Source of the DNA: Dryococelus australis
Lineage: Eukaryota > Arthropoda > Insecta > Phasmatodea > Phasmatidae
NCBI GenBank assembly: GCA_029891345.1
Contig: CM057009.1
Coordinates: 296,051,966 to 296,115,965, forward strand
Direction: 5' to 3'
Length of the DNA: 64,000 nt
Part shown: in pieces, positions 1-64,000 of the stretch
Numbering within the stretch: position 1 is the stretch's first letter
Layout of the letters: every line of letters begins with the position of its first letter
Notes under the pieces: generated by a model
What the model was told of the DNA's origin: nothing
What the model saw: the letters and a program-made list of their open reading frames with translations, nothing else
Databases searched by the model: none
Program-made: the position numbers and the translations under genes

Positions 1-234
1 AGTAAACAGATGTAAAAGTCTGCTATCCACCACCACTCTCGCCAGCAAACTGACATCTGTTTTACATGATGATGGCCCAAATACTGTTCATACTTCATGC
101 TAGTTTGCTTTTCCAACCTCAGTAGATGACTGCTTCATGCAAACATCAACATGGTTGCTGGAATAAAATATTTTACCTTATCAAGTCAATCGCTGTCTAT
201 CCTGCGAAGTAGGCCTCACAATGTATTTTCACTT
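1..234. other. unassigned flank left of Polinton 1
   Basis: I recognise no gene, RNA or repeat here. The similarity to the right-hand flank that defines the first Polinton fades out at about 235, so this should be pre-insertion DNA or a diverged TIR end. No target-site duplication could be fixed. Confidence 0.3.
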
Positions 235-620
235 GTTCATCTTACGTGCTCAACTAAGTCTTCATTCATGCAATTCCTTCTGTAAACATTCAATGGATGC
301 TTATTCGCATAAACCATACTGCAGTTAAAGCATGATTAGGTCTTGTAGACAATGGTAAATGGGTAGTTCGTATCTTCATGACGTTTGGCATTGGTGCAGT
401 TGGCGACATTACCTCTACCCAACTTGTTATGTACATACAGATTATCACTGCGGGTAAAAACAGTGGAACGACTAGTATGCTGGACTGAACATGCAATGGC
501 ACCTTTCATGTCGGCGTGCAATACAACTTCGGCTAAAAGTATTTTCAAAATAGTAACACTGACACCATAATGCTTGTAGAGACTTTTTGGATATGCTTGC
601 TGTCACATAACACATCGATG
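235..620. repeat. Polinton 1 left TIR, distal segment
   Basis: The reverse complement of this stretch aligns with about 20750-21180 at the other end. Both encode the same zinc-finger relic and share the downstream stretch around TTGCATGAATGAAGA. It is separated from the proximal TIR segment by an insert of about 830 bp. Confidence 0.65.
290..620 (-). pseudogene. zinc-finger protein relic in the left TIR
   Basis: Read on the minus strand, this carries a C2H2-like finger (CQCYYFENTFSRSC followed by HERCHC) and remnants of further fingers. It matches the better copy at 20661-21060 finger by finger. The start of the same gene (MASMVEDLPSI) lies across the insert at about 1453-1490, so the gene was interrupted. 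One finger has Phe in place of a zinc-binding Cys and the frames shift repeatedly. Such proteins normally bind nucleic acid. Its role in the element is unknown, but its place inside the TIR means the element carries two copies. Confidence 0.6.
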
Positions 621-1452
621 GTCGAGGGAGCAATGGCTTGGTTGCAGTGATGATACCATGAAGATTATATGATATATGCGATAAAAACTCTCCAATTTCA
701 GAGCAAGGGCTATCATCCTCGGTGAACCGCGACACCAGGGAGGGGTCCAGTCTGCTATCTTGTGCCCGGGAGCTGGAGTGGCGACCATTCTGGGTCGTAG
801 CAATTTCCTGCCATCAAGGATGTGGCGCCCAGGGAGAGGAGTGTGACCGGCCCTTCATTGGGTGTAAGGCTATGCCCGGTGAGGTCTTCTCAACCACCTT
901 GTGTGGAAGGGACTTCCTCTTGCCACTCCATTCGGGGGGAAATGTTGGCCATTAATAACCCACAAGTGCGATGGAAATTAAGTGGTAGCACAGGACGATC
1001 GGTTGGCCCCACCACGAGGTTCTCTCTAGTGACAGATTATTGAGTTGGCTGGTGCTGGCAGTGGTTAACTCCATATGCTGGAAGAGGTCTGGAGAGATTC
1101 CCACTCTCGTTGACAGGCCGGGTGGTGAGCGGCAACCTGCTCTGGTTGTGCCCTGGAGAGTCTCCAGGGGTATGGATAGAACTCCGGCCAAACCACATGC
1201 TTGGTTTCTGAGTGCGAGAGTCTCAGAACCTATGTTGTAGAAGGGGAAGGGATGTGCGGACGTGGCAGACTTAGGTTTGGGTCTGGCCAAAGTCGCATTA
1301 ATCCTGGTCTCTTTGTGGTGAGAGGAGGTGATTCCTCTTTCTCTCCTATTGTCAGGCCAAAGCGTGGTAAGGCCATAAAGCTAAGAGTGCTGCGTAAAAA
1401 TACAAAATACATTACCGAGAGGTCCACTGTTCCTTTCGCAGATGGTGACATG
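621..1452. mobile_element. ~830-bp insert of unknown type in the left TIR
   Basis: This block has no counterpart in the right TIR and splits the zinc-finger relic between its N-terminal residues and its first finger. It is clearly richer in GC than the surrounding element. I found no terminal inverted repeats, poly-A tail or recognisable domain. The open frames inside it (for example 1201-1518) match no family I know. Confidence 0.5.
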
Positions 1453-2085
1453 GTTATAGATGGTAAGTCTTCAACCATTGATGCCATCTTCAGCAGAGTA
1501 CACGATCATAGGAGATGATTCCACTCGTGATGATCTGTCTTCTGCCATGGTCGTTGGCGAGATTACATACATTCTTACATGACGCAAGCTTATATTCTGT
1601 TTTCACAGCAGAACAACTGGTATATGTTACCCATTTCAACTATCACTATAGGTCTGCTGAGTATGAATAAGTATAAAATAAATATGTGCGATGCAGTGTT
1701 ATACGAAGGATAATCAACAGTTGATGTATATGGCCGATTCTGAACCACCCCACATTTTCAATAAATAATCAAGCAATTTGAGGCCAAAATCAAGGTCTCT
1801 TGCTCCAAAATCATGGTTTAAAATTTAAGAACTTATGCATTCTAAAAAACAAGCAAATTTACCCCAAAATCAAGCAAATATGCCACGTTTTCAATAATAG
1901 TGTGCATATTTATGTCTCCTTAAAAACATTAAATTCTAAGCTAAAAATCAAGCAAGATTCTCGCTTTTCAAGGAAAATTTTCATGTTTTCTAGAAATAGC
2001 AATTTTGCAAGCGAGAAAGCAAATTTAAGAGAAAATCAAACAAAATAAGTAAAAATCAAGTGAAAATATTTAAAGTAAGGAAATT
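1453..2085. repeat. Polinton 1 left TIR, proximal segment
   Basis: This aligns as the inverted copy of 19035-19398 plus 20432-20690. Landmarks are GGCCGATTCTG, CTTATGCATTCTAAAAAACAA and GAAATAGCAATTTTGCAAGC, all present in reverse complement on the right. The part from about 1728 inward is non-coding and very AT-rich. The outer part covers the start of the zinc-finger relic and the conserved stretch around TTTCACAGCAGAACAACTGG. Confidence 0.85.
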
Positions 2086-2211
2086 TTAACTAGAAAAATG
2101 ATTTTTTATTTTATAAAAAATTTTAATGCAACCATTCAACTATGAGTCCAAAATATTGTATTAAAATATCGAAGCATTTTGTTGATTCTTCTGTGTAATA
2201 AAATAAAAAAT

Positions 2212-3491
2212 TTATATATCTTCAGTGATATTTTCTTCCAAATAATCATAAGTTAAATTTCGTTGGCTAATTAAAACAACATTACAAATTGTACCAGCGA
2301 TAACAGCTTTCTTAAAATCACACTAATTTTTATATCTGTTTTATCTTTAACTACTGGTGTTTTCTATATAGGCAGACAACAACATATAAAGGTCTTCGCC
2401 CCCAAAATGAATAATAATTGATATCGTCATGATAGTTTGCAGTTGGCGTATAATAAAGATCATTATTTCTATATATAGTATATAATTTTGTTCTTGAATT
2501 TCTACAATCATTAAAAACCAGAAACATTTTAAGACAAAGATCATTTTCAATATCTAGCTTCCAATTTTCTTTAGGAAAAATATAATTTCTTCCATTTTTA
2601 ACAAAAATATTTCTCACATTAAAAAGATCAAATATTGAAGCATGCACATATTGCTCAGCACAATTTTTTCTATTAGCTTGAAAACCCACAATTACAAAAT
2701 CAGGTATGTCAAATTGCAAATTATTAAGGTGATCTTTTATATCGAGGTTAAAAACAGTTGCCCCTGTAGGAACTTCTTTTTCTAAAAATTGCCAACACTT
2801 AAAAACCTATATGAACTTCAGGATTGTTATATATATTTTCTTTAATTGCAATAGATGAGTTAGATTCGTTATCATTAATAGGCCACAAAATTTCCAATTT
2901 TTCAATAAAAGTTTTACCTGGATCAGCATAGTCTCTATCAATTGTAGTGCCATCTGCTTTCTTAGTTTCATAAACAAATAATCAATTGTTATGAGATGAA
3001 TATCGGAAAGAAGTGATTTTATAACCACCTTTCCAATAAATTTCATTATTATCGCGAATAAAGCCAAACGAATGTCTGAACGGATACATTATTTCATTTA
3101 TTTTATCACTACGGACATATTTTACTCTAAATTTATTATCAACACTAGTAGACTCTAAATAATTTTGTTCACCTGGTGATCTTAGCAAAATATTCATCAT
3201 TGTTGAAGTTTCTCCTGGATTATCAACAGCCTCAATAATCAGTCCATGTTTTGAAATGTCTATTCTAGAACACTGAAATGGGGAAAAAAATAGAACAAAC
3301 ATTAATATTATCTAATTTTTCGTATTTTGCCTTATGTCCAGTTTTATCTCTTTTTAGTAGACGATATTCTTCCAAAACATAAGCATAATTTGGAAAAGAA
3401 AAGCTATCACCTATGGGAATATGAAACTAGATTCTAATATTGCAAATATTTAAATTCCTCCTCTTTTGATCAGTTGGGGGAAATGTTTGTT
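2212..3491 (-). pseudogene. Polinton major-capsid-type protein (putative double jelly-roll)
   Basis: This minus-strand coding relic of about 400 residues is broken by several frameshifts. It shares blocks, in the same order, with the plus-strand gene at 38660-39905 of element 2: a DNPGETSTMMN block near 3220 (counterpart DPGITSTAKN), a PDFVIVGFQANRKN block near 2700 (counterpart KPRYIIVGLQTGR), and a C-terminal beta-rich tail ending in NITEDI at 2212. This family accompanies the integrase, protease and ATPase in animal Polintons and is taken as the capsid shell protein. The capsid assignment is from family knowledge, not from a structure comparison. It is transcribed towards the left TIR and diverges from the gene at 3546. 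Confidence 0.6.
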
Positions 3492-3545
3492 TCTCAAAAC
3501 TCTTAATACTTTTTAAAATCATTTATAAGTAAAATATATATAAAA

Positions 3546-4533
3546 ATGAAGGATTCAGAGGGGGTTCATCAAGTTAAATTTCTCATCGAGAAGTATAGAA
3601 ATTATAAAAAGGACCACGAGGCAGAATATTAAAAAAACAAGGAAAACTTCAACCATTAATTCGTGAATCACAAAATATTTGCAAAAAAGTAGAACAAGTG
3701 AAGAAAATAAAAAATTAATATCAACACTAGTTCCAGTAGTAGCAAAAAAAATCAGATTATCCACCAACTCCTGAAGAAACATCTTCTGAATGAGAATTAT
3801 TCTCACAACAAAAAACTCCTGAAGTCCTTGGGATATATGCCATTAAAATATTTGCCTTTTAAAGAAGATGATTCCCCTATATATCTAGGAAAATAAATTG
3901 CTAAAGAACTTGGTTTATATGAGCAATATGATTTAGTTAAGAAAGGTAAACACATCTATATTGGTGATAAAAAAGAGAAAATAATATACTAACTGTTGAA
4001 ATAAAAAATATATATTAACAAAAGGACTTTCTAAATTGTCAAGAAAAGATAGTAAAGGAGATCTTAAATACAATAACGCTGAGGATGATCGTAAAAATTA
4101 TAAAGAAATTGCTAAAGTAATAAATTTAGTATATCAAGTTTATGATCCCAAGAGTCAAGAAAATTCGAATAGGAGTTGGAAATACAAAAAAATAATTAGG
4201 CCAATTTATCAAGATATACTAAAAGATATACAAAAAGACCAACTGAGAGCTAAATATAGTTTGGAGGATTTTAGAGAAGATGATTTTAAATTTGGAGATG
4301 GCTTAAAAAAATATAATAATTTTCCGAAAGAATTTATTTGGATGGACAATGTTAGAAAATTAATCGACAGATTATTAGTTATTCATGGTCGAGAAACTGC
4401 TGGAAATAAAAATTATCACAATGAAAAAGTTAACATAGTGAAAATCCTAAACAATAAATTTTCTGCTTTTGTTGTGAATAACCAGAAAAGAATACCATAT
4501 CTTATACGAGTTTTAAATATTATTCTATACTAA
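3546..4533 (+). pseudogene. conserved Polinton ORF of unknown function
   Basis: The gene probably starts at ATG 3546 (MKDSEGVHQVKF) and is broken by stops near 3639 and in the 3800s-4010s. From 4036 to 4533 it stays open for 165 codons. The C-terminal block (NVRKLIDRLLVIHGRETAGN) matches the minus-strand relic at 29432-29803 of element 2 (PNKLLDRLQLLLASQRPGN), so this is a genuine conserved element gene rather than chance. The protein is lysine- and asparagine-rich, without a signal peptide or membrane segment. Its biochemical role is unknown to me. A protein of this type accompanies capsid genes in other Polintons. Confidence 0.6.
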
Positions 4534-4588
4534 TTTTAGAATTATGTACACCATGGCAAAGGCGTGATAAATTGAGCATTAAATAATT

Positions 4589-4918
4589 TTAATTTGCCCG
4601 AAATGCATTTGCCGGATTATAATTAATGTTCGCCATTTACAAAAATTAAATGAAAGATTAGAAAGAAGAGATGCTGGAGTGAATAAACTAAATAAAGCTT
4701 GCAAATTTCACGATATTGCTTATAGAGATCATAAAGATTTATAATTCAGGCATGAAGCAGATAAAATTTTTGAAAAAAGCTAAAGAAGTTATGCTAATTA
4801 AAGATACTACAATTGGAGAAAAAAATTGCTTCTGCTGCTGTTGCCTCAACTATGTTTACAGAAAAATTAGGATGGGGCATTAAATTTTATCAAACTATTA
4901 ATATAATTTTACTTATAT
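4589..4918 (+). pseudogene. phospholipase A2-like (parvovirus VP1u-like) domain protein
   Basis: The short frame contains the phospholipase A2 catalytic signature ACKFHDIAYRDH near 4710-4745, with the His-Asp pair of the PLA2 family. It is preceded by a calcium-loop-like CSPFT near 4618 and a stretch resembling a secreted-PLA2 N-terminus. Element 2 has the same module at 36950-37135 (CKQHDITYSKHKDL). Domains of this type occur in parvovirus capsids, where they help breach endosomal membranes, and in Polinton-like viruses. A stop follows the Ca-loop cysteine region and another sits after HKDL, so this copy is dead. The next small ORF starts at 4921, two bases after this region. Confidence 0.6.
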
Positions 4919-4920
4919 AA

Positions 4921-5080
4921 ATGAGCATACCAAATATTACTTTCGATATTCCTTATGAGGAATTAAAAAATTTGGGTATAGATCATTTTTTAACAGATGA
5001 ACAAATTGCAAAGGAAAAATAAAAAATTGCAAGAGGGAAAGAATTTCAAATTAAACTTTACCATTGCCAACAGTTAAAAA
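4921..5080 (+). pseudogene. small ORF between PLA2-like and protease genes
   Basis: A frame starting at ATG 4921 (MSIPNITFDIPYEELKNLGI) runs about 33 codons to a stop. Acidic and basic residues continue in the same frame after it. I do not recognise the product. The tight spacing with its neighbours and the acidic DIPYEELKNLGIDHFLTDE character suggest a real small gene of the capsid operon-like block. Confidence 0.35.
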
Positions 5081-5625
5081 ATGGCTAAAGAAAAATCTGG
5101 CAATGGTTTACATCATGGAGGAACTGTTTCCATTGTACTCACCACTTTAGGAACGGCTGTTGCAATTTATAGTGCTGTTGAACAAACTAGCAAAAATAAA
5201 AATGTGTTATAAAAACAACAGAGACACAATTTAGCAAAGGAAAACAAGGCTGGCAGTGGCGTAGTTGTGAAAAAAAGAAGAAGGCCAAAAAATTTAACTC
5301 CATTATCCAATATCGATATTGAAACATATATAAAAAAAATTAAATATTAAAAATTTCAGAAATATTTATATGATTGATGAACTACCAAAAAATATGCTAA
5401 AAAGTGAATTTGCTGTGGTTAATTTTGATAATTCAACAAATCCTGGCACTCATTGAGTTTGCTATTTTAAATAAAATAATATTGTTTAATATTTTAATTT
5501 ATTTGGAGGCAATATTCCCACTAATTTAACTAATTATTTCAAAAACGATAATGTTTATTACAATGACTACAGAATTCAGAATTTTGATCCAGTTATTTGT
5601 AGCCACTATGTTTAATAGCGTTATA
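5081..5625 (+). pseudogene. small hydrophobic protein followed by adenain-like cysteine protease
   Basis: The first part (about 5081-5215) encodes a short protein with one hydrophobic Gly/Thr-rich segment (VSIVLTTLGTAVAIYSAV). Element 2 has a similar segment at 37300-37370. The second part resembles the adenovirus-type maturation protease: MIDELPK, then FAVVNFDNSTNPGTH with the catalytic His near 5453, an acidic block VYYNDYRIQNFDP, and the catalytic Cys in VICSHY near 5600. The expected Trp codon directly after the catalytic His is a stop (TGA), and there are frameshifts. Proteases of this kind cleave capsid precursors during virion maturation. Stop codons also separate the two parts, which may have been separate genes. 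Confidence 0.65.
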
Positions 5626-5689
5626 TATTTTTTCGAGAAATTTCAAGTTTAACGAAATAATTTATTTGTTATTAAATTACAGATATATC

Positions 5690-6790
5690 CAGGAAACCAT
5701 TAATCAAATATTTAAATAAAAACTGACAATATTGTTGAAGATTTAAAAAATATTTAAATTCAAAATGCAATTCATGTGTTTCTTCTTTACAAAGTGAGTT
5801 GAGCACTGCTTTTGATTTTACAAAATTATGTGTTTCTTTTCTGTGGAGAAGAATTGTTAGTCTAAGCGAGCCTATCAATAATAAAGATGTGGTTAATAAA
5901 AGATTTTTTGAGATACATATAGCAGAGTATGCAATAAAAAAAAATGTTGATTCAAAATATTAAGGTATTGTTTCTAATTATCCTCTAAAAGAAGATATAA
6001 ATTTACATTTACATAACACTACCGCTGATTATATAAAACGAATAAACAATACAAAACAAACATTAAAAAAAGAAGCAGATTCAATATATAAAACTATTGT
6101 TCCTGATTATGCATTAAAAAATGTTGTTGAATCAAAATACAAAACTATTGTTTCTGACTATGCTTAAAAAACGATGTTGAATCAAAATACAACACTAGCA
6201 TTTCTGATTTATAAACATGCGTAGATTCAAAATATAATACCATTGTTTCTGATTTACGAGATCAAATAAGTAATGTTTTTGTTTACACAACATACTATGT
6301 TTATATTCAAAATTGTAGAATTAATAATATGGCTGATCCTATTGATGGAAAAGATGCTGTAAACAAAAGATATTTCGATAAAGAATAAAATTTAAACAAA
6401 TCAGTTGTGAGTTACTGCGACACACTCGTTAACACGAAAGTCGAAAAAAGCAAAGAAACTGTTGATAAAAAATTAGATGTCAAATTACAAAATTAAAGCC
6501 AATCAATTGAAAAATTTAAGGAAGAAATATCTCATATATTTTATTTGTGGGGAAAGTGGAATAAAAATGATAATATATTCGCATAGACGATGATGCATTT
6601 TTTTTTCTTATTTGGTGGATTGTACTGTTTATAAAATAATTTCTGATAATTTATCATATGATGCTGTAACTGTTATCAAGGGAACTACAAAAATAGATTA
6701 CAGTAAATCATTTGATGTTAACAGAGATGAGTTTTTAACTTTTAAAATAAATAAAAAATTATCTAATTATTTTGTTGATGGAATGTTGAC

Positions 6791-6795
<5 letters not shown>
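5690..6795 (+). pseudogene. fibre-like repeat protein
   Basis: This region encodes repeated modules rich in Asp, Lys, Tyr and Val. About four copies of a unit near 57 bp run from 5940 to 6260, each reading like ESKYKTIVSDYALKNVV. Two copies of a DxVNKRxF motif (NKDVVNKRFF near 5885, GKDAVNKRYF near 6355) flank them. The same motif appears in element 2 (AKDAATKHFVLE at about 30640). DAVNKRY-type motifs are typical of phage and virus tail-fibre or coiled-coil stalk proteins, so a receptor-binding or stalk role is an inference. A final open segment, 6612-6795, is cut by an (AT)n expansion. Confidence 0.45.

Positions 6796-6796
<1 letters not shown>

Positions 6797-6864
<68 letters not shown>
6797..6864. 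repeat. (AT)n microsatellite
   Basis: About 34 uninterrupted TA units lie at the 3' end of the fibre-like gene. A second run is at 6899-6912 and others at 9318-9356 and 11169-11182, all within element 1. Confidence 0.95.
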
Positions 6865-6866
<2 letters not shown>

Positions 6867-6876
6867 CAAGTATATA

Positions 6877-6934
6877 AACAAGTATTTTCCATTGAACTAT
6901 ATATATATATATAGTTCAATGGAAAATACTTGTT
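6877..6934. repeat. perfect 58-bp palindrome over the integrase start
   Basis: Two 24-base arms (6877-6900 and 6911-6934) are exact reverse complements around a 10-base AT core. The right arm is the beginning of the integrase gene including its ATG at 6919, so the left arm is an inverted duplicate of the coding start. This looks like fold-back or template switching primed at the neighbouring (AT)n run. Confidence 0.95.
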
Positions 6935-7913
6935 GTTTGAAATGCAAGAAAGTCACTAAAAATAATAATATGAAAAATGAGAATACAACAAATGGGCGAT
7001 TAGTCCAGAAAAGTATATGTTCTTTTTGCAATTCTAAAATATCAACATTCTTAAGAAAAAAATTGCTCAATGTGAGAGAAGGAATAATTAATGAGTTAAA
7101 TAAACCTGCGCGAAAAAATTTTCCAAGAAGAAAAGTTATATCATATGGCATGGTTGATTTATGGCAAATTAATCTTGCATAAATGGATACTGGAAATTTA
7201 AAAGGTATATCACATTTTATTACAATTACAAATATATAATGACAATTATTGATGTTTTTCAAAAATTAGCTTTTGCTTTACCAATAAAAGATAAAACAGC
7301 AGAAAAATGTAGAAAATGCTTTAGAAAATACTTTGATGAAAAAAAAAAACCAAATAATTTACAAAGTGATATTGGCTCAGAATTTTATAATAAAATAAGT
7401 AAATAACTTATGGAAAAATATAAATAAATCTTTTTTCTTTATTTTCTGAATTAAAAGCTAGTGTCGCTGAGAGATTTATTCGAACTATAAAAAATATATA
7501 CTGCAAAAAAATGCTATGAATGGTAACTACAAGTGGATAAATATATTGGATGAATTAGTTAAAGAGTACAACAATACAATGCACAGCACTATTGTTATGA
7601 TGCCAATTGAAGTTAATAAAAAAAATTAAAACAATTTATTAAGAACAAATTTTTTGTTTACTAAACAATATATAAAGTTGGTGATTTTGTTCATGGCAGC
7701 AAACTGAAATTTTTTTTTAAATGTTATACTGCTAATTGGTCAACATAATTGTTTATTATTTGTAAAGTTTTAAATTTTGATGTGCCAAATTATAAATTAA
7801 ATGATATAAATGGGGAAGGAATAAAAAGTAGTTTTTATGAATATTAAATTAAGGAAACATACAATCCCGATAAATATTTGATCAAAAAAAGTTTTAAAAA
7901 CTTAAGTCAATAA
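6919..7913 (+). pseudogene. Polinton retroviral-type (DDE) integrase
   Basis: The start at 6919 (MENTCCLKCKKVTKN) opens a zinc-binding N-terminus with two CxxC pairs (CLKCKK and CSFCNSK near 7025), as expected for this integrase type. A basic PARKNFPRRKV linker precedes the rve core. The core acidic residues are visible in DLWQINL (about 7160), QSDIGSEFYN (about 7370) and VAERFIRTIKN (about 7465). The C-terminal chromo/SH3-like part includes YKVGDFVHG near 7672, and the gene ends with KSFKNLSQ at 7913. Stops at 7180 and frameshifts after 7400 inactivate it. The enzyme would process the TIR ends and join them to host DNA. Confidence 0.85.
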
Positions 7914-7985
7914 AATTTATGTAAAGGGGTCAGGTTTTGATAATTCTCACAACTCTTGGATTAATAAAACTGATATAATGTAAAT

Positions 7986-9315
7986 TTAAATATTTTTACT
8001 TAAATGCACAACACAATTAACCACATCAACTATAACAAAATTTATATCATCAGGATTAAACCTCATAAATTTGCAATTTAATGGTGTCTCTATATACTCT
8101 TGCCTCTCTATTTCATAATTAATATTTCTATCTCTGTGGTTCAATTTGTCACACTCAATAGCTAATTTTATATCTGGAAAATATAAATCAATTATATTAT
8201 TATCTACTTTGTATTGTTCTTTATAGTTAAAATGTTTAAAACAGTTAATAATGTGTGAAATATATTTTGTTTCTTTTTTTTTTTTTTTTCAAAAACAGTA
8301 AATTAATTTTTATTTTTTTCATATTTCCAGAACCTGTGCTCACAGGCTCTGAAACACCATAATGAATATTAAAATAAAAATTAGTTTCTTACTCAATTCG
8401 ACAAAGAATAGTTATAGAATGTAGTTATAGAAAAAACCCATGTTTTCATTCATTGTTTCCTTCATTATTTGGTATAAATTTATAGAATTTGGAATATATT
8501 CAAATCTCAATATTTCTTCACAATTTGGATGTCTATCTTGAATCATATACAATTGTCTTTGAACATATTTTCTTTGAGTTCTAATAACATTATAATCAAA
8601 TTCAAAATCATTATCAATAATTCTAGAAGAATGAAATTTGGATTTAAATTTTGGTTTTGTGTTTGAAGTACATCAGGGGCCATATCTCTAACTACCTCAT
8701 TTCTGTGATTTATTCCATCCAATGCTCAATCAACTGTGTGTGTTAAATTTTCAATATGACCACCATTAATTTTATTTATTTTCAATGTGTTAATGTTTAA
8801 TTTTATTTATATTTTTTAAATGATTAACTTTAATTTGGTTCATTTTTTAAATGTGTTTTATTTGACCTTTGAATAATTGCATTACATCTTTTCGAACCTT
8901 TAATTCGCCTTGTTTTCTAATTGATAGAATAACATCTTCAAATGTCCATGTTTTAAAAACTTTAGCAATGTCACAATGCAAACTAAAATAAATTCAGCTA
9001 AACCAGGCTCATTAATATAATCTGCTTTGCCTTTGTTATAAGAGAGGTGGTATGGATTTAGCATACCACCTGTTTTTGAAAGAAAAGATCTAGATTTTAA
9101 AGAAACTTTTTTATAAAAGAAATCTTTATATTTTGCTGTTCTAGAATTTCAGCAATATCTTTGCAACAAAGCCAAGGATTATTTTCTCATCAATAATCAT
9201 AGAAACTCGTTTGCTATTGTAAATAAATTTGTTGTTATTTACATCCAGAATAGGCTCCATTTTTATTTACGAAACTATCCACAAGTGAAATTGGAATTTC
9301 TGAGTTGTAATAACT

Positions 9316-9359
<44 letters not shown>

Positions 9360-9463
9360 CAAACCTCCCTATCTAAATTAATAGCATTTTCATCTATTAG
9401 AAATAATGGCTGAGTATTAGTTGCAATAATAACAGGAGAACATTTATGAATAATATATTTCAT
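7986..9463 (-). pseudogene. BRO-family (Bro-N) protein with nuclease-like C-terminal domain
   Basis: Minus-strand relic. The likely start is ATG 9463, 12 bases from the mitochondrial insert. An N-terminal stretch with WLCCKDIAEILEQQN (about 9150) and YINEPGLAEFIL (about 9010) followed by KTWTFEDVILSIRKQGEL (about 8920) matches the Bro-N DNA-binding domain of baculovirus, entomopoxvirus, ascovirus and phage proteins. The C-terminus is a well kept open stretch, 8240-7986. Its blocks DLYFPDIKLAIECDKL, RDRNINYEIERQEYI and CKFMRFNPD match the domain often attached to Bro-N, MSV199 and T5orf172 proteins, which looks like a PD-(D/E)XK-type nuclease. Frameshifts and an (AT)n insertion at 9318-9356 disable the gene. 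BRO proteins are usually viral transcription or replication regulators. In a Polinton this is accessory cargo. Confidence 0.7.
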
Positions 9464-9479
9464 TATATACATTTTAATA

Positions 9480-9873
9480 ACAATAATAATAACACTTTCA
9501 ATAAATGTTTATACAAATTTTCATATTAATCAACTAATATCAATAAATGAAACCATATATATTTATAATTTATTTTATTAATTAATATATTATCTATTAG
9601 AGGATTATGTCCTATAATAGGGTTTTTACCCAAATGAATAGTATTTCAATCATCAATAAATATAAATGAATTAATAATTATAAAAACAATAGTGATATTA
9701 ACCTTAATTACTATTTATAATTAATTATGTATAATATATACAGCACTAATATGAACAAATTCAGAACCAAAATGAAATTAAATACTTATTTTAAAAAATA
9801 GACCAATAATACCTATTACAATCATCACTATTACAGTGATTATTTACAATTACTATAATAATGAGAATTTATT
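9480..9873 (+). pseudogene. ND2: NUMT fragment of NADH dehydrogenase subunit 2
   Basis: The C-terminal half of ND2, read with the invertebrate mitochondrial code, shows FHINQLMSM (about 9520) and then LSISGLCPMMGFLPKW (about 9590-9635), the conserved GLPPFLGF-type motif of insect ND2. Internal stops mark decay. It directly precedes the trnW relic, as in insect mitochondria. Confidence 0.85.
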
Positions 9874-9940
9874 AAGGATTTACGTTAAATTAAACTATTA
9901 ACCTTCAAAGTTATAAATAAAGAATTATCTTTAAGCCTTA
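9874..9940 (+). tRNA. trnW: NUMT copy of mitochondrial tRNA-Trp (TCA)
   Basis: The acceptor arms AAGGATT and AAGCCTT pair with one mismatch. The anticodon loop CTTCAAA carries TCA at 9905-9907, as in insect mitochondrial trnW. It lies between ND2 and trnC. As part of the nuclear insert it should not be expressed. Confidence 0.8.
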
Positions 9941-9998
9941 GTATAAAATATACCTTTAAATTTGCAATTTAAAATTATTATATGAATATAAAACCAAT
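9941..9998 (-). tRNA. trnC: NUMT copy of mitochondrial tRNA-Cys (GCA)
   Basis: The minus strand holds an anticodon stem-loop with TTGCAAA (GCA at 9963-9965 on the complement) and a GGTTTTATA 5' end typical of insect trnC. The following trnY is largely missing before the COX1 start. Confidence 0.6.
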
Positions 9999-10033
9999 AG
10001 TAAACCAATATCTCAGCCACCTTACTAATGAAA

Positions 10034-10405
10034 CGATGACTCTTTTCAACTAATCATAAAGATATTGGCACCCTATATTTCATATTAGGGATTTGATCAG
10101 GAATAATTGGATTGTCAATTAGAATATTAATTCGAATAGAACAAGGAAGACCAGTATCAATTATTGGTAATGACAAAATTTATAATACACTTGTAATGGC
10201 TCACGCCTTCGCAATATTTTTTTTATTTTATACCTATTATAATTGGAGGTTTTGGTAATTGATTATTACATATTATAATTCGAGCCCCTGATATAGCCAT
10301 CCCATATATAAGCAATATAGAAATTTATTATTACCCCCTTCATTAACATGTTTAATTATAAGAAGGATAGTTGATACAGAAACAGGAACAGGATTAACAT
10401 TATAT
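10034..10405 (+). pseudogene. COX1: NUMT fragment of cytochrome c oxidase subunit I (5' end)
   Basis: This starts with the CGA-type insect COX1 initiator region and reads LFSTNHKDIGTLYFM, a WSGMIG-type block, MAHAF and ETGTG, i.e. the N-terminal quarter of COX1. A run of extra T near 10220 and a short deletion near 10310 shift the frame. Confidence 0.9.
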
Positions 10406-12012
10406 GTATATATTCTTTTTTATGAAGAAAATAAAAAATTTAAGAATATAATTTTTATGAAATATGGACCAAATTCATTAATAAATATTGTGTGTGGTTG
10501 CATATTTTGTGATTCACTCCTCCCTATATTTTCATTAAAAAATTGTATATTTCTGTATAATTATATAGCTATTAAGGAGTTAAATTTTTTAAATCATTAA
10601 CCGTATATTTTATTTCATTTATAATTTCATTATAGGATTTGCACTTTATACCAAACAATGAAATGCTATTTTTGCCAACTCTTTTCATTTTTTGTAAATT
10701 CAGTATATTCCATGAACGTTTCATTAGCAAAGAAATGTAATAAACCATTTGTATATCTAAAAGCTGAGTCTATAATATTAGGTAAATTAGGAAATTTCTC
10801 ACTATTAGACCAAGCTTTTATTTTATCTGGAAACGATGCCCATCTATTTCTGCAAATACAACTTTTCATAAAAGATAAAAGTTTTCCCCGAATATGAATT
10901 AAAAACATTTATTTTATGCTCATCTCTTAATCCAAATAAAGCGAATTTTTTTGGGTAACCACCAATAAGATTATAACTAGGATTATCAACCATATAAATT
11001 TTTTCGTCAACAAACAGGAACAACTTGCCTCATGGTCTTTGGAATATAAAAAAATTATTGAAATTGGTGGGTAGGAACTGAAACCAATTTCTTATCGAAA
11101 ATGGCTTATTGGTTATTTTCTTGTCTCCATTTTTATTGTAAAAAAAACATACAATTCACAATGTTTATATATATATATATATTCGTCCTTGCATAAATCA
11201 AATCGTTCATCATCATTAAAATTATTTTTTAGTGGTGGTCCATAAATGTTTTGAATATTTTAAATATCGTCTGGTTGCAAATCAACCAAATCATTGTTGA
11301 GAATTGGGTACATGATTGCATTTGTATCATTTGTTTGTTGAAGACCTAATACATGTCCAATTGCGTGGCTCAAAACCACTAGTAAATGAATTTGTTTTGT
11401 CAGGAGTGTATTTACCACCATTATGCCAATATTCCTGCATATTGATGTGAATTTCAACGAGGCTATTTGGTTTATTTGGAAACTATGCATGAGCCAGTGC
11501 ACTACCGAATTGATATAATGTATAAGGACAAACACCACGCAACCTATGAGTATTATGTAGGCCTTGTTTATATGATATCAATATACCTGAAGAATATGTA
11601 TAGTAAACAAATTTCAAATTTGTGTTTTTTTCCAACTGTTAAAAGCCTCTTTTGCTAAATTTGTAATTGATTTATTTGCATACGCAAAATTCCACTGTAA
11701 TGAGATTTTAGTCCATTTCGCTGTTGATGAAAGGTCCACAATTATCCCATCCTTAACACCACATCTTGGCTTGTTGAATGAATTGTCTTTTCATTGCGTT
11801 TACCATCAAATTAAGAGAGGTTGTGATATTCTTGAAATACTCTTAAAGAACCTTCAAACTTTTCAGCATCCATTTGTGAAAGCGAATTTGGATCACCTGC
11901 TAGATATCCATATTTATTTTTAAAAATGTATAACATATTTTGCCTGATTATCTTTTTTGGCTAGTACAAAAATTATATTTGCAATAGCCAGAATAATTAT
12001 GTAAGTCTTCAT
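10406..12012 (-). pseudogene. matrix metalloproteinase (prodomain + catalytic + haemopexin) carried by Polinton 1
   Basis: Starts at ATG 12012 with a signal peptide (MKTYIIILAIANIIFVLA). A propeptide follows with an LRVFQEY block and the cysteine switch KPRCGVKDG near 11770-11745. The catalytic domain has WTKISLQW, a FGSALAHA segment, and the zinc-site region LSHAIGHVLGLQQ near 11372-11335, followed by the Met-turn NDTNAIMYP and the domain end DDI and NIQNIYGPPLK. A haemopexin-like domain occupies about 11200-10410 (IDSAFRYTNGLLHFF near 10790, KFALFGLRDEHKI near 10950). The zinc site is damaged: the HExxHxxGxxH Glu reads Ala and the third His reads Gln. There are several frameshifts. Family members cleave extracellular matrix, and insect viruses carry relatives. 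Placement between the ATPase gene and BRO, inside the element, argues for captured cargo. Its 3' end abuts the NUMT. Confidence 0.85.
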
Positions 12013-12081
12013 TTATACACAGAAGATTTAAAATATAATAAACTCATTAATTTTATTTTTGTACTTCCCTTTATTCATTTT

Positions 12082-12735
12082 CTATCTAAATATTATGTAA
12101 AAAGCACAACTTTCGTCCCAGCACTTGGCACATTTCTTTAAATTTCTCAAAACTCATGTCTCCTCCAACAAAATCGCAATATATATATATAATGTCTCAA
12201 GTGTGTTTCATCTTGTCGAAATATACACAGAAAATTTGTGTTATCTCGTACTAATTGCTTGGGGACTCTGTAATATGTCTGTGCAAGATAAAAAACATCA
12301 ATACTTTTATGTCAACCTCTAGTAACATGTTCGTTGACTACATCTTGCTCATCCGATATTACATCAAAAATAACTAGAGAATTATATTCACATTGATCTA
12401 GTGAAACCATTCCACGATTGCTACTTAAAAATAATCCATTTTTTTTCTATTTTTGGATGTCAATTCAGAAATATCTTGTAATTGAATATATTTTGGCTGA
12501 TTCAAACTTTTAGAGCAAACATAGCATTTATTAAAATTTAGCCATCCTGTCTTATAAAATAAAATTAATTAATAAAGTTGTCTTCCTATTGATGCTGGGC
12601 CCAACTATCATACCTCTAATATATTCAGGGAAAAGTTCGCCATTTTTTTTTATTCTTGGAACTTTCCTTAGAAATTAAAACATCAACAACCAAGTTAATT
12701 TTTCTATTAAATACAATATTTTTTTAATAAATGGG
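12082..12735 (-). pseudogene. FtsK/HerA-type DNA-packaging ATPase
   Basis: The Walker A region reads GMIVGPSINRKTTLL near 12610 (a degenerate GPSGxGKT). A Walker B-like stretch SLVIFDVISDEQDVV lies near 12365. The C-terminal block AQTYYRVPKQLVRDNTN (about 12275) and LKKCAKCWDESCAFY follow, ending at 12082. The same C-terminal blocks occur in element 2 at 30900-31150 (GQTYSRIPEQMLGDNAN). In Polintons this ATPase is thought to pump the genome into capsids. Several frameshifts and a lost glycine in the P-loop make it non-functional. It is divergent with the minor-capsid gene starting at about 12740. Confidence 0.8.
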
Positions 12736-12739
12736 TAAT

Positions 12740-13371
12740 AATAAAGTTTTCAAGTTAACAACCAATAGTTCTATTCTAAAGAAGAACTTCACTATGATAT
12801 AATTCATAAAGATAAACTGATAGCATTAAGTAGTTTTCATGCCGAATTTTTAACTCGAAATGTAGATAATAATACTATAACTAAAATTGAAAAAATGTGT
12901 TCTGTTGTTGATAAAAAAAAATACTGTTATAAATATTTCCAGAAGCCAATATTATGTTGAATCATTAATAGAAGCTATAAATTTAATTGAGCCATTTTCA
13001 AGAAATAAAATTTAAATAACAGACAATGTGAAAAATAGAATTACAATTAAAACCAAGTGTGATATTAAACTTGCTGATCACTTGTAGGCATTAAATTGTC
13101 TAATTTGTTTACATTAAAAACAACCAATGTTCATTGTAATCTGGCTTATAATATGTTTTAAAAATATGATGAATCTAACCACTTGGATACAAATCTAATT
13201 GCTTGTTTTCCACCAAGAACTGTGTTTGGTTTTAGAAATTATATAATTTATGAGCCCCCATATCCAATTTTTATACAATTAATAATGAGCAAGTTAATAA
13301 CATTGTTCTATAAATGAGAGATAAAAATGGAAATTTAATTTATTTTAATGGTATTTTGCTATTTCATTAGA
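12740..13371 (+). pseudogene. minor-capsid (penton)-type protein
   Basis: This plus-strand relic reads through blocks SRSQYYVESLIEAINLIE, ITIKTKCDIKLADHL, ACFPPRTVFGFRNYIIYE, and a closing strand MRDKNGNLIYFNGILLFH that stops at 13371. Element 2 has the corresponding ending VAVIFVDQHGYLVNF at 38539. A closing D-x-x-G-x-L-I/V-x-F strand is what I expect from the single jelly-roll minor capsid protein of Polintons. The assignment rests on this pattern and on the position next to the ATPase gene. Stops and frameshifts are frequent. Confidence 0.5.
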
Positions 13372-13472
13372 AAACATAAAGGGTTTCCCTGTTTTGGGGA
13401 GCCCTTTAATATCTCCAAAAGATAAAACTTTTCTTTCAGAAATAAGTGGGATCCAAAATGATGTGTTGAATT

Positions 13473-16400
13473 TTATTCATTTTCTTCATCTTCATCAACT
13501 TCAGGGTATCTGAGCATCTGCCCTGAAAATTTAAAACAAATTCGCTATATGATTTGTAATATTTTTTCCTTACTCATTGCACCTCTCATTAATAAAATAT
13601 AAAAATTTTCTTTCAGAAATTTTGTTATCCATATGGCAAGTTCTATTTTATTTTCTAGTATAATTCACTTTTTATCACAAGGACTCAATGCTATTTTATT
13701 AACTTCGATTGTAAATATATTGTGTTTCTAACTTCTTATCAAATTCATTGTCCTATATTGAATTTTCTCATCAAACCCACATTTCTTATAATCCTTCAAA
13801 TTAATTCTATTATTGATTACACATTTATTCACGCCTTTAGACATTTTGTTTTATTTATCGCCAACTCTAAATGCAAACATTTTTGCTATTTAACCAACAA
13901 ATTCTTTCATAATCTCCCATTACATTCATCTTTCATTTTGCCTAAGACTTTCTTATTTATTTGATACATGTTATAAATATTGCTCTTTGGATAATCGCTT
14001 GTATCAAATTTATATAACATTGTCTTCATGTCTTCATAAAAATCATATGTTTTAATGTTATAATTGTATGAATTAATATCTTGATAACACCACTCAATTT
14101 AATCATATTTTGGTTTCATCGCTTTATAATGGAAGTCATAAATAAATTAATTTGATATATCTGAAATGGAAATACCCACTTAAATAGGTTTATTAAATTT
14201 TGCAGTTGTTTTATTCATGTGTAGAGCCACAAGATTCTCAGTAAATATAGTATTTCTTTTGAAATTTGGTTTTGATATTCATTTTTCACATATTGCTGCA
14301 TCTGATATTAATCTTATATACTCTGTTTCTTATATTTTCCATTGTTTTGCCAAACACAGAATTATTCATGAGCTTATAAAAAAGATTCTAAATACTTTTC
14401 TATTTGTTCCCATCTATGTATGCAACTCAATATATTTCTTTAACCAATCAGACTGATCAAACATCAATATCATATATATTATAGTGAGATTTAATCAATT
14501 ATTTAGAAAGTTGCAATAGTAAATTACATACTTTTGTTTGGTATTTAATGTGTTTAATAATTTAGATTGATTTGTCTTTGGAACTACCTTATTTTCTGGG
14601 CAAAATGGAAGATATTTATGTAAATTATGTAGTTCTTGTGGATACTCTTTATCAACCTCTAATATTTAATCATGTTGTGAATCATGTTTCAAATTTAATA
14701 TTTTTTCACTCCAGTAATCTCAATCATATAGTGAATAGCAAACCCAATCGAAAACTCCATATGGTAAATATGGAGACATTGCCCAACCATATAAATTATT
14801 TGCATCGAGATATGGTAAATAATTATATTCCTGATTAGAGTTAAAATCATCTAAATATTTGTTATTAGTTAACATATCACTTACAACATTGTGATATGCC
14901 ACCTCTAATTCCCTTTTCACTAGTTAAAATCATATCATAATTGTGTAATAAATCTAGTGCTTGTTTAGTCATTTTTAACATTACTTCCCACCATAATCCT
15001 GGTGCTGTAAAATACCACACTGGATCTAAATCATATGAATTTATACATATATTTATAAAATATTCGAATATATCTACTAACATTTATTCATCAGTTTTTA
15101 AATATAAATCATGGTTTTCGCCAAGTTTTTTAATATTAAATTGGTTCCATATATTTTTTGCATGTTCGTATCCATCATCAAATATACTATTTTCGTTTAA
15201 TTTATTGTAAAATTCACATTTTGGTGGAAGTTCAGTTTCATCCTATTTCTTCCAACTATCCATATAATCATAAGGTAAACTCCTTGTCTAATAACTAAAT
15301 CAACTTGATCTTCTGGAAAATAATTTTGTGTGTGTTTTATTTTATCTTTACTTAAATTATATGATAATTTTTCTAAACTTCTAGCCATAAATTTGAATGT
15401 GTCTATAAATTTAATTTTTAAATTTTCTGTGATTTTCCAAAAGTTATAAACTTTTCTTCATTAATTGCAATAAATTCTATTTTTTTTTCATCATACCCGA
15501 TCTCTTTAATAAATAAATGTGCATTAATATCCAGTTAAATTGTGACAATAAATTGGAACAAAATTTGGTAATTTTAATTGTAAATTAAAATTGTTGCATG
15601 TTGGTTTAATGAATTATCCACTTACGTGATCATGATGATCTTTTTTTTACTGTCCTTTGTATATTCACCCTCATATAGAGCACATTTTTTTATTTACTAT
15701 ATAATATTTTTTCTTCTTTTGTTAATGGGTGCATTGGTTCAATTTGTGAATATATTTCACCAATTTCTTCTACTTCTCTTTTTATTGATTGTATAAATAT
15801 TTTATGAGCATTTGGACCGCGATATACTACTGGAGGCTTATTATCACCATAAGCAGATACAATATAATAGCAAAAACCAGAATCTTCATGAAGCTGATAT
15901 ATCATTGTACATGATGCATCATTCAATTTTAAATCAATGTTATTTATTTGTGCATTTGTAAGTTTATATTTTTCTTTGAGTATTTCTTTGTAAAGACCAT
16001 TATCAATTTTATTTTCTATTAAAACTAGATATTTATTAATTTATATTTATAAATTTCATTTTCTTTTGGTTTAGTTGTTGATATTTTATTACACTTGATT
16101 CATAATCTGCATATATAGTGAATGGAACCTATATTGTATCTTCTTCATTTTTGAAAAAAAAAAAATATTTGCTCTCCTTTTGAATGTAATTGGATTTTTA
16201 CTGCTTCATTTTTTGAACAGTCTTCTGTGTGTTTACTTAATTTCTCTTGAGAAGAAAATGTTTAAAGTCACATATAGCATATATAAGTTTTATGTTGTTT
16301 ATTATTTTTTTGTGCTGAAACTAACCTCGATAAATCTTTAATCCAACAGTAATGCGAGTTTGTATCATATTTGAAATAAAGTAAATTTATACGTGTATTA

Positions 16401-17110
16401 TTTTTATTTTTGAGTGTTTTAAAGGATATGCCATGGATTTCTTACCTTCATCTTCAATAGAGTATACATTTATGGATATTTCAATATGATTATTTTTGTA
16501 TATCATCAATTTTAATTTAATATTCAAATTTATCTCTTACTTTATCGATATTAAGCCCCCACATTTACATATTTGGTTACTCTATCTGAATGGCTGTCTG
16601 CTGGAAATAATGCAGATTTTACAGCCCAAAGAAAGCATTTTTGATCTTTGTTTTTAACATTCATGCATGCTTTCTTAACCTTTATAATTCAGGTAGTTCA
16701 ATATATAATGCGGCATTTAATGAACTATATTTATTTATTGCTAATTGTATCCACATTATTCTATCTAAAGTCCACCCCGAATCTTTTTTTGGAATTCAGA
16801 AAAATTTGTAATTATTTCTTGTGTAATATGCATTTGTAAATTCTTTTAATATCTCGATCATTCAATATTGTATAATTTGGTGATTGAAATGTAAATAATT
16901 CAACTTGATTATTTTCTTGCTTACTACAATTGATGTATAATTTAATGCTGGTTTTCAAGTCTATAAATTTTATAAGATGTTGATGTATTTTCTCAAATAC
17001 CTTATTTTTTACTGAAGTGAAAAAATGAATAGGTTGTACTAAATTTAAAGAATTTTCGATGTTATATGTTGATATACTATTTTTAAACTTTATTAGCTAA
17101 GTAAGCTTAA
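13473..17110 (-). pseudogene. protein-primed family B DNA polymerase
   Basis: A long minus-strand relic with many frameshifts. In order it shows GNCYYIVSA-like and KPPVVYRGPNAHKIF (about 15840), LSKDKIKHTQNYFPED with IRQGVY (about 15330), DLDPVWYFTAPGLWWEVMLK (about 15020), EKGIRGGISQCCK (about 14890), YLDANNLYGWAMSPYLPYG (about 14790), a FDTSDYPKSNIY block (about 13990) and GKMKDECNG (about 13940). These are the conserved blocks of Polinton and other protein-primed PolB enzymes, including the DxxNLYxxxM motif of the palm. It ends with an acidic tail at about 13473. The enzyme would copy the linear element from protein-primed ends. The N-terminal limit is uncertain. Confidence 0.85.
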
Positions 17111-17163
17111 TTGGTTTCCTTATTTCCTTTATTAATGAAAACATTAGTAGAAAATGGGAAAAT

Positions 17164-17514
17164 TTATTTCACTTGCTTTTTATCTTGTTTATATGTGTTT
17201 ATATCAGCATCAAATAAAGGTAAATTTGTGAATTTATAATTTGTTCTACTTGCTGTGACACGTTTATTTTTATCTATAGGTTTTAGAAATACATTAATAG
17301 AAAATGTGAAGATTTCTTTTAATTGTTTTTTAGCTTTTCTATATTTTATAGTGTAATTTGAAAAGGGCAAATTTATAAAGTTTCCTTTTCTTTGATGATT
17401 TATAATAAATAGTATAACAGCTGCAATTAAAACAGTTTTCTGTATTCTGTGCAAATATTTTATTTCAAATCTTCTACCTATGATTCTTAACCCTCTCACT
17501 GTCTTTTCGCTCAA
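17164..17514 (-). pseudogene. ORF upstream of PolB, possibly its N-terminus
   Basis: An open stretch of 116 codons rich in Lys, Ile and Phe, in the same direction as the polymerase and just upstream of it. It contains YTIKYRKAKKQLKEIF. I do not recognise a domain. The position fits either the polymerase N-terminal extension (the site of many terminal-protein-like regions) or a separate small gene. Confidence 0.35.
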
Positions 17515-17660
17515 ACCATAATTTCTCTTCGAAGATTCTATATTTGTTTATTTAAAAGGAAAAAAAAATTAATTGCAAAATAAAAAATACAAGAATAAAA
17601 TATATTGGAATAGCATCAAAAATATGTTAAAATTATTGGGAAATCATATTTAACTTCTTG

Positions 17661-18313
17661 TTAAGGATAATTCTTAAGACATTCACCAAAACAATTTTTA
17701 CACATAGTTGTATGTTGATCCTTACAATATTTATTATAAGAAAATAATTTTATAGATTTATTCTCATTACAGAATGTGAAGGTATTTGGTTGGATAATTT
17801 TCCTTTTGAATTTAATTTAGAATATCTTTTGATGTGTTGTGGGATTTAGTTTTTTTATGGTTTTCGAGCTGTTGATTATAAATATATTTTCCACATTCGC
17901 ATAGTACTTACTCTTTTTTTTAGCTCATAATAATTTTTGGCATATTCATTCATACATTTTTTGCATTTTGTTGGAAGTTTGTCTATAGTTTCTTTATGTA
18001 GATAAAATGAATCCATTGATTTATTCTCGTTACATACTACACATGTCTTCGTTGAATAATCATGTTGGTTTTGGTTTTTATTGTGCGATTTACTATTTTT
18101 ATGATTTTTGAGAGATAGTTTAGAAACATATTTTCCACATTCGCATAGTACTTTCTCTTTTTTAACTCATATTGATTTTTTTTCATATTCAGCACAACAT
18201 TTTTTACAAGTGTTAATATGCTTGTCTTTTGTGTATTTATGCATGTGAAAGCTTTCTTTATTTAATACTTCATCGTATTTTTTACATTGTTTAGATGTGA
18301 TATTATTTTCCAT
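17661..18313 (-). pseudogene. triple zinc-module protein
   Basis: Starts at ATG 18313 (MENNITSKQCKKYDEVLNK) and ends at 17661. It contains three copies of a Cys4 module: CKK-type start, about 25 residues with FH/FYxHKxTxDK, then CKKC. They lie near 18270, 17970 and 17730 (examples YLHKETIDKLPTKCKKC and KYCKDQHTTMCKNC). Between them sits CECGKYVSKLSLKNHKNS, present twice. Such C-x2-C...C-x2-C modules occur singly in many large DNA viruses and phages near endonuclease domains, but no nuclease core is visible here. Two internal stops break it. A DNA- or RNA-binding role is plausible but unproven. Confidence 0.5.
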
Positions 18314-18399
18314 TGTATTTATTTATAAAATGAATTTATTGATAGATTGAAGAAATATTTTTCTTTAATAATTTGTTCCTTTGTAAATAACACAAAAAA

Positions 18400-18690
18400 A
18401 TGGAATCTCTGCTCAACAATTTGAACAATTCACTTGAATTCACTAAACTGCAAGATATAGAAAAAAATTAATGGTTTACTGCTACAGATTTTGAAATATA
18501 TGAATCTAATTTTGGTAAAAAATTAATTGTATTCTAGATGGCAAATTTAAAATTTCATTGCCAGAGCGCTAGTCAAGATACTTGATAAAAATTCTTTAAA
18601 ATTAATAAATGAGAAGGAGGTTTTTATAATTTATAAAGGCTTAAAAGAAATGAAAAATGGAAAATTTGTCCATGATCTAGAATACACATA
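18400..18690 (+). pseudogene. small ORF (about 95 codons) next to right TIR
   Basis: Starts at ATG 18400 (MESLLNNLNNSLEFTKLQDI), continues with WFTATDFEIYESNFGKKLIV and ends KNGKFVHDLEYT at 18690, with one stop and one frameshift. The beta-rich pattern and small size suggest a nucleic-acid-binding (OB-like) accessory protein, but I cannot assign a family. It is divergent from the zinc-module gene at 18313. Confidence 0.4.
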
Positions 18691-18759
18691 AGCACATTTA
18701 TAAAATAATGAGTTAATTTTTTTATTCTTTTTAACAAATTTGTTTCTTTATAAATAAAC

Positions 18760-18990
18760 ATGACTTCGCCTATTTTTCGTTGCAGTTTGACCCATGTTTT
18801 AAAAGGTGGCGATGGTGCAAGTCCACCGTCTTATAAATTAGATAAAGCACCTGGTGATCTTAAAAATTTAGTTCACACATTTCATTTCAATTTACAAAGG
18901 TAACAATTAACCATTTTAGAAAATATTAACGATCAATATGAACTTCGAGAAATGGGTGGATATTCAGAGGAAATATAGCAAGTGTTAAAA
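18760..18990 (+). pseudogene. small ORF ending near right TIR
   Basis: ATG 18760 (MTSPIFRCSLTHVLKGGDGA) runs 47 codons to a stop at about 18903, with a possible continuation ENINDQYELREMGGYSEEI. It lies downstream of the ORF at 18400 in the same direction. No family recognised. Confidence 0.3.
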
Positions 18991-19034
18991 AAAATTGTAA
19001 GGCTTCGAGTATAATATTTTTTGTTTGTGTCAAT

Positions 19035-19398
19035 TTTATTTTTTAATATTTTCATCATTTTTTGCTTATTTTGATTGATTTTCTCTTAAATTTTCTTGCT
19101 CGCTTGCAAAATTGCTATTTCTTGAAAACATGAAAATTTTGCTTGAAAAGCAACAAATTAGCTTGATTTTAGCTTAAAATTTAATGTTTTTAAGGTGGCA
19201 CAAAGCCTGCATGCTATTAATGAAAAAAGTAGCAAATTTTCTTGATGTTGGGGTAAATATGATTGTTTTTTAGAATGCATAAGTTCTTAAATTTCAAACC
19301 ATAATTTTGGAGCAAAAAAACTTAGTTTTGGCCTCAAACTGTTTGATTTTTCGTTGAAAGTGTGGGGTGGGCCAGAATCGGCCTTAAACATCTACTTA
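19035..19398. repeat. Polinton 1 right TIR, proximal segment
   Basis: Reverse complement of about 1728-2085, with scattered substitutions. It ends outward at CCAGAATCGGCC, matching GGCCGATTCTG on the left. Confidence 0.9.
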
Positions 19399-20431
19399 AA
19401 CCCGTCCATTATCTAACCTGCGAATCCATCCATCAAATAACCATTCGTCTGTACACTTCAACTTCATTCGCCTTTGTTTTCCTTATTTATCTAGTAAACC
19501 CATTTTATTTCACATCATGCATATAACGGAAGTAATTCTTTAGGTAGGTAGGTATACAAGTTCAGTAACTGTGTTGAGTGCTGCAAGTGATTTAAGCTTT
19601 ACATATGTCCCATTAGCTGATAAAAATTATCTGACTACTAGAAAAACAAACCATCATTTACACTATACATCCACGACAAGAGAAAGCCATTTGGGATTAT
19701 TCGTAGCAAGACACATATGCTGTTTTTATATGTCTAAATATGATGTAGCTAATTCTCATGTCACTCAAACTCAATAAGAGAAAGAGAACTACTTTCACTA
19801 GCCTTGCAAGAAACTAAAGTTTAAATCCAACATCTTAGACCGCTCGACAACCCGACAAGGTCAGAAAAAGATTGTATAATGAAAACTCTTAACCTTTTCC
19901 TTGAATTATGCCATAGGATCATGAACTTACTTACCATATGTTTAAAATCTTCCATTCAAGACAAATATAACCACGATATTTTACCACAATTTTAATTATA
20001 CAGAAAAAAATTATAATACCTTCGCGATTGGGAGCACTCTGAGAAAACCCAAGGACATGTTCGCCTAGATGAAAACACATAGGAATATAAAAATCTACAA
20101 GATATTTATGTATGTATATATATATGATAGGAAAATATACTTATCTAAAAGATATGTATATATATAATTATCAGTAAGATAGGAATATACATTATTGTAT
20201 ATAAGATAGGACTATAGATATGATGTGTTTTCTTCTGGGTGAACATGTCGTTGGGTTTTCTCAGAGTACCCCCAATCGCGAAGATATTATAATTTTTTCT
20301 GCATATTTAAAATTTTGATAAAATATCATAAATAAGAAGACAAAAGGTGTATACAACATTGAATGAAGTATAAGCGTAAAGACGAATGGTTGTTTGATGA
20401 ATGGATTCGCGGGTTAGATATTGGAAGGGTT
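19399..20431. mobile_element. 1.03-kb non-autonomous DNA transposon in the right TIR
   Basis: Its ends are inverted repeats of about 75 bp: AACCCGTCCATTATCTAACC at the left and, on the complement, AACCCTTCCAATATCTAACC at the right, continuing through CCATTCGTCT. It has no counterpart in the left TIR, so it inserted after the element. No transposase is present. The superfamily is not identifiable from the ends alone. Confidence 0.8.
20001..20301. mobile_element. 301-bp palindromic MITE nested in the 1.03-kb transposon
   Basis: Ends CAGAAAAAAATTATAATACC and its inverted counterpart GCAGAAAAAATTATAATATC enclose nearly palindromic arms sharing CTTCGCGATTGGG, CTCTGAGAAAACCCAA and ACATGTTC. The centre is a TA-rich stretch with repeated GATAGGA-type motifs. 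It is a miniature element inside a larger one. Confidence 0.75.
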
Positions 20432-21180
20432 GATTATCCTTCGTATAACACTGCATCGCCCATATTGCTTTTCTACTTATTCATACTCAGCAGACCTATA
20501 ATGAGATAGTTGAAATGGTTAACATGTACCAGTTGTTCTGTTGTGAAAACAGAATATAAGCTTGCGTCATGTAAGAAAGTATGTAATCTAGCCAACGACC
20601 ATGGCAAAGACAGATCATCACGAGTGGAATCATCTACTATGATCGTGTACTCTGCTAAAGATGGAATCACAGGTTGAAGATTTACCATCTATAAACCTGT
20701 CAGAATCGTCAATAGCAAGAAGCCCTGAAGAGTCGCTGCAAACATTAAAGTATCAGTGTTACTATTGTGAACATACCTTCAGTAAAAGTTGCCATGCACA
20801 TCGTCATGAAAGTGGACATTGTTTGTTCAGTCAGCCCAGCATGTAAGGCATTCCACTGTGATAACTGTAATGCTGTGGTCACCCGAGGTGATAGCCTGTA
20901 TAGACATATCAAGACGTGAAAAGGAAATTTTCGTCCATCGGGAAGCGAGTGCAAGTATTGTGGCAAGACATTCGCTAAGCGAGCCGATGCCAGATGTAAT
21001 GAAGAGTGTCAATTTCCATTTGCCACAGTCAACAAGACCAACCATGTGTTAACTGTTGTGGGGTATATGCAAGTAAGAGTGCCTGGAATGCTAACAGCAG
21101 GAAGTGTTCTGCAAATAAAGAGTCACCATTAATGTTTTGCTTGAATGAAGAATAAGTTGAACATGTATCACATATTAGTA
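20432..21180. repeat. Polinton 1 right TIR, distal segment
   Basis: Inverted counterpart of about 1453-1727 and 235-620, sharing TTTCACAACAGAACAACTGG, GCTTGCGTCATGTAAGAAAG and the zinc-finger coding relic. Similarity fades at about 21180. Confidence 0.7.
20661..21060 (+). pseudogene. zinc-finger protein relic in the right TIR
   Basis: Starts at ATG 20661 (MESQVEDLPSINLSESSIA) and shows three finger-like units: YQCYYCEHTFSKSC with a HESGHC end (about 20760), CDNCNAVVTRGDSLYRHIK (about 20860) and CKYCGKTFAKRADARC (about 20955). It is C2H2/C2HC in style. A stop after the second finger and a frameshift between fingers 1 and 2 break it. It is the better preserved of the two TIR copies and shows the N-terminus uninterrupted. 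Element 2 has a related single finger (CHFCGKAFTALQNLRRH) at about 36720. Confidence 0.65.
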
Positions 21181-22500
21181 TTTAGTCTTATGTCATGTCT
21201 GTAAAATAAAGGTAAAGTCCATAAAGTATGTCTATGTTATTCATCCAATAAAACCCCATGCTAATATTATACCCACCTCCAACAATACAAAAAAGTACCA
21301 TATTTGGTCTAAGTCTGAAAGAGAATTTAATATTTATGTATAGTGTTAAATCTTGAACTCAGCTAACCACGGATTGTTGTTTAAGCAATACATACATACA
21401 CACCCAGATGCTATCGCCATCTTCATTTCTCCAGTCGTCCGCAAAAGCACACAACCACAATCTGCTAGAGTCGCGAAGGTCTTCGACTATCTTCGTCACC
21501 CTTGTCAATGGGGAGGATAGTCAACAACGCTTACATTAATGATGATGTTCACTAGGAGCACTAGTGTGGACACACATGACCGCAAGTCGACATACACCAT
21601 GCAGACACACGAGGTTTCATATCAGAGTTCCTATTGTGTTGTGAACTTCCGTTCAAAAAGCTCAAATATCCATCAATGGGAGCAAATGAGCTTACAATCA
21701 CCAGGACCAAACTCACAAAAAAAATTCTATATTATGTCATGTATGATTTTCACCACTATTTACCAGTGGTGAAAATCTGAAGACACTTACTACACGGTCT
21801 TGTAAAGGTATACAATAAAACCGATGGTCATGTAAGAGACGACGACACTGCTATAAATACCTACAAAAGAATGCGAGTTGCGCTGTACATCACAACAGTC
21901 GTTGCTATACAAGATCAGACATCCGGAAACTGATGTGGTCGCCTTGGTTAGTACAGCACAACAGCAGACGATTTCCTCACGTACAACCTCCGACCGAGTT
22001 TGGCTATAGTACAGAGACACACGAATTACACTACCAAACAACACCAAATGTGCAAGCATCGAGCAATGTACATCTCATTAGATTAAAATTAAATACTATG
22101 ACAGAGTAGTGAAGCAGTCGGAGCGACAAGGTCGTCACTGCTACATGCCCTTGCAAACCAATATAAAGGAAACTATTTATAAGCACTTTCCAACCAACGC
22201 ATATTACACATGATAATCGAGAACAGGCAGTCCTGACTAGAATTATAGAATAACAAATGCTTTCCTTACGAACTCATAATGAAACAGTCGAATTCAGATT
22301 ACAGCCAACAATTACTGCACTAGTAGTGGAATGCACCAACCCTGTGCGATCAACTAACTCTCAACATGTGACTCTGAAAAGTAGACAGGTGGCCAACCAT
22401 TGGTGTAGGCATCGTGGTGGTCTCCACGAGTCGAAGGGATCGTACATACTCTAGCCGAGAGTCGCGGCAGGATTCAGGGTGACACACTGACCGAGTCACT
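21181..22500. other. unassigned intergenic DNA
   Basis: No gene, RNA or recognised repeat family. The only local structure is a perfect 12-base-arm hairpin at 21745-21777. The open frames here (21539-21772, 22257-22454) have no recognisable composition or motif and are taken as chance. Confidence 0.4.
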
Positions 22501-25320
22501 TATGCACTTATCTATACGAGAGATTTGATAGATGTGCGAGAGCGATCTCTCTTGTTTTTGAAACAATCCTATATGATGACCTGGGTATATGATTTGGTTG
22601 ACTGGTTTGGTGGTGTGTCTTCACTGTATTGGCCTATCAGTATGGTAGTAGCGATGTCTGAAATGTGTGATTGGGGCATTGCAGTAGTTGGGTTGATGGT
22701 AGGAAGGAGTTTTTTATGGAACTACTTTGTCTTTTGAGTGTGACATGCCCATATGGCTGTTAAACTGGAGGGAAGGAGGTGTGGATGGCAGGTGTGGTGG
22801 TTTTGTGTAGAAAGTCGAAATGTATGGCTTGAATATTATGTTGGTCAGTCTGATAATATGAATTATATGTAGCCTCATAATTGGTAGAGGTGTTTCAGAA
22901 TGTTTGTACTGTATGACCTCTCTGCATGGATGTTTTAGGTATTATAACCGACTAGTGTATTTTTTTGGTTGGTATGGTATCTTTGAATAACTTAAATGGA
23001 TGGAGTAACATTATTGTATTGTCTGTTGGTGTATGCTGCCTGTGTCGTTTGGTTCTTTATGGCTGGTATATCTTGATGGTACAACCTATAGGTATGACGT
23101 GGTTGTAAAGTTAGGTTCTTGTATATTTGGTATAGCCATTATGTTGATTGGGTGACTTGATCACATGTTCGGTTGTTTTGGCAGTATGCTAAAAGTGTAG
23201 CTTCGATGATGTGTGGGGAGAAGGGTTGATTGTGTGAATAGTTTGTAAGGGCGGAATGGTTTGATAAGTTAGCATGAGAGGGCCGAATTCTTAGCTGGTA
23301 TGGTTGGTTAGTATGATTGGGTGGCATCTGGGAATTATGACTGTATGGATACCATAGATGTTTAAATTATCGGTACTGATCTAATGACAGAATGGCTGGA
23401 TATTCATTGGAATATTTTGAAATGGCTCGGCTGCTGGTATGGCTTGTTTATATTTGTAACTAGTGATGTTAAATGGGTCGAAATGGCAGTCAATCCAGTT
23501 GACTGTTATGATTGATTAGCAAGTCTGGGATATGGTGGTTGATATGGTCTGTATCATTAACAGTATGAATGAGGTATGCTTCGGGTTAGAGTGAATGATA
23601 TGGTTTGGGGCTATATGTTTTGTTTGGTATGGTTACCAGCTGTGGTGGTTTCGTGATATAATAAGATTGCATAGTATGTACGTATGCTGGGTTGCAGTCC
23701 TTTCGATTATGTGTGGCTGAAGCAAGCTAATATCATGTTGAGCGGTATTATATATGTTTTGGTATTCAGTACCAATAAGGTATCGATACGATTGTTAAGT
23801 ATGCTGGAGGTATGTTACCTGGTATGATATAGTTGGTGGTGGTTAATGGATGGTGTGTGATGGTATGAAATAGGTACTCCTGGTCAGCAGGCTTACTCAT
23901 ATTTTATTTTGGTATGCCTGAGGTGTGATGGTCAGCATTTTTTATTGGTATGGATGGTTGATAGATCGATTTATATTAATGTCTGGAATGATATTTTAGC
24001 TGGTGCTATGACAAACATTTTGAAGTTACGATTTTTGGTATATTTTGTGAGTGTGGGCTGAGGTATGCTTGAATTCTGGTTTGAGTGGTGCATATATTTC
24101 ATCTGATTATTGTTGGTAGAGCAGATGGTAATGGCGACATGGTTGAATTGAATTTTTCTTTGGTTATAGGTCATGTTATGTTGGTTTTGTTTGGTATCAG
24201 TTATTAATGACTGTTGGTCTGGTCTATACATTTGCTTGGTATACTTGGGTTATCAAGAATTGTATGTAGGTTATATGTTTTCCAGAATATTTGTCTTGTG
24301 ATTGCTGGTACATGATGAATGGTGTGGACATTATGTGTGTGATTTATGTCAGTCGGCATGGTGGATGGTATGAGAAGAAGTGGATTGTGTAACTGGTATG
24401 TCTCTAATATTTGCTTTATATGCTCAGTGCGTGCTGAGGTGCGTTCGAGTTATAGTATGAGTATATTTAGTCTGATGTTAGTTGGTAGGACAAAGGGCAG
24501 GGATATTGTTTTTCGGTTGGTCTGAGCTCTATATTTCTGTAAACTTGAGTTTTGATGGATAGTAGGATTGATGTGTTGGGCGGTATGATTGAATTGAGTT
24601 TTTCTTTGGTTATAGGTGATGGTATGTTTGATGATCTGGCAACAGAAAGTGATGATGGTTTGACAGATGGTAGGACTGTAGGTGATTGTTGGTATATGTC
24701 GAATGGTGTGGACAGTATGTATGTGTCGACGAGTCCTATAATGCTAAGGTATACTTGAGTTTAAAAAATGTGTTTTTAGCATGGGTGGTCAGTGTATTTT
24801 GACAAGTGTCGGTAAGCATGGTGGATGGGATAAGAAGTGGATTCTGTCACTGGTATGGACTGTATGTTTGCTGTGAATGGCTTGTGTGAATGAGTTGTTG
24901 AGGTATGCTGGAGTTATAGTGGATGGTATGGCTGTTAGGTATAGGTGGTGTAGATTTGTAGAACAGGTAGAATGGGTATTAGGTTATGGGCTTTTCTTAG
25001 CTCTAGGGTTGCTCGAGTTATGATAGATATTATGCTTGGTGTGTTGGGTGGTGGGATAGGAGTGAGATTTTCTTTGGTTATAGGTGATAGTAATTTGGTT
25101 GGTCTGGTATCAGTCAGTAATGATGGTTTAATAGATGGTAAGAATGTTTGCATTGTGAATTGGCCTGGTATGCTTGGTATGCTTAAGTTATCATGGATGG
25201 CATGTTGGGTTATTTATTTTCCCATGTATATTTGACTGGTGTCTGATTGCAATGACAAACATGTTAATGTTTCAATTTTTGTATATTTTATTGTGCGTAG
25301 TTTAAGATATCCTTGAATTC
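22500..25320. repeat. degenerate TG-rich satellite-like array, period ~450-470 bp
   Basis: The plus strand is strongly biased to G and T, with TGGTATG and GGATGG recurring throughout. Longer matching blocks recur at intervals: TTTTTCTTTGGTTATAGGT at about 24156, 24599 and 25069, and a GGCATGGTGGATGG...AAGTGGATT block at about 24353 and 24816. This implies decayed tandem copies. The ORFs seen here result from the base bias. Confidence 0.7.
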
Positions 25321-25595
25321 TAATATGAATGATGAATATATTTAGTCTGGTATTGGTTGGTAGAGCAGATTGTGTTAATGAGTTACATATGCTGGTGTGG
25401 TATCTATGTAATTAGCCAGGTTCTAGTTAGGAAGCTTAGTTTTACAGCGGCAGCCATGCAACTTTGCAGTGAAGAAGAATATATGACCAAGGGGTCTGGT
25501 TGATCACTTGCTAGCATAGACTAACTTGAGCTGCTTATATGCAGATTATATTACCTAGGTGAAAAAAGAAGCATGTGGAAAATGTAAGTTTTCTG
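25321..25595. other. unassigned DNA between the two arrays
   Basis: No recognisable feature; base composition returns to normal. Confidence 0.4.
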
Positions 25596-26335
25596 TTTTT
25601 CTGCCATGTTGGAATGATAGAGCATGAATAAATGTCATCCAAGATAGTGGATTTTGAGGTGGCATGATAGAGTAGGAAGTCCTTGAATCAAAGATGGAAG
25701 TCACATGAATGGAATTATAGATCATGAAGGAATGTAATTCAAGATGGTGTATGCCAATGTGGATTGATAGAGCATGAAGGAATGTAATTCAAATTTGTGA
25801 ATGCCAAGTTGGAATGACATAGCATAAATAAATGTAATCCAAGATAGTGGATTTTGAGGTGGAATGATAAAGCCAGAAGTCGCTGAATCAAAGATGGAAG
25901 TAGCATAAATGGAATGATAGATCATGAAGAAATGTAATCCAAGATTGTGGATACTGGGTTGGAATGTTAGATCATGAATAAATATAATCCAAAATGGTGG
26001 ATGCCGAGGTGGAATCATAGAGCAGGAATTCTAGGAATCCGAGGTGATGGATACCATGGTGGAATAACAGAGCATGAGAAAATGTAATCCAAGATGGTGG
26101 AGGCCGAGGTGGAATTATAGAACAGGAAGAAATGTAATCCAGTATGTTGGATGTCGAGGTGGAATGATAGATCAGTAAATCTGTTAATCAAAGATGGAAG
26201 TGGCTTGAATGGAATTTTAGACCATGAAGTGCAAATACAAGGTGGCAGTCACCATACTGGAATGCAAGAGCATGAATAAATGTAATCCAAATTGGTGGAT
26301 GCCGAGGTCGAATGATAGAGCATGGAAATTGACAT
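25596..26335. repeat. ~50-bp minisatellite, about 14 units
   Basis: The unit reads approximately GGAATGATAGAGCATGAATA, then AATGTAATCCAAGATGGTGG, then ATGCCGAGGT. A second-order repeat of about 200 bp (four units) is visible: the variant block TTTTGAGGTGG...GAATCAAAGATGGAAGT occurs near 25650 and 25855, and a similar one near 26185. Unit-to-unit divergence is moderate. Confidence 0.85.
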
Positions 26336-26469
26336 ACTGGCTACCAATATGGCCGTTGCAAGTTATGTAATCCAAGATTATTGCCAGCAATGACATAATC
26401 TAATATGGTGGTATACTGGCTAACATGACGGCGGCCGGAAATGATGTATTCCAAGATGAGGGTGGTCGG

Positions 26470-26885
26470 ATCCAGAGCTGACACCTGCCACCTGTGCCCC
26501 AGAACCGACCAATTTACACTACTGTTTGCTTTTACAGATTTGTCAGGCAGTTTTGAGATTTAGAAGATGTTGCACACCTGACCTGCCTTTTCTAAATCCT
26601 GCCTGATATTCGCCAATAAGATGATCTGTTTGTTTTTCAAGTCTCGTGAGAAGGGTTTTTGAATAGAATTTTGTTATTAATCGTTAGCAAGGAAATCCCT
26701 CTGTAGTTATTAATGTCGGTTTTATCCCCTTTCTTGTGTAGTGTGTGGATTAGTGCACATTTCCAGTCTTCAGGGATTTTTTTTCCTTGATCCAGATGTC
26801 TTCAATAATTGCATGAATTTTATGAGCAAGACTTCTACCACCTATTTTCCACATTTCGGCAATTATACCATCTTCCCCCGATTAA
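26470..26885 (-). mobile_element. LINE reverse-transcriptase fragment (RTE-like)
   Basis: The minus strand encodes part of a non-LTR reverse transcriptase: PEDWKCALIHTLHKKGDKTD and INNYRGISLL near 26740-26690, then GEYQAGFRK near 26600. The order and NYRGISLL wording suit RTE-type LINEs more than Jockey. One frameshift separates the blocks. No endonuclease or 3' end is present, so this is an internal fragment. Confidence 0.75.
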
Positions 26886-27519
26886 GATAAACGTACTGTA
26901 CTACGTTTCCATACAAACTCCATACACAGCCAACTATAATATAGTGGCACTACATATATTTTAAGATTTAAGTATAGTAGACATCATATTTTGTCACATA
27001 TTGTTTGTTGTGCATTTTCATTGTCTAAATTGTAATTTCTTTTTCAGCATATACTTACAGGTATATTAAGATAATATTTTGAAACGGAGAGAGCGATTTA
27101 ATGTATTTTCTTTTTACAACAATATATGTAATTGTTATTTTTAATTAAGAGTTTAAATGTAAATGAAAACTTTAACTTTTCTTGCAATTTTACTAGTAAA
27201 TCAAAAGTTAAGCCACGTGTAACGTAGGGCATTTAAAACCTCAAGAGAGGCTGATGGTATGGACCACACACCGTGTGCGACGGCCGCGAGTCGCGAACAA
27301 GTCATGCCTACCACATTAAGGATATCGCCATATCCAATTCATCATTTAGTTGAAAATAAATATCTTAAAACTACATTGCGATACCACGAGTGCATTGTTA
27401 TAAGAATACTGAAAATTATTTGGCAGAATTGCATTCTGGAAAAAGGGACTGAAATTTTTAAAAATCAAAACATTCCAAAAGCTCTAAAATTTCCAAAACA
27501 TTATCTAAAATGCATTTTT
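26886..27519. other. unassigned DNA left of Polinton 2
   Basis: AT-rich with no recognised feature. The ORF at 27259-27525 has no recognisable motif and runs into the TIR. Confidence 0.35.
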
Positions 27520-28478
27520 TATTAATATTGAAAATTATTAAATAGCGTAAAAATTATAAAGAAATATTTTAATTAATTATAAAGTTATTTTAAAATTATA
27601 AAAAAATATTTTAAAATATTTTAAAATACCAGTCCTCAGGCGGCCATTTTTCCCTAAAAATATCCTATTTTCACTAAAAATTTACTGTTTCCCTAAAAAT
27701 TGTCCCTTTCCCTTGAAATATATAACTTTTTCCCTAAAAAAATTCCAAACAATTCGCGAAAAATATATAAAACAATAGAAAAAATGTATTATTAAATTTT
27801 TTTAAATATTTTTAATAAGTATTTTAAAAAATTAAAATTTTTCTTTTTTACCTTTCACCCATACTCATTCTGCCGTCTTGAAAAGCTGTCTATCACCTTT
27901 ATTCTACTGCCATATTGGTAGATGCAGCCATCTGCCATCCTGGTAGGGGCGGCCAGCAGCCATGTTCGTCGGTGCAGTCCGCCATCTTGGTAGATATCAC
28001 AGACTATACCCGCAATATTGTTTAGTGTATCATTTTTCATTTGGTTTTAGAGTTTGTCACTCACCTTTGTTCGATTACCATATTGGATTTCGTATTTTTT
28101 CATCACCTAGGAGGTGCTCGTGTATTAATTTACTTACTAGATGGTAGCCATATTTGTTTTTTGTAAATATAGGCAGCACTGTCGATACCGTTCATATTGG
28201 TTTATATTTCCGACACATTGGTGGCTTTAATTTCTCGATTATGTTGACTTATATCGGCCTGTGCCGAATTATGACATTGACCATTTCTGCAAAATATGTA
28301 AAGTGTCGAATTTTTTTTTTTTATTCCTAAATGTGGGTATTTTTATTAAAAATAAATTTTATTCAAAGCAGAGTGGTTTTTAAAATAAACACTTTTTTTT
28401 TACAAAATGTATTGTTAAAATAGTAAAATATAAATAATCAGCAAAAAATAATAATTTTTATAAATATTCTTCAGTGCT
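27520..28478. repeat. Polinton 2 left TIR
   Basis: Inverted counterpart of 40512-42260 without the inserted transposon. Shared blocks are GGCGGCCATTTTTCCC near the outer end, CCCATACTCATTC, TTTTCATCACCTAGG and AATAATAATTTTTAT at the inner end. It contains a run of short GCCATnTTGG-type repeats at 27905-28000. The extreme outer end is AT-rich, so the boundary is approximate. Confidence 0.85.
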
Positions 28479-29400
28479 CTCTGCTCGATGTCCGCTCCAG
28501 CAACCCAGGCATTGAAGCAGGTAGGGAAACACACAACTTGACTTTCGCCCTTCTGTTATGTCTTTTCACCAGCTTCTCGACCAAATTCAGAACTTAGAAC
28601 TCTTTAGGCTGTATTTCCTCTGCGTAGAAACCACCATCGATGGGAACATTAATCAGATCTTTGAGAAAGTAGATCCTCAGAGCATAGTTGCATATACGTT
28701 GCAAACGAGAGAGTTCGGGGCTCCAATTCGTCGTGAACCCTTTCTCGAAGATGCCTTTCTGTTTGGAGATGTGCACCAGGTCGCCAACCATAGCATTAGG
28801 CTTTGAGGGTTCTTCCTTTTCATGTCAGTGTACAAGGTCAGAACCAGGGAGGCATTTTTCACATCTTTGGGCTTCATGCTAGTGGTAGAATGAACAGTAG
28901 AATTGTACTAGCGTACGAGTTTTGGTAATAGTGTCAGACATTTGTAACTCCCATTCGCAGCGAAATGCCTCCAAATTTTTCCTTCAGAGTCCTGTTGAAC
29001 CTCTCGACGATAGAAGCTTTGGGATTGCTCTACAGGGAATAATGATTTATGTTATGTTTCTTCATAAGGGCCTTGAACTCTGCATTGTAGAATTACTTGC
29101 CCTGGTTGGTTTGTAGATAAGTCGGGTAATGTCTTTCGCACAATAGGCTCACTATGGCTTTGGTGACATCACACACATTATTTGGCTTAACAGTTCTGGC
29201 CCAGGGGAATTTACTATAGGTGTAGATGACTGTCAACATTTATTTGTATCCCTTGCTGACCCAGGCATACAGTATCATGTCAATGAGGTCGGCTTGGTAA
29301 AGGTCATTCATCCCACAAATCAGGACCTTGCAATGACGGTAGTTGCATCTCGCAGATACATGCAGTTTATGGGGATATCCAATCGACTCATTATATGTTG
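28479..29400 (-). pseudogene. Polinton 2 retroviral-type integrase
   Basis: Minus-strand relic of the rve core and C-terminal domain. A VSARCNYRHCKV remnant and DLYQADLIDM (first catalytic Asp, about 29290) are followed by SKFPWARTVK, TNQGK near 29110 where the second Asp of the usual TDxG is Asn and the next codon is a stop, then SIVERFNRTLKEK (catalytic Glu, about 29000). The C-terminal chromo/SH3-like part is open at 28791-28594 (MVGDLVHISKQKGIFEKGF). The zinc-binding N-terminus is not visible. It could not catalyse integration. Confidence 0.8.
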
Positions 29401-30059
29401 CCTCCCTCCTTAAGTTCTTCGATGACTGAAACTATCCGTTGGTGTGGGAGTGATTTCCAGGCCTTTGCGAAGCGAGCAGTAGCTGTAGCCTATCTAGCAG
29501 TTTGTTCGGGCCATTCCAGAATACGTAGTCGGTGTTCTTGTTATAGTCTATTTTCGTCAGATCTTCACCGCTTTTCAGTTCTAGGCCGCTGAAGAAGTCT
29601 GAGAATGTCGGCTTTTTAATCTTCGTCCTTATAAACACCTGTCTCTGGATCATTATCTTGGTAAAGCGAGTGTGTGAGTTCGAGAAATGTCTTGTATTCC
29701 AGCAGGTTGGATTCTGTAAACTCCCTGGGCTCCTTGCGGAATAGACGTTCGTAAAGCCTGAGGGTTCGACATGTCTTATAATAGCCAACTCGGATAATTT
29801 CACCTGGTAGAGGCTCTATTTCATCAGCACTGAGGAATCATTCACCATTATGCCTGTATACACAGTATTTTGTGCCATTATTATGATATATGTACGATCC
29901 TAGGTACCAGCGAACCCGAGCATTGGGTTTGAAGGCTCTCTTCCATACTTTTTCCTTGTGTGGCAAATCTGCAATCGATTCATCGTCCCGATATGTATGT
30001 ACATCATCATGTTTTCGCTTTTTCAAAGGCTCAGTGATGTCGTCTATTTCGGTATTCAT
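29401..30059 (-). pseudogene. conserved Polinton ORF, homologue of 3546-4533
   Basis: Starts at ATG 30059 (MNTEIDDITEPLKKRKHDD). It continues with FKPNARVRWYLGSYIYHNN, a stop, then FLSADEIEPLPGEIIRVGYY and, after a frameshift, TKIDYNKNTDYVFWNGPNKL and LLDRLQLLLASQRPGNHSHT (about 29500). The last block aligns with element 1. It sits directly upstream of the integrase in the same direction. Function unknown. Confidence 0.55.
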
Positions 30060-30089
30060 GGCTATGGCTGCTCTATCGCTATCCCTGAG

Positions 30090-30800
30090 TACTCCGAGAT
30101 GACGAGTAATAGGCTTAAAAATGTTTTAATTTATAAGGTCGTGAAATTTTGGGTCTCTTGGCGTGCAAATACTTCAAATTAACAGACTGCATCATCTGAT
30201 GTAAGTCGCTGGCAATGCCCGACATCATACTGAACAAAAATTTGTATTGTTGCTCTCTTTTATAGGTTTAGTTATGGTGCTCTGCCAAGGCATTCGCTGC
30301 AGACATCCAATATGTCCCTGTTGTAAATTTTAATATCAGGTTTCTTGGCGAGGTGGGGAATCGAGGTAGTGAATGTCCATGTCATATATCATTCGAGGTT
30401 TTTCAGATTCTCTTAATGTTGCGCAGATGCCACATTTAATCTGTCAATAATTTGCTTTTCAACACTTGTCATGTGCTCGTCTATGGCCACCATACCATAA
30501 AAGACCTCCGTCTTCACACTCTCCATTTTCGCCCGAGCTCAGAGAGGTAGTTTTGAACCAGTGTTTTTTTTTTTCAGCCAACATACTGCACAGGTTCGAA
30601 ATGATGCCATTACCAGTTTCGAGGACGAAATGTTTAGTAGCAGCATCCTTGGCTCGTTCGGGTTCGCCAATGTTTCGAATAATTTTTCTACCTGCAGCAT
30701 AAGTTCCATTGTTTCTTGGCAGGAGACAACTTCCATCTTCGTCATTGTGAAGATGCAGCTTGAGGCTACTTTGCCCGAATTTCGATATGCTGTAACTCAT
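30090..30800 (-). pseudogene. Polinton 2 fibre-like protein
   Basis: ATG 30800 (MSYSISKFGQSSLKLHLHND) leads to RKIIRNIGEPERAKDAATKH near 30640, the counterpart of the DAVNKRYF motif in element 1, and stays open to about 30460. Later frames are scrambled. The start overlaps the end of the ATPase relic, consistent with compact viral-style gene packing. A fibre or stalk role is inferred from the motif only. Confidence 0.45.
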
Positions 30801-31250
30801 TCTCGATGGTCGGCTATGAACTTACCGAACCCACGCCTGGGCCTCTCATTATATAAGGGCCAGTCCTTAACAATCTTCAAAAACCTGTACTTCTCTTTTC
30901 AGCATAAGGCACACAGACTCTTGAAATCTGATAGCGCCATGTCCCCATTGACGTGATCATCGTAAACATGCCACAAGTTCATTTCGTCCATGCGAAACAG
31001 CACCAACATGTTTGCATTGTCGCCAAGCATCTGTTCGGGTATGCGCGAATAAGTCTGGCCGAGATACATGCAGTCCACATTCGCGTGCAGTCCCATGCTA
31101 AAGTATATTTTGAATGCAAATTTGTTTTTCGCAGGCAATTTTATCGAAGACAAATTTCGGGGTTGAGCAGTGCTTCGCTCGGTGTTACGACAGCTTCGTT
31201 ATCGCTGCAAGAGCAATAGCATATGCCTTCCACAGCCTGCAGTACTTGTG
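30790..31250 (-). pseudogene. Polinton 2 packaging ATPase, C-terminal part
   Basis: CMYLGQTYSRIPEQMLGDNA (about 31070), MLVLFRMDEMNLWHVYDDHV and MALSDFKSLCALC (about 30910) match the ATPase C-terminus of element 1. The Walker A and B region should lie beyond 31250 but is missing. The sequence there changes to unrelated repeats, so the gene was truncated by insertion or deletion. Confidence 0.7.
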
Positions 31251-33779
31251 CCAATTTTTGGCTGCTTTCGAGCAGTTGTCAGTTTAAGTTACCTTAAGTT
31301 TTATGTTATGGTTTAACTTTAATGATTAATTTAAGTTTAGTTGATAAGATGTGTAATCCAAAGTCAGAGGCATCCCTGGGTTTCAGATATATAAATTATA
31401 TAAATTTCTGCTACCTTGATTTTGTTAGAAAGATATAATCAATTTATACGAAAATATGTGCTGGCAAACATGGCAAATTATAACACAGTTAACATTATGT
31501 CCACATAATCAAAAGGTATTTAAAGGATGGAAATATTACTCATAGGTATTATAAATAGAACATGAGAATTCAACTAGTTGGTGGTCTCAATATATTATAA
31601 CAGAAAAACCCTAAAAAGTGCATTTGACATCTGAGTATTAATTCTCTTTACATTAAAATAAATATTTTAACTACAGGTTTTCTCATTCACAAATATATTA
31701 ACATATTTTACTAAAGAGATAGTACATAAAAATATATATTAGGGGATCCCTTAAACTGAATTAAATTTAACGATGAAATAGCACAACAATCACCATTCAT
31801 TTTAAATTTTAAGAAATCCATTTTTCTTTTGTTTACTTAAAATTCTGTCCGAGTCTGCAACAGCTTACAAAAGATAGTCCATCGTTTCATATTTCATCAT
31901 AAAATTAAATAAAAAATAAAACAATTTTGTTTTCGTATATGTTTTGTGAAGAATCTCACCGGCGATGATCCATCTGGTTACATAGCGTGAATCGAGGTTA
32001 TCGCAAACGAGAAGCTGCGCAGACAGTCTCAGGAACGGGATGAACTGGGAAGCTGGAACATGGAACGAACTACCTCAGCTTCCCGAGTACCGCAAAAGTA
32101 AACCGAACAGAACTATGTTGCATACTAATCAAGGAACCTCTACAACAAAATTGAACGGACAGAAATGTGGAAAATTAGTTTCAGTCGCTCGCAAATAAGA
32201 CTTTAGTTAAAAAAAGAAATTTGAACTTACCCATTCCGGAGGTTGGAAAAACTTGCCTAGGTGTAGAAGCTACTAACAGCCGTTTCTACGACAGCAAAAA
32301 CAATTTACATTGCTACATTATCTATGGCACTTCGCATATTCCGAACTACCAGCTACATTGCAGTTATCGCTTAAGTCCCATGACGACTACATTCCAGTAG
32401 CAAAATTACCACTTCACTGCCTGCCGAGAGAAAACGTGTATGTCACTCCAAGTGCCAGTAGACGAGTAACGTGCCGCAAAATGTGTGCAACGAGAAGATG
32501 CGGCCTGTTAGCAGCACTACGTGGCAGTGACGCGAACTAAATGTAGTTCCAATGCTCTCGAGAGATGGCGCGACAATGCAGCAGTGCCTTTCTTTTGCTA
32601 CTTTACCTTAATCTAAGTGTTATGTGAAATGAAGCCCCGAAGGTAGGGCGGGACATTATTGCGTCTCAGGACTAACCCCTTACGCCTACAAGGAAAGAGA
32701 ATCATACAAGGAGACATGCATCGCAGCAAAGAGGGATTGGGCAGCCATGACCTGCACTTTGGGGTCATGACTACCTTCCTAAGTGTACTAAGAGCTAGTC
32801 TTAACTAGGAAGAGCAAGGGAAAACCCGTCAAGAGAGATGTAAAGCCATTGCGACAGAGAAGAAAAATTCGAAATTATAGAATGCATTAAATAAAATTCA
32901 ATAAAATAGAATGCTACGGGAGACATGGTGTTTGGAAAACCTTCTCTTAGTAAAGTTGAAAAGTCTAGTACAGAGGGGGCAGGAGCTTTATTATTTCATT
33001 AACTTGAAGCCGGCAGTAACCAGGGTGGTGTTTGAGCGCCTCTGTGGTGAGGGAAGTGGCGCTATTGGAAATCTCCCCTCCGATCTCTTCTGTGAACCTG
33101 AAAATTAAAGGCGAAAAAGTGAGCTGCCAGTAAGTGTCAACAGGGCTGGATCTTACTGGTTTTTACTAGAACGTTAAAATACGGCAAGGACCTGTGTATG
33201 AAAGGGCAAATTAATCTAGCACAATTGACCTATAATATTATCCTAAATATAACCTATAGTAGCATATGTCCTCGGGGACATATGTATCTAAAATAGTGCT
33301 GTGCTACCTTACAGCAGCCAGTCTCTGTAGCCATAGGCTGTGACAAAGCATATCTACGGCCATATGCTGTAAGTGCACGGAGCTTCGCTTCTTAAGGTAA
33401 TGCTGTGCTGCCTCGCAGCGAGCATATATCTGTAGTCATATGATGTAACAGAGCCTATTTCCACTCATTGTGGTACGAGTGCACGGAGCTTCGCAGTTAG
33501 GGGGGGATTTTAATTAGGAGTAAGGGGAGGTCTCTCACCAAATGAAGCATCGAACCACACGACGCTGCGAACCTCTACCTCTCGGCAGAGGCGGCCTTGG
33601 AATCAGCCGCAACGCAGGGCCAAGCCTGTTAGCAACTGGCTGGGATGAGAGGTTAAGTCTATGTTAACCCATAATATCCTAATTAATAATTAAAATATTT
33701 ATAAGTGAAGTCGGTAAGATTATGTACAGTTAATTAATATATACTGAGCTGCCCCTTCGGGGCTGCTCAGGTTAAACTA
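31251..33779. other. unassigned repeat-like DNA inside Polinton 2
   Basis: No Polinton protein is recognisable. The stretch includes an AT-rich part (31260-31940), a more GC-balanced part (31950-32620) and a two-unit tandem repeat at 33290-33500. It probably consists of other transposable elements, including the 3' region of the LINE that follows, but I could not delimit them. Confidence 0.4.
33290..33500. repeat. two-unit tandem repeat, ~105 bp
   Basis: TGCTGTGCTACCTTACAGCAG at about 33297 and TGCTGTGCTGCCTCGCAGCG at about 33400 begin units that both end in AGTGCACGGAGCTTCGC (33373 and 33478). Confidence 0.75.
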
Positions 33780-35340
33780 CTGTTTAGATTTAAGAGGCTG
33801 TGCAGGGTCTATAATTATTATGATTATGATAATGTGTTACCAACAGGGCTAAGGGGGCCTGTGGGCTAGAAGCGACTTGGGGTCGCTTATAGCTTTGGGT
33901 CTCATCAATATGATAGTCCCCTATGACAGTGATGAGAGGATTGGCATGTTCTTCAAAAGATTTATAAAAGGTTTGGGCCTGCTTGAGAATTACATCTTGC
34001 AGCAATTCTTGTTTAAGTTCTGCATACAAGTTTCTGATGGGGATGTAATGTGGTGCATGAGAAGCCAATCTGAGGCATTTTTTCTGCACCACATGTAACG
34101 AATTTAAGTGAGTGGGAGCACAGTAAGCCCGTGCAGGGGCCGCATGTGTGATGATGGGTCTAATTAAAGACTGGTATAAATGTATCCCATTTTACCGTGA
34201 TAATCTGGAGCTACGATTTAGTCATTGATACAGGGCAAGGCGGGCATAAGCGAGGTTATGCTTAGTTTACACATGGTGGCGCCATGTCAGCTTACTGTCC
34301 ATGATAAGACCGAGGTACTAAACTTCATCCTTGACGGGAATATTTTCCCTGAAGAGAGTTAGCTGAAAATTAGGCGAAATAATACGGCGACGCATGAAGA
34401 TTACAACCTCGCTCTTACCCACATTCATTGAGTTGAGCCTGGATTCGTTGAATTGCAAGTTAAGCTTTGCAGGAACGGGTGTAGATGACCGTATCACCAG
34501 CACAAACACCCATAGTAATAAGTCGTATATGGGGGGGGGGATGTCGTGGGTGTAAAGATTGTATAGGACAGGTCCTAGGATGCTACCCTGAGGGACGCCA
34601 GCCGTAATGTACTTCTTGGTATTCAGCGTTCCTTCAGCCGTAAACTGGTGACAGTCGAATGATTTAGTTATGTGTTTCCATAAGCGGAAGAGTTGATGTA
34701 CGGTTGGGTGTTTTTTCCGAAAGCCAAATTGCTCATTTGGAAATAAGTTATGCTCGCGGATATGGTGATTTAATCGGTGCAGGAGTACTCGTTCGTGATT
34801 CTTAGAGAGTGTGGATAGCAAACTAATAGGGCGGTAATTTTGCAGTTGATTTGGGTCTTTGCCCGGCTTAGGAAACACAATTACTGTGTCACTTTTCCAG
34901 GAAGTAGGCAAGATTAAAACTTGCATTGATGCACTCGGCTATAGCCTCAAACATGCTGTCAGGCATCTGCTTGAAAACTATGGCCTACAGCGAGTCTAAC
35001 CCAGGTGCTTTGTGGGGTTTCAAACGTTTAATGATACGCTTGACCTCCTCAGAGCGCGTGGGGTTACCAGTGCCACTCCGGGACGAAAACTTGCCGCATC
35101 AACAAGTTCAAGGTGCGCTTTTTTTGTCGCTATACAGCGAACGTGGCTAGAATACACACTGGAGCGAAGCGGCTTTTGCCGAGCAGTGTGTGGCATGAAA
35201 TTTAAGGAAGAAACGTTGCAGAAACGGTTGTGACAGCAGTCCGCAGATCGTCTAACGCCGTGTTGTGGCCACCAAGCCTAGCTCGAATACCGTGCGACAA
35301 AGCTTCCCGACGGTCTTTCTCTCTCTTGCCTTGGATGCTC
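33780..35340 (-). mobile_element. Jockey-like LINE fragment (reverse transcriptase), 5'-truncated
   Basis: Minus-strand relic. KRLKPHKAPGLDSL (about 35020), SDTVIVFPKPGKDPNQLQNY and RPISLLSTLSK (about 34850), FPNEQFGFRKKH (about 34740) and AGVPQGSILGPVLYN (about 34590) are RT blocks 0-4. The ORF then runs on to 34318. A C-terminal piece at 34092-33790 (LASHAPHYIPIRNLY) is the usual end of Jockey-type ORF2. The YxDD-containing stretch is deleted or diverged (near DLLLWVFVLV). No endonuclease domain is found. It lies inside Polinton 2. Confidence 0.8.
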
Positions 35341-36044
35341 CCAATACGTAAGCGTCACAGAAAAATAGGCGTCTGATTGGCAAACCACTCATTTAGAATT
35401 CCCTTTTACTGTTTGGAACAGGCTTAAGTTCAAATTAAATGAATTAAACAAAATTCAAATTATTCTAAGAGAACCAAAAATTTATCCAGTTAGTCACTAA
35501 TAAGAATCCCAATTTATGATATACATTTCAAAACAGTAAATAAACTACACCAAAATTTATATAGTGTACCATAAAAGAAAACTTTACTTTTAGTGTGTGC
35601 TACTTATTATCACTTGTAGTTAGGAAATTAAAATTATATCAAAAAACTTACTGAATTAATTTTCTATGTGTGCATATAAGACTGAAGTATAGTAACTTTA
35701 AGAGAGTCCTTTATGGTATAAAGGGAATATCCCTAGTAAATAAATGTTGGCCCATACCTTAAGTGAAATACAAACCCTATATATAATTCATCATTAAAAA
35801 AATATAAAAATAATACTGAATGACTAATTTCGCTTTCAAAAATAAACTCAAGCTGAAAAAAATTAGAAGTCCGCAATAACATAAAATGTATTATGTGTCC
35901 TATAAAATCTGTTACCTATTTAAAAGTCGTATTTACCCCTGAACTGAAATTAACTAAAGTTATAGCATATTCATAAAGAAACTGAAATACAGATCTTTCA
36001 GAAATACCAAAACAAAATCACAATTAAAATACAGAGGTTTTGCT
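35341..36044. other. unassigned AT-rich DNA inside Polinton 2
   Basis: No coding signal or recognisable repeat. Confidence 0.35.
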
Positions 36045-36790
36045 CTAATCCTTACGAAAATGCGAACCATAAAAATGTACCACAAAACCAAAATTGGTCA
36101 AAACTGAAAAACAGTGTACCGCAGAATTTTCCCAAAATTTTACAATGGCCCACAATCGCTGGTATTTCGGTTGCTGAAGCGATTTTAAATATAGGTACAC
36201 GTTCTCGAACTGAAGACCATTTTCTTCCAACAGACTCAGTAGGACATTTGTCTTCCCTCAATTTGACGGTCCTGCGATGATACACCTCAATGCATTCGGA
36301 AATATACTTCCAAGTGGCGATTCCTGGGTAATAACTTACTCTTCAGAATGAATGTGTAAGGGTATAAAACACTTTTCTTGACGATCTGTGTGTTACCATC
36401 ACTAACCTGCAAAGCATGCGGAGCCTATTGTGGTGAGTGTGGAGCCATTTGAGGAGCATGCAGAGCCGATTGTGGAGAATGAGGAACCGATTGCGGAGTG
36501 CGTGGAGTGTGAGAAGCTGGTTGTGGAGTGTGCGGAGCTGATTGCGGAGCTTGCGGAGCCAATTGTAGTTGCAGAGAACTAGGGCTACGAGTTTTAGAGT
36601 GTCTCTTTGAAATATCATTTTGTGTTAACTGCCTATGCCTGAAATCGCAATAGAATGACATTCATGAAGTTTTTATTCTGCAGGTCGTTAGTTCATGCCG
36701 TCGTAAATTCTGCAAAGCTGTAAATGCTTTACCGCAGAAGTGACACAGCAGATTAATTATTGGCAATTTACGTCCGTACTGTTCCAAGTA
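36045..36790 (-). pseudogene. zinc-finger and proline/serine-rich protein relic in Polinton 2
   Basis: At the upstream end the minus strand reads LLCHFCGKAFTALQNLRRHE followed by LTTC, a C2H2/C2HC finger. A second degenerate finger (SFYCDFRHRQLTQND) follows across a stop. After it come about ten copies of a degenerate 5-8-residue repeat with HTPQ/HSPQ wording (36610-36425). A last open stretch (36285-36052) has no known domain. A short intron between the fingers is possible because a polypyrimidine-AG follows the stop, but a frameshift explains it equally well. It resembles the TIR zinc-finger gene of element 1 in style only. Confidence 0.4.
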
Positions 36791-36949
36791 TAGAATGATC
36801 CTGAAACAAAAAAGTATGAAAGGATCATGTTTAAACTTTTCTCGGTGATTTCACTGCGATGCATCGAAGAAGTAAACACCGTAGCTGTAAGCAGGATCGT
36901 CGATATACTGATCAGCAATCTACTGTTCGTGCTGCAAATTCCAGGGTAT

Positions 36950-37135
36950 AGGTTCTGCAGGACAGAAACCAAGCTAGCTGAAAGGCTGTCACTAATGATA
37001 CGGGCATGAACATGATGGACGAGGAATGCAAGCAGCACGACATCACCTATTCCAAGCACAAGGATCTGCAGGCTAGGTACCAAGCAGTTGAAAAAAAAAG
37101 GCCTATGAAATAATAAAATCGACAGCCATCGGGAT
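36950..37135 (+). pseudogene. Polinton 2 phospholipase A2-like domain
   Basis: MMDEECKQHDITYSKHKDL near 37012-37070 carries the PLA2 His-Asp pair, with FCRTETKLAERL before it as the degenerate calcium-loop region. It matches the module at 4589-4918. A frameshift lies between the loop and the catalytic helix, and the Gly-rich Ca loop (usually CGPxT) reads CRTET, so activity is lost. Confidence 0.55.
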
Positions 37136-37159
37136 CGGAGAAAAAGTAGTCGCCTGAGG

Positions 37160-37480
37160 CTTTTCCACCATAATGAAACCCAAAGGGAAGAGATACATGG
37201 GTGCAAAGAGCAAGCGGAAGGCGAAACTGAAACGAAAAATGTGACAAAAGTAAGAAACATATGCAAGGCCAAGAAAACATCTACCGGTGGATCTTTTTCC
37301 ATTGCTTTTGCTTCACTTGGGGCCCTCAAGAACCTAATCGGAGACACGAGTGGTATCGTCCAAGCCGTCAACACAGCAACGAACGAACGTAAGCAGTGGT
37401 TCGAGGCACAAAGACAAAATCCAAGTATCGAAGCTATCACGATGGGAAAAAATACAGCCAAGTCCTCTACCTAAGGCCAT
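37160..37480 (+). pseudogene. Polinton 2 small hydrophobic Gly/Ala-rich protein
   Basis: The clear part reads GGSFSIAFASLGALKNLIGD followed by a basic, Gln-rich segment (ERKQWFEAQRQNPSIEA) and ends near 37475. In both elements a short protein with one amphipathic or hydrophobic segment lies just before the protease, a position where adenoviruses and relatives encode protease substrates or cofactors. That analogy is inference. Confidence 0.4.
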
Positions 37481-37489
37481 ACCCAGTAG

Positions 37490-37885
37490 GAGGCGGAAGT
37501 GTGCGAAAGCGACGCAGCAGGTAGAGGCGATAATAAAATCTCTACCGAAACGAGCGCTCACTAACATGAATTTGGAACTGTTTGGACACAAATTGAAAAT
37601 GCATAATTTTAGAGGATTGTTTATGATATATGGTTTGCTCACTAACCCCAAGAGAGAAGAATGTGCCATAATTTATCTGGGCATGACAACCAGGCCTAGT
37701 ATGCACTGGGTAACTTACATAAAAATGGCAAACAAGCAGACTATTACGATAGTTTTGGGAATTTGAATCCTCCACCCGAACTGCACAAGTATTTGAAATA
37801 TACCAAAATAACCCATAATTACGAAATGGAGTAGCTACCTAATACATGAAACTGTGGACATTGATGTTTTTGCTTCCTCATTCAT
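37490..37885 (+). pseudogene. Polinton 2 adenain-like cysteine protease
   Basis: SLPKRALTNMNLELFGHKLK (about 37540) and HNFRGLFMIYGL are followed by EECAIIYLGMTTRPSMHW, with the catalytic His near 37707. A frame-shifted block YYDSFGNLNPPPELHKYL follows, then the catalytic-Cys region NCGH near 37850. Same order as in element 1 (5340-5620). Stops inside the Cys region and at least two frameshifts inactivate it. Confidence 0.7.
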
Positions 37886-37889
37886 TCGT

Positions 37890-38545
37890 ATAAGTAAAAA
37901 ATGATATGCACTGTGAGGAAACCGTCAGTTATGTCGATTATGCTTACAGTGATGGGTCGCAGCTCCAAACTGTGTTAGGTACATTTTCCATCACTTGACC
38001 TCGGGGGAAATGGAGCATAGAGATCTTGTCGAATGTCAAACCTACAATGTGAAAACGATCATAGATGGAAAAATTGCAAGCTATAACTCGTAAAAAGTGG
38101 TAATGTTTCCCATGAGATGTCACTGCCCTTAGGCTCTTATGAAATAGATGACATTCCATTCAAACTGCGTGGAAATCTGAATACTCTGAAGAGTGTTACT
38201 AGATGCAGTGAATATATCGACTATACGAAACTAGATACTATCTGACCGATTCTGGGGTACGAGCCACGCATCTATGAAGCTGACAAAACACATGTCTCGT
38301 CAAATCATGTAAACATCTTGCAGGTCAACATGATACGAATAAACTTCAATTTGGTGAGCAGCACATACCTCAATGGCAGTCCAAGCAATATGTTGCAAGA
38401 ATTTTCGTCAATGGTCCTTCCATGTTATAAACTGGTTGTAGCACCACAAAGCATAATTTACACTCCGGTCGTCGTGAAGAGACCATACAAGGTGGCCGTG
38501 ATATTCGTCGACCAGCACGGATATTTGGTGAACTTTTGAAACGAA
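37890..38545 (+). pseudogene. Polinton 2 minor-capsid (penton)-type protein
   Basis: Readable blocks are ETVSYVDYAYSDGSQLQTVL (about 37925), IPFKLRGNLNTLKSVTRC (about 38160) and, open from 38318, VNMIRINFNLVSSTYLNG, LVVAPQSIIYTPVVVKRPYK and VAVIFVDQHGYLVNF ending at 38539. The closing strand and the position between protease and major capsid gene match a Polinton single jelly-roll minor capsid protein. The first half has several frameshifts. Confidence 0.5.
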
Positions 38546-38659
38546 CTCACTCTATGCCTACATTTGTGAAGATGGGAATAAGATTTAAAGCGACCAGAAC
38601 CAATTAAAAAAGTACTGTACCTGCAATCAGTACGTCGCAGGTATCAGAGGATTTAACAC

Positions 38660-39905
38660 AAACAAGTGATATTTTCCTCCTCATTCTTGCCTTTAATGTC
38701 AATTGCCAAGGCAGATTACCTAAACATCGAAGAGCCGGTCATTTTTGAAGACAGCGTAACCAAAGCAGAAATTCGTGCATACCAGCCTTTCCTGATTGGA
38801 TCATACACACTGCCATCGGAAGATCAGATGCAGTCCAACACCAAGATATCTGCTCTCTTCCTTGCCAGTCTTTCTTGCGAGTTAGGAGACTCCGAGGAAA
38901 GAAGATATGTCCAACATGGCATCGACGAAAATAACCAGCAATGGAATTCACCTGATCGATCGCATCACATACTTTTTGAACAATGTCGATGTGGACCTGT
39001 CGCGAGATCCGGGCATAACCTCAACGGCCAAAAATTACCTTTTACTCATGCCGAATGAGCTGTCTGCAGTCAAGATGGCAAGCTGGGGAATCGAAGGTGA
39101 CTACAGTGTTCCTATATACCCTGGATGCTAGTTCGAAGTGTGCGTTTCGCTCTCCATGCTATTGAGATTTGCTGAAGACTACATACGAATTATATTCAAT
39201 TCAAATCAGAAACTGGTGCTGCTCCTAGCCAATACACATGTGGATACCATCGTAGGTATGGGGGAAAACATGGAGACAGTGGAACTGAAACTACAGTCTA
39301 TCGAATGGGTGCTGCTTCATGTGCAGTTGAGCGCTACAGAACGCATAAAAATGTTGAAGAATGTGGAATATGGTAAAAACATCGACGTGGCTTTCAGGTC
39401 GTCGAGTCTCGAGACATACCCCGGATTGCCAGCAAGCCAGCACATCAACTGTATGGTAGGGTTCAGCTCTCCTTCTGAGAAACCGAGGTACATCATTGTT
39501 GGGCTACAGACCGGAAGACAGCACAATTTAAGTGTAAGCCGTTCACAGTTCGATACATGTCACATAGAAAATGTAAAAATATCTTTGAATAACAAAAGCT
39601 ACCAGTACGTTGACATGAACACGAACTTTGAAAATGGACAGTATCTGCTGGCATATCAGATGTATGCATATTATGGGCGCACCTAATCCCCGAAATTAAG
39701 CCCCGATACTTTAAAGTGTTTGACCTCACTCATGGTATTCGATGTGAGTAACAGGACGAGCGTATTACCTCCGATGTGATCGACTGCAGAATCGAATTCA
39801 CTACACATGGAATATACCTGTCAACACATACGCATTCTGCCTGATAATTCACGACTGGCTTGTATCGTACAAGCCGAGATAAGACCATCATAATGCTGTG
39901 GTGAG
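38660..39905 (+). pseudogene. Polinton 2 major-capsid-type protein (putative double jelly-roll)
   Basis: The first segment is 38699-38900 (LNIEEPVIFEDSVTKAEIRA, YQPFLIGSYTLPSEDQ). A frame change follows to LIDRITYFLNNVDVDLSRDP at about 38950, then FEVCVSLSMLLRFAEDYIRI at about 39133. A long open stretch to 39683 contains KPRYIIVGLQTGRQ, FDTCHIENVKISLNN and ENGQYLLAYQMYAYYGR. The C-terminal strand (TSDVIDCRIEFTTHG) is out of frame near 39770. It is the counterpart of 2212-3491 and the better preserved copy. One long ORF plus three breaks covers a protein of about 415 residues. Confidence 0.65.
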
Positions 39906-39949
39906 CACAGCTTAGAATATATAAATATAACTGCTCACACACTATTACT

Positions 39950-40505
39950 GTCTAGTCTTCTTCGAGCATCGTCAGCTTCAACATGATTGTAATCTGCAGG
40001 GTTTCCAGAGCCGAAATGGGTTCGTTCTCAAGGAGATCGCAGTTACAGACTGTCACAGCATGATTCGAATACGCATCTTCCTGCCTCCGTATCCATGGAA
40101 ACTGTTGGACGAAAAGAGCAATAAAACAAATGCTTGGTTGGCAAAGTACTACCATGAATTGGAATGGGACAAATGCAAGATGTCATATTACCGAGTGCTA
40201 AATGGACTGCGCGACTTGCTGATGCAGTACCCGAATGCCCCGATTTATGTAGTATGGCCCGAGCAGAAGAAATGGCTTTAGCTACTTGTGTACATTTGAA
40301 GTGGAGATTATCGACCTGCAGGCCGAGTATGGATGTCCTTCGCTTCGCAAGCTGTTTAAAATGTACGGCGATACGCATCGTCATATCAGTGACACATCAG
40401 AAACCTTACAGGGCCTGCGCACTGAAGAACGTGCAGCAGCTGCACAAATAGTGCACCTCATCCTTGGACCAGGAATTACGTGCCTACAAGAAGACACGTA
40501 ATCAT
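39950..40505 (+). pseudogene. unassigned last gene of Polinton 2
   Basis: Preceded by a TATATAAATATAA stretch at 39917. Readable blocks are IRIFLPPYPWKLLDEKSNKT (about 40070), PNAPIYVVWPEQKKWL (about 40235) and, in another frame, VEIIDLQAEYGCPSLRKLF, then a Cys-poor tail ending at 40501. I do not recognise the family. The alternating open frames suggest a real gene of roughly 180 residues broken by two frameshifts. It ends just inside the right TIR. Confidence 0.4.
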
Positions 40506-40511
40506 CCTAGT

Positions 40512-42260
40512 CGAAGAAGATTAATAAAAATTATTGATTTTTTTGCCGATTATGTACATTTATATCAGATTATATTAGATAAAAATACACATATTAAAAA
40601 AAGAAATTTTAAAAAAATTGAATATGACAGTTTACGTACTTTGCACACACTAAATCTGAATCAGTGAGAATTTCACTGTTTCAATCAGTCATGTGTATCT
40701 GATTGATTCAACAGTCACTTCAGTGAATTTAACTGATGAATAAGTGAAAAATGCCAGATTTCCTTCACTTATTGATTCAGTGACATTTTCCACTGATTCA
40801 TCAGTCTTTTTTTTTTTTTTTTTCACTTTTTACTCAGTGGTTAATTTTGACTAATGGATCAGTTAAACAGCGTGTAAAATTGGCAGTCAAACAATGTGTT
40901 TCGAGCGAAATAACAACGAATAAACTAATAAAACCAATACAAAATACTTTCTAAAATGTGTTTCGTCTTTCAAAACGCCATTTTATGTCGTAAGATGTAC
41001 ACACTGCCTTTCAAACCGTTTTTACATCTTTCATTTCGTTTTCATGTAATTGTCACTCTGTTCGAAGTTTTAAACTGCATATAATGGGATGAAGAGAGTG
41101 TGCTTATATATACTACTCGTTTTAGCAGTCCTAACGGTACCAGTTAAACCAAAAACAAAAAGTAAAATCATACAATTTTAAATCTTCTCGATTTCGTGGT
41201 GAAACTATTAGGCTTATATCTTTGTCTCATTATTTGAACGTGGCATTGTTGTGCAGATGGTAAGCTAACGGACTAGAGTCGAAGGGTTATTGAGTTAAAT
41301 CCTGGCCACCTCTGAAAATTTCTACTTTTTTTTAATTATGGTAAATTGTGCATTATAAATAGTAAACTATTGTAAATATGTTTATTTCACACAATTGGCT
41401 GGCTGCATTCAATAAAATCAATATCAAATTTGCCATTGTACTCGGCCGTCACTTATTCAATCAATAAAATAATAACACATCATTAATTCAATCAGTGAAA
41501 TTTTTAAACTGAAACAATGAATGGTTTTCTACTGATTCTAAGTGGAACCATTTTCACTGATTCGAGTAGTTGAATTTCACTGTGAAACAGTGGTTTCCCA
41601 CCGATTCGAATTTAGAGTGCTGGAATGGCCAATGTCACCATTCGGCACAGGCCGATAGCAGGCAGCATAATAGCGAAGCACCACCTATACTTTTAAAAAC
41701 ATAAACAAATATGGCTGCCACCTGGCGACGATATCGCTAATGAATATACTAGCACCACCTAGGTGATGAAAACATATGAAATCCAATAAGGCAGTCGAAC
41801 GAAATTGAGAATCAAACTCCAAAACAAATGACAAAAGTACAAGATAGCGGATATTGGCTGTGATGACGCCTACCCAGATGGCGAACTGCACAGACCAACA
41901 TGGCTGATGGCCGCACCTACCAACATGGCAGTCGGCCACACCTAAAAACATGACAGCCGAACGAAGTGAGAGACAGCTTACCTAAATGGCGGAATGAGTA
42001 TGGGTGAAGGGAGACCTTCAGAGTTTTTATTAAATACATTTTTTAAATAACTTTTAATAGAAAATTTTGTATAAATTTTAAATACTTTTTTTCGGGATTG
42101 TTTAGAATTTTTTAAGGAAAAAGGATATTTTTAGGGTAAAAGGAAAATTTTTAGGTAAAAAGGAAAGTTTTTATGGGAAAAATGGCCGCCGGGGACTAGA
42201 ATATTTAAATAATTTTTTAATTGTTTTTTAATAATTCTAAATAATAGTTTTTCTTTTTTT
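40512..42260. repeat. Polinton 2 right TIR (with insertion)
   Basis: Inverted counterpart of 27520-28478, interrupted by the transposon at 40646-41619. The region 41640-42000 repeats the GCCATnTTGG/CCAACATGGC-type motifs, and 42120-42200 repeats the AAAAAGG/ATGGCCGCC outer end. Confidence 0.85.
40646..41619. mobile_element. 974-bp non-autonomous DNA transposon in Polinton 2 right TIR
   Basis: Terminal inverted repeats CACACTAAATCTGAATCAGT and, on the complement, CACTCTAAATTCGAATCGGT. The subterminal regions carry many copies of TGATTCAGTGAAA and its reverse complement, an arrangement of multiple transposase-binding-like sites. No transposase is encoded. The superfamily is unresolved because the flanking duplication is unclear. 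Confidence 0.8.
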
Positions 42261-43660
42261 TTTGTTTGGATTTTTTTTTTGGGGATTTTTGTGGTAATAG
42301 GTCGAAGGTCAGCAGTTACTTGCTTCCAATATGGCCGCTGGCCGATCGAAATGACAGAGCCTCAACAGCTCCGAGCTTCGATCCCTTATCCCCTTGGCCC
42401 AGATTTCTTCATATCCTACTACTATTTACCTAAATTTGATTTAAAAATTTAGTGAAAGTGGAACAGCAGTAGTAGTAAATATTGGGTACCATATCCAACT
42501 TCCGAATTGTTTGTAGAAGTTCAAATTTGACTGTTTATTTTCCCAGTTTCAGCGCTGTCTCGGTTGTTTCCTTTTTGCAGAAAGTGGCCCAGTTAAAGCC
42601 ACTTTGTGTACGACGTTTCATACACAAAGTGTTTCTAAGACACGGGTACAAACTTCGGCAGTGGATTCGTGACGAAAATATAAGACCAAAATGTAAGTAC
42701 CAGTTTTCTCGTCAAGTGATTATTTAGGGAGCTGTGCGCCCCTGAAAAATACTCATTTGAATTGTCTTACTATGTGTGTGGTTTGCGTACCTGGGTGCTT
42801 ATTCTAAGTTTCGTCTGTAACTGCCCACGTCGTCATGAACCTGCTGTCTCGCAGCCGACCAAATTATCGTCGGATCCAGAACGGTATTCAGAGTTATCAG
42901 TCGTTTAGCACGGCAGCGCAATCGAGCATCTTCGGCTTTCCGACATTCCGCACTCCAAGATAGACGAGTGTTTGTGTCTCTGTGCACGGTCGACAAAATA
43001 CCAACAAGATATTAATAGAATTGCTTGCTTGTTTTAAAATTTCACAAATCTGTTGAAAAAAAAATACTTAAAGACACGAATAGTAAGCTTTATATTTTTT
43101 AGCTCGTGAAAAATAGTATATGATTACAAATGTGTTTTTTTTAAGAAAATAATAGTGTACAAATTTCGTTCATTTTGTATTTTGAGAAACTGTGGTTGGT
43201 GGCCATGTTGAACAGTATTCTTTTCCCTTTCTGAGATATAGATGTTTACGTGTTACAGACGAGGCCCGAGTGTTTAGCAAACTATTTGTGTACGTGGAAA
43301 AGAAAATATTTTGGCCAAGGCTAACTCGAGGAATGTTAGCAGATGTACATCATATATTTCACGCAAACCTATGCTGAATAACAAAGAAATGTACACAATC
43401 TTAAATCGATTATTTTAATATACCTAACCTTGGTGTCCGCCGGAGTGTATTGTGGAGTCATGGAAAGCACGTGTTCAAGAGATTGCGAATTTTACAAACA
43501 GTGAGTTTGCGTGTTTTGTAAATGTATTTGTAAACCGTTAATATAATTATTGAAATGGACGTGGCGTGAAAAAACCGCACTTTCTATATTTTTGTAGTGA
43601 GTGAATAATATTTGTTTATTTGTCTATATCGTAAATTCAACGAGTGTAAGGTTAATTTCG
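42261..43660. other. unassigned intergenic DNA
   Basis: No gene or RNA recognised. The ORF at 42482-42727 has no recognisable motif. Confidence 0.4.
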
Positions 43661-43665
43661 GTCAA

Positions 43666-43668
<3 letters not shown>

Positions 43669-43727
<59 letters not shown>
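43669..43727. repeat. (GT)n microsatellite
   Basis: About 29 uninterrupted GT/TG units. The reverse-strand Thr-His run is its translation and not a gene. Confidence 0.95.
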
Positions 43728-43730
<3 letters not shown>

Positions 43731-44575
43731 GCTGCATCTGTACGAATAAGAACAGCGATGTATATGTATCCTGTTTTGTTTTTTCATTAAAGTTAAAATT
43801 TTCGCAGTTAAATAATTTGAATGTTATCTCCATACGAGACAAAATTTTACACTGCTCCACCAGAACAATATGCAAATCAAAATGTCACACGCACTTAAGA
43901 ACATCAAAATAATGTCGTCTCACGAAAGACGTTCAACTAAAGCCCCCCTCCCCCTCCCCCCTCACCAACAACGATGTTTCCTTTTTCCCTCGACATAAAA
44001 TAAACAGAATCCCAACAAATTTAACTTGGTAATTAAAAAAATAAAACAAACTGGAATGTCAACCTAAATATAATATACCAAAATTAATTACTGGACGGAA
44101 ATTAGATAACGTTAGTCTTTCAGTGCCTGTCACGACAGGAAACACGAGGAAAGAGGAAAATGTAAGTGTGCATTGGACTCTACATTTCTTTACAAACTTC
44201 TTTTTCTTCAGTGACAAAACAGCTGTGGTGGAAGGATAAATTGTGGCCGTGTTACTTTTCTAGAACTGTCTAAATTTATCCCACTTAATAGACTATAACA
44301 GAGTCAGCCCCAAAACATCCCAAACTGTAGGCTATCAGGGGCCAAAATACAAATGTACACAGCTTATAAGCTTGCTTTTTTTTTTTAATGTTGTTACCAC
44401 ATACCATCACATAACTGTATTTCACATATTTAAACAAAGTAAAAATTGAACGAGACGGGAGTTTCTATGTAAAGCTGTGGAGATTCTTGTGTTACAGAAC
44501 ATGTAACTTAACCCCCTTTTTCTGCCATTGTTGTTGGTTGTTATTGGTGTAGTTATCGTTCAACTCAAGTTAGAC
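43728..44575. other. unassigned intergenic DNA
   Basis: Nothing recognised apart from a C-rich tract at 43943-43963. Confidence 0.4.
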
Positions 44576-44579
44576 CGAC

Positions 44580-44705
44580 TTGTTGATAATACCCGGTGCG
44601 GCAAGAGAACTGAAGGTCTTCCACATCGGATGCACCGGGGCGCGAACCCGCGACTCTCCAACTACAGGTCGGCCACCCTACCCCTGAGCCATGTGGGCAG
44701 GGCGC
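44580..44705 (-). mobile_element. tRNA-derived SINE or tRNA pseudogene
   Basis: On the minus strand an A-box-like TGGCTCAGGGGTAG (about 44695) and a B box GGGTTCGCGCCCC (about 44650) are spaced as in a tRNA, with a non-pairing acceptor end and a CGGTGCATCC continuation. That fits the head of a tRNA-derived SINE better than a working tRNA. Confidence 0.65.
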
Positions 44706-45880
44706 CACTACATCACCGAACATATGTTGTTGACGATACGAATAAATATTTATGGTAAGGTAATAGTGGTTTATTGAATACGTATTTACAATTGATTATT
44801 TGTACATTTACGTGCTTGTAACAACACCCCAAACGTAAAATAGCCTGTATTATGTCGTGCGCAATATTTAAGGACAGACGTGTGTGATGCACGTTTGTTA
44901 TTATAGTTATAACCAATCTTTTCATGCTTATTCGTATCGTATATGTAGGCCCTACGTGTAGGAAAATTCTAACTCTATACAACACAAACATGTGCTATAC
45001 TGACTTTATACTTCACAATATTTATTTCCGTATCATTGAAATAAAACTGCTACATTTAATACTAGCACCCGCCATATTGGTTTACCTACGAAATTCTAGC
45101 CTGCCAACTGCTCGTAAGCAGTTGAGACGTTCTGACTCCACTAGTGACGTCACTCGACCTTCGTTTCAAGCTTAGAATACCAAACGTTGGTCTGAGCCGA
45201 CAATTGTAAAGAATCTATTGTTTTTTTGTCGGAAGGAGCCCTCTGGTGTGCAGCACAAGTTCTGTTTTGAATGTTCAACACGAATTATCTCACAAACGTT
45301 TCACCTTATACTGTTCCAACAAGACGACCGGGTTTGTTAATTTAGACATGCTGACTGACCGCTTGTATTTAAAAATTACTTAGTACGTAGTATTACAAAG
45401 TTTTATGCAAATATACGATGCCAACAGCCATTTCCAAATGGAAGGGTGTTGATATTACCGACACGTTTTTAGAGCTGTAAGATCTCCTTTGTATAAAACA
45501 CCATTCAGCGATTTGTTGCTTAATCACAAGTGGTTTCCTATATTTTTAACTAAATGCGTTTTGAAACTTACATTTTTGGGGCACATAGCTCCCGTAGTAA
45601 TTACTTTAGTGTATAGGTTGTATACATTTTCGTCTTATATTTTCGTAAGAAATTTCCTGCTGAAGTTTGTCCCCATGTTTTAGAAGCACGTGGTAGGACG
45701 CTGTGACTTTGTGTTATGCTAATGCCCTACTAGCTCGTTATCATGGCTAATGAATATAGAGATTGGAAAATTTGGGAATTCATTTGATAACAGATAGACT
45801 TCAAACACAGACTACTTTTCCTCTGCCGTTGTACCGTAGCTCTCGTAAAAATACCTGGACTGCGTCTAAGCCAAAAACGG
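44706..45880. other. unassigned intergenic DNA
   Basis: No feature recognised. Confidence 0.4.
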
Positions 45881-46049
45881 TCACCTAACACCTGTTATTT
45901 GACGTTAACAATTGGAACTACTTCCCACCCATCGTCGCCAACTTTACTGGGCGCATGTCACACAGCGCCCTTTAAAATATGTGCAGGCAAGGGCAGTGAC
46001 TTTTTTCCGAGGTTGATTTCAAAAGTGCTCACTTTATCGTGAACGGTCC
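45881..46049. repeat. inverted repeat arm A (~165 bp)
   Basis: Reverse complement of 49042-49202. Shared blocks are CACCTAACAC, TTTACTGGGC, ATATGTGCA and TCAAAAGTGCTCACTTTATC followed by GTGAAC. A third partial copy lies at 49418-49450 in this orientation. It could be the TIR of a 3.3-kb element or two opposite copies of one repeat family. Confidence 0.75.
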
Positions 46050-46939
46050 TTACCTATGGGACTTTCAGTGCTGACCCTAATTTTTTATTGGTGGAAATTC
46101 TGAGTGATGGTTCAATGCAGGGCACTTACGTCGTACTGTTTGTTTCTGGAGTGTACATTTTGAGTTACAGCGCTTTAAAAAAAAAAAAAGCCGTTTTTGG
46201 TCATTTTGGAGTGTTTTGAAATAGTGTTTGTAATGTATGTGACGTCTTGAAAGCAGTCAATAGCCCTCGTCTGAAGAGTGTGTTATTTTCCAAGCTCATC
46301 ACACCGGACGCACGTTTAATATGTTCGTGGAAAAACGATTATTTCAAACACACTGTAAGTAAGTTGAACGCTCAGATCTCTTCACTGGAATACTATATTA
46401 TACGTGTAGCCTACAGCTACAGTTTTCCTCTGGTTACTGACCGCCTGACTTTGTGAGAAGACTTTGTGGTATCAGTTTGGTTCAACTTGGATTTAGCTGC
46501 TCCAGTGCTGAACTCCTAAGATCCGCAGGCAGTTCCCTAAGACGCGCAGCAGTTCAAGATCATCTAAAGTTGCGAAAGCGGGAATCGTTTTGAAATGCAG
46601 TACAATTAAACAAGGGCAATTTTCGCTTAGACCACGTGTATATATCTATATCCGTGCGAGTTATGTTTTTAAGGGCAACGAAGTTTTCATAGAAGAGTCC
46701 TCGAAGAGTTAAAACTTTCTTCTTGCCGATGCAACAATTAGAAACACGTGATTTTCGCCAAAAGGTTTTGGGTCAAGTTGTGTTCCAAAACACTTTGGCT
46801 ATGTTCCACTTTCGTAATGGGACCAATTCAGTTTTTGCACGTCTTATCTGCTTACCCGCGAGTGAGGGACGGTCAGTATCGGACAAACTGCATTATGATT
46901 GACTCACTTGAGTTGAGAGATTTGAGCGGCTCTTAATAT

Positions 46940-47157
46940 CGAGGTCTTGAGAGCCGATGAGGGTGAAGAGAGGTGAGAACGGAGCAGCACCGTAATGAAA
47001 GGCCGTGGGGAACGGGAGATCTCCGAAAAAACCCACCGGCGCCATTCCCGTATGCGAAAATCCGGTAGTTACTCCACCAGGAATCGAACCCGGTTCACCT
47101 AAGCGTGGGGGGGGGGGGGTGAGTAGTTTGATCACTACACCACCGTGGGCCCTTTTC
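46940..47157 (-). mobile_element. tRNA-derived SINE
   Basis: The minus strand begins GGGCCCACGGTGGTGTAGTG and carries an A box (GGTGTAGTGATC), a poly-C interruption at 47107-47119, and a B box GGTTCGATTCC at about 47090. The tRNA-like head is followed by a body reading through ACGGGAATGGCGCCGGTGGG. It ends directly next to the Harbinger-like element. Confidence 0.75.
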
Positions 47158-47162
47158 ACTTA

Positions 47163-48164
47163 GGGCCAGTTTCACCACACTTATTCATCAAACTCGGCTT
47201 AACTAAACGAAGGTAACATTTTAACTCCTAGTTTACCAGCGTTTAGGATCGGAACATTTCACCCCGCATATCAAGCAGATAATTAAACCCGTGTAGTAAT
47301 TCCAAGTTTAGGGCCCAACATTTGAAGAAAATGGTGCTTCTAGATGGGCGGTGGCAAGGGTTTTGCTCACTAATCTATGGAATCTGAGTTGTGTTGTCTT
47401 TGGAATCATGGCAGAAAGAAATACGTAAATTATATAAAATATCAAACAGTGATGGAAACAGAATGCGATCACTTTTATGTTGTAAAATATAACAGTCCTA
47501 CAAATAATGCCAGTGAATGGGAGATCGCAAAATTGAATAATAATTGCTGCGGATTTTAATTCAGTCAACACATAACATGACTTTTCGTACATTTTCATTG
47601 TCCTCGTGCATCAAATTGTTTGTTATCGCTGTCATGTCGATAAAACAGCATATCACAGCAACAAACAATAGAATTAGACTTCATTGTCAAACGCACTGTA
47701 CTTGGCTCAAAGAGCCTATAAAATAAAAACAACAATTTAATGTAGGATAATCGTTTTACGTGACATACATAATATTCGTCATTAATATAATAATTAAAAT
47801 GTTTATGACGTGTATATTTCGAATAGCAAATCTAACTTACAAATTTTTTGTACGTATTTATATAACAAATATCAATCAAAACTACATCTTAGGGACTGCA
47901 ATTAATATTGTGATCGCAACGAAGGAGTCTGCCAAATTTGTTTATCGTATCCTTCAAAGTACCGTAATATGTTTCGGTAACCATATTTCTTTCGGAAGCG
48001 GAGTTGAAGAAGTAAAACTGCCGAAAATGGGCGTTTAAACTTAAATTCGGTTAAGTTAAGTTAGTCGCGTTTTGACAGTGGGGGAATGCAATCGATCAGT
48101 AATCCCAGTTATTTTGTTCTTAAACGCGGCTTAGTAAGTAAAACTTGTGTGGTGAAACCGTCCT
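47163..48164. mobile_element. PIF/Harbinger-like non-autonomous transposon (1002 bp)
   Basis: The ends GGGCCAGTTTCACCACAC and, on the complement, AGGACGGTTTCACCACAC are flanked by a TTA duplication (47160-47162 and 48165-48167). A 3-bp TWA target-site duplication and ends of this type fit the PIF/Harbinger superfamily. No transposase is present. Confidence 0.8.
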
Positions 48165-48539
48165 TTAGAAACACTTGGCCAGTAATCGAAGGAAAGCTGC
48201 ACGTATGTACTCAACATATTTAAATGTAACCTCGGCGTAAATCTCATCGCGGAAAAATAGCTGGCCTTATATATAAACCCGCACATAACCAACGTTTGGG
48301 AATCAGAGCCAGAAATAATCACTGACGGCGCTAGGCACTGAGCCTTGCAATGAACAGGAACAGCTATAAATAACGTAATAGTGCAACACCTACACGATCG
48401 TGAACACAGGTAGGTAGAGTGATATCGCTGCTGGCGAGCCTCCCGACATAAAATACGTCATGTAATTTGTGTGTGCGCTATCTTTGTAAAACTTGTAACA
48501 GGTTTCGATCGTTAAAATGCTGGAGAATCACGGGGTTGT

Positions 48540-48652
48540 GAAAAAAAAAAGGGGGGGGGGTTGCGCACAAATGTTATAGTTCTTATCTGTTTTTCTTTTT
48601 TTCTTCTCCTTTATATTTAAAACACCATTCCCCCCTGCCCCCCCCCCCCCCA
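48540..48652. repeat. poly-G and poly-C tracts
   Basis: A G11 run near 48550 and a C14 run near 48638 face each other about 80 bp apart. Further G runs lie at 47107 and 48858. They may be assembly-sensitive. Confidence 0.7.
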
Positions 48653-49041
48653 ACAGCAGTTGAAACGTACTTTCCCCGGGTGCATTAATGGACTTTTGCT
48701 TTACAACTTATCGCAGCGAGCTTTCGACAATTTCGATGGCGGCCTGTGTTGCTAATGACCGCTCTGTGAAAGAAACGAAACTGATTGCCCCGCGGCGCAG
48801 CACGTGAAAGTCTCATTAAGCTGTTTCGTGCGAACTGTTCTGTTGGCTGGGTTTTGGGTGGGGGGGGGGGGATACTGTGCTATGCCAGAGACTCGGGTAT
48901 TCACAGCGGGGGAGTACCTTCGATTGTCCACTTTACTCACTCATCCCCCAGGGCCTCAGAACCGGGACATACTGTAACACCTTCCCTCCACCAATTGTTG
49001 TACTCTTAACTTTTCGTAAATGGAAAGGGATACACGTTAAA

Positions 49042-49202
49042 GGTTGTTCACGATAAAGTGAGCACTTTTGAAATCAACCTTAGAAAAAAATTAACTGCCC
49101 ATGCATGCACATATTTCAACGGGCGCACTGAGTGACATGTGCCCAGTAAAGATGGATGGAAAATATTTCCATATCTTCACGTCGAATAAAAAGTGTTAGG
49201 TG
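49042..49202. repeat. inverted repeat arm B (~165 bp)
   Basis: Partner of 45881-46049. It carries GTTCACGATAAAGTGAGCAC, then TTTTGAAATCAACC, and ends at CACCTAACAC on the complement. Confidence 0.75.
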
Positions 49203-52055
49203 TCTATGTGTGATAACTTAAAGTATTTTATTCCCTTTATGCTTTTTCAATGCACCGGAGTGTAAAAACTACCACGTTTGTAATATATCTATTTTTCTAA
49301 TAATTTCGCAGTTTTACCTAACCGACGCATGAATAAAGCGATAAACCCGATGGAAATGTTAATTTTATATAAGGCGGAAGATTACATAACGTGTATACAA
49401 GTAGATCTTAAGCAGGGCTTCCAAAAGTGCTAATTTTATCGTGAAGAGCCTATAATACAGGTGTCCCAGTAGGGACGCTATTAAAAATGTTCTTATATTT
49501 ACGCAAATATTTACGGAAATGTACAGAAATGATATATGGGAACGCAATCCGTAATAACGGAACACGGAGTGGAATACATAAGTACAAAATACGGGATGTC
49601 TCTGTATTTACCGTGTCTTCGGGTTTCGGGGGCGAACAATGCTTTCGCCTGCACTTTAACCATCAAATTAGTTGCTTATGTGACTCCAATAGAAATACTG
49701 TAGTTAAACCCATCAGTTTAATCTGAATGACGTAAGTGAAGGGTTAAAATCACGTTCTTCTTTCGTTTTGATTCGGATCCAAAGATCGCTCAGGTATAAA
49801 ATATTTAAACGTTATAAAAAATATTTTTGTACACACTAAAACACCCTAATAACAAAAATTAAAATATTTTATCTATATCTTTTTTTAAAATTGCAAGTAG
49901 AGAAAACTAACTGGATAATTAAATGTACAGGTTCCGTGAATTCAAGGAAAGTCCGTTCTTGAAAATTAATGTGTCCATAATTTTACGGAGAGTTTACGGG
50001 ACATCCCTGGATACATTTTTACTAGCACTTTCCAGTAAAATGGAGGAAATTGTTTTTGACAGTGTAGCGAAAAAAATACCACAATATAGGAACTTGTTTC
50101 CTTACAATTTAGTTTACACAGAGTTGGCACTTTTTAAAATGACATCGCTTTCAGCACGGTGTGCGTGTCCCATACTGGAAATCGTCTGTTTATATTCCCT
50201 CTCTTTTAAAACCTCGCATATACGTATTGTAACGCCCATGATAATAGGGCTTTTGTGAATACAATTAACTTATATTATTTTTCCTGTTCTTATTGCTACA
50301 CATATAGTCATGCAAGAGTTACTGTAATATTTTTCACACATGTCACTTATATGATTTCAACTGCCTATGTAAATTGTTTTTATTTTGTTAATTTAATTTT
50401 TCTTTACATGTAAGATATTTAAAACTTATATGTATGGTGGCAACAATATTTATGTGTAATCTTGGTAGGCTAGTTCATTTTTCATTGTGTATTAATTTTT
50501 ATATAATTAATATTTATTTTTGGTATGATCTCAATTATTTAAGTCTTTCTACTTGTAATTGTATTATATCTCAGTTCCCAGATCACATATTCTTTGGGTT
50601 TTCTTCATTTAGATCGTTAGAAGTGGTTCATATGAGTGGTTTGAATAGTTTGGATTCCCATTGGCCCGCAGGTTTAAATCCTGATTGTTGATTGGCCGGC
50701 GCTATAAGCCCCCTTAAGCTAGCGTCAGCCTGCAGAGACTAACGCGCTCTTCGCTAGCAGCTTCCAACGACGTCAGACGTAGGGCAGGACCTCCCGTCTA
50801 AAGTGGACGGAGAGGTAGGACTTTAAATTACTTTTAGGATGTGTAGACGTGTCCCTGGACCAACTTTTAAATAAATTTCTAACCAGCAATGGAGCTTGTG
50901 TCAATGGTCGCCCATTCTTGAGGTTAAGTGGTCAGGAGCTAGAGAGTTCAAACACGCCGTCTATGTACGTGTAGAGCGGAGCTCCACGTATCTCCACCTT
51001 AATCCTGCTACGCCAAATCCTGTAAGAGCATCCTACCTTCGATCCGTTTGGCGATTAAAAGAAAAGTCCTAACAAAAGATCTGACATTTTCATCTGGACC
51101 TAATTTTATTTACAGTTTGATTCTGCTCGATGTCCGTTAGCATCAGCACACAAGTGACGCCATCTTGACTTTTATAACTACGTAAATTTCCAGCACACAT
51201 ACGCCCACTGTAAAACCAGTAATAAGAGTAGTTGCTACCAGAGCTAGACTGTTTAGTGATATCACAATTTATTTTAACGTAATATTTACTACAGAGAACA
51301 GTTTCATTAATTTGATCTTGAAACCAGTATATTCAGACTCTGGCAAGCTATGTCACGTAATCGTAAAAGGGTTCAAGTTGGCTAGACATGACCACTTTTA
51401 GCGTTGTTAGGATAGTGTGTTGTCTTAGCTTTTCTCATATTGTCATCAGGGTTTTTAATTATTTCTGATTTAAACAATTACAATACAAAAGTAAACGAAA
51501 ATTAAAATAAATTGAATTTATTCAAAGGGCGTATCTGTTTTGTCGTTTTCTCTACTGTAGTGTCAAGTTAACCTATTTCTTACCCGGGGTCTTACATATG
51601 TGTTTACTAGAGTTTTCAATTGTCTGCCTTATTTTGGCGTACGTACATAAATGGTTTACGTGCCAAATGCAAGTCTCTAGAGGGTGCTAATGGAAATGCA
51701 CTTGTTCCCCTACCGGCCCAGGACTGCACCGCGCAATTATACAGACACAGCCTAGGTAAGATCATATATTTTTCCACTGATTTATTTCAAGTCAGCTGTG
51801 CAGCCTGGTCACTCAAAGTGCTATATGTGTTGTCCCATTTTTGTGTAAGCAAATTCTACACCATACACAGCACATATCTATTTGAAAATAATATGACAAT
51901 ATTTCATACTGGCTATCCCGACGAGAAGGCCTTGTGTGTGTTCTTCACAGCTCCCTACACACTATATTACATATTTATATTAAATATAAGTTATATTTCA
52001 TATTAGCGCCAATAACGTGGTGGCCGAATAATTCTGGAAGGAAAGTGTGTATCTA
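49203..52055. other. unassigned DNA, possibly 5' region of the gypsy derivative
   Basis: No recognisable gene. A GCGCC-containing stretch at 52003-52020 (TTAGCGCCAATAACGTGG) lies where a primer-binding site would be expected just before gag, which would put a 5' LTR to its left. I could not find its partner LTR. Confidence 0.35.
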
Positions 52056-52059
52056 GTAA

Positions 52060-53110
52060 ATGAATAGGCGAACAAGAACACAGTACGACCTACGTACACT
52101 TACATCCATAAACTACAGAACTTTGCAGTGTACTATTGAAATGGAGGAAACAGTAGAGATTAGACAGGAAATGTCACTGACCAGCCAGGTTGATAACACT
52201 GCATCTGCATCAGACACTACAGTAAATACGCAACCGCAAACACCTGCAGGGGCAGCGGCGAGTGTTAAATGTCCTACGGACATCACAAAACAGTTTACTA
52301 TGTTAATGCAAATGATGCAGGCGCAGGCTACACAAATGCAAAATGTGCAAACACAGGCTACACAAACGCAAAATGTGCAACCACAGTTTCAGGGACAAAG
52401 TGTGCAAACGCAAACGCAGTTGCAAGGAACAAAATGTGCAAATCCAAACGCAGTTGCAGGAACAAAGTGTGCGAATGCAAACGCAGTTGCAGGAAAAAAA
52501 TGTGCAAACGCAAACGCAGTTGCAGGAACAAAGTGTGCAAATACAAACGCAGTTGCAGGAACAAAATGTGCAAACGCAAATCTCAGTTGCAGGAACAAAA
52601 GTGTGCAAATACAAACGCAGTTGCAGGAACAAAATGTGCAAACGCAAACGCCGTTGCAGGGACAAAGTGCGCAAACGCAAACGCAGTTGCAGGGACAAAG
52701 TGTACAAATGCAAGCGCAGTTGCAGGAACAAAATGTGTAAACTCAAACGCAGTTGCAGGGACAAAGTGTGCAAACGCAAACGCCGTTGCAGGAACAAAAT
52801 GTGCAAACGCAAACGCCGTTGCAGGGACAAAGTGCGCAAACGCAAACGCAGTTGCAGGAACAAAATGTGTAAACGCAAACGCAGTTGCAGGGACAAAGTG
52901 TGCAAATGCAAACACACTTGCAGGCACAAACCACACAGGTTACTCAGCTGCAAACCCACAGCGATCTGGTTCACCAACAAGTAGCTGAATTAAGAGAGGA
53001 CATGAACGCTAACCTTTGGCAGGTTACAGCGGATTTGGTTACAATCCGTCAGGATGTAGCAGAGGCCAGGGAGGAGCTAGAATTAGTGAAGGCTAACTGC
53101 ACTGCGTAGG
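52060..53110 (+). pseudogene. gypsy gag N-terminal region with Gln-rich 11-residue repeats
   Basis: Begins at ATG 52060 (MNRRTRTQYDLRTLTSINYR), then acidic METVEIRQEMSL-like text and a DITKQFTMLMQMMQAQATQM block. It leads into a repeat array whose true frame reads QTQTQLQGQSV/QTQTQLQEQNV. Small indels in the array switch frames, so several overlapping ORFs appear. After the array the frame resumes as HSDLVHQQVAELREDMNANL and a heptad-like DVAEAREELELVKANC, a likely coiled coil, ending at 53108. Confidence 0.6.
52336..52935. repeat. 33-bp tandem array, about 18 units
   Basis: The unit is about CAAACGCAAACGCAGTTGCA, then GGAACAAAATGTG. It is a multiple of three, so it adds 11 residues per copy. 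Unit differences alternate between GGAACAAAATGTG and GGGACAAAGTGTG types, suggesting expansion in blocks of two units. Confidence 0.95.
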
Positions 53111-53489
53111 CCTGCGAAGTAGAACGCCTCCTAAATGAAATCTAACAGCGGCCAGTTCCTCCATCTGATCGTACAGTAATAGAGGAAGCCGTGACTAGTA
53201 AATTTGAATCAGTAAACAGCTGTGTAGAGACCCCGCTTAGCTCAAGTAGAGGGAGCATTCGAGCATAAATTTTCCAGTGTGGAGGATAAGGTAGATCAAT
53301 TGACACAAGTACTTGCAGGAGAACAAAACTTGCAATTAGTTGCCAACGAAATCTCCAGGGAGGAAATTCAGCTACGGAATTCCAGCGCCACACAACCGTA
53401 AGTAGCTAATCCAATTCCCAGTACACCTGCTGCTGCAACTACTTCAAATTCTCAGGCCCTGGCGACACCACTCTCTACATTATTACATC

Positions 53490-54240
53490 ATCCTTCCATG
53501 TTGTGGGCAGAAAAACTGCCAAGGTTTGAGGGACACCTAGGAGAAAACCTTATACATTTCCTCATTAAGTTCGAAGAGTACGCTGTATTATTTGGCCTGA
53601 CAGACAGCGATATGTTGCGCTGCCTTAATTTATCCCTCACCTCAACAGCATATTACTGGTGGGAGGTGGCACGCAACAGTTTTACCAATTTTTAGAATTC
53701 AAAACAAAATTTGTGGAACATTTCTGGAGCACAAAAGTTCAGGGGAACTTAAGGGCCAAATCACACACGGAACAGTTTTTTTCCTGGAAGGGCAGAAGCC
53801 TAGAAACCCACCTATCTGATCTGTATGAAAGATCTAGGCATCTAACCCCTCCCCTGAGCAATGAAAAATTCATTTGCAATGGTTTTAAACCAATTGCCGT
53901 ACTCTTATCAGGCGCATTGGACTGGTAGTACAGATAATGACTGAGTGGCTTTTCGAAAAGGTTTATAGGCCTTCGACCAAATAGACCGTTTGCAACGAAC
54001 ACACGGCGGCAGAGAAGGCGAGAAAGCTGCGCCTGTAGAACGAGCTCCACCCCTTTCTAAAGGCCACCCGCAACAACGGTTCAGGGGTAATGGCGGACAT
54101 GGTCAGCATCCAAGGCTGCAGTCTTATCAAGTAGACTATTATGAGCCCTATCATATACACCAATATTCCAGTCAAAGGAATGGGCAACATTCATTCCGGG
54201 CGACAGAAGTATTATTACAGGCGACAGAAGTATTATTCCA
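53490..54240 (+). pseudogene. gypsy gag, capsid region
   Basis: LPRFEGHLGENLIHFLIKFE (about 53515), LTSTAYYWWEVARNSF (about 53640) and, after a stop at 53693 and a frame change, FLEFKTKFVEHFWSTKVQGN (about 53690) are the classic gypsy Gag-capsid pattern with the WW motif. A final block with SLETHLSDLYERSRHL follows. No CCHC knuckle is visible. Arg/Gln-rich text takes its place. Confidence 0.7.
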
Positions 54241-54995
54241 GGCGAAATGCAAAGCATAAGAAGCGCTACCGAGACCGCAAGGAAAGCAATAATAGCTCGG
54301 AGGAGAATAGGTGACGAGAGGAAAGTAGCGCAGAGTTGCCTGGGGCATCCGAACCACCACGATCGGCAACCGCCACGAGATACTGCCGAGCCCACAGTAG
54401 CAGGCACTTCCCAGCAATGTAAACAAGGAAGCGCGATGCACAGACGAGATGTAAACACACTACAGTTAGTGTATTCGCCACGTAACGCGCAAGTTGTGTA
54501 TAATTCTACGCAAGCGGCCTATGGGGAGCAGCAAAGGTTAGGTTATTTTGATAATCAGAGGCCAATCGACCCGCGCGTACAAGTGTTTACGCCCGCCCTA
54601 CAGCACCCTACACACACAACTAATTATCATACATTATTACCAGATATTCAGATGATTTTGGCTGAAACGCCCTTAAACGCACAAAAGATACGCGAGAGAA
54701 TGACAACAATTTACGCCGGAGATTGCATATCGCAGCTGATAGAAGAGTGAGAAGCGCTAAGAAATCTAAAATTAGTAAGTTGGAACAAGATCAGCTAGTA
54801 TTGGCACGAACTAATCCTTTAAGTAAACACTGCGATTTTGTCGCCACCAAGCTTTTTCCTTTATTTTCAGGACCATTTTAGGTAAAGCTACAAGTTTACG
54901 CAAATTGTTATGAGCTGGTTATGCCAGGCACTGATAGTATTGTAGGAAGATATAACCTAACATCGCTACGCGTTTACCATCTAGCGAAACTGTGA

Positions 54996-57515
54996 GACGC
55001 ACGAGAGCACAGAATAGCAACATCTAGTAAGGCAGATAGAAGAGCATTTGTATGACGGTGATTTCTAAAGCGTTTAACTTCGTGAAGAAGGGTAGAGGAT
55101 GTTTTGTTTACTGCGTAAAGCCGCCAGGATGTGCGATGTTGACGCCCCTGTACATGCCACGTTTATAATGTTGAAGAGCCTCCCCAAATTAATTGTATTT
55201 ATTTATTTTACGCCGGACGCCGAGTACTGGGAAAGAATGCTACGCCTACGGATTGCTACGATCGGAGGGTGCATAAGTTATCAAGTATAGCCAGGAAGTG
55301 GTTAAATTAATTACATGACAAAAGCGCTGAGGAAAGTCGCCTACTGCCCTGCATTGCCTACCAGGGATACGTCACACCCAGTAAACTCACCTCGATCCAG
55401 CCATCAGCCATATCTGGGGACCTGAAACAAGAGCAACAGTGTCTATCCTGTTGTGGGCTAGTGTCTTCTCTCAAATAATCCATTAGAGCGGCGTTGTCAA
55501 TTCCATGGTTGTTTACAGCTGGTTATCTATTTTAGCATCGTTGATGCCAGTCTCCTCAGAAGTCTGCTTAATTGTTCATAGTTAGAGATAAGTTTTGTTC
55601 TCAGAAATTGTTATGTAATGTTGTAATTGTTAATTGTTGGTCATTCCTCGTTGTGCTAATGATAAATGTTGTTATTGTTTATCTGAGACGCCTAAGTTTC
55701 AGGCGTAGAGTTCTCAGTGTTGTTGAGTGAGTAACATGTAAACAATAATATTGTTTGCTGGTCTAGCCCTAGCATTGTTCTTCAATCAATGCTATATGAT
55801 GGTAAAGTGTTCACATCATAAGCCTAGCTACCCACACAGAGCAGTCTTTGGGCATCTAGCGGAGTGGTGACCCAATCAGAGGGGCCTTTCTTCTGTGCTC
55901 TACTGGCCTTGAAAGAGTTTCAGGCAGTAGGGGCGCAATCTGGTGATGTTTCGGACTTTAACTGTGGGGTCGTTTTATGCTACACAATACAGAAGTGTAA
56001 TACGACGGCACTTTATTTTTTATTTCCCTGGTGTAGGCCATTGAGTGCAGATTTGTTTAACCCCTGTATGCTACTCCTTTTTGTGGAAGTCGTTTTGTAA
56101 TTAATTATTATTATTAAGTTCCTTTCCTCTCTACTAGTGATATATTTTACATGGTTAGTAACATAATGTTTTACTTATACTAAGTGTTAATGTCCCTCAT
56201 CCTTAGCAAAATTCTATCCATAAGAAGTTTCATTGGCACACACGGCTAACTGCAATAAATTATGTCCAGAGAAAAATATTTGTATGCAAATAGTTACTTG
56301 TATAAGTGTTCCCAATTGTAGATCTTGACTAAGAAACGGATTTTAAACAGTAACATTGGTTAGCATAAAGATATTATTGCCTGAGAGTATAATTGACGAA
56401 GACTATTTATAAATAAATGAACTATAATGCATGTTTCGACACACAAACTTCCAAGGTCGGACACATCCAGAGACATAATAGACCCATAAATATATATTAA
56501 AACCAAAAATTAAATTCACAAGCTAATTTTAAATACCATACTCCTCAAAAAATATGAAAATCTTATATCTTTAAATTAACATTTTTTTATAAGCAGCTTC
56601 GACAAGCTGTGAATACATTTTGTTAATAAATTCCATTGTTAGTTTATGAACAACAGTACCGCACGTCAATGAACAGCAGAAACCAGCTGTGACGTCATAC
56701 CCTCTCATCCAAAGTCCGTCCGGAGGGTGGCTCAAGCAATGACCACAATAGAGGCAGCAGGGAAACTGTCGTGACGTCATGCACAACAATGTCAAGGGCA
56801 TGCACATTCATACCACAGCATCAGCACTACCACTCAACCCAGCTCGCGAGTAACACTAAACACAGGTAACCAGTGGTTTCCATATTTTACGTATACAACT
56901 CACAGCGCACCCTGCAGGTAACAGTAACACTTACATAACAAACTTTCCTTTAAAAAGTTTATGATCGCATAACAAAATAATAAAAATTAACGATTTCTAA
57001 TGGGAGGCCTCCAAAATCAAAGGTTTGTGAATTATAAAGTATAATAATAAAAAATCTAACCAGTTTTATGATTCAAAAGAATTTGAAGAAAAAAAAATTA
57101 ATATTCCAATGTTTACAACTAGATAAAAAAATTTTGAAACCGTACCTACTCAACTAACAACTTCTATAAATAAATTAATACATTATAAGAGTCACCATCA
57201 TAAAATCTCATTTGTAATACTTTATTGAATTGCGGTAAATAAAAAATAAGAAATCTAGTCTTCAAGAAAAAAGTAATGACTTCCTTATCACCGCAATTTA
57301 AGATTTTAATTTTTATAGAAAACGAACCATTTGTACAATTTAACACATTTATTATATATTATTATCTGTTATTGATACATACTTTTCTTTTAAAATAGGT
57401 TACATTCATTACGTCAACATTTTTTTTTTTTTTTTTATTTAAATAAGTGTGTATATGATACTTTATGTAAACATTCAATTTTCCTCTAAAGTATTGAAAC
57501 ATGGACATTGAATCT
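54996..57515. other. unassigned intergenic DNA
   Basis: No gene recognised. The frames at 55099-55290 and 56571-56807 have no recognisable motif. The stretch 56940-57480 is AT-rich. Confidence 0.35.
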
Positions 57516-57521
57516 GTGGTA

Positions 57522-59953
57522 CTAGGTTAAGTTACTGATCCCCTTTTCACTGGTATCTGTTTGGGCGTATAAGTGACGCAACGGGTCATATCGGGCCAGC
57601 GCTGGGCACTCCCATAAACTACGTTTCAACTCGTCGAAGCTGACTTGCTTTTCGATCTGCCACTTATAACGGATGTTTGGAGACATCAGGTAAGTGAATT
57701 GTGCGGTCACAATAGCAAATTCCACTATGTATTCGTGCAACCAATTCACTAATCGAAGGAACTTCTGTAGTTGTTTTCGGGTGGTCGGGACTGGGTAGTC
57801 TTTGATCAGCTGTAATTGCTCTGGGAGTGGATGGCCCCCATGTTCATCCACGATGTGGCCCAGAACTTGCAGATTGGTTTTCCGATGTGACATTTATTGT
57901 TTGCGTATATGAGGCCATTAATGGCGAGCCGTTCCAATACCAGTGATAAGTGGTTAACATGATCTTACCCTGAGTGGGACCAAATGACGACGTCGTCAAG
58001 GTAGGCCAAGGCGAACTCCCTAAATAACCCGTCCAGGATGCGTACCATCATTGACTGAAATGTGGATGGAGTGCACTTCAACCCGAACAGCACTGCACAG
58101 AATTGAAGATGGCGGCTGTAGGGAGCGGGGAATGCTATTTTGTGGCGATTCTGTAGGCGTACTGGCACCTGACAGTACCCGCTGTGTAGGTCGATAGTTG
58201 TTAATACCCTCGCACATCCCAAGGCATTGAGGGCATCCAAAATGTGGATATAAGATGGGATTGCGCTCTTTCTGACTTGATTTTGCCATCAGAAGTCGAC
58301 ACAAAAGCACCACATCCCATCCTTCTTGGGTGCAAGGGTATTTGCAGAATTGAACTGGATTTCCGAGGGCTCAATCCCTCCCACATTCAGCATCTCTGTG
58401 ATTTGCTCTCGTACGATCTGGCACAGTTGTGGGTAATACCACCTCGGGCTGTCATAGATGGGGTCTAATTGAGAAGCGGAATCTTGTGTTCAGCCACTGT
58501 GGTGCGGCAGAGCAGGTCCGTTATAGTGAAAACATTGCGGCGCTCATTCAATAGGTGCTGCATGGCTTCCCAGTATTCCTTGGGTACCGCATGGTCCAGT
58601 TCGGCCTGCAATACTGTCGGTGCTTCTTCAGTCAGCCAGTGGTCCAAGTTGTCCACTGTTCTTCGCTCTTTCTTTCCTAAGTGGATTCTTCGAGCCTCTG
58701 GTTCCCCCACTGTGTTCTGATCGGATGGTCAAGGCACTCCCAAAATGGCATCCTCGTGGATTTCATCAGACACGAACGCTGTAGTTGGGGTCTCAATGTC
58801 CTGTATATGTACTCTGATACATGCTTCTCCTTCGATTTCACCTATGTGTTAGTGAGTGGCTAGCTGTATGACGTGTTGAACTCTTTTGATTGGACTGTCA
58901 CTAATGAATTTTGACTTTATAAAAATTATGGGGTGCTGCCATATCAATTAAAGCACGGCATGGATGATAGTTTATCAACACTGAAATTCGAATAAAACCA
59001 TGATGTGAACTACTAATATGTGCTATGAGTTCTTGCTGTGGAGTCAGGTTCATGTTGTTTACATCGATTCGGGGGTGAATGGCATTCGGCTGCTATATCC
59101 TGCTATCTTGTTTCCTGGGTGCATATCACTCTATGATGCACTGTCCGATGGACCCGCTTATGCAGGGCACTTCTTATCCTTTATGTGCACCCCCACACCA
59201 ACGACACAGACGTGTTGGCTGCCGGCCACCGGCAGGTGGGTGCGACAGAGCAGTGTGAGTTTCTGTCCGGCTACTAGCTTTCATTGTCGACACAGTAGGG
59301 GAGCCTGTTGTGGTGCTCCCAGCACTGGATTTCGACACTGTTTCACAGGAGGTTCCGCCTTGGTTTCTAGATTGTCCATTCTCACTGCATGGTTGTTCAC
59401 GGTCGTGTTCGCAGCAAGTATGTGCTGGAATACTTGTGTCTAACAGCATGACAGTCTTTATAAAATCTTTCTCTGAGGAATGGATAACCGGCACAAGGGT
59501 GGCTCAGTATTCTTGCTGGGCTGTACTGGCTACCACTTCCAGGATGTCTTTAAATTCAAACACTGGGTTGTAGGTGCATACAAGACTAGTTTTTTTTGTT
59601 ATAAAATTGTAGAGGAACTCCTCTCCTTGCTCCTTTTGAATGATGTGGTTTCTTGCTAGGAGTGACATAAACGTATTTGCAAAGCTGCAGGTAAATATGT
59701 GGCTGAACTCTGCCCACATCATGCCGTAGTTATTTACTCCTCTCCACCACAACTTCGCATAATCTCTAAGATATTCGCCAATGTACGACGGCCAATCTTC
59801 TGGGTCAACTCTATAGTGGCTAATTCGGCCCTCGCAAGCCTTCAGAAACACCACTGGCTCCTCAGTGGATGCTCCATCATAGTGGGTGATGTGGACCAGG
59901 TACCCTTTCCCCAGCCCATTCACCACTCCGCCAGCTACGCTGCTACAAGTCAC
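57522..59953 (-). mobile_element. Ty3/gypsy fragment: gag, protease, RT, RNase H start
   Basis: Minus strand, in gene order. Gag is open at 59953-59504 (YIGEYLRDYAKLWWRGVNNY). A CCHC-like CRWCGGAHKG lies near 59180, and a protease remnant YHPCRALIDMAAPHN near 58945 (Asp-Met-Ala in place of DTGA/DSGA). The RT has TTIDLHSGYCQVPV (about 58200), KIAFPAPYSRHLQF, GLKCTPSTFQSMM and YLDDVVIWS (about 57980). The connection domain has PTTRKQLQKFLRLVNW (about 57810), and RNase H begins AQTDTSEKGIS at about 57550. It stops there, so the rest of RNase H and the integrase are missing. Several stops occur in the pre-RT part. Confidence 0.85.
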
Positions 59954-62900
59954 CTCTACACCACATAGGGGTAGTTGTCAGCTGAAGCCAGGGTCACATG
60001 TGAGTGCATGAAAGTGCACTAATGTAATGCGGTTGAATCCAGAATGTTTTATTTCCATTACCCTTATTATTAGTATTTTCCAGTGCTTAATTATTTGGTT
60101 TAAATTAAGTCATCTTATTTTGAGCAGTAGTAAAGTCCCCATCAATCACAAGTGAGAAGTGATGTTTGGAGCACCAATTGCATTAGTCCAACGAATTTAT
60201 TTTATATGGCATTTCAAAAATATATTTCCATCGCATGTGCGATACAGTGTATTTGGGTTGTGTTATTTTTAAGAGGGTTTTTCAGTGTCATTTATGTCAT
60301 GTTTTAATAAAGTGTTAATTATTGTTGGCCAACATTAATTTACATGCACCTGCATGCAGTGTAAAATAAATAATAATTATGATTTCTAACCCGTATCAAG
60401 TCCAGCAGAAACACTGCCTTTTGCCAGTATTTACATAATTGTGTTCATGAACCGGACATACATGTGACATAGCATAATGACCACATGGTGGAAAAAATGC
60501 AAAATTAATATAAGTAGTTTTTAAGAGTTTCTTTTAAAGGGTGCTTTGTTATTGCCATGTACTGTATTGAAAGTTATAATGTTTAAATAAAATCTATAAA
60601 CTCCTTGCACGAGCAGAGCCATGCGCCATGTTTAACGTAACCCAAAATTGGAGGTTAAGTTGCTCCCAGACTTGGTATTTGTTATGTATACGTTTTATAT
60701 GTTTATATTTTATTAGTGACTTTTGAGTGTAATATGTTAAATTGTTTCTCTTTCATCTCTACCCAAGTGTCATGTATATTCATTCCATTTCATTTCCTAT
60801 TAAATAGTTTTATAAAAAGCTAATCACATGACCAGTGCAGGAACTGCAGCCACTGCGCAGGCAGCTCGCCGCCATGATTTTTAGTAGCATCTTAGTCATC
60901 GTGTAAGGCGGACATGCACATGAGTTCTCTGTGGTCCTGCATCATTTCGTGCCAAATTATTTTGTTTTTAATCATTTTCATGTAATCACTGGAACTTTTG
61001 TTTTATATTCTGGGGAGTGAGCCGCCTCACATCCCAGTCATATGTACATGGCCAGGGCATAATTGACCATACTGTGCATCTAGGCCTCGTGCCACATTTT
61101 TACAGCATCAGTGTGTTCTTACTTGACTGGAACAAAATTTTTTATACGTGTTTCTTTGAAAATTAACCAGAATAACAAGAATGTTACATGAAACATGCTT
61201 TTTTTATATGTATTGCTGGTCACTTCATGACAATTTACCTAATTTTTCATACTTATGATTTTGATTCATTAATGGTGTTGGAGGACACCAAAACAACCTC
61301 CACGGGAGTGAATGTGCATTTGGTAAACGCTTATGGCCCTCACTATACTAGGACTTCTGTAATTTAGTTCGACACAATAATACAACTTGGGTAAAATTGC
61401 GTGGATGAGGGGCCAACACTTCGTGTTAACTGACTCATTTATTTCATCAGTGGAAACAGCAGCATTAAATTAATGTATACAGCATCCAGAATTGGAGACC
61501 ACCAGGGGAGGCCACAGATGGGCCAATGGCATAACGACACCTTATTACCTCGTGCTTACTGAGCTAGTACCTTACCCGGATTATTTCCTTTCCAACCTAT
61601 GCTAAACTTAATTTCTTCTGGAGTCCAGAAAGCCAACCCCATTAGTTGTTGCCTTTCCGTGTGGCATTTCACAACTACCACGCATTCCGCTATTTTCCTG
61701 TATCTTACAATGTACACCAAAATATACCTTTCCCAAACTTCAAAATTCCATCAAGTGCCTACTTGTATTAGTCCTATGCAAAATCCTACTCTCGTTAAAC
61801 AACATTTCTTGTGTGAACCTGTTTTCATGTAATTGTTTTGGGCACCATATGTGACCACGTGCACCCACATGTACCATTTACTTTGAGCCATGGCTCCTTG
61901 TTTTCGCTACTGGCGAAATTTTCACAGCATTCTGTTGTTACTAGAAACCAGCACGTCGAAGAACCACAGTCCGAAAAATAGGGGAAAGTCGTCATGTGAT
62001 ATTTGGTTCCCAAAATCACAATTGTCTTACACAAGCCATGAAGTCAGCCATCTTGTGTCCATGCTTCACCTGTGACATCAGCCAACCACCACCATCTTGG
62101 TACTGGCTGAGGGGTAGCGCACCACCTGCTGACCCCTCCATCTGTGTCGCACAGCACCAGCAGGAACCACCCCTCCCGCACCGTGCCTTGCTGGGTGTTG
62201 CCGTGGACCAGGTGACCACGTGGTCGGGCGAAGAAACAACAGCATGGAAGCCTTGTGTCAACCACACCACAATTTTCCCAGTGATTATTCAGAGCGACAA
62301 ACTTCAAATGGAAAACCGTCCTCCTTGTGCACACAGTGCTTGCGACTGATGCCGAAACTGGACCCGTTCTCTTTAGCCCTCCAGAGAAGAACATGCATGT
62401 GTAACGATCCTACCACAGCCCAGTGACTGAGGGAGCAGGTATAAATTATTAATGCAGAACTGTATGAGGGCACATGGGCGCATACATTTTTGGGATAGCC
62501 CAGGGACTTATGCACACAGTGTTTAAAACAAACTCGACTGTGGGGGTTTATCAATCTGGTGTGTGCGCCAAGCATTTGTATGTTCACAACCCCACAAAAC
62601 AACTTACAACAAACACCATCACACTTCCGTCAAATCTTGTGGATGTGTGCTCATGTATACATCTGCTACAGTTTGGGAGCATCAGCCCTAAATGTGCAAC
62701 AGGTGCTGGAGACTGTACCACGAACTGTGTATTTCGCCACAGGAATGTGCGATGCTACGTGATGTGTGTTATATCACATGTCTTCGCTATCAGGCAGCCA
62801 ATCCGGTTGCGGATTATCGAGTGCAGCAAATGCCATGATTCACCATGCTAAAGAAATAACAATTACCCAGAACAGTGGAGCAGAGAGTGAGTTCCAAAGC

Positions 62901-63055
62901 GCTGTTCATCAGGTCTAACCAGTTCCTACTCTGGAGTGGCCACAACCAACTGAATATTCCACACCATTGTTGCAGACAATACAAGTTTCAGAGCTAGAAG
63001 AGGCCCTAAATACCAGTATCAAGAAATAACAGATTCCGGCAGAAATGGGCAAATG
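59954..63055. other. unassigned intergenic DNA
   Basis: No gene, RNA or known repeat recognised. A stretch at 61820-62870 is more GC-balanced, with open frames on both strands (62044-62394 minus, 62474-62851 plus), but none shows a motif I can name. Confidence 0.35.
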
Positions 63056-63059
63056 CATC

Positions 63060-63645
63060 TACTGTTACACCAGCCTGTTTCAATTCGCTGCTGCTTTACG
63101 ATGGTGCACCAAATGAAGACCTAGTGGCATTTCTTAGCACTTGATAGAGTCGATTCAGCCACTATGGAATAGACCCAGAAGACTGGCCTTCATGTATCGG
63201 CGAGCTCCTTGGAGCGGATGCGAATTCATGGTGGTGTGGAGTAAACTACTACAGCATAATGTGGGTGGAGTTTATCCACATGTTTACATGCCTCTTTGCG
63301 AATGTGTGTACATCCCTCGGAGCAAGAAGCAGCATTATTCTAGTGGAGCAGGGAGAGGAGTCCGTCTATAATTCTGTGACCAAAAAGATCAGCTTGATAC
63401 ACACCTTCAATCCAGAGCTGGAGCTCATAGATATTTTGGAAGTGGTATCTTGTACAGCCTGGTAGGAGTACCGAGCTGTCCTTTTTCCGATGATACATTC
63501 ATCTGCGAGATACTTCATACAAACAGTAATGTTGCTGGCTGTAAGTATTCCAGCCTAACTGCACTGTGATCGCGACCGCGAACAACCACATCACGAAAAT
63601 GGACAAACCAAGAACCGAGGTAGTACAGCGAATGAAATGGTGTCA
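63060..63645 (+). pseudogene. gypsy gag fragment, related to 59504-59953
   Basis: Frames alternate through PEDWPSCIGELLGADANSWW-like text and IMWVEFIHMFTCLFANVC, then EEESVYNSVTKKISLIHTF and LELIDILEVVSCTAW (to 63462). A further piece at 63480-63640 reads MIHSSARYFIQTVMLLAVSI. Each has a counterpart in the minus-strand gag at 59504-59953 and its 3' continuation (FLYNFITKKTSLVCTY, FKDILEVVAST, VIHSSEKDFIKTVMLLDTSI), so it is the same retrotransposon family in opposite orientation. Confidence 0.75.
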
Positions 63646-63649
63646 AAAC

Positions 63650-64000
63650 CCGATGCTGGGTAAACAGTCAGTAGGCAGATGTTCAGCCCAGTTGTTGTAC
63701 ACATTACCCACACGGAGTCGCAACTGAGTTTTTAAGTCCCAGTTGCGATGTCCCATGGAAGTTACTCATGAGTGATCGACTGCATTTTTCAATTGTTGCC
63801 CCCCCCCCCACCCCCGGCCTCGGGGTGCATACCTCCTGCTACTACCTGCCTGTAAATTGTGTAGAGTTGTCAGTAAGAATCTGCTTCGGATATCCCCACT
63901 TTGCAAAGAACTCATTTTGTAGTGGTTTTACTATATTTGAGACACATGCACTACTAAGCGCATAGGCTTCTATCCACCTGGAGAATTTGTCTGTGACTAC
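63650..64000 (-). pseudogene. gypsy integrase core fragment, runs off the window
   Basis: From the window end the minus strand reads VVTDKFSRWIEAYALSSA, FAKWGYPKQILTDNSTQFTG (about 63870) with two core Asp residues, and after a poly-C disruption RNWDLKTQLRLRVGNVYNNW (about 63730) from the region after the catalytic Glu. The frame shifts near 63840. It meets the plus-strand gag fragment head-on at about 63650. Confidence 0.8.

Follow-up and report, generated by a model that had tools for sequence, protein, structure and literature searches.

Among the closest described systems to the locus analysed here are the Polinton/Maverick elements and the adintoviruses (Eupolintoviridae), with which it has in common terminal repeats, an rve integrase, a double jelly roll capsid gene, and polymerase-like and ATPase-like genes. 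The terminal repeats of Polintons follow a rule, starting with AG and ending with CT. Matrix metalloproteinases (MMPs) are, to our knowledge, not among the cargo described for either group. MMPs are secreted as zymogens, in which the propeptide cysteine, placed on the zinc, blocks activity until the enzyme is opened by cleavage or rearrangement, and in which the haemopexin-like domain guides the choice of substrate.

A few other systems offer points of comparison. One is the protease cargo of the nematode Mavericks, likened here by description only, of which a passage in a meeting report states that the wosp proteases, along with krma kinases, are horizontally moved cargo (PMC10680173). Another is the stromelysin-like MMP of a granulovirus, which, according to a passage in the source, is kept in cells until death and then causes tissue proteolysis (PMC3877225); this is an MMP in an insect DNA virus, but a baculovirus and thus a virus of another class, and the likeness is again one of description. 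A third is the protein named 'collagenase' of Ladona dragonfly adintovirus, which belongs to the same protein family and is of adintovirus origin by name, while coming from another element and another insect. One paper mentions this virus by name, among others listed from samples of bats. Our full-text search returned no paper linking Polinton with matrix metalloproteinase or with hemopexin, or adintovirus with metalloprotease, and the original adintovirus paper, which lay outside the search, may describe the gene. Co-mentions of Polinton, Maverick and metalloprotease concerned, by title, other subjects among the matches listed, and in two adintovirus papers (PMC8363768, PMC11071296) the terms metallo-, hemopexin, collagenase and Ladona do not occur. 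The first-pass annotation of the locus knew of no MMP as standard Polinton cargo; this needs changing, as an MMP-bearing adintovirus is already deposited, and the kind is therefore known.

A decayed Polinton and its metalloproteinase gene

The window, a stretch of 64,000 nucleotides from Dryococelus australis, contains a Polinton of 17,678 bp (~17.7 kb, positions 1719-19396), with the MMP gene inside its terminal repeats. The features are listed below (L131, L150, L171 and L174 are loci elsewhere in the same genome).

1719..2074, + strand: left terminal inverted repeat, starting with AG; many genome-wide matches begin at or near 1719
2354..3426, - strand: decayed gene for a double jelly roll major capsid protein, two pieces of which are 56-57% identical to the capsid ORF of L131
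4000..4777, + strand: conserved ORF plus a PLA2-like piece (weak PF08398 match, E 0.035, below cut-off)
6790..7626, + strand: decayed rve integrase (PF00665, E 9.9e-7, 29.4 bits, below the cut-off of 32.6)
7989..9148, - strand: decayed BRO-like gene (DUF3627, PF12299, E 1.2e-9, above cut-off; DUF559-like, PF04480, E 8.8e-4, just below)
9355..10404, + strand: truncated nuclear mitochondrial fragment ND2-tRNA-COI (COI at E 5e-24; ND2 and tRNA by eye), adjoining a (TA)n run
10572..12012, - strand: decayed MMP gene, with leader, propeptide with the cysteine switch KPRCGVKDG, M10 catalytic domain and haemopexin-like C-terminal part
12100..12680, - strand: decayed packaging ATPase-like gene, labelled by motif; pieces match L150, L171 and L174
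12760..18200, - strand: decayed pPolB-like DNA polymerase gene, labelled by motif; pieces match ORFs of L131
19041..19396, - strand: right terminal inverted repeat, ending with CT, 85% identical to the left arm

As to the limits of the element, many genome-wide matches of its left end do not extend outward of 1719 or its vicinity, and the outer part matches other places. A 6-bp target site duplication was looked for in the flanks, which read ATCAAC on the left and TAAACC on the right and would amount to no more than a 5-bp repeat in decay (TCAAC/TAAAC). The gene segments of the element have 23-30% G+C; the host DNA lying to its right has 40%. Around the Polinton lies an older dispersed repeat, with inverted arms at 1446-1718 and 20429-20702, reaching outward to ~243 and 21167 and containing C2H2 zinc-finger-like frames by eye; the Polinton seems to have landed inside it. 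An alternative delimitation, with 1446-2074 and 19041-20702 as the repeats of the element and an insert in the right arm, was rejected, the outer parts being another repeat family by their genome-wide matches. Farther along the window, at 52369-52930, is an array of short repeats with open frames on both strands.

The gene assignments differ in their basis. The capsid ORF of L131 is recognized as PF21738 (E 4.2e-27), and the L131 counterpart of the rve integrase matches PF00665 above the cut-off (2e-11); the N-terminus of the window integrase has a weak match to DUF5679 (E 0.009). The conserved ORF and the PLA2-like piece are both retained in the sister copies L173 and L174. The N-terminal part of the BRO-like gene is a by-eye reading to which Pfam gave no match, and so is the Walker-like motif of the ATPase-like gene, a 40-residue piece of which is without Pfam match. 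We take the latter gene for an ATPase, and its neighbour for a pPolB, from motifs, profiles having recognized neither, and searches of Pfam, PDB and PHROGs gave no polymerase match for the polymerase-like ORF of L131. At the start of this ORF (L131:1366-3492) stands a piece resembling endonuclease VII (PF02945, E 9.8e-4, below cut-off; PHROG 423, E 5.2e-4). An adenovirus-like maturation protease gave no Pfam match at E 0.05 in the six frames of 1500-21300, where decay could hide one.

The MMP gene is interrupted by internal stops and frameshifts, with the propeptide, the catalytic domain and the C-terminal part all still present. The frame ending at 12015 matches PF00413 (Peptidase_M10) with E 2.5e-11 and 44.2 bits (cut-off 24), and its top PDB match is stromelysin-1 (E 5.9e-8), the same search aligning the cysteine-switch block as well, at 3 bits. 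When the stop-to-stop pieces were searched singly against 120 database MMPs and the MMP frames of the same genome, colinear matches were obtained for all nine, from 11960 to 10575, with best E values from 5e-5 to 2e-14. For eight of the nine the best hit was either a row of the Polinton-type clade described below or a copy from the same genome; for the ninth it was P0079, an ant protein absent from the tree. Within the colinear pieces no intron was seen, and the signal peptide is a by-eye reading. Protein searches with the broken window frame, stops being written as X, gave nothing above threshold. The zinc site, HAIGHVLGLQQ...MYP, departs from HExxHxxGxxH at the catalytic Glu (Ala) and at the third His (Gln), and the Met-turn is readable.

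The same architecture is found unbroken in L121, an intact relative from the same genome, which has a hydrophobic leader (by eye), matches PF01471 (1.3e-5) and PF00413 (7e-34), aligns over residues 40-473 with an interstitial collagenase with propeptide (PDB 1su3, 3.7e-36), and, like other copies, possesses a complete HExxHxxGxxH zinc site and Met-turn (HEIGHALGIHH...MYP). The PRCGVxD cysteine switch is present in both, as KPRCGVKDG in the window and TPRCGVPDD in L121. Thus the claim of an MMP relic, made on first inspection, is borne out by the M10 profile, the cysteine switch, the Met-turn and the nine colinear pieces. The haemopexin-like repeats of that annotation are weakly supported on the window alone, where the matches are not significant (PF00045, E 0.18; PDB MMP14, E 0.038; MMP13, E 0.046), but they do find firm support in L121 (PF00045, 2e-6), in which Pfam finds a single haemopexin stretch. 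The proposed span, 10406..12012, does hold the MMP, whose gene occupies ~10572-12012; 10405-10571 lies outside the gene, and the proposed start is at the edge of the mitochondrial insertion.

This mitochondrial fragment, in which ARAGORN found no tRNA, separates the MMP from the BRO gene in the window. The two sister copies spanning the site, L172 and L173, are without it, and in L172 the window positions 9329 and 10410 join within a few bases; judged from these two copies, the insertion is private to the window. Similar mitochondrial pieces are scored at 39 other places (from 313 candidates), the genome being rich in nuclear mitochondrial fragments. Those fetched (L209-L213) are parts of longer fragments, three of the five ~95% identical to each other over >2 kb, and the idea of a special repeat family was rejected since all five are longer mitochondrial fragments.

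Metalloproteinase copies in the genome and beyond

A six-frame search of the 3.4-Gb genome resulted in 150 scored M10 matches, from 1850 candidates; 14 of the 150 keep a stop-free frame of 514 aa or longer. Twenty loci were sampled with 8 kb around each, taking every five to seven rows of rows 1-102 of the 150 ranked by score. In 19 of the 20, Polinton genes adjoin the MMP, with the pPolB-like gene directly beside it on the same strand and the capsid gene on the opposite strand. The integrase is also present in 18 of these 19, L150 showing an ATPase piece instead. The order in this main lineage is pPolB-MMP-(small ORF)-capsid-integrase, the capsid and integrase ORFs being recognized by Pfam in L131. 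The remaining locus, L137, is a host MMP; its match falls into two blocks with 0.7 kb between them, as an intron would produce. Elements akin to that of the window are numerous in this genome, and some carry the gene unbroken, so that the MMP looks like regular Polinton cargo rather than a one-off accident. The reading as an MMP carried by a Polinton, rather than as a host retrocopy, is supported, the family having other Polinton copies.

The lineage of the window is itself well represented. A search with the DNA of the window MMP scored 39 further places, some covering part of its length, with 81-86% identity (from 2020 candidates). The zinc site could be compared in 20 of these 39 sister copies: the Met of the Met-turn is retained in all 20, the second and the third His in 18 each, the first His and Gly in 17 each and Glu in 15, with all six positions intact in seven. 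The substitutes are Lys (four copies) or Ile (one copy) for Glu and Tyr (two copies) for the third His, Ala at the former or Gln at the latter occurring in none. On this comparison, the Glu-to-Ala and His-to-Gln changes of the window, left open in the first-pass annotation as decay or an ancestral loss, are private decay; ancestral loss finds no support, with Glu and the third His kept in 15 and 18 of the 20.

The surroundings of the MMP vary among the sister copies. In L171 and L174 the order is polymerase end, ATPase and MMP, after which comes DNA belonging to the plus-strand block of window 4383-6770, and in L172 and L173 a region corresponding to window 18353-19045 is followed by the MMP and then BRO. 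The two kinds have at that place only the MMP stretch in common, of ~1.5 kb and 83-86% identity. Within the fetched stretches, the ATPase adjoins the MMP in two of the four sister copies and BRO in two of the four, and both genes together in none, while the main lineage has pPolB-MMP-capsid. A fixed address between ATPase and BRO, as first described, is thus not found. In total, four MMP neighbourhoods are seen: those of the main lineage, of the window and of the two kinds of sister copies.

Database relatives were recovered with L121, the search giving 421 proteins at E <=0.001. The best 120 of the 421 include the 'collagenase' of Ladona dragonfly adintovirus (P0014, a TPA record; 41% identity over 97% of the query), 'collagenase 3-like' proteins of Schistocerca nitens and Lycorma delicatula, proteins from ants and beetles, and numerous metagenome rows; no baculovirus or ascovirus name is found among these 120, most of whose rows are nameless. 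In a careful tree of 41 chosen rows, 23 form a Polinton-type clade (support 100/99) with L121 and sequences from Ladona, Schistocerca, Lycorma, ant, Tribolium and Henosepilachna, and P0014 falls within a seven-row set with the query family (98/96). The same clade is found in a quick tree of 79 rows (51 rows, support 99). We take the species of the clade to belong to four insect orders besides that of the Ladona dragonfly. Outside the clade are the host L137 and aphid, Trypoxylus (beetle), vertebrate and mollusc MMPs. L137 is placed beside two metagenome rows (99/90), and the set around them (95/99) includes mollusc MMP14 and frog MMP28. The phylogeny against host MMPs that had been called for thus places the family of the relic apart from L137, the only host MMP compared. 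These results further raise the possibility that some insect genes under the names 'collagenase 3-like' or 'stromelysin-like' are Polinton genes rather than host genes.

In IMG/VR, no relative was found by a strict motif (0 loci), by a polymerase piece or by a zinc piece. M10 genes are present there at no fewer than 120 loci by a looser motif and at 34 by family alignment, with a few contigs in both sets. At E 1e-4, 68 of these 154 loci have a match to the catalytic portion of the Polinton MMP, and none has one to the C-terminal portion of that protein, to pPolB, to the capsid or to the integrase. The IMG/VR rows form a clade of their own, whose placement varies, with cellular MMPs in the 79-row tree versus next to the Polinton clade (84/94) in the 41-row tree. 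Seven M10 genes apart from the Polinton type (L005, L008, L013, L019, L035, L043, L052) are on long IMG/VR viral contigs, six of them with the PRCG switch and L052 with PRCA.

Selection, possible exchange and proposed role of the protease

Comparison of the young lineage, represented by L131, with 13 older copies gives the MMP a dN/dS of 0.27-0.36 and the longer polymerase ORF one of 0.11-0.25, the MMP being the less constrained. Among eight older copies (28 pairs) the MMP ratio is 0.44-0.95, and here decay after insertion should dominate. Within the young lineage it is 0.85-1.31, at dS of 0.007-0.013, from the few changes in three distinct copies versus L121. As the older copies are themselves decayed, the ratios that involve them are blurred. 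We read the pattern as one of selection while the elements replicated, with neutral decay afterwards.

The reading that we favour, and consider probable, is that the window holds an old, adintovirus-like Polinton copy whose MMP has decayed since insertion, and that intact MMPs serve spread between tissues. It is supported by the M10 profile and the colinear pieces, the enclosing terminal repeats, the 19 of 20 loci, the 39 sister copies with their retention of the zinc site, the clade at 100/99, the dN/dS values and the differing neighbourhoods. In this scheme, the virus-like phase would produce a secreted MMP zymogen, which would open through its cysteine switch; the haemopexin-like part would dock a putative substrate, and the enzyme would cut the basement membrane, enabling particles to spread between tissues and to reach the germ line. 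It is hardly credible that, instead, the gene derives from a host MMP transcript which entered a dead Polinton, by being copied into it or by landing there, and that the element never carried an MMP. The decay of the window gene and the lack of a visible intron in its colinear pieces would agree with such an event, but the same family stands beside Polinton genes in 19 of the 20 sampled places, 39 other copies of the window lineage are scored, and L137, the sole host MMP compared, looks intron-bearing and falls among other MMPs in the tree. It is also quite improbable that the host has taken over the protease gene and that the intact copies now serve it: while 14 of the 150 rows do retain a frame of at least 514 aa, the ratios of 0.85-1.31 in the young lineage, few changes as they represent, and the position of the copies beside other Polinton genes are expected of recent copying without host selection.

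The alternative that deserves more weight concerns function, namely that the protease may be a factor of virion release or late tissue breakdown, staying in the infected cell and acting after its death, by analogy with the granulovirus stromelysin. Retention of that enzyme until cell death, as described in a passage of the source (PMC3877225), provides a model, and a viral gene could just as well have this function; on the other side, the hydrophobic leader of L121 (by eye) and its propeptide-like and haemopexin-like parts suit secretion, and we regard late release as rather unlikely. As to how virus-like transposons cross tissue barriers to the germ line, a protease gene under selection is a direct candidate. 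A genome with many MMP-carrying Polintons, some with the gene unbroken, presents a testable system, and the protein family links a dragonfly adintovirus to sequences of grasshopper, planthopper, ant and beetle.

The depth of divergence differs along the element. When L131 is set against the 13 older copies, the polymerase ORFs have dS values of 0.73-1.08 (longer ORF) and 0.85-1.04 (shorter ORF). The MMP has 0.28-0.37, the capsid gene 0.27-0.70, its minimum resting on 63 codons, and the integrase, compared in 12 of the 13, 0.41-0.63. By its higher dS, the polymerase half split earlier than the MMP-capsid-integrase half, as recombination would give. The MMP may have moved among neighbourhoods as if a module, and we tentatively entertain the possibility that it is a mobile module exchanged among Polinton backbones, a tissue-barrier protease under selection across insect orders. 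The block swapped may exceed the MMP, since the capsid and integrase genes lie in between. Such a tissue-barrier protease would be part of how the elements spread between tissues, germ lines and species. A small conserved ORF adjoins the MMP as well, with a weak match to the SseK/NleB profile (E 0.015) that is probably due to chance; it encodes 119 aa in L131 (5129-5485, - strand), corresponds to 18353-19040 of the window, L172:4461-4613 and L173:920-1153, and is thus found in the main lineage and in two of the four window-lineage copies, though the rest differs.
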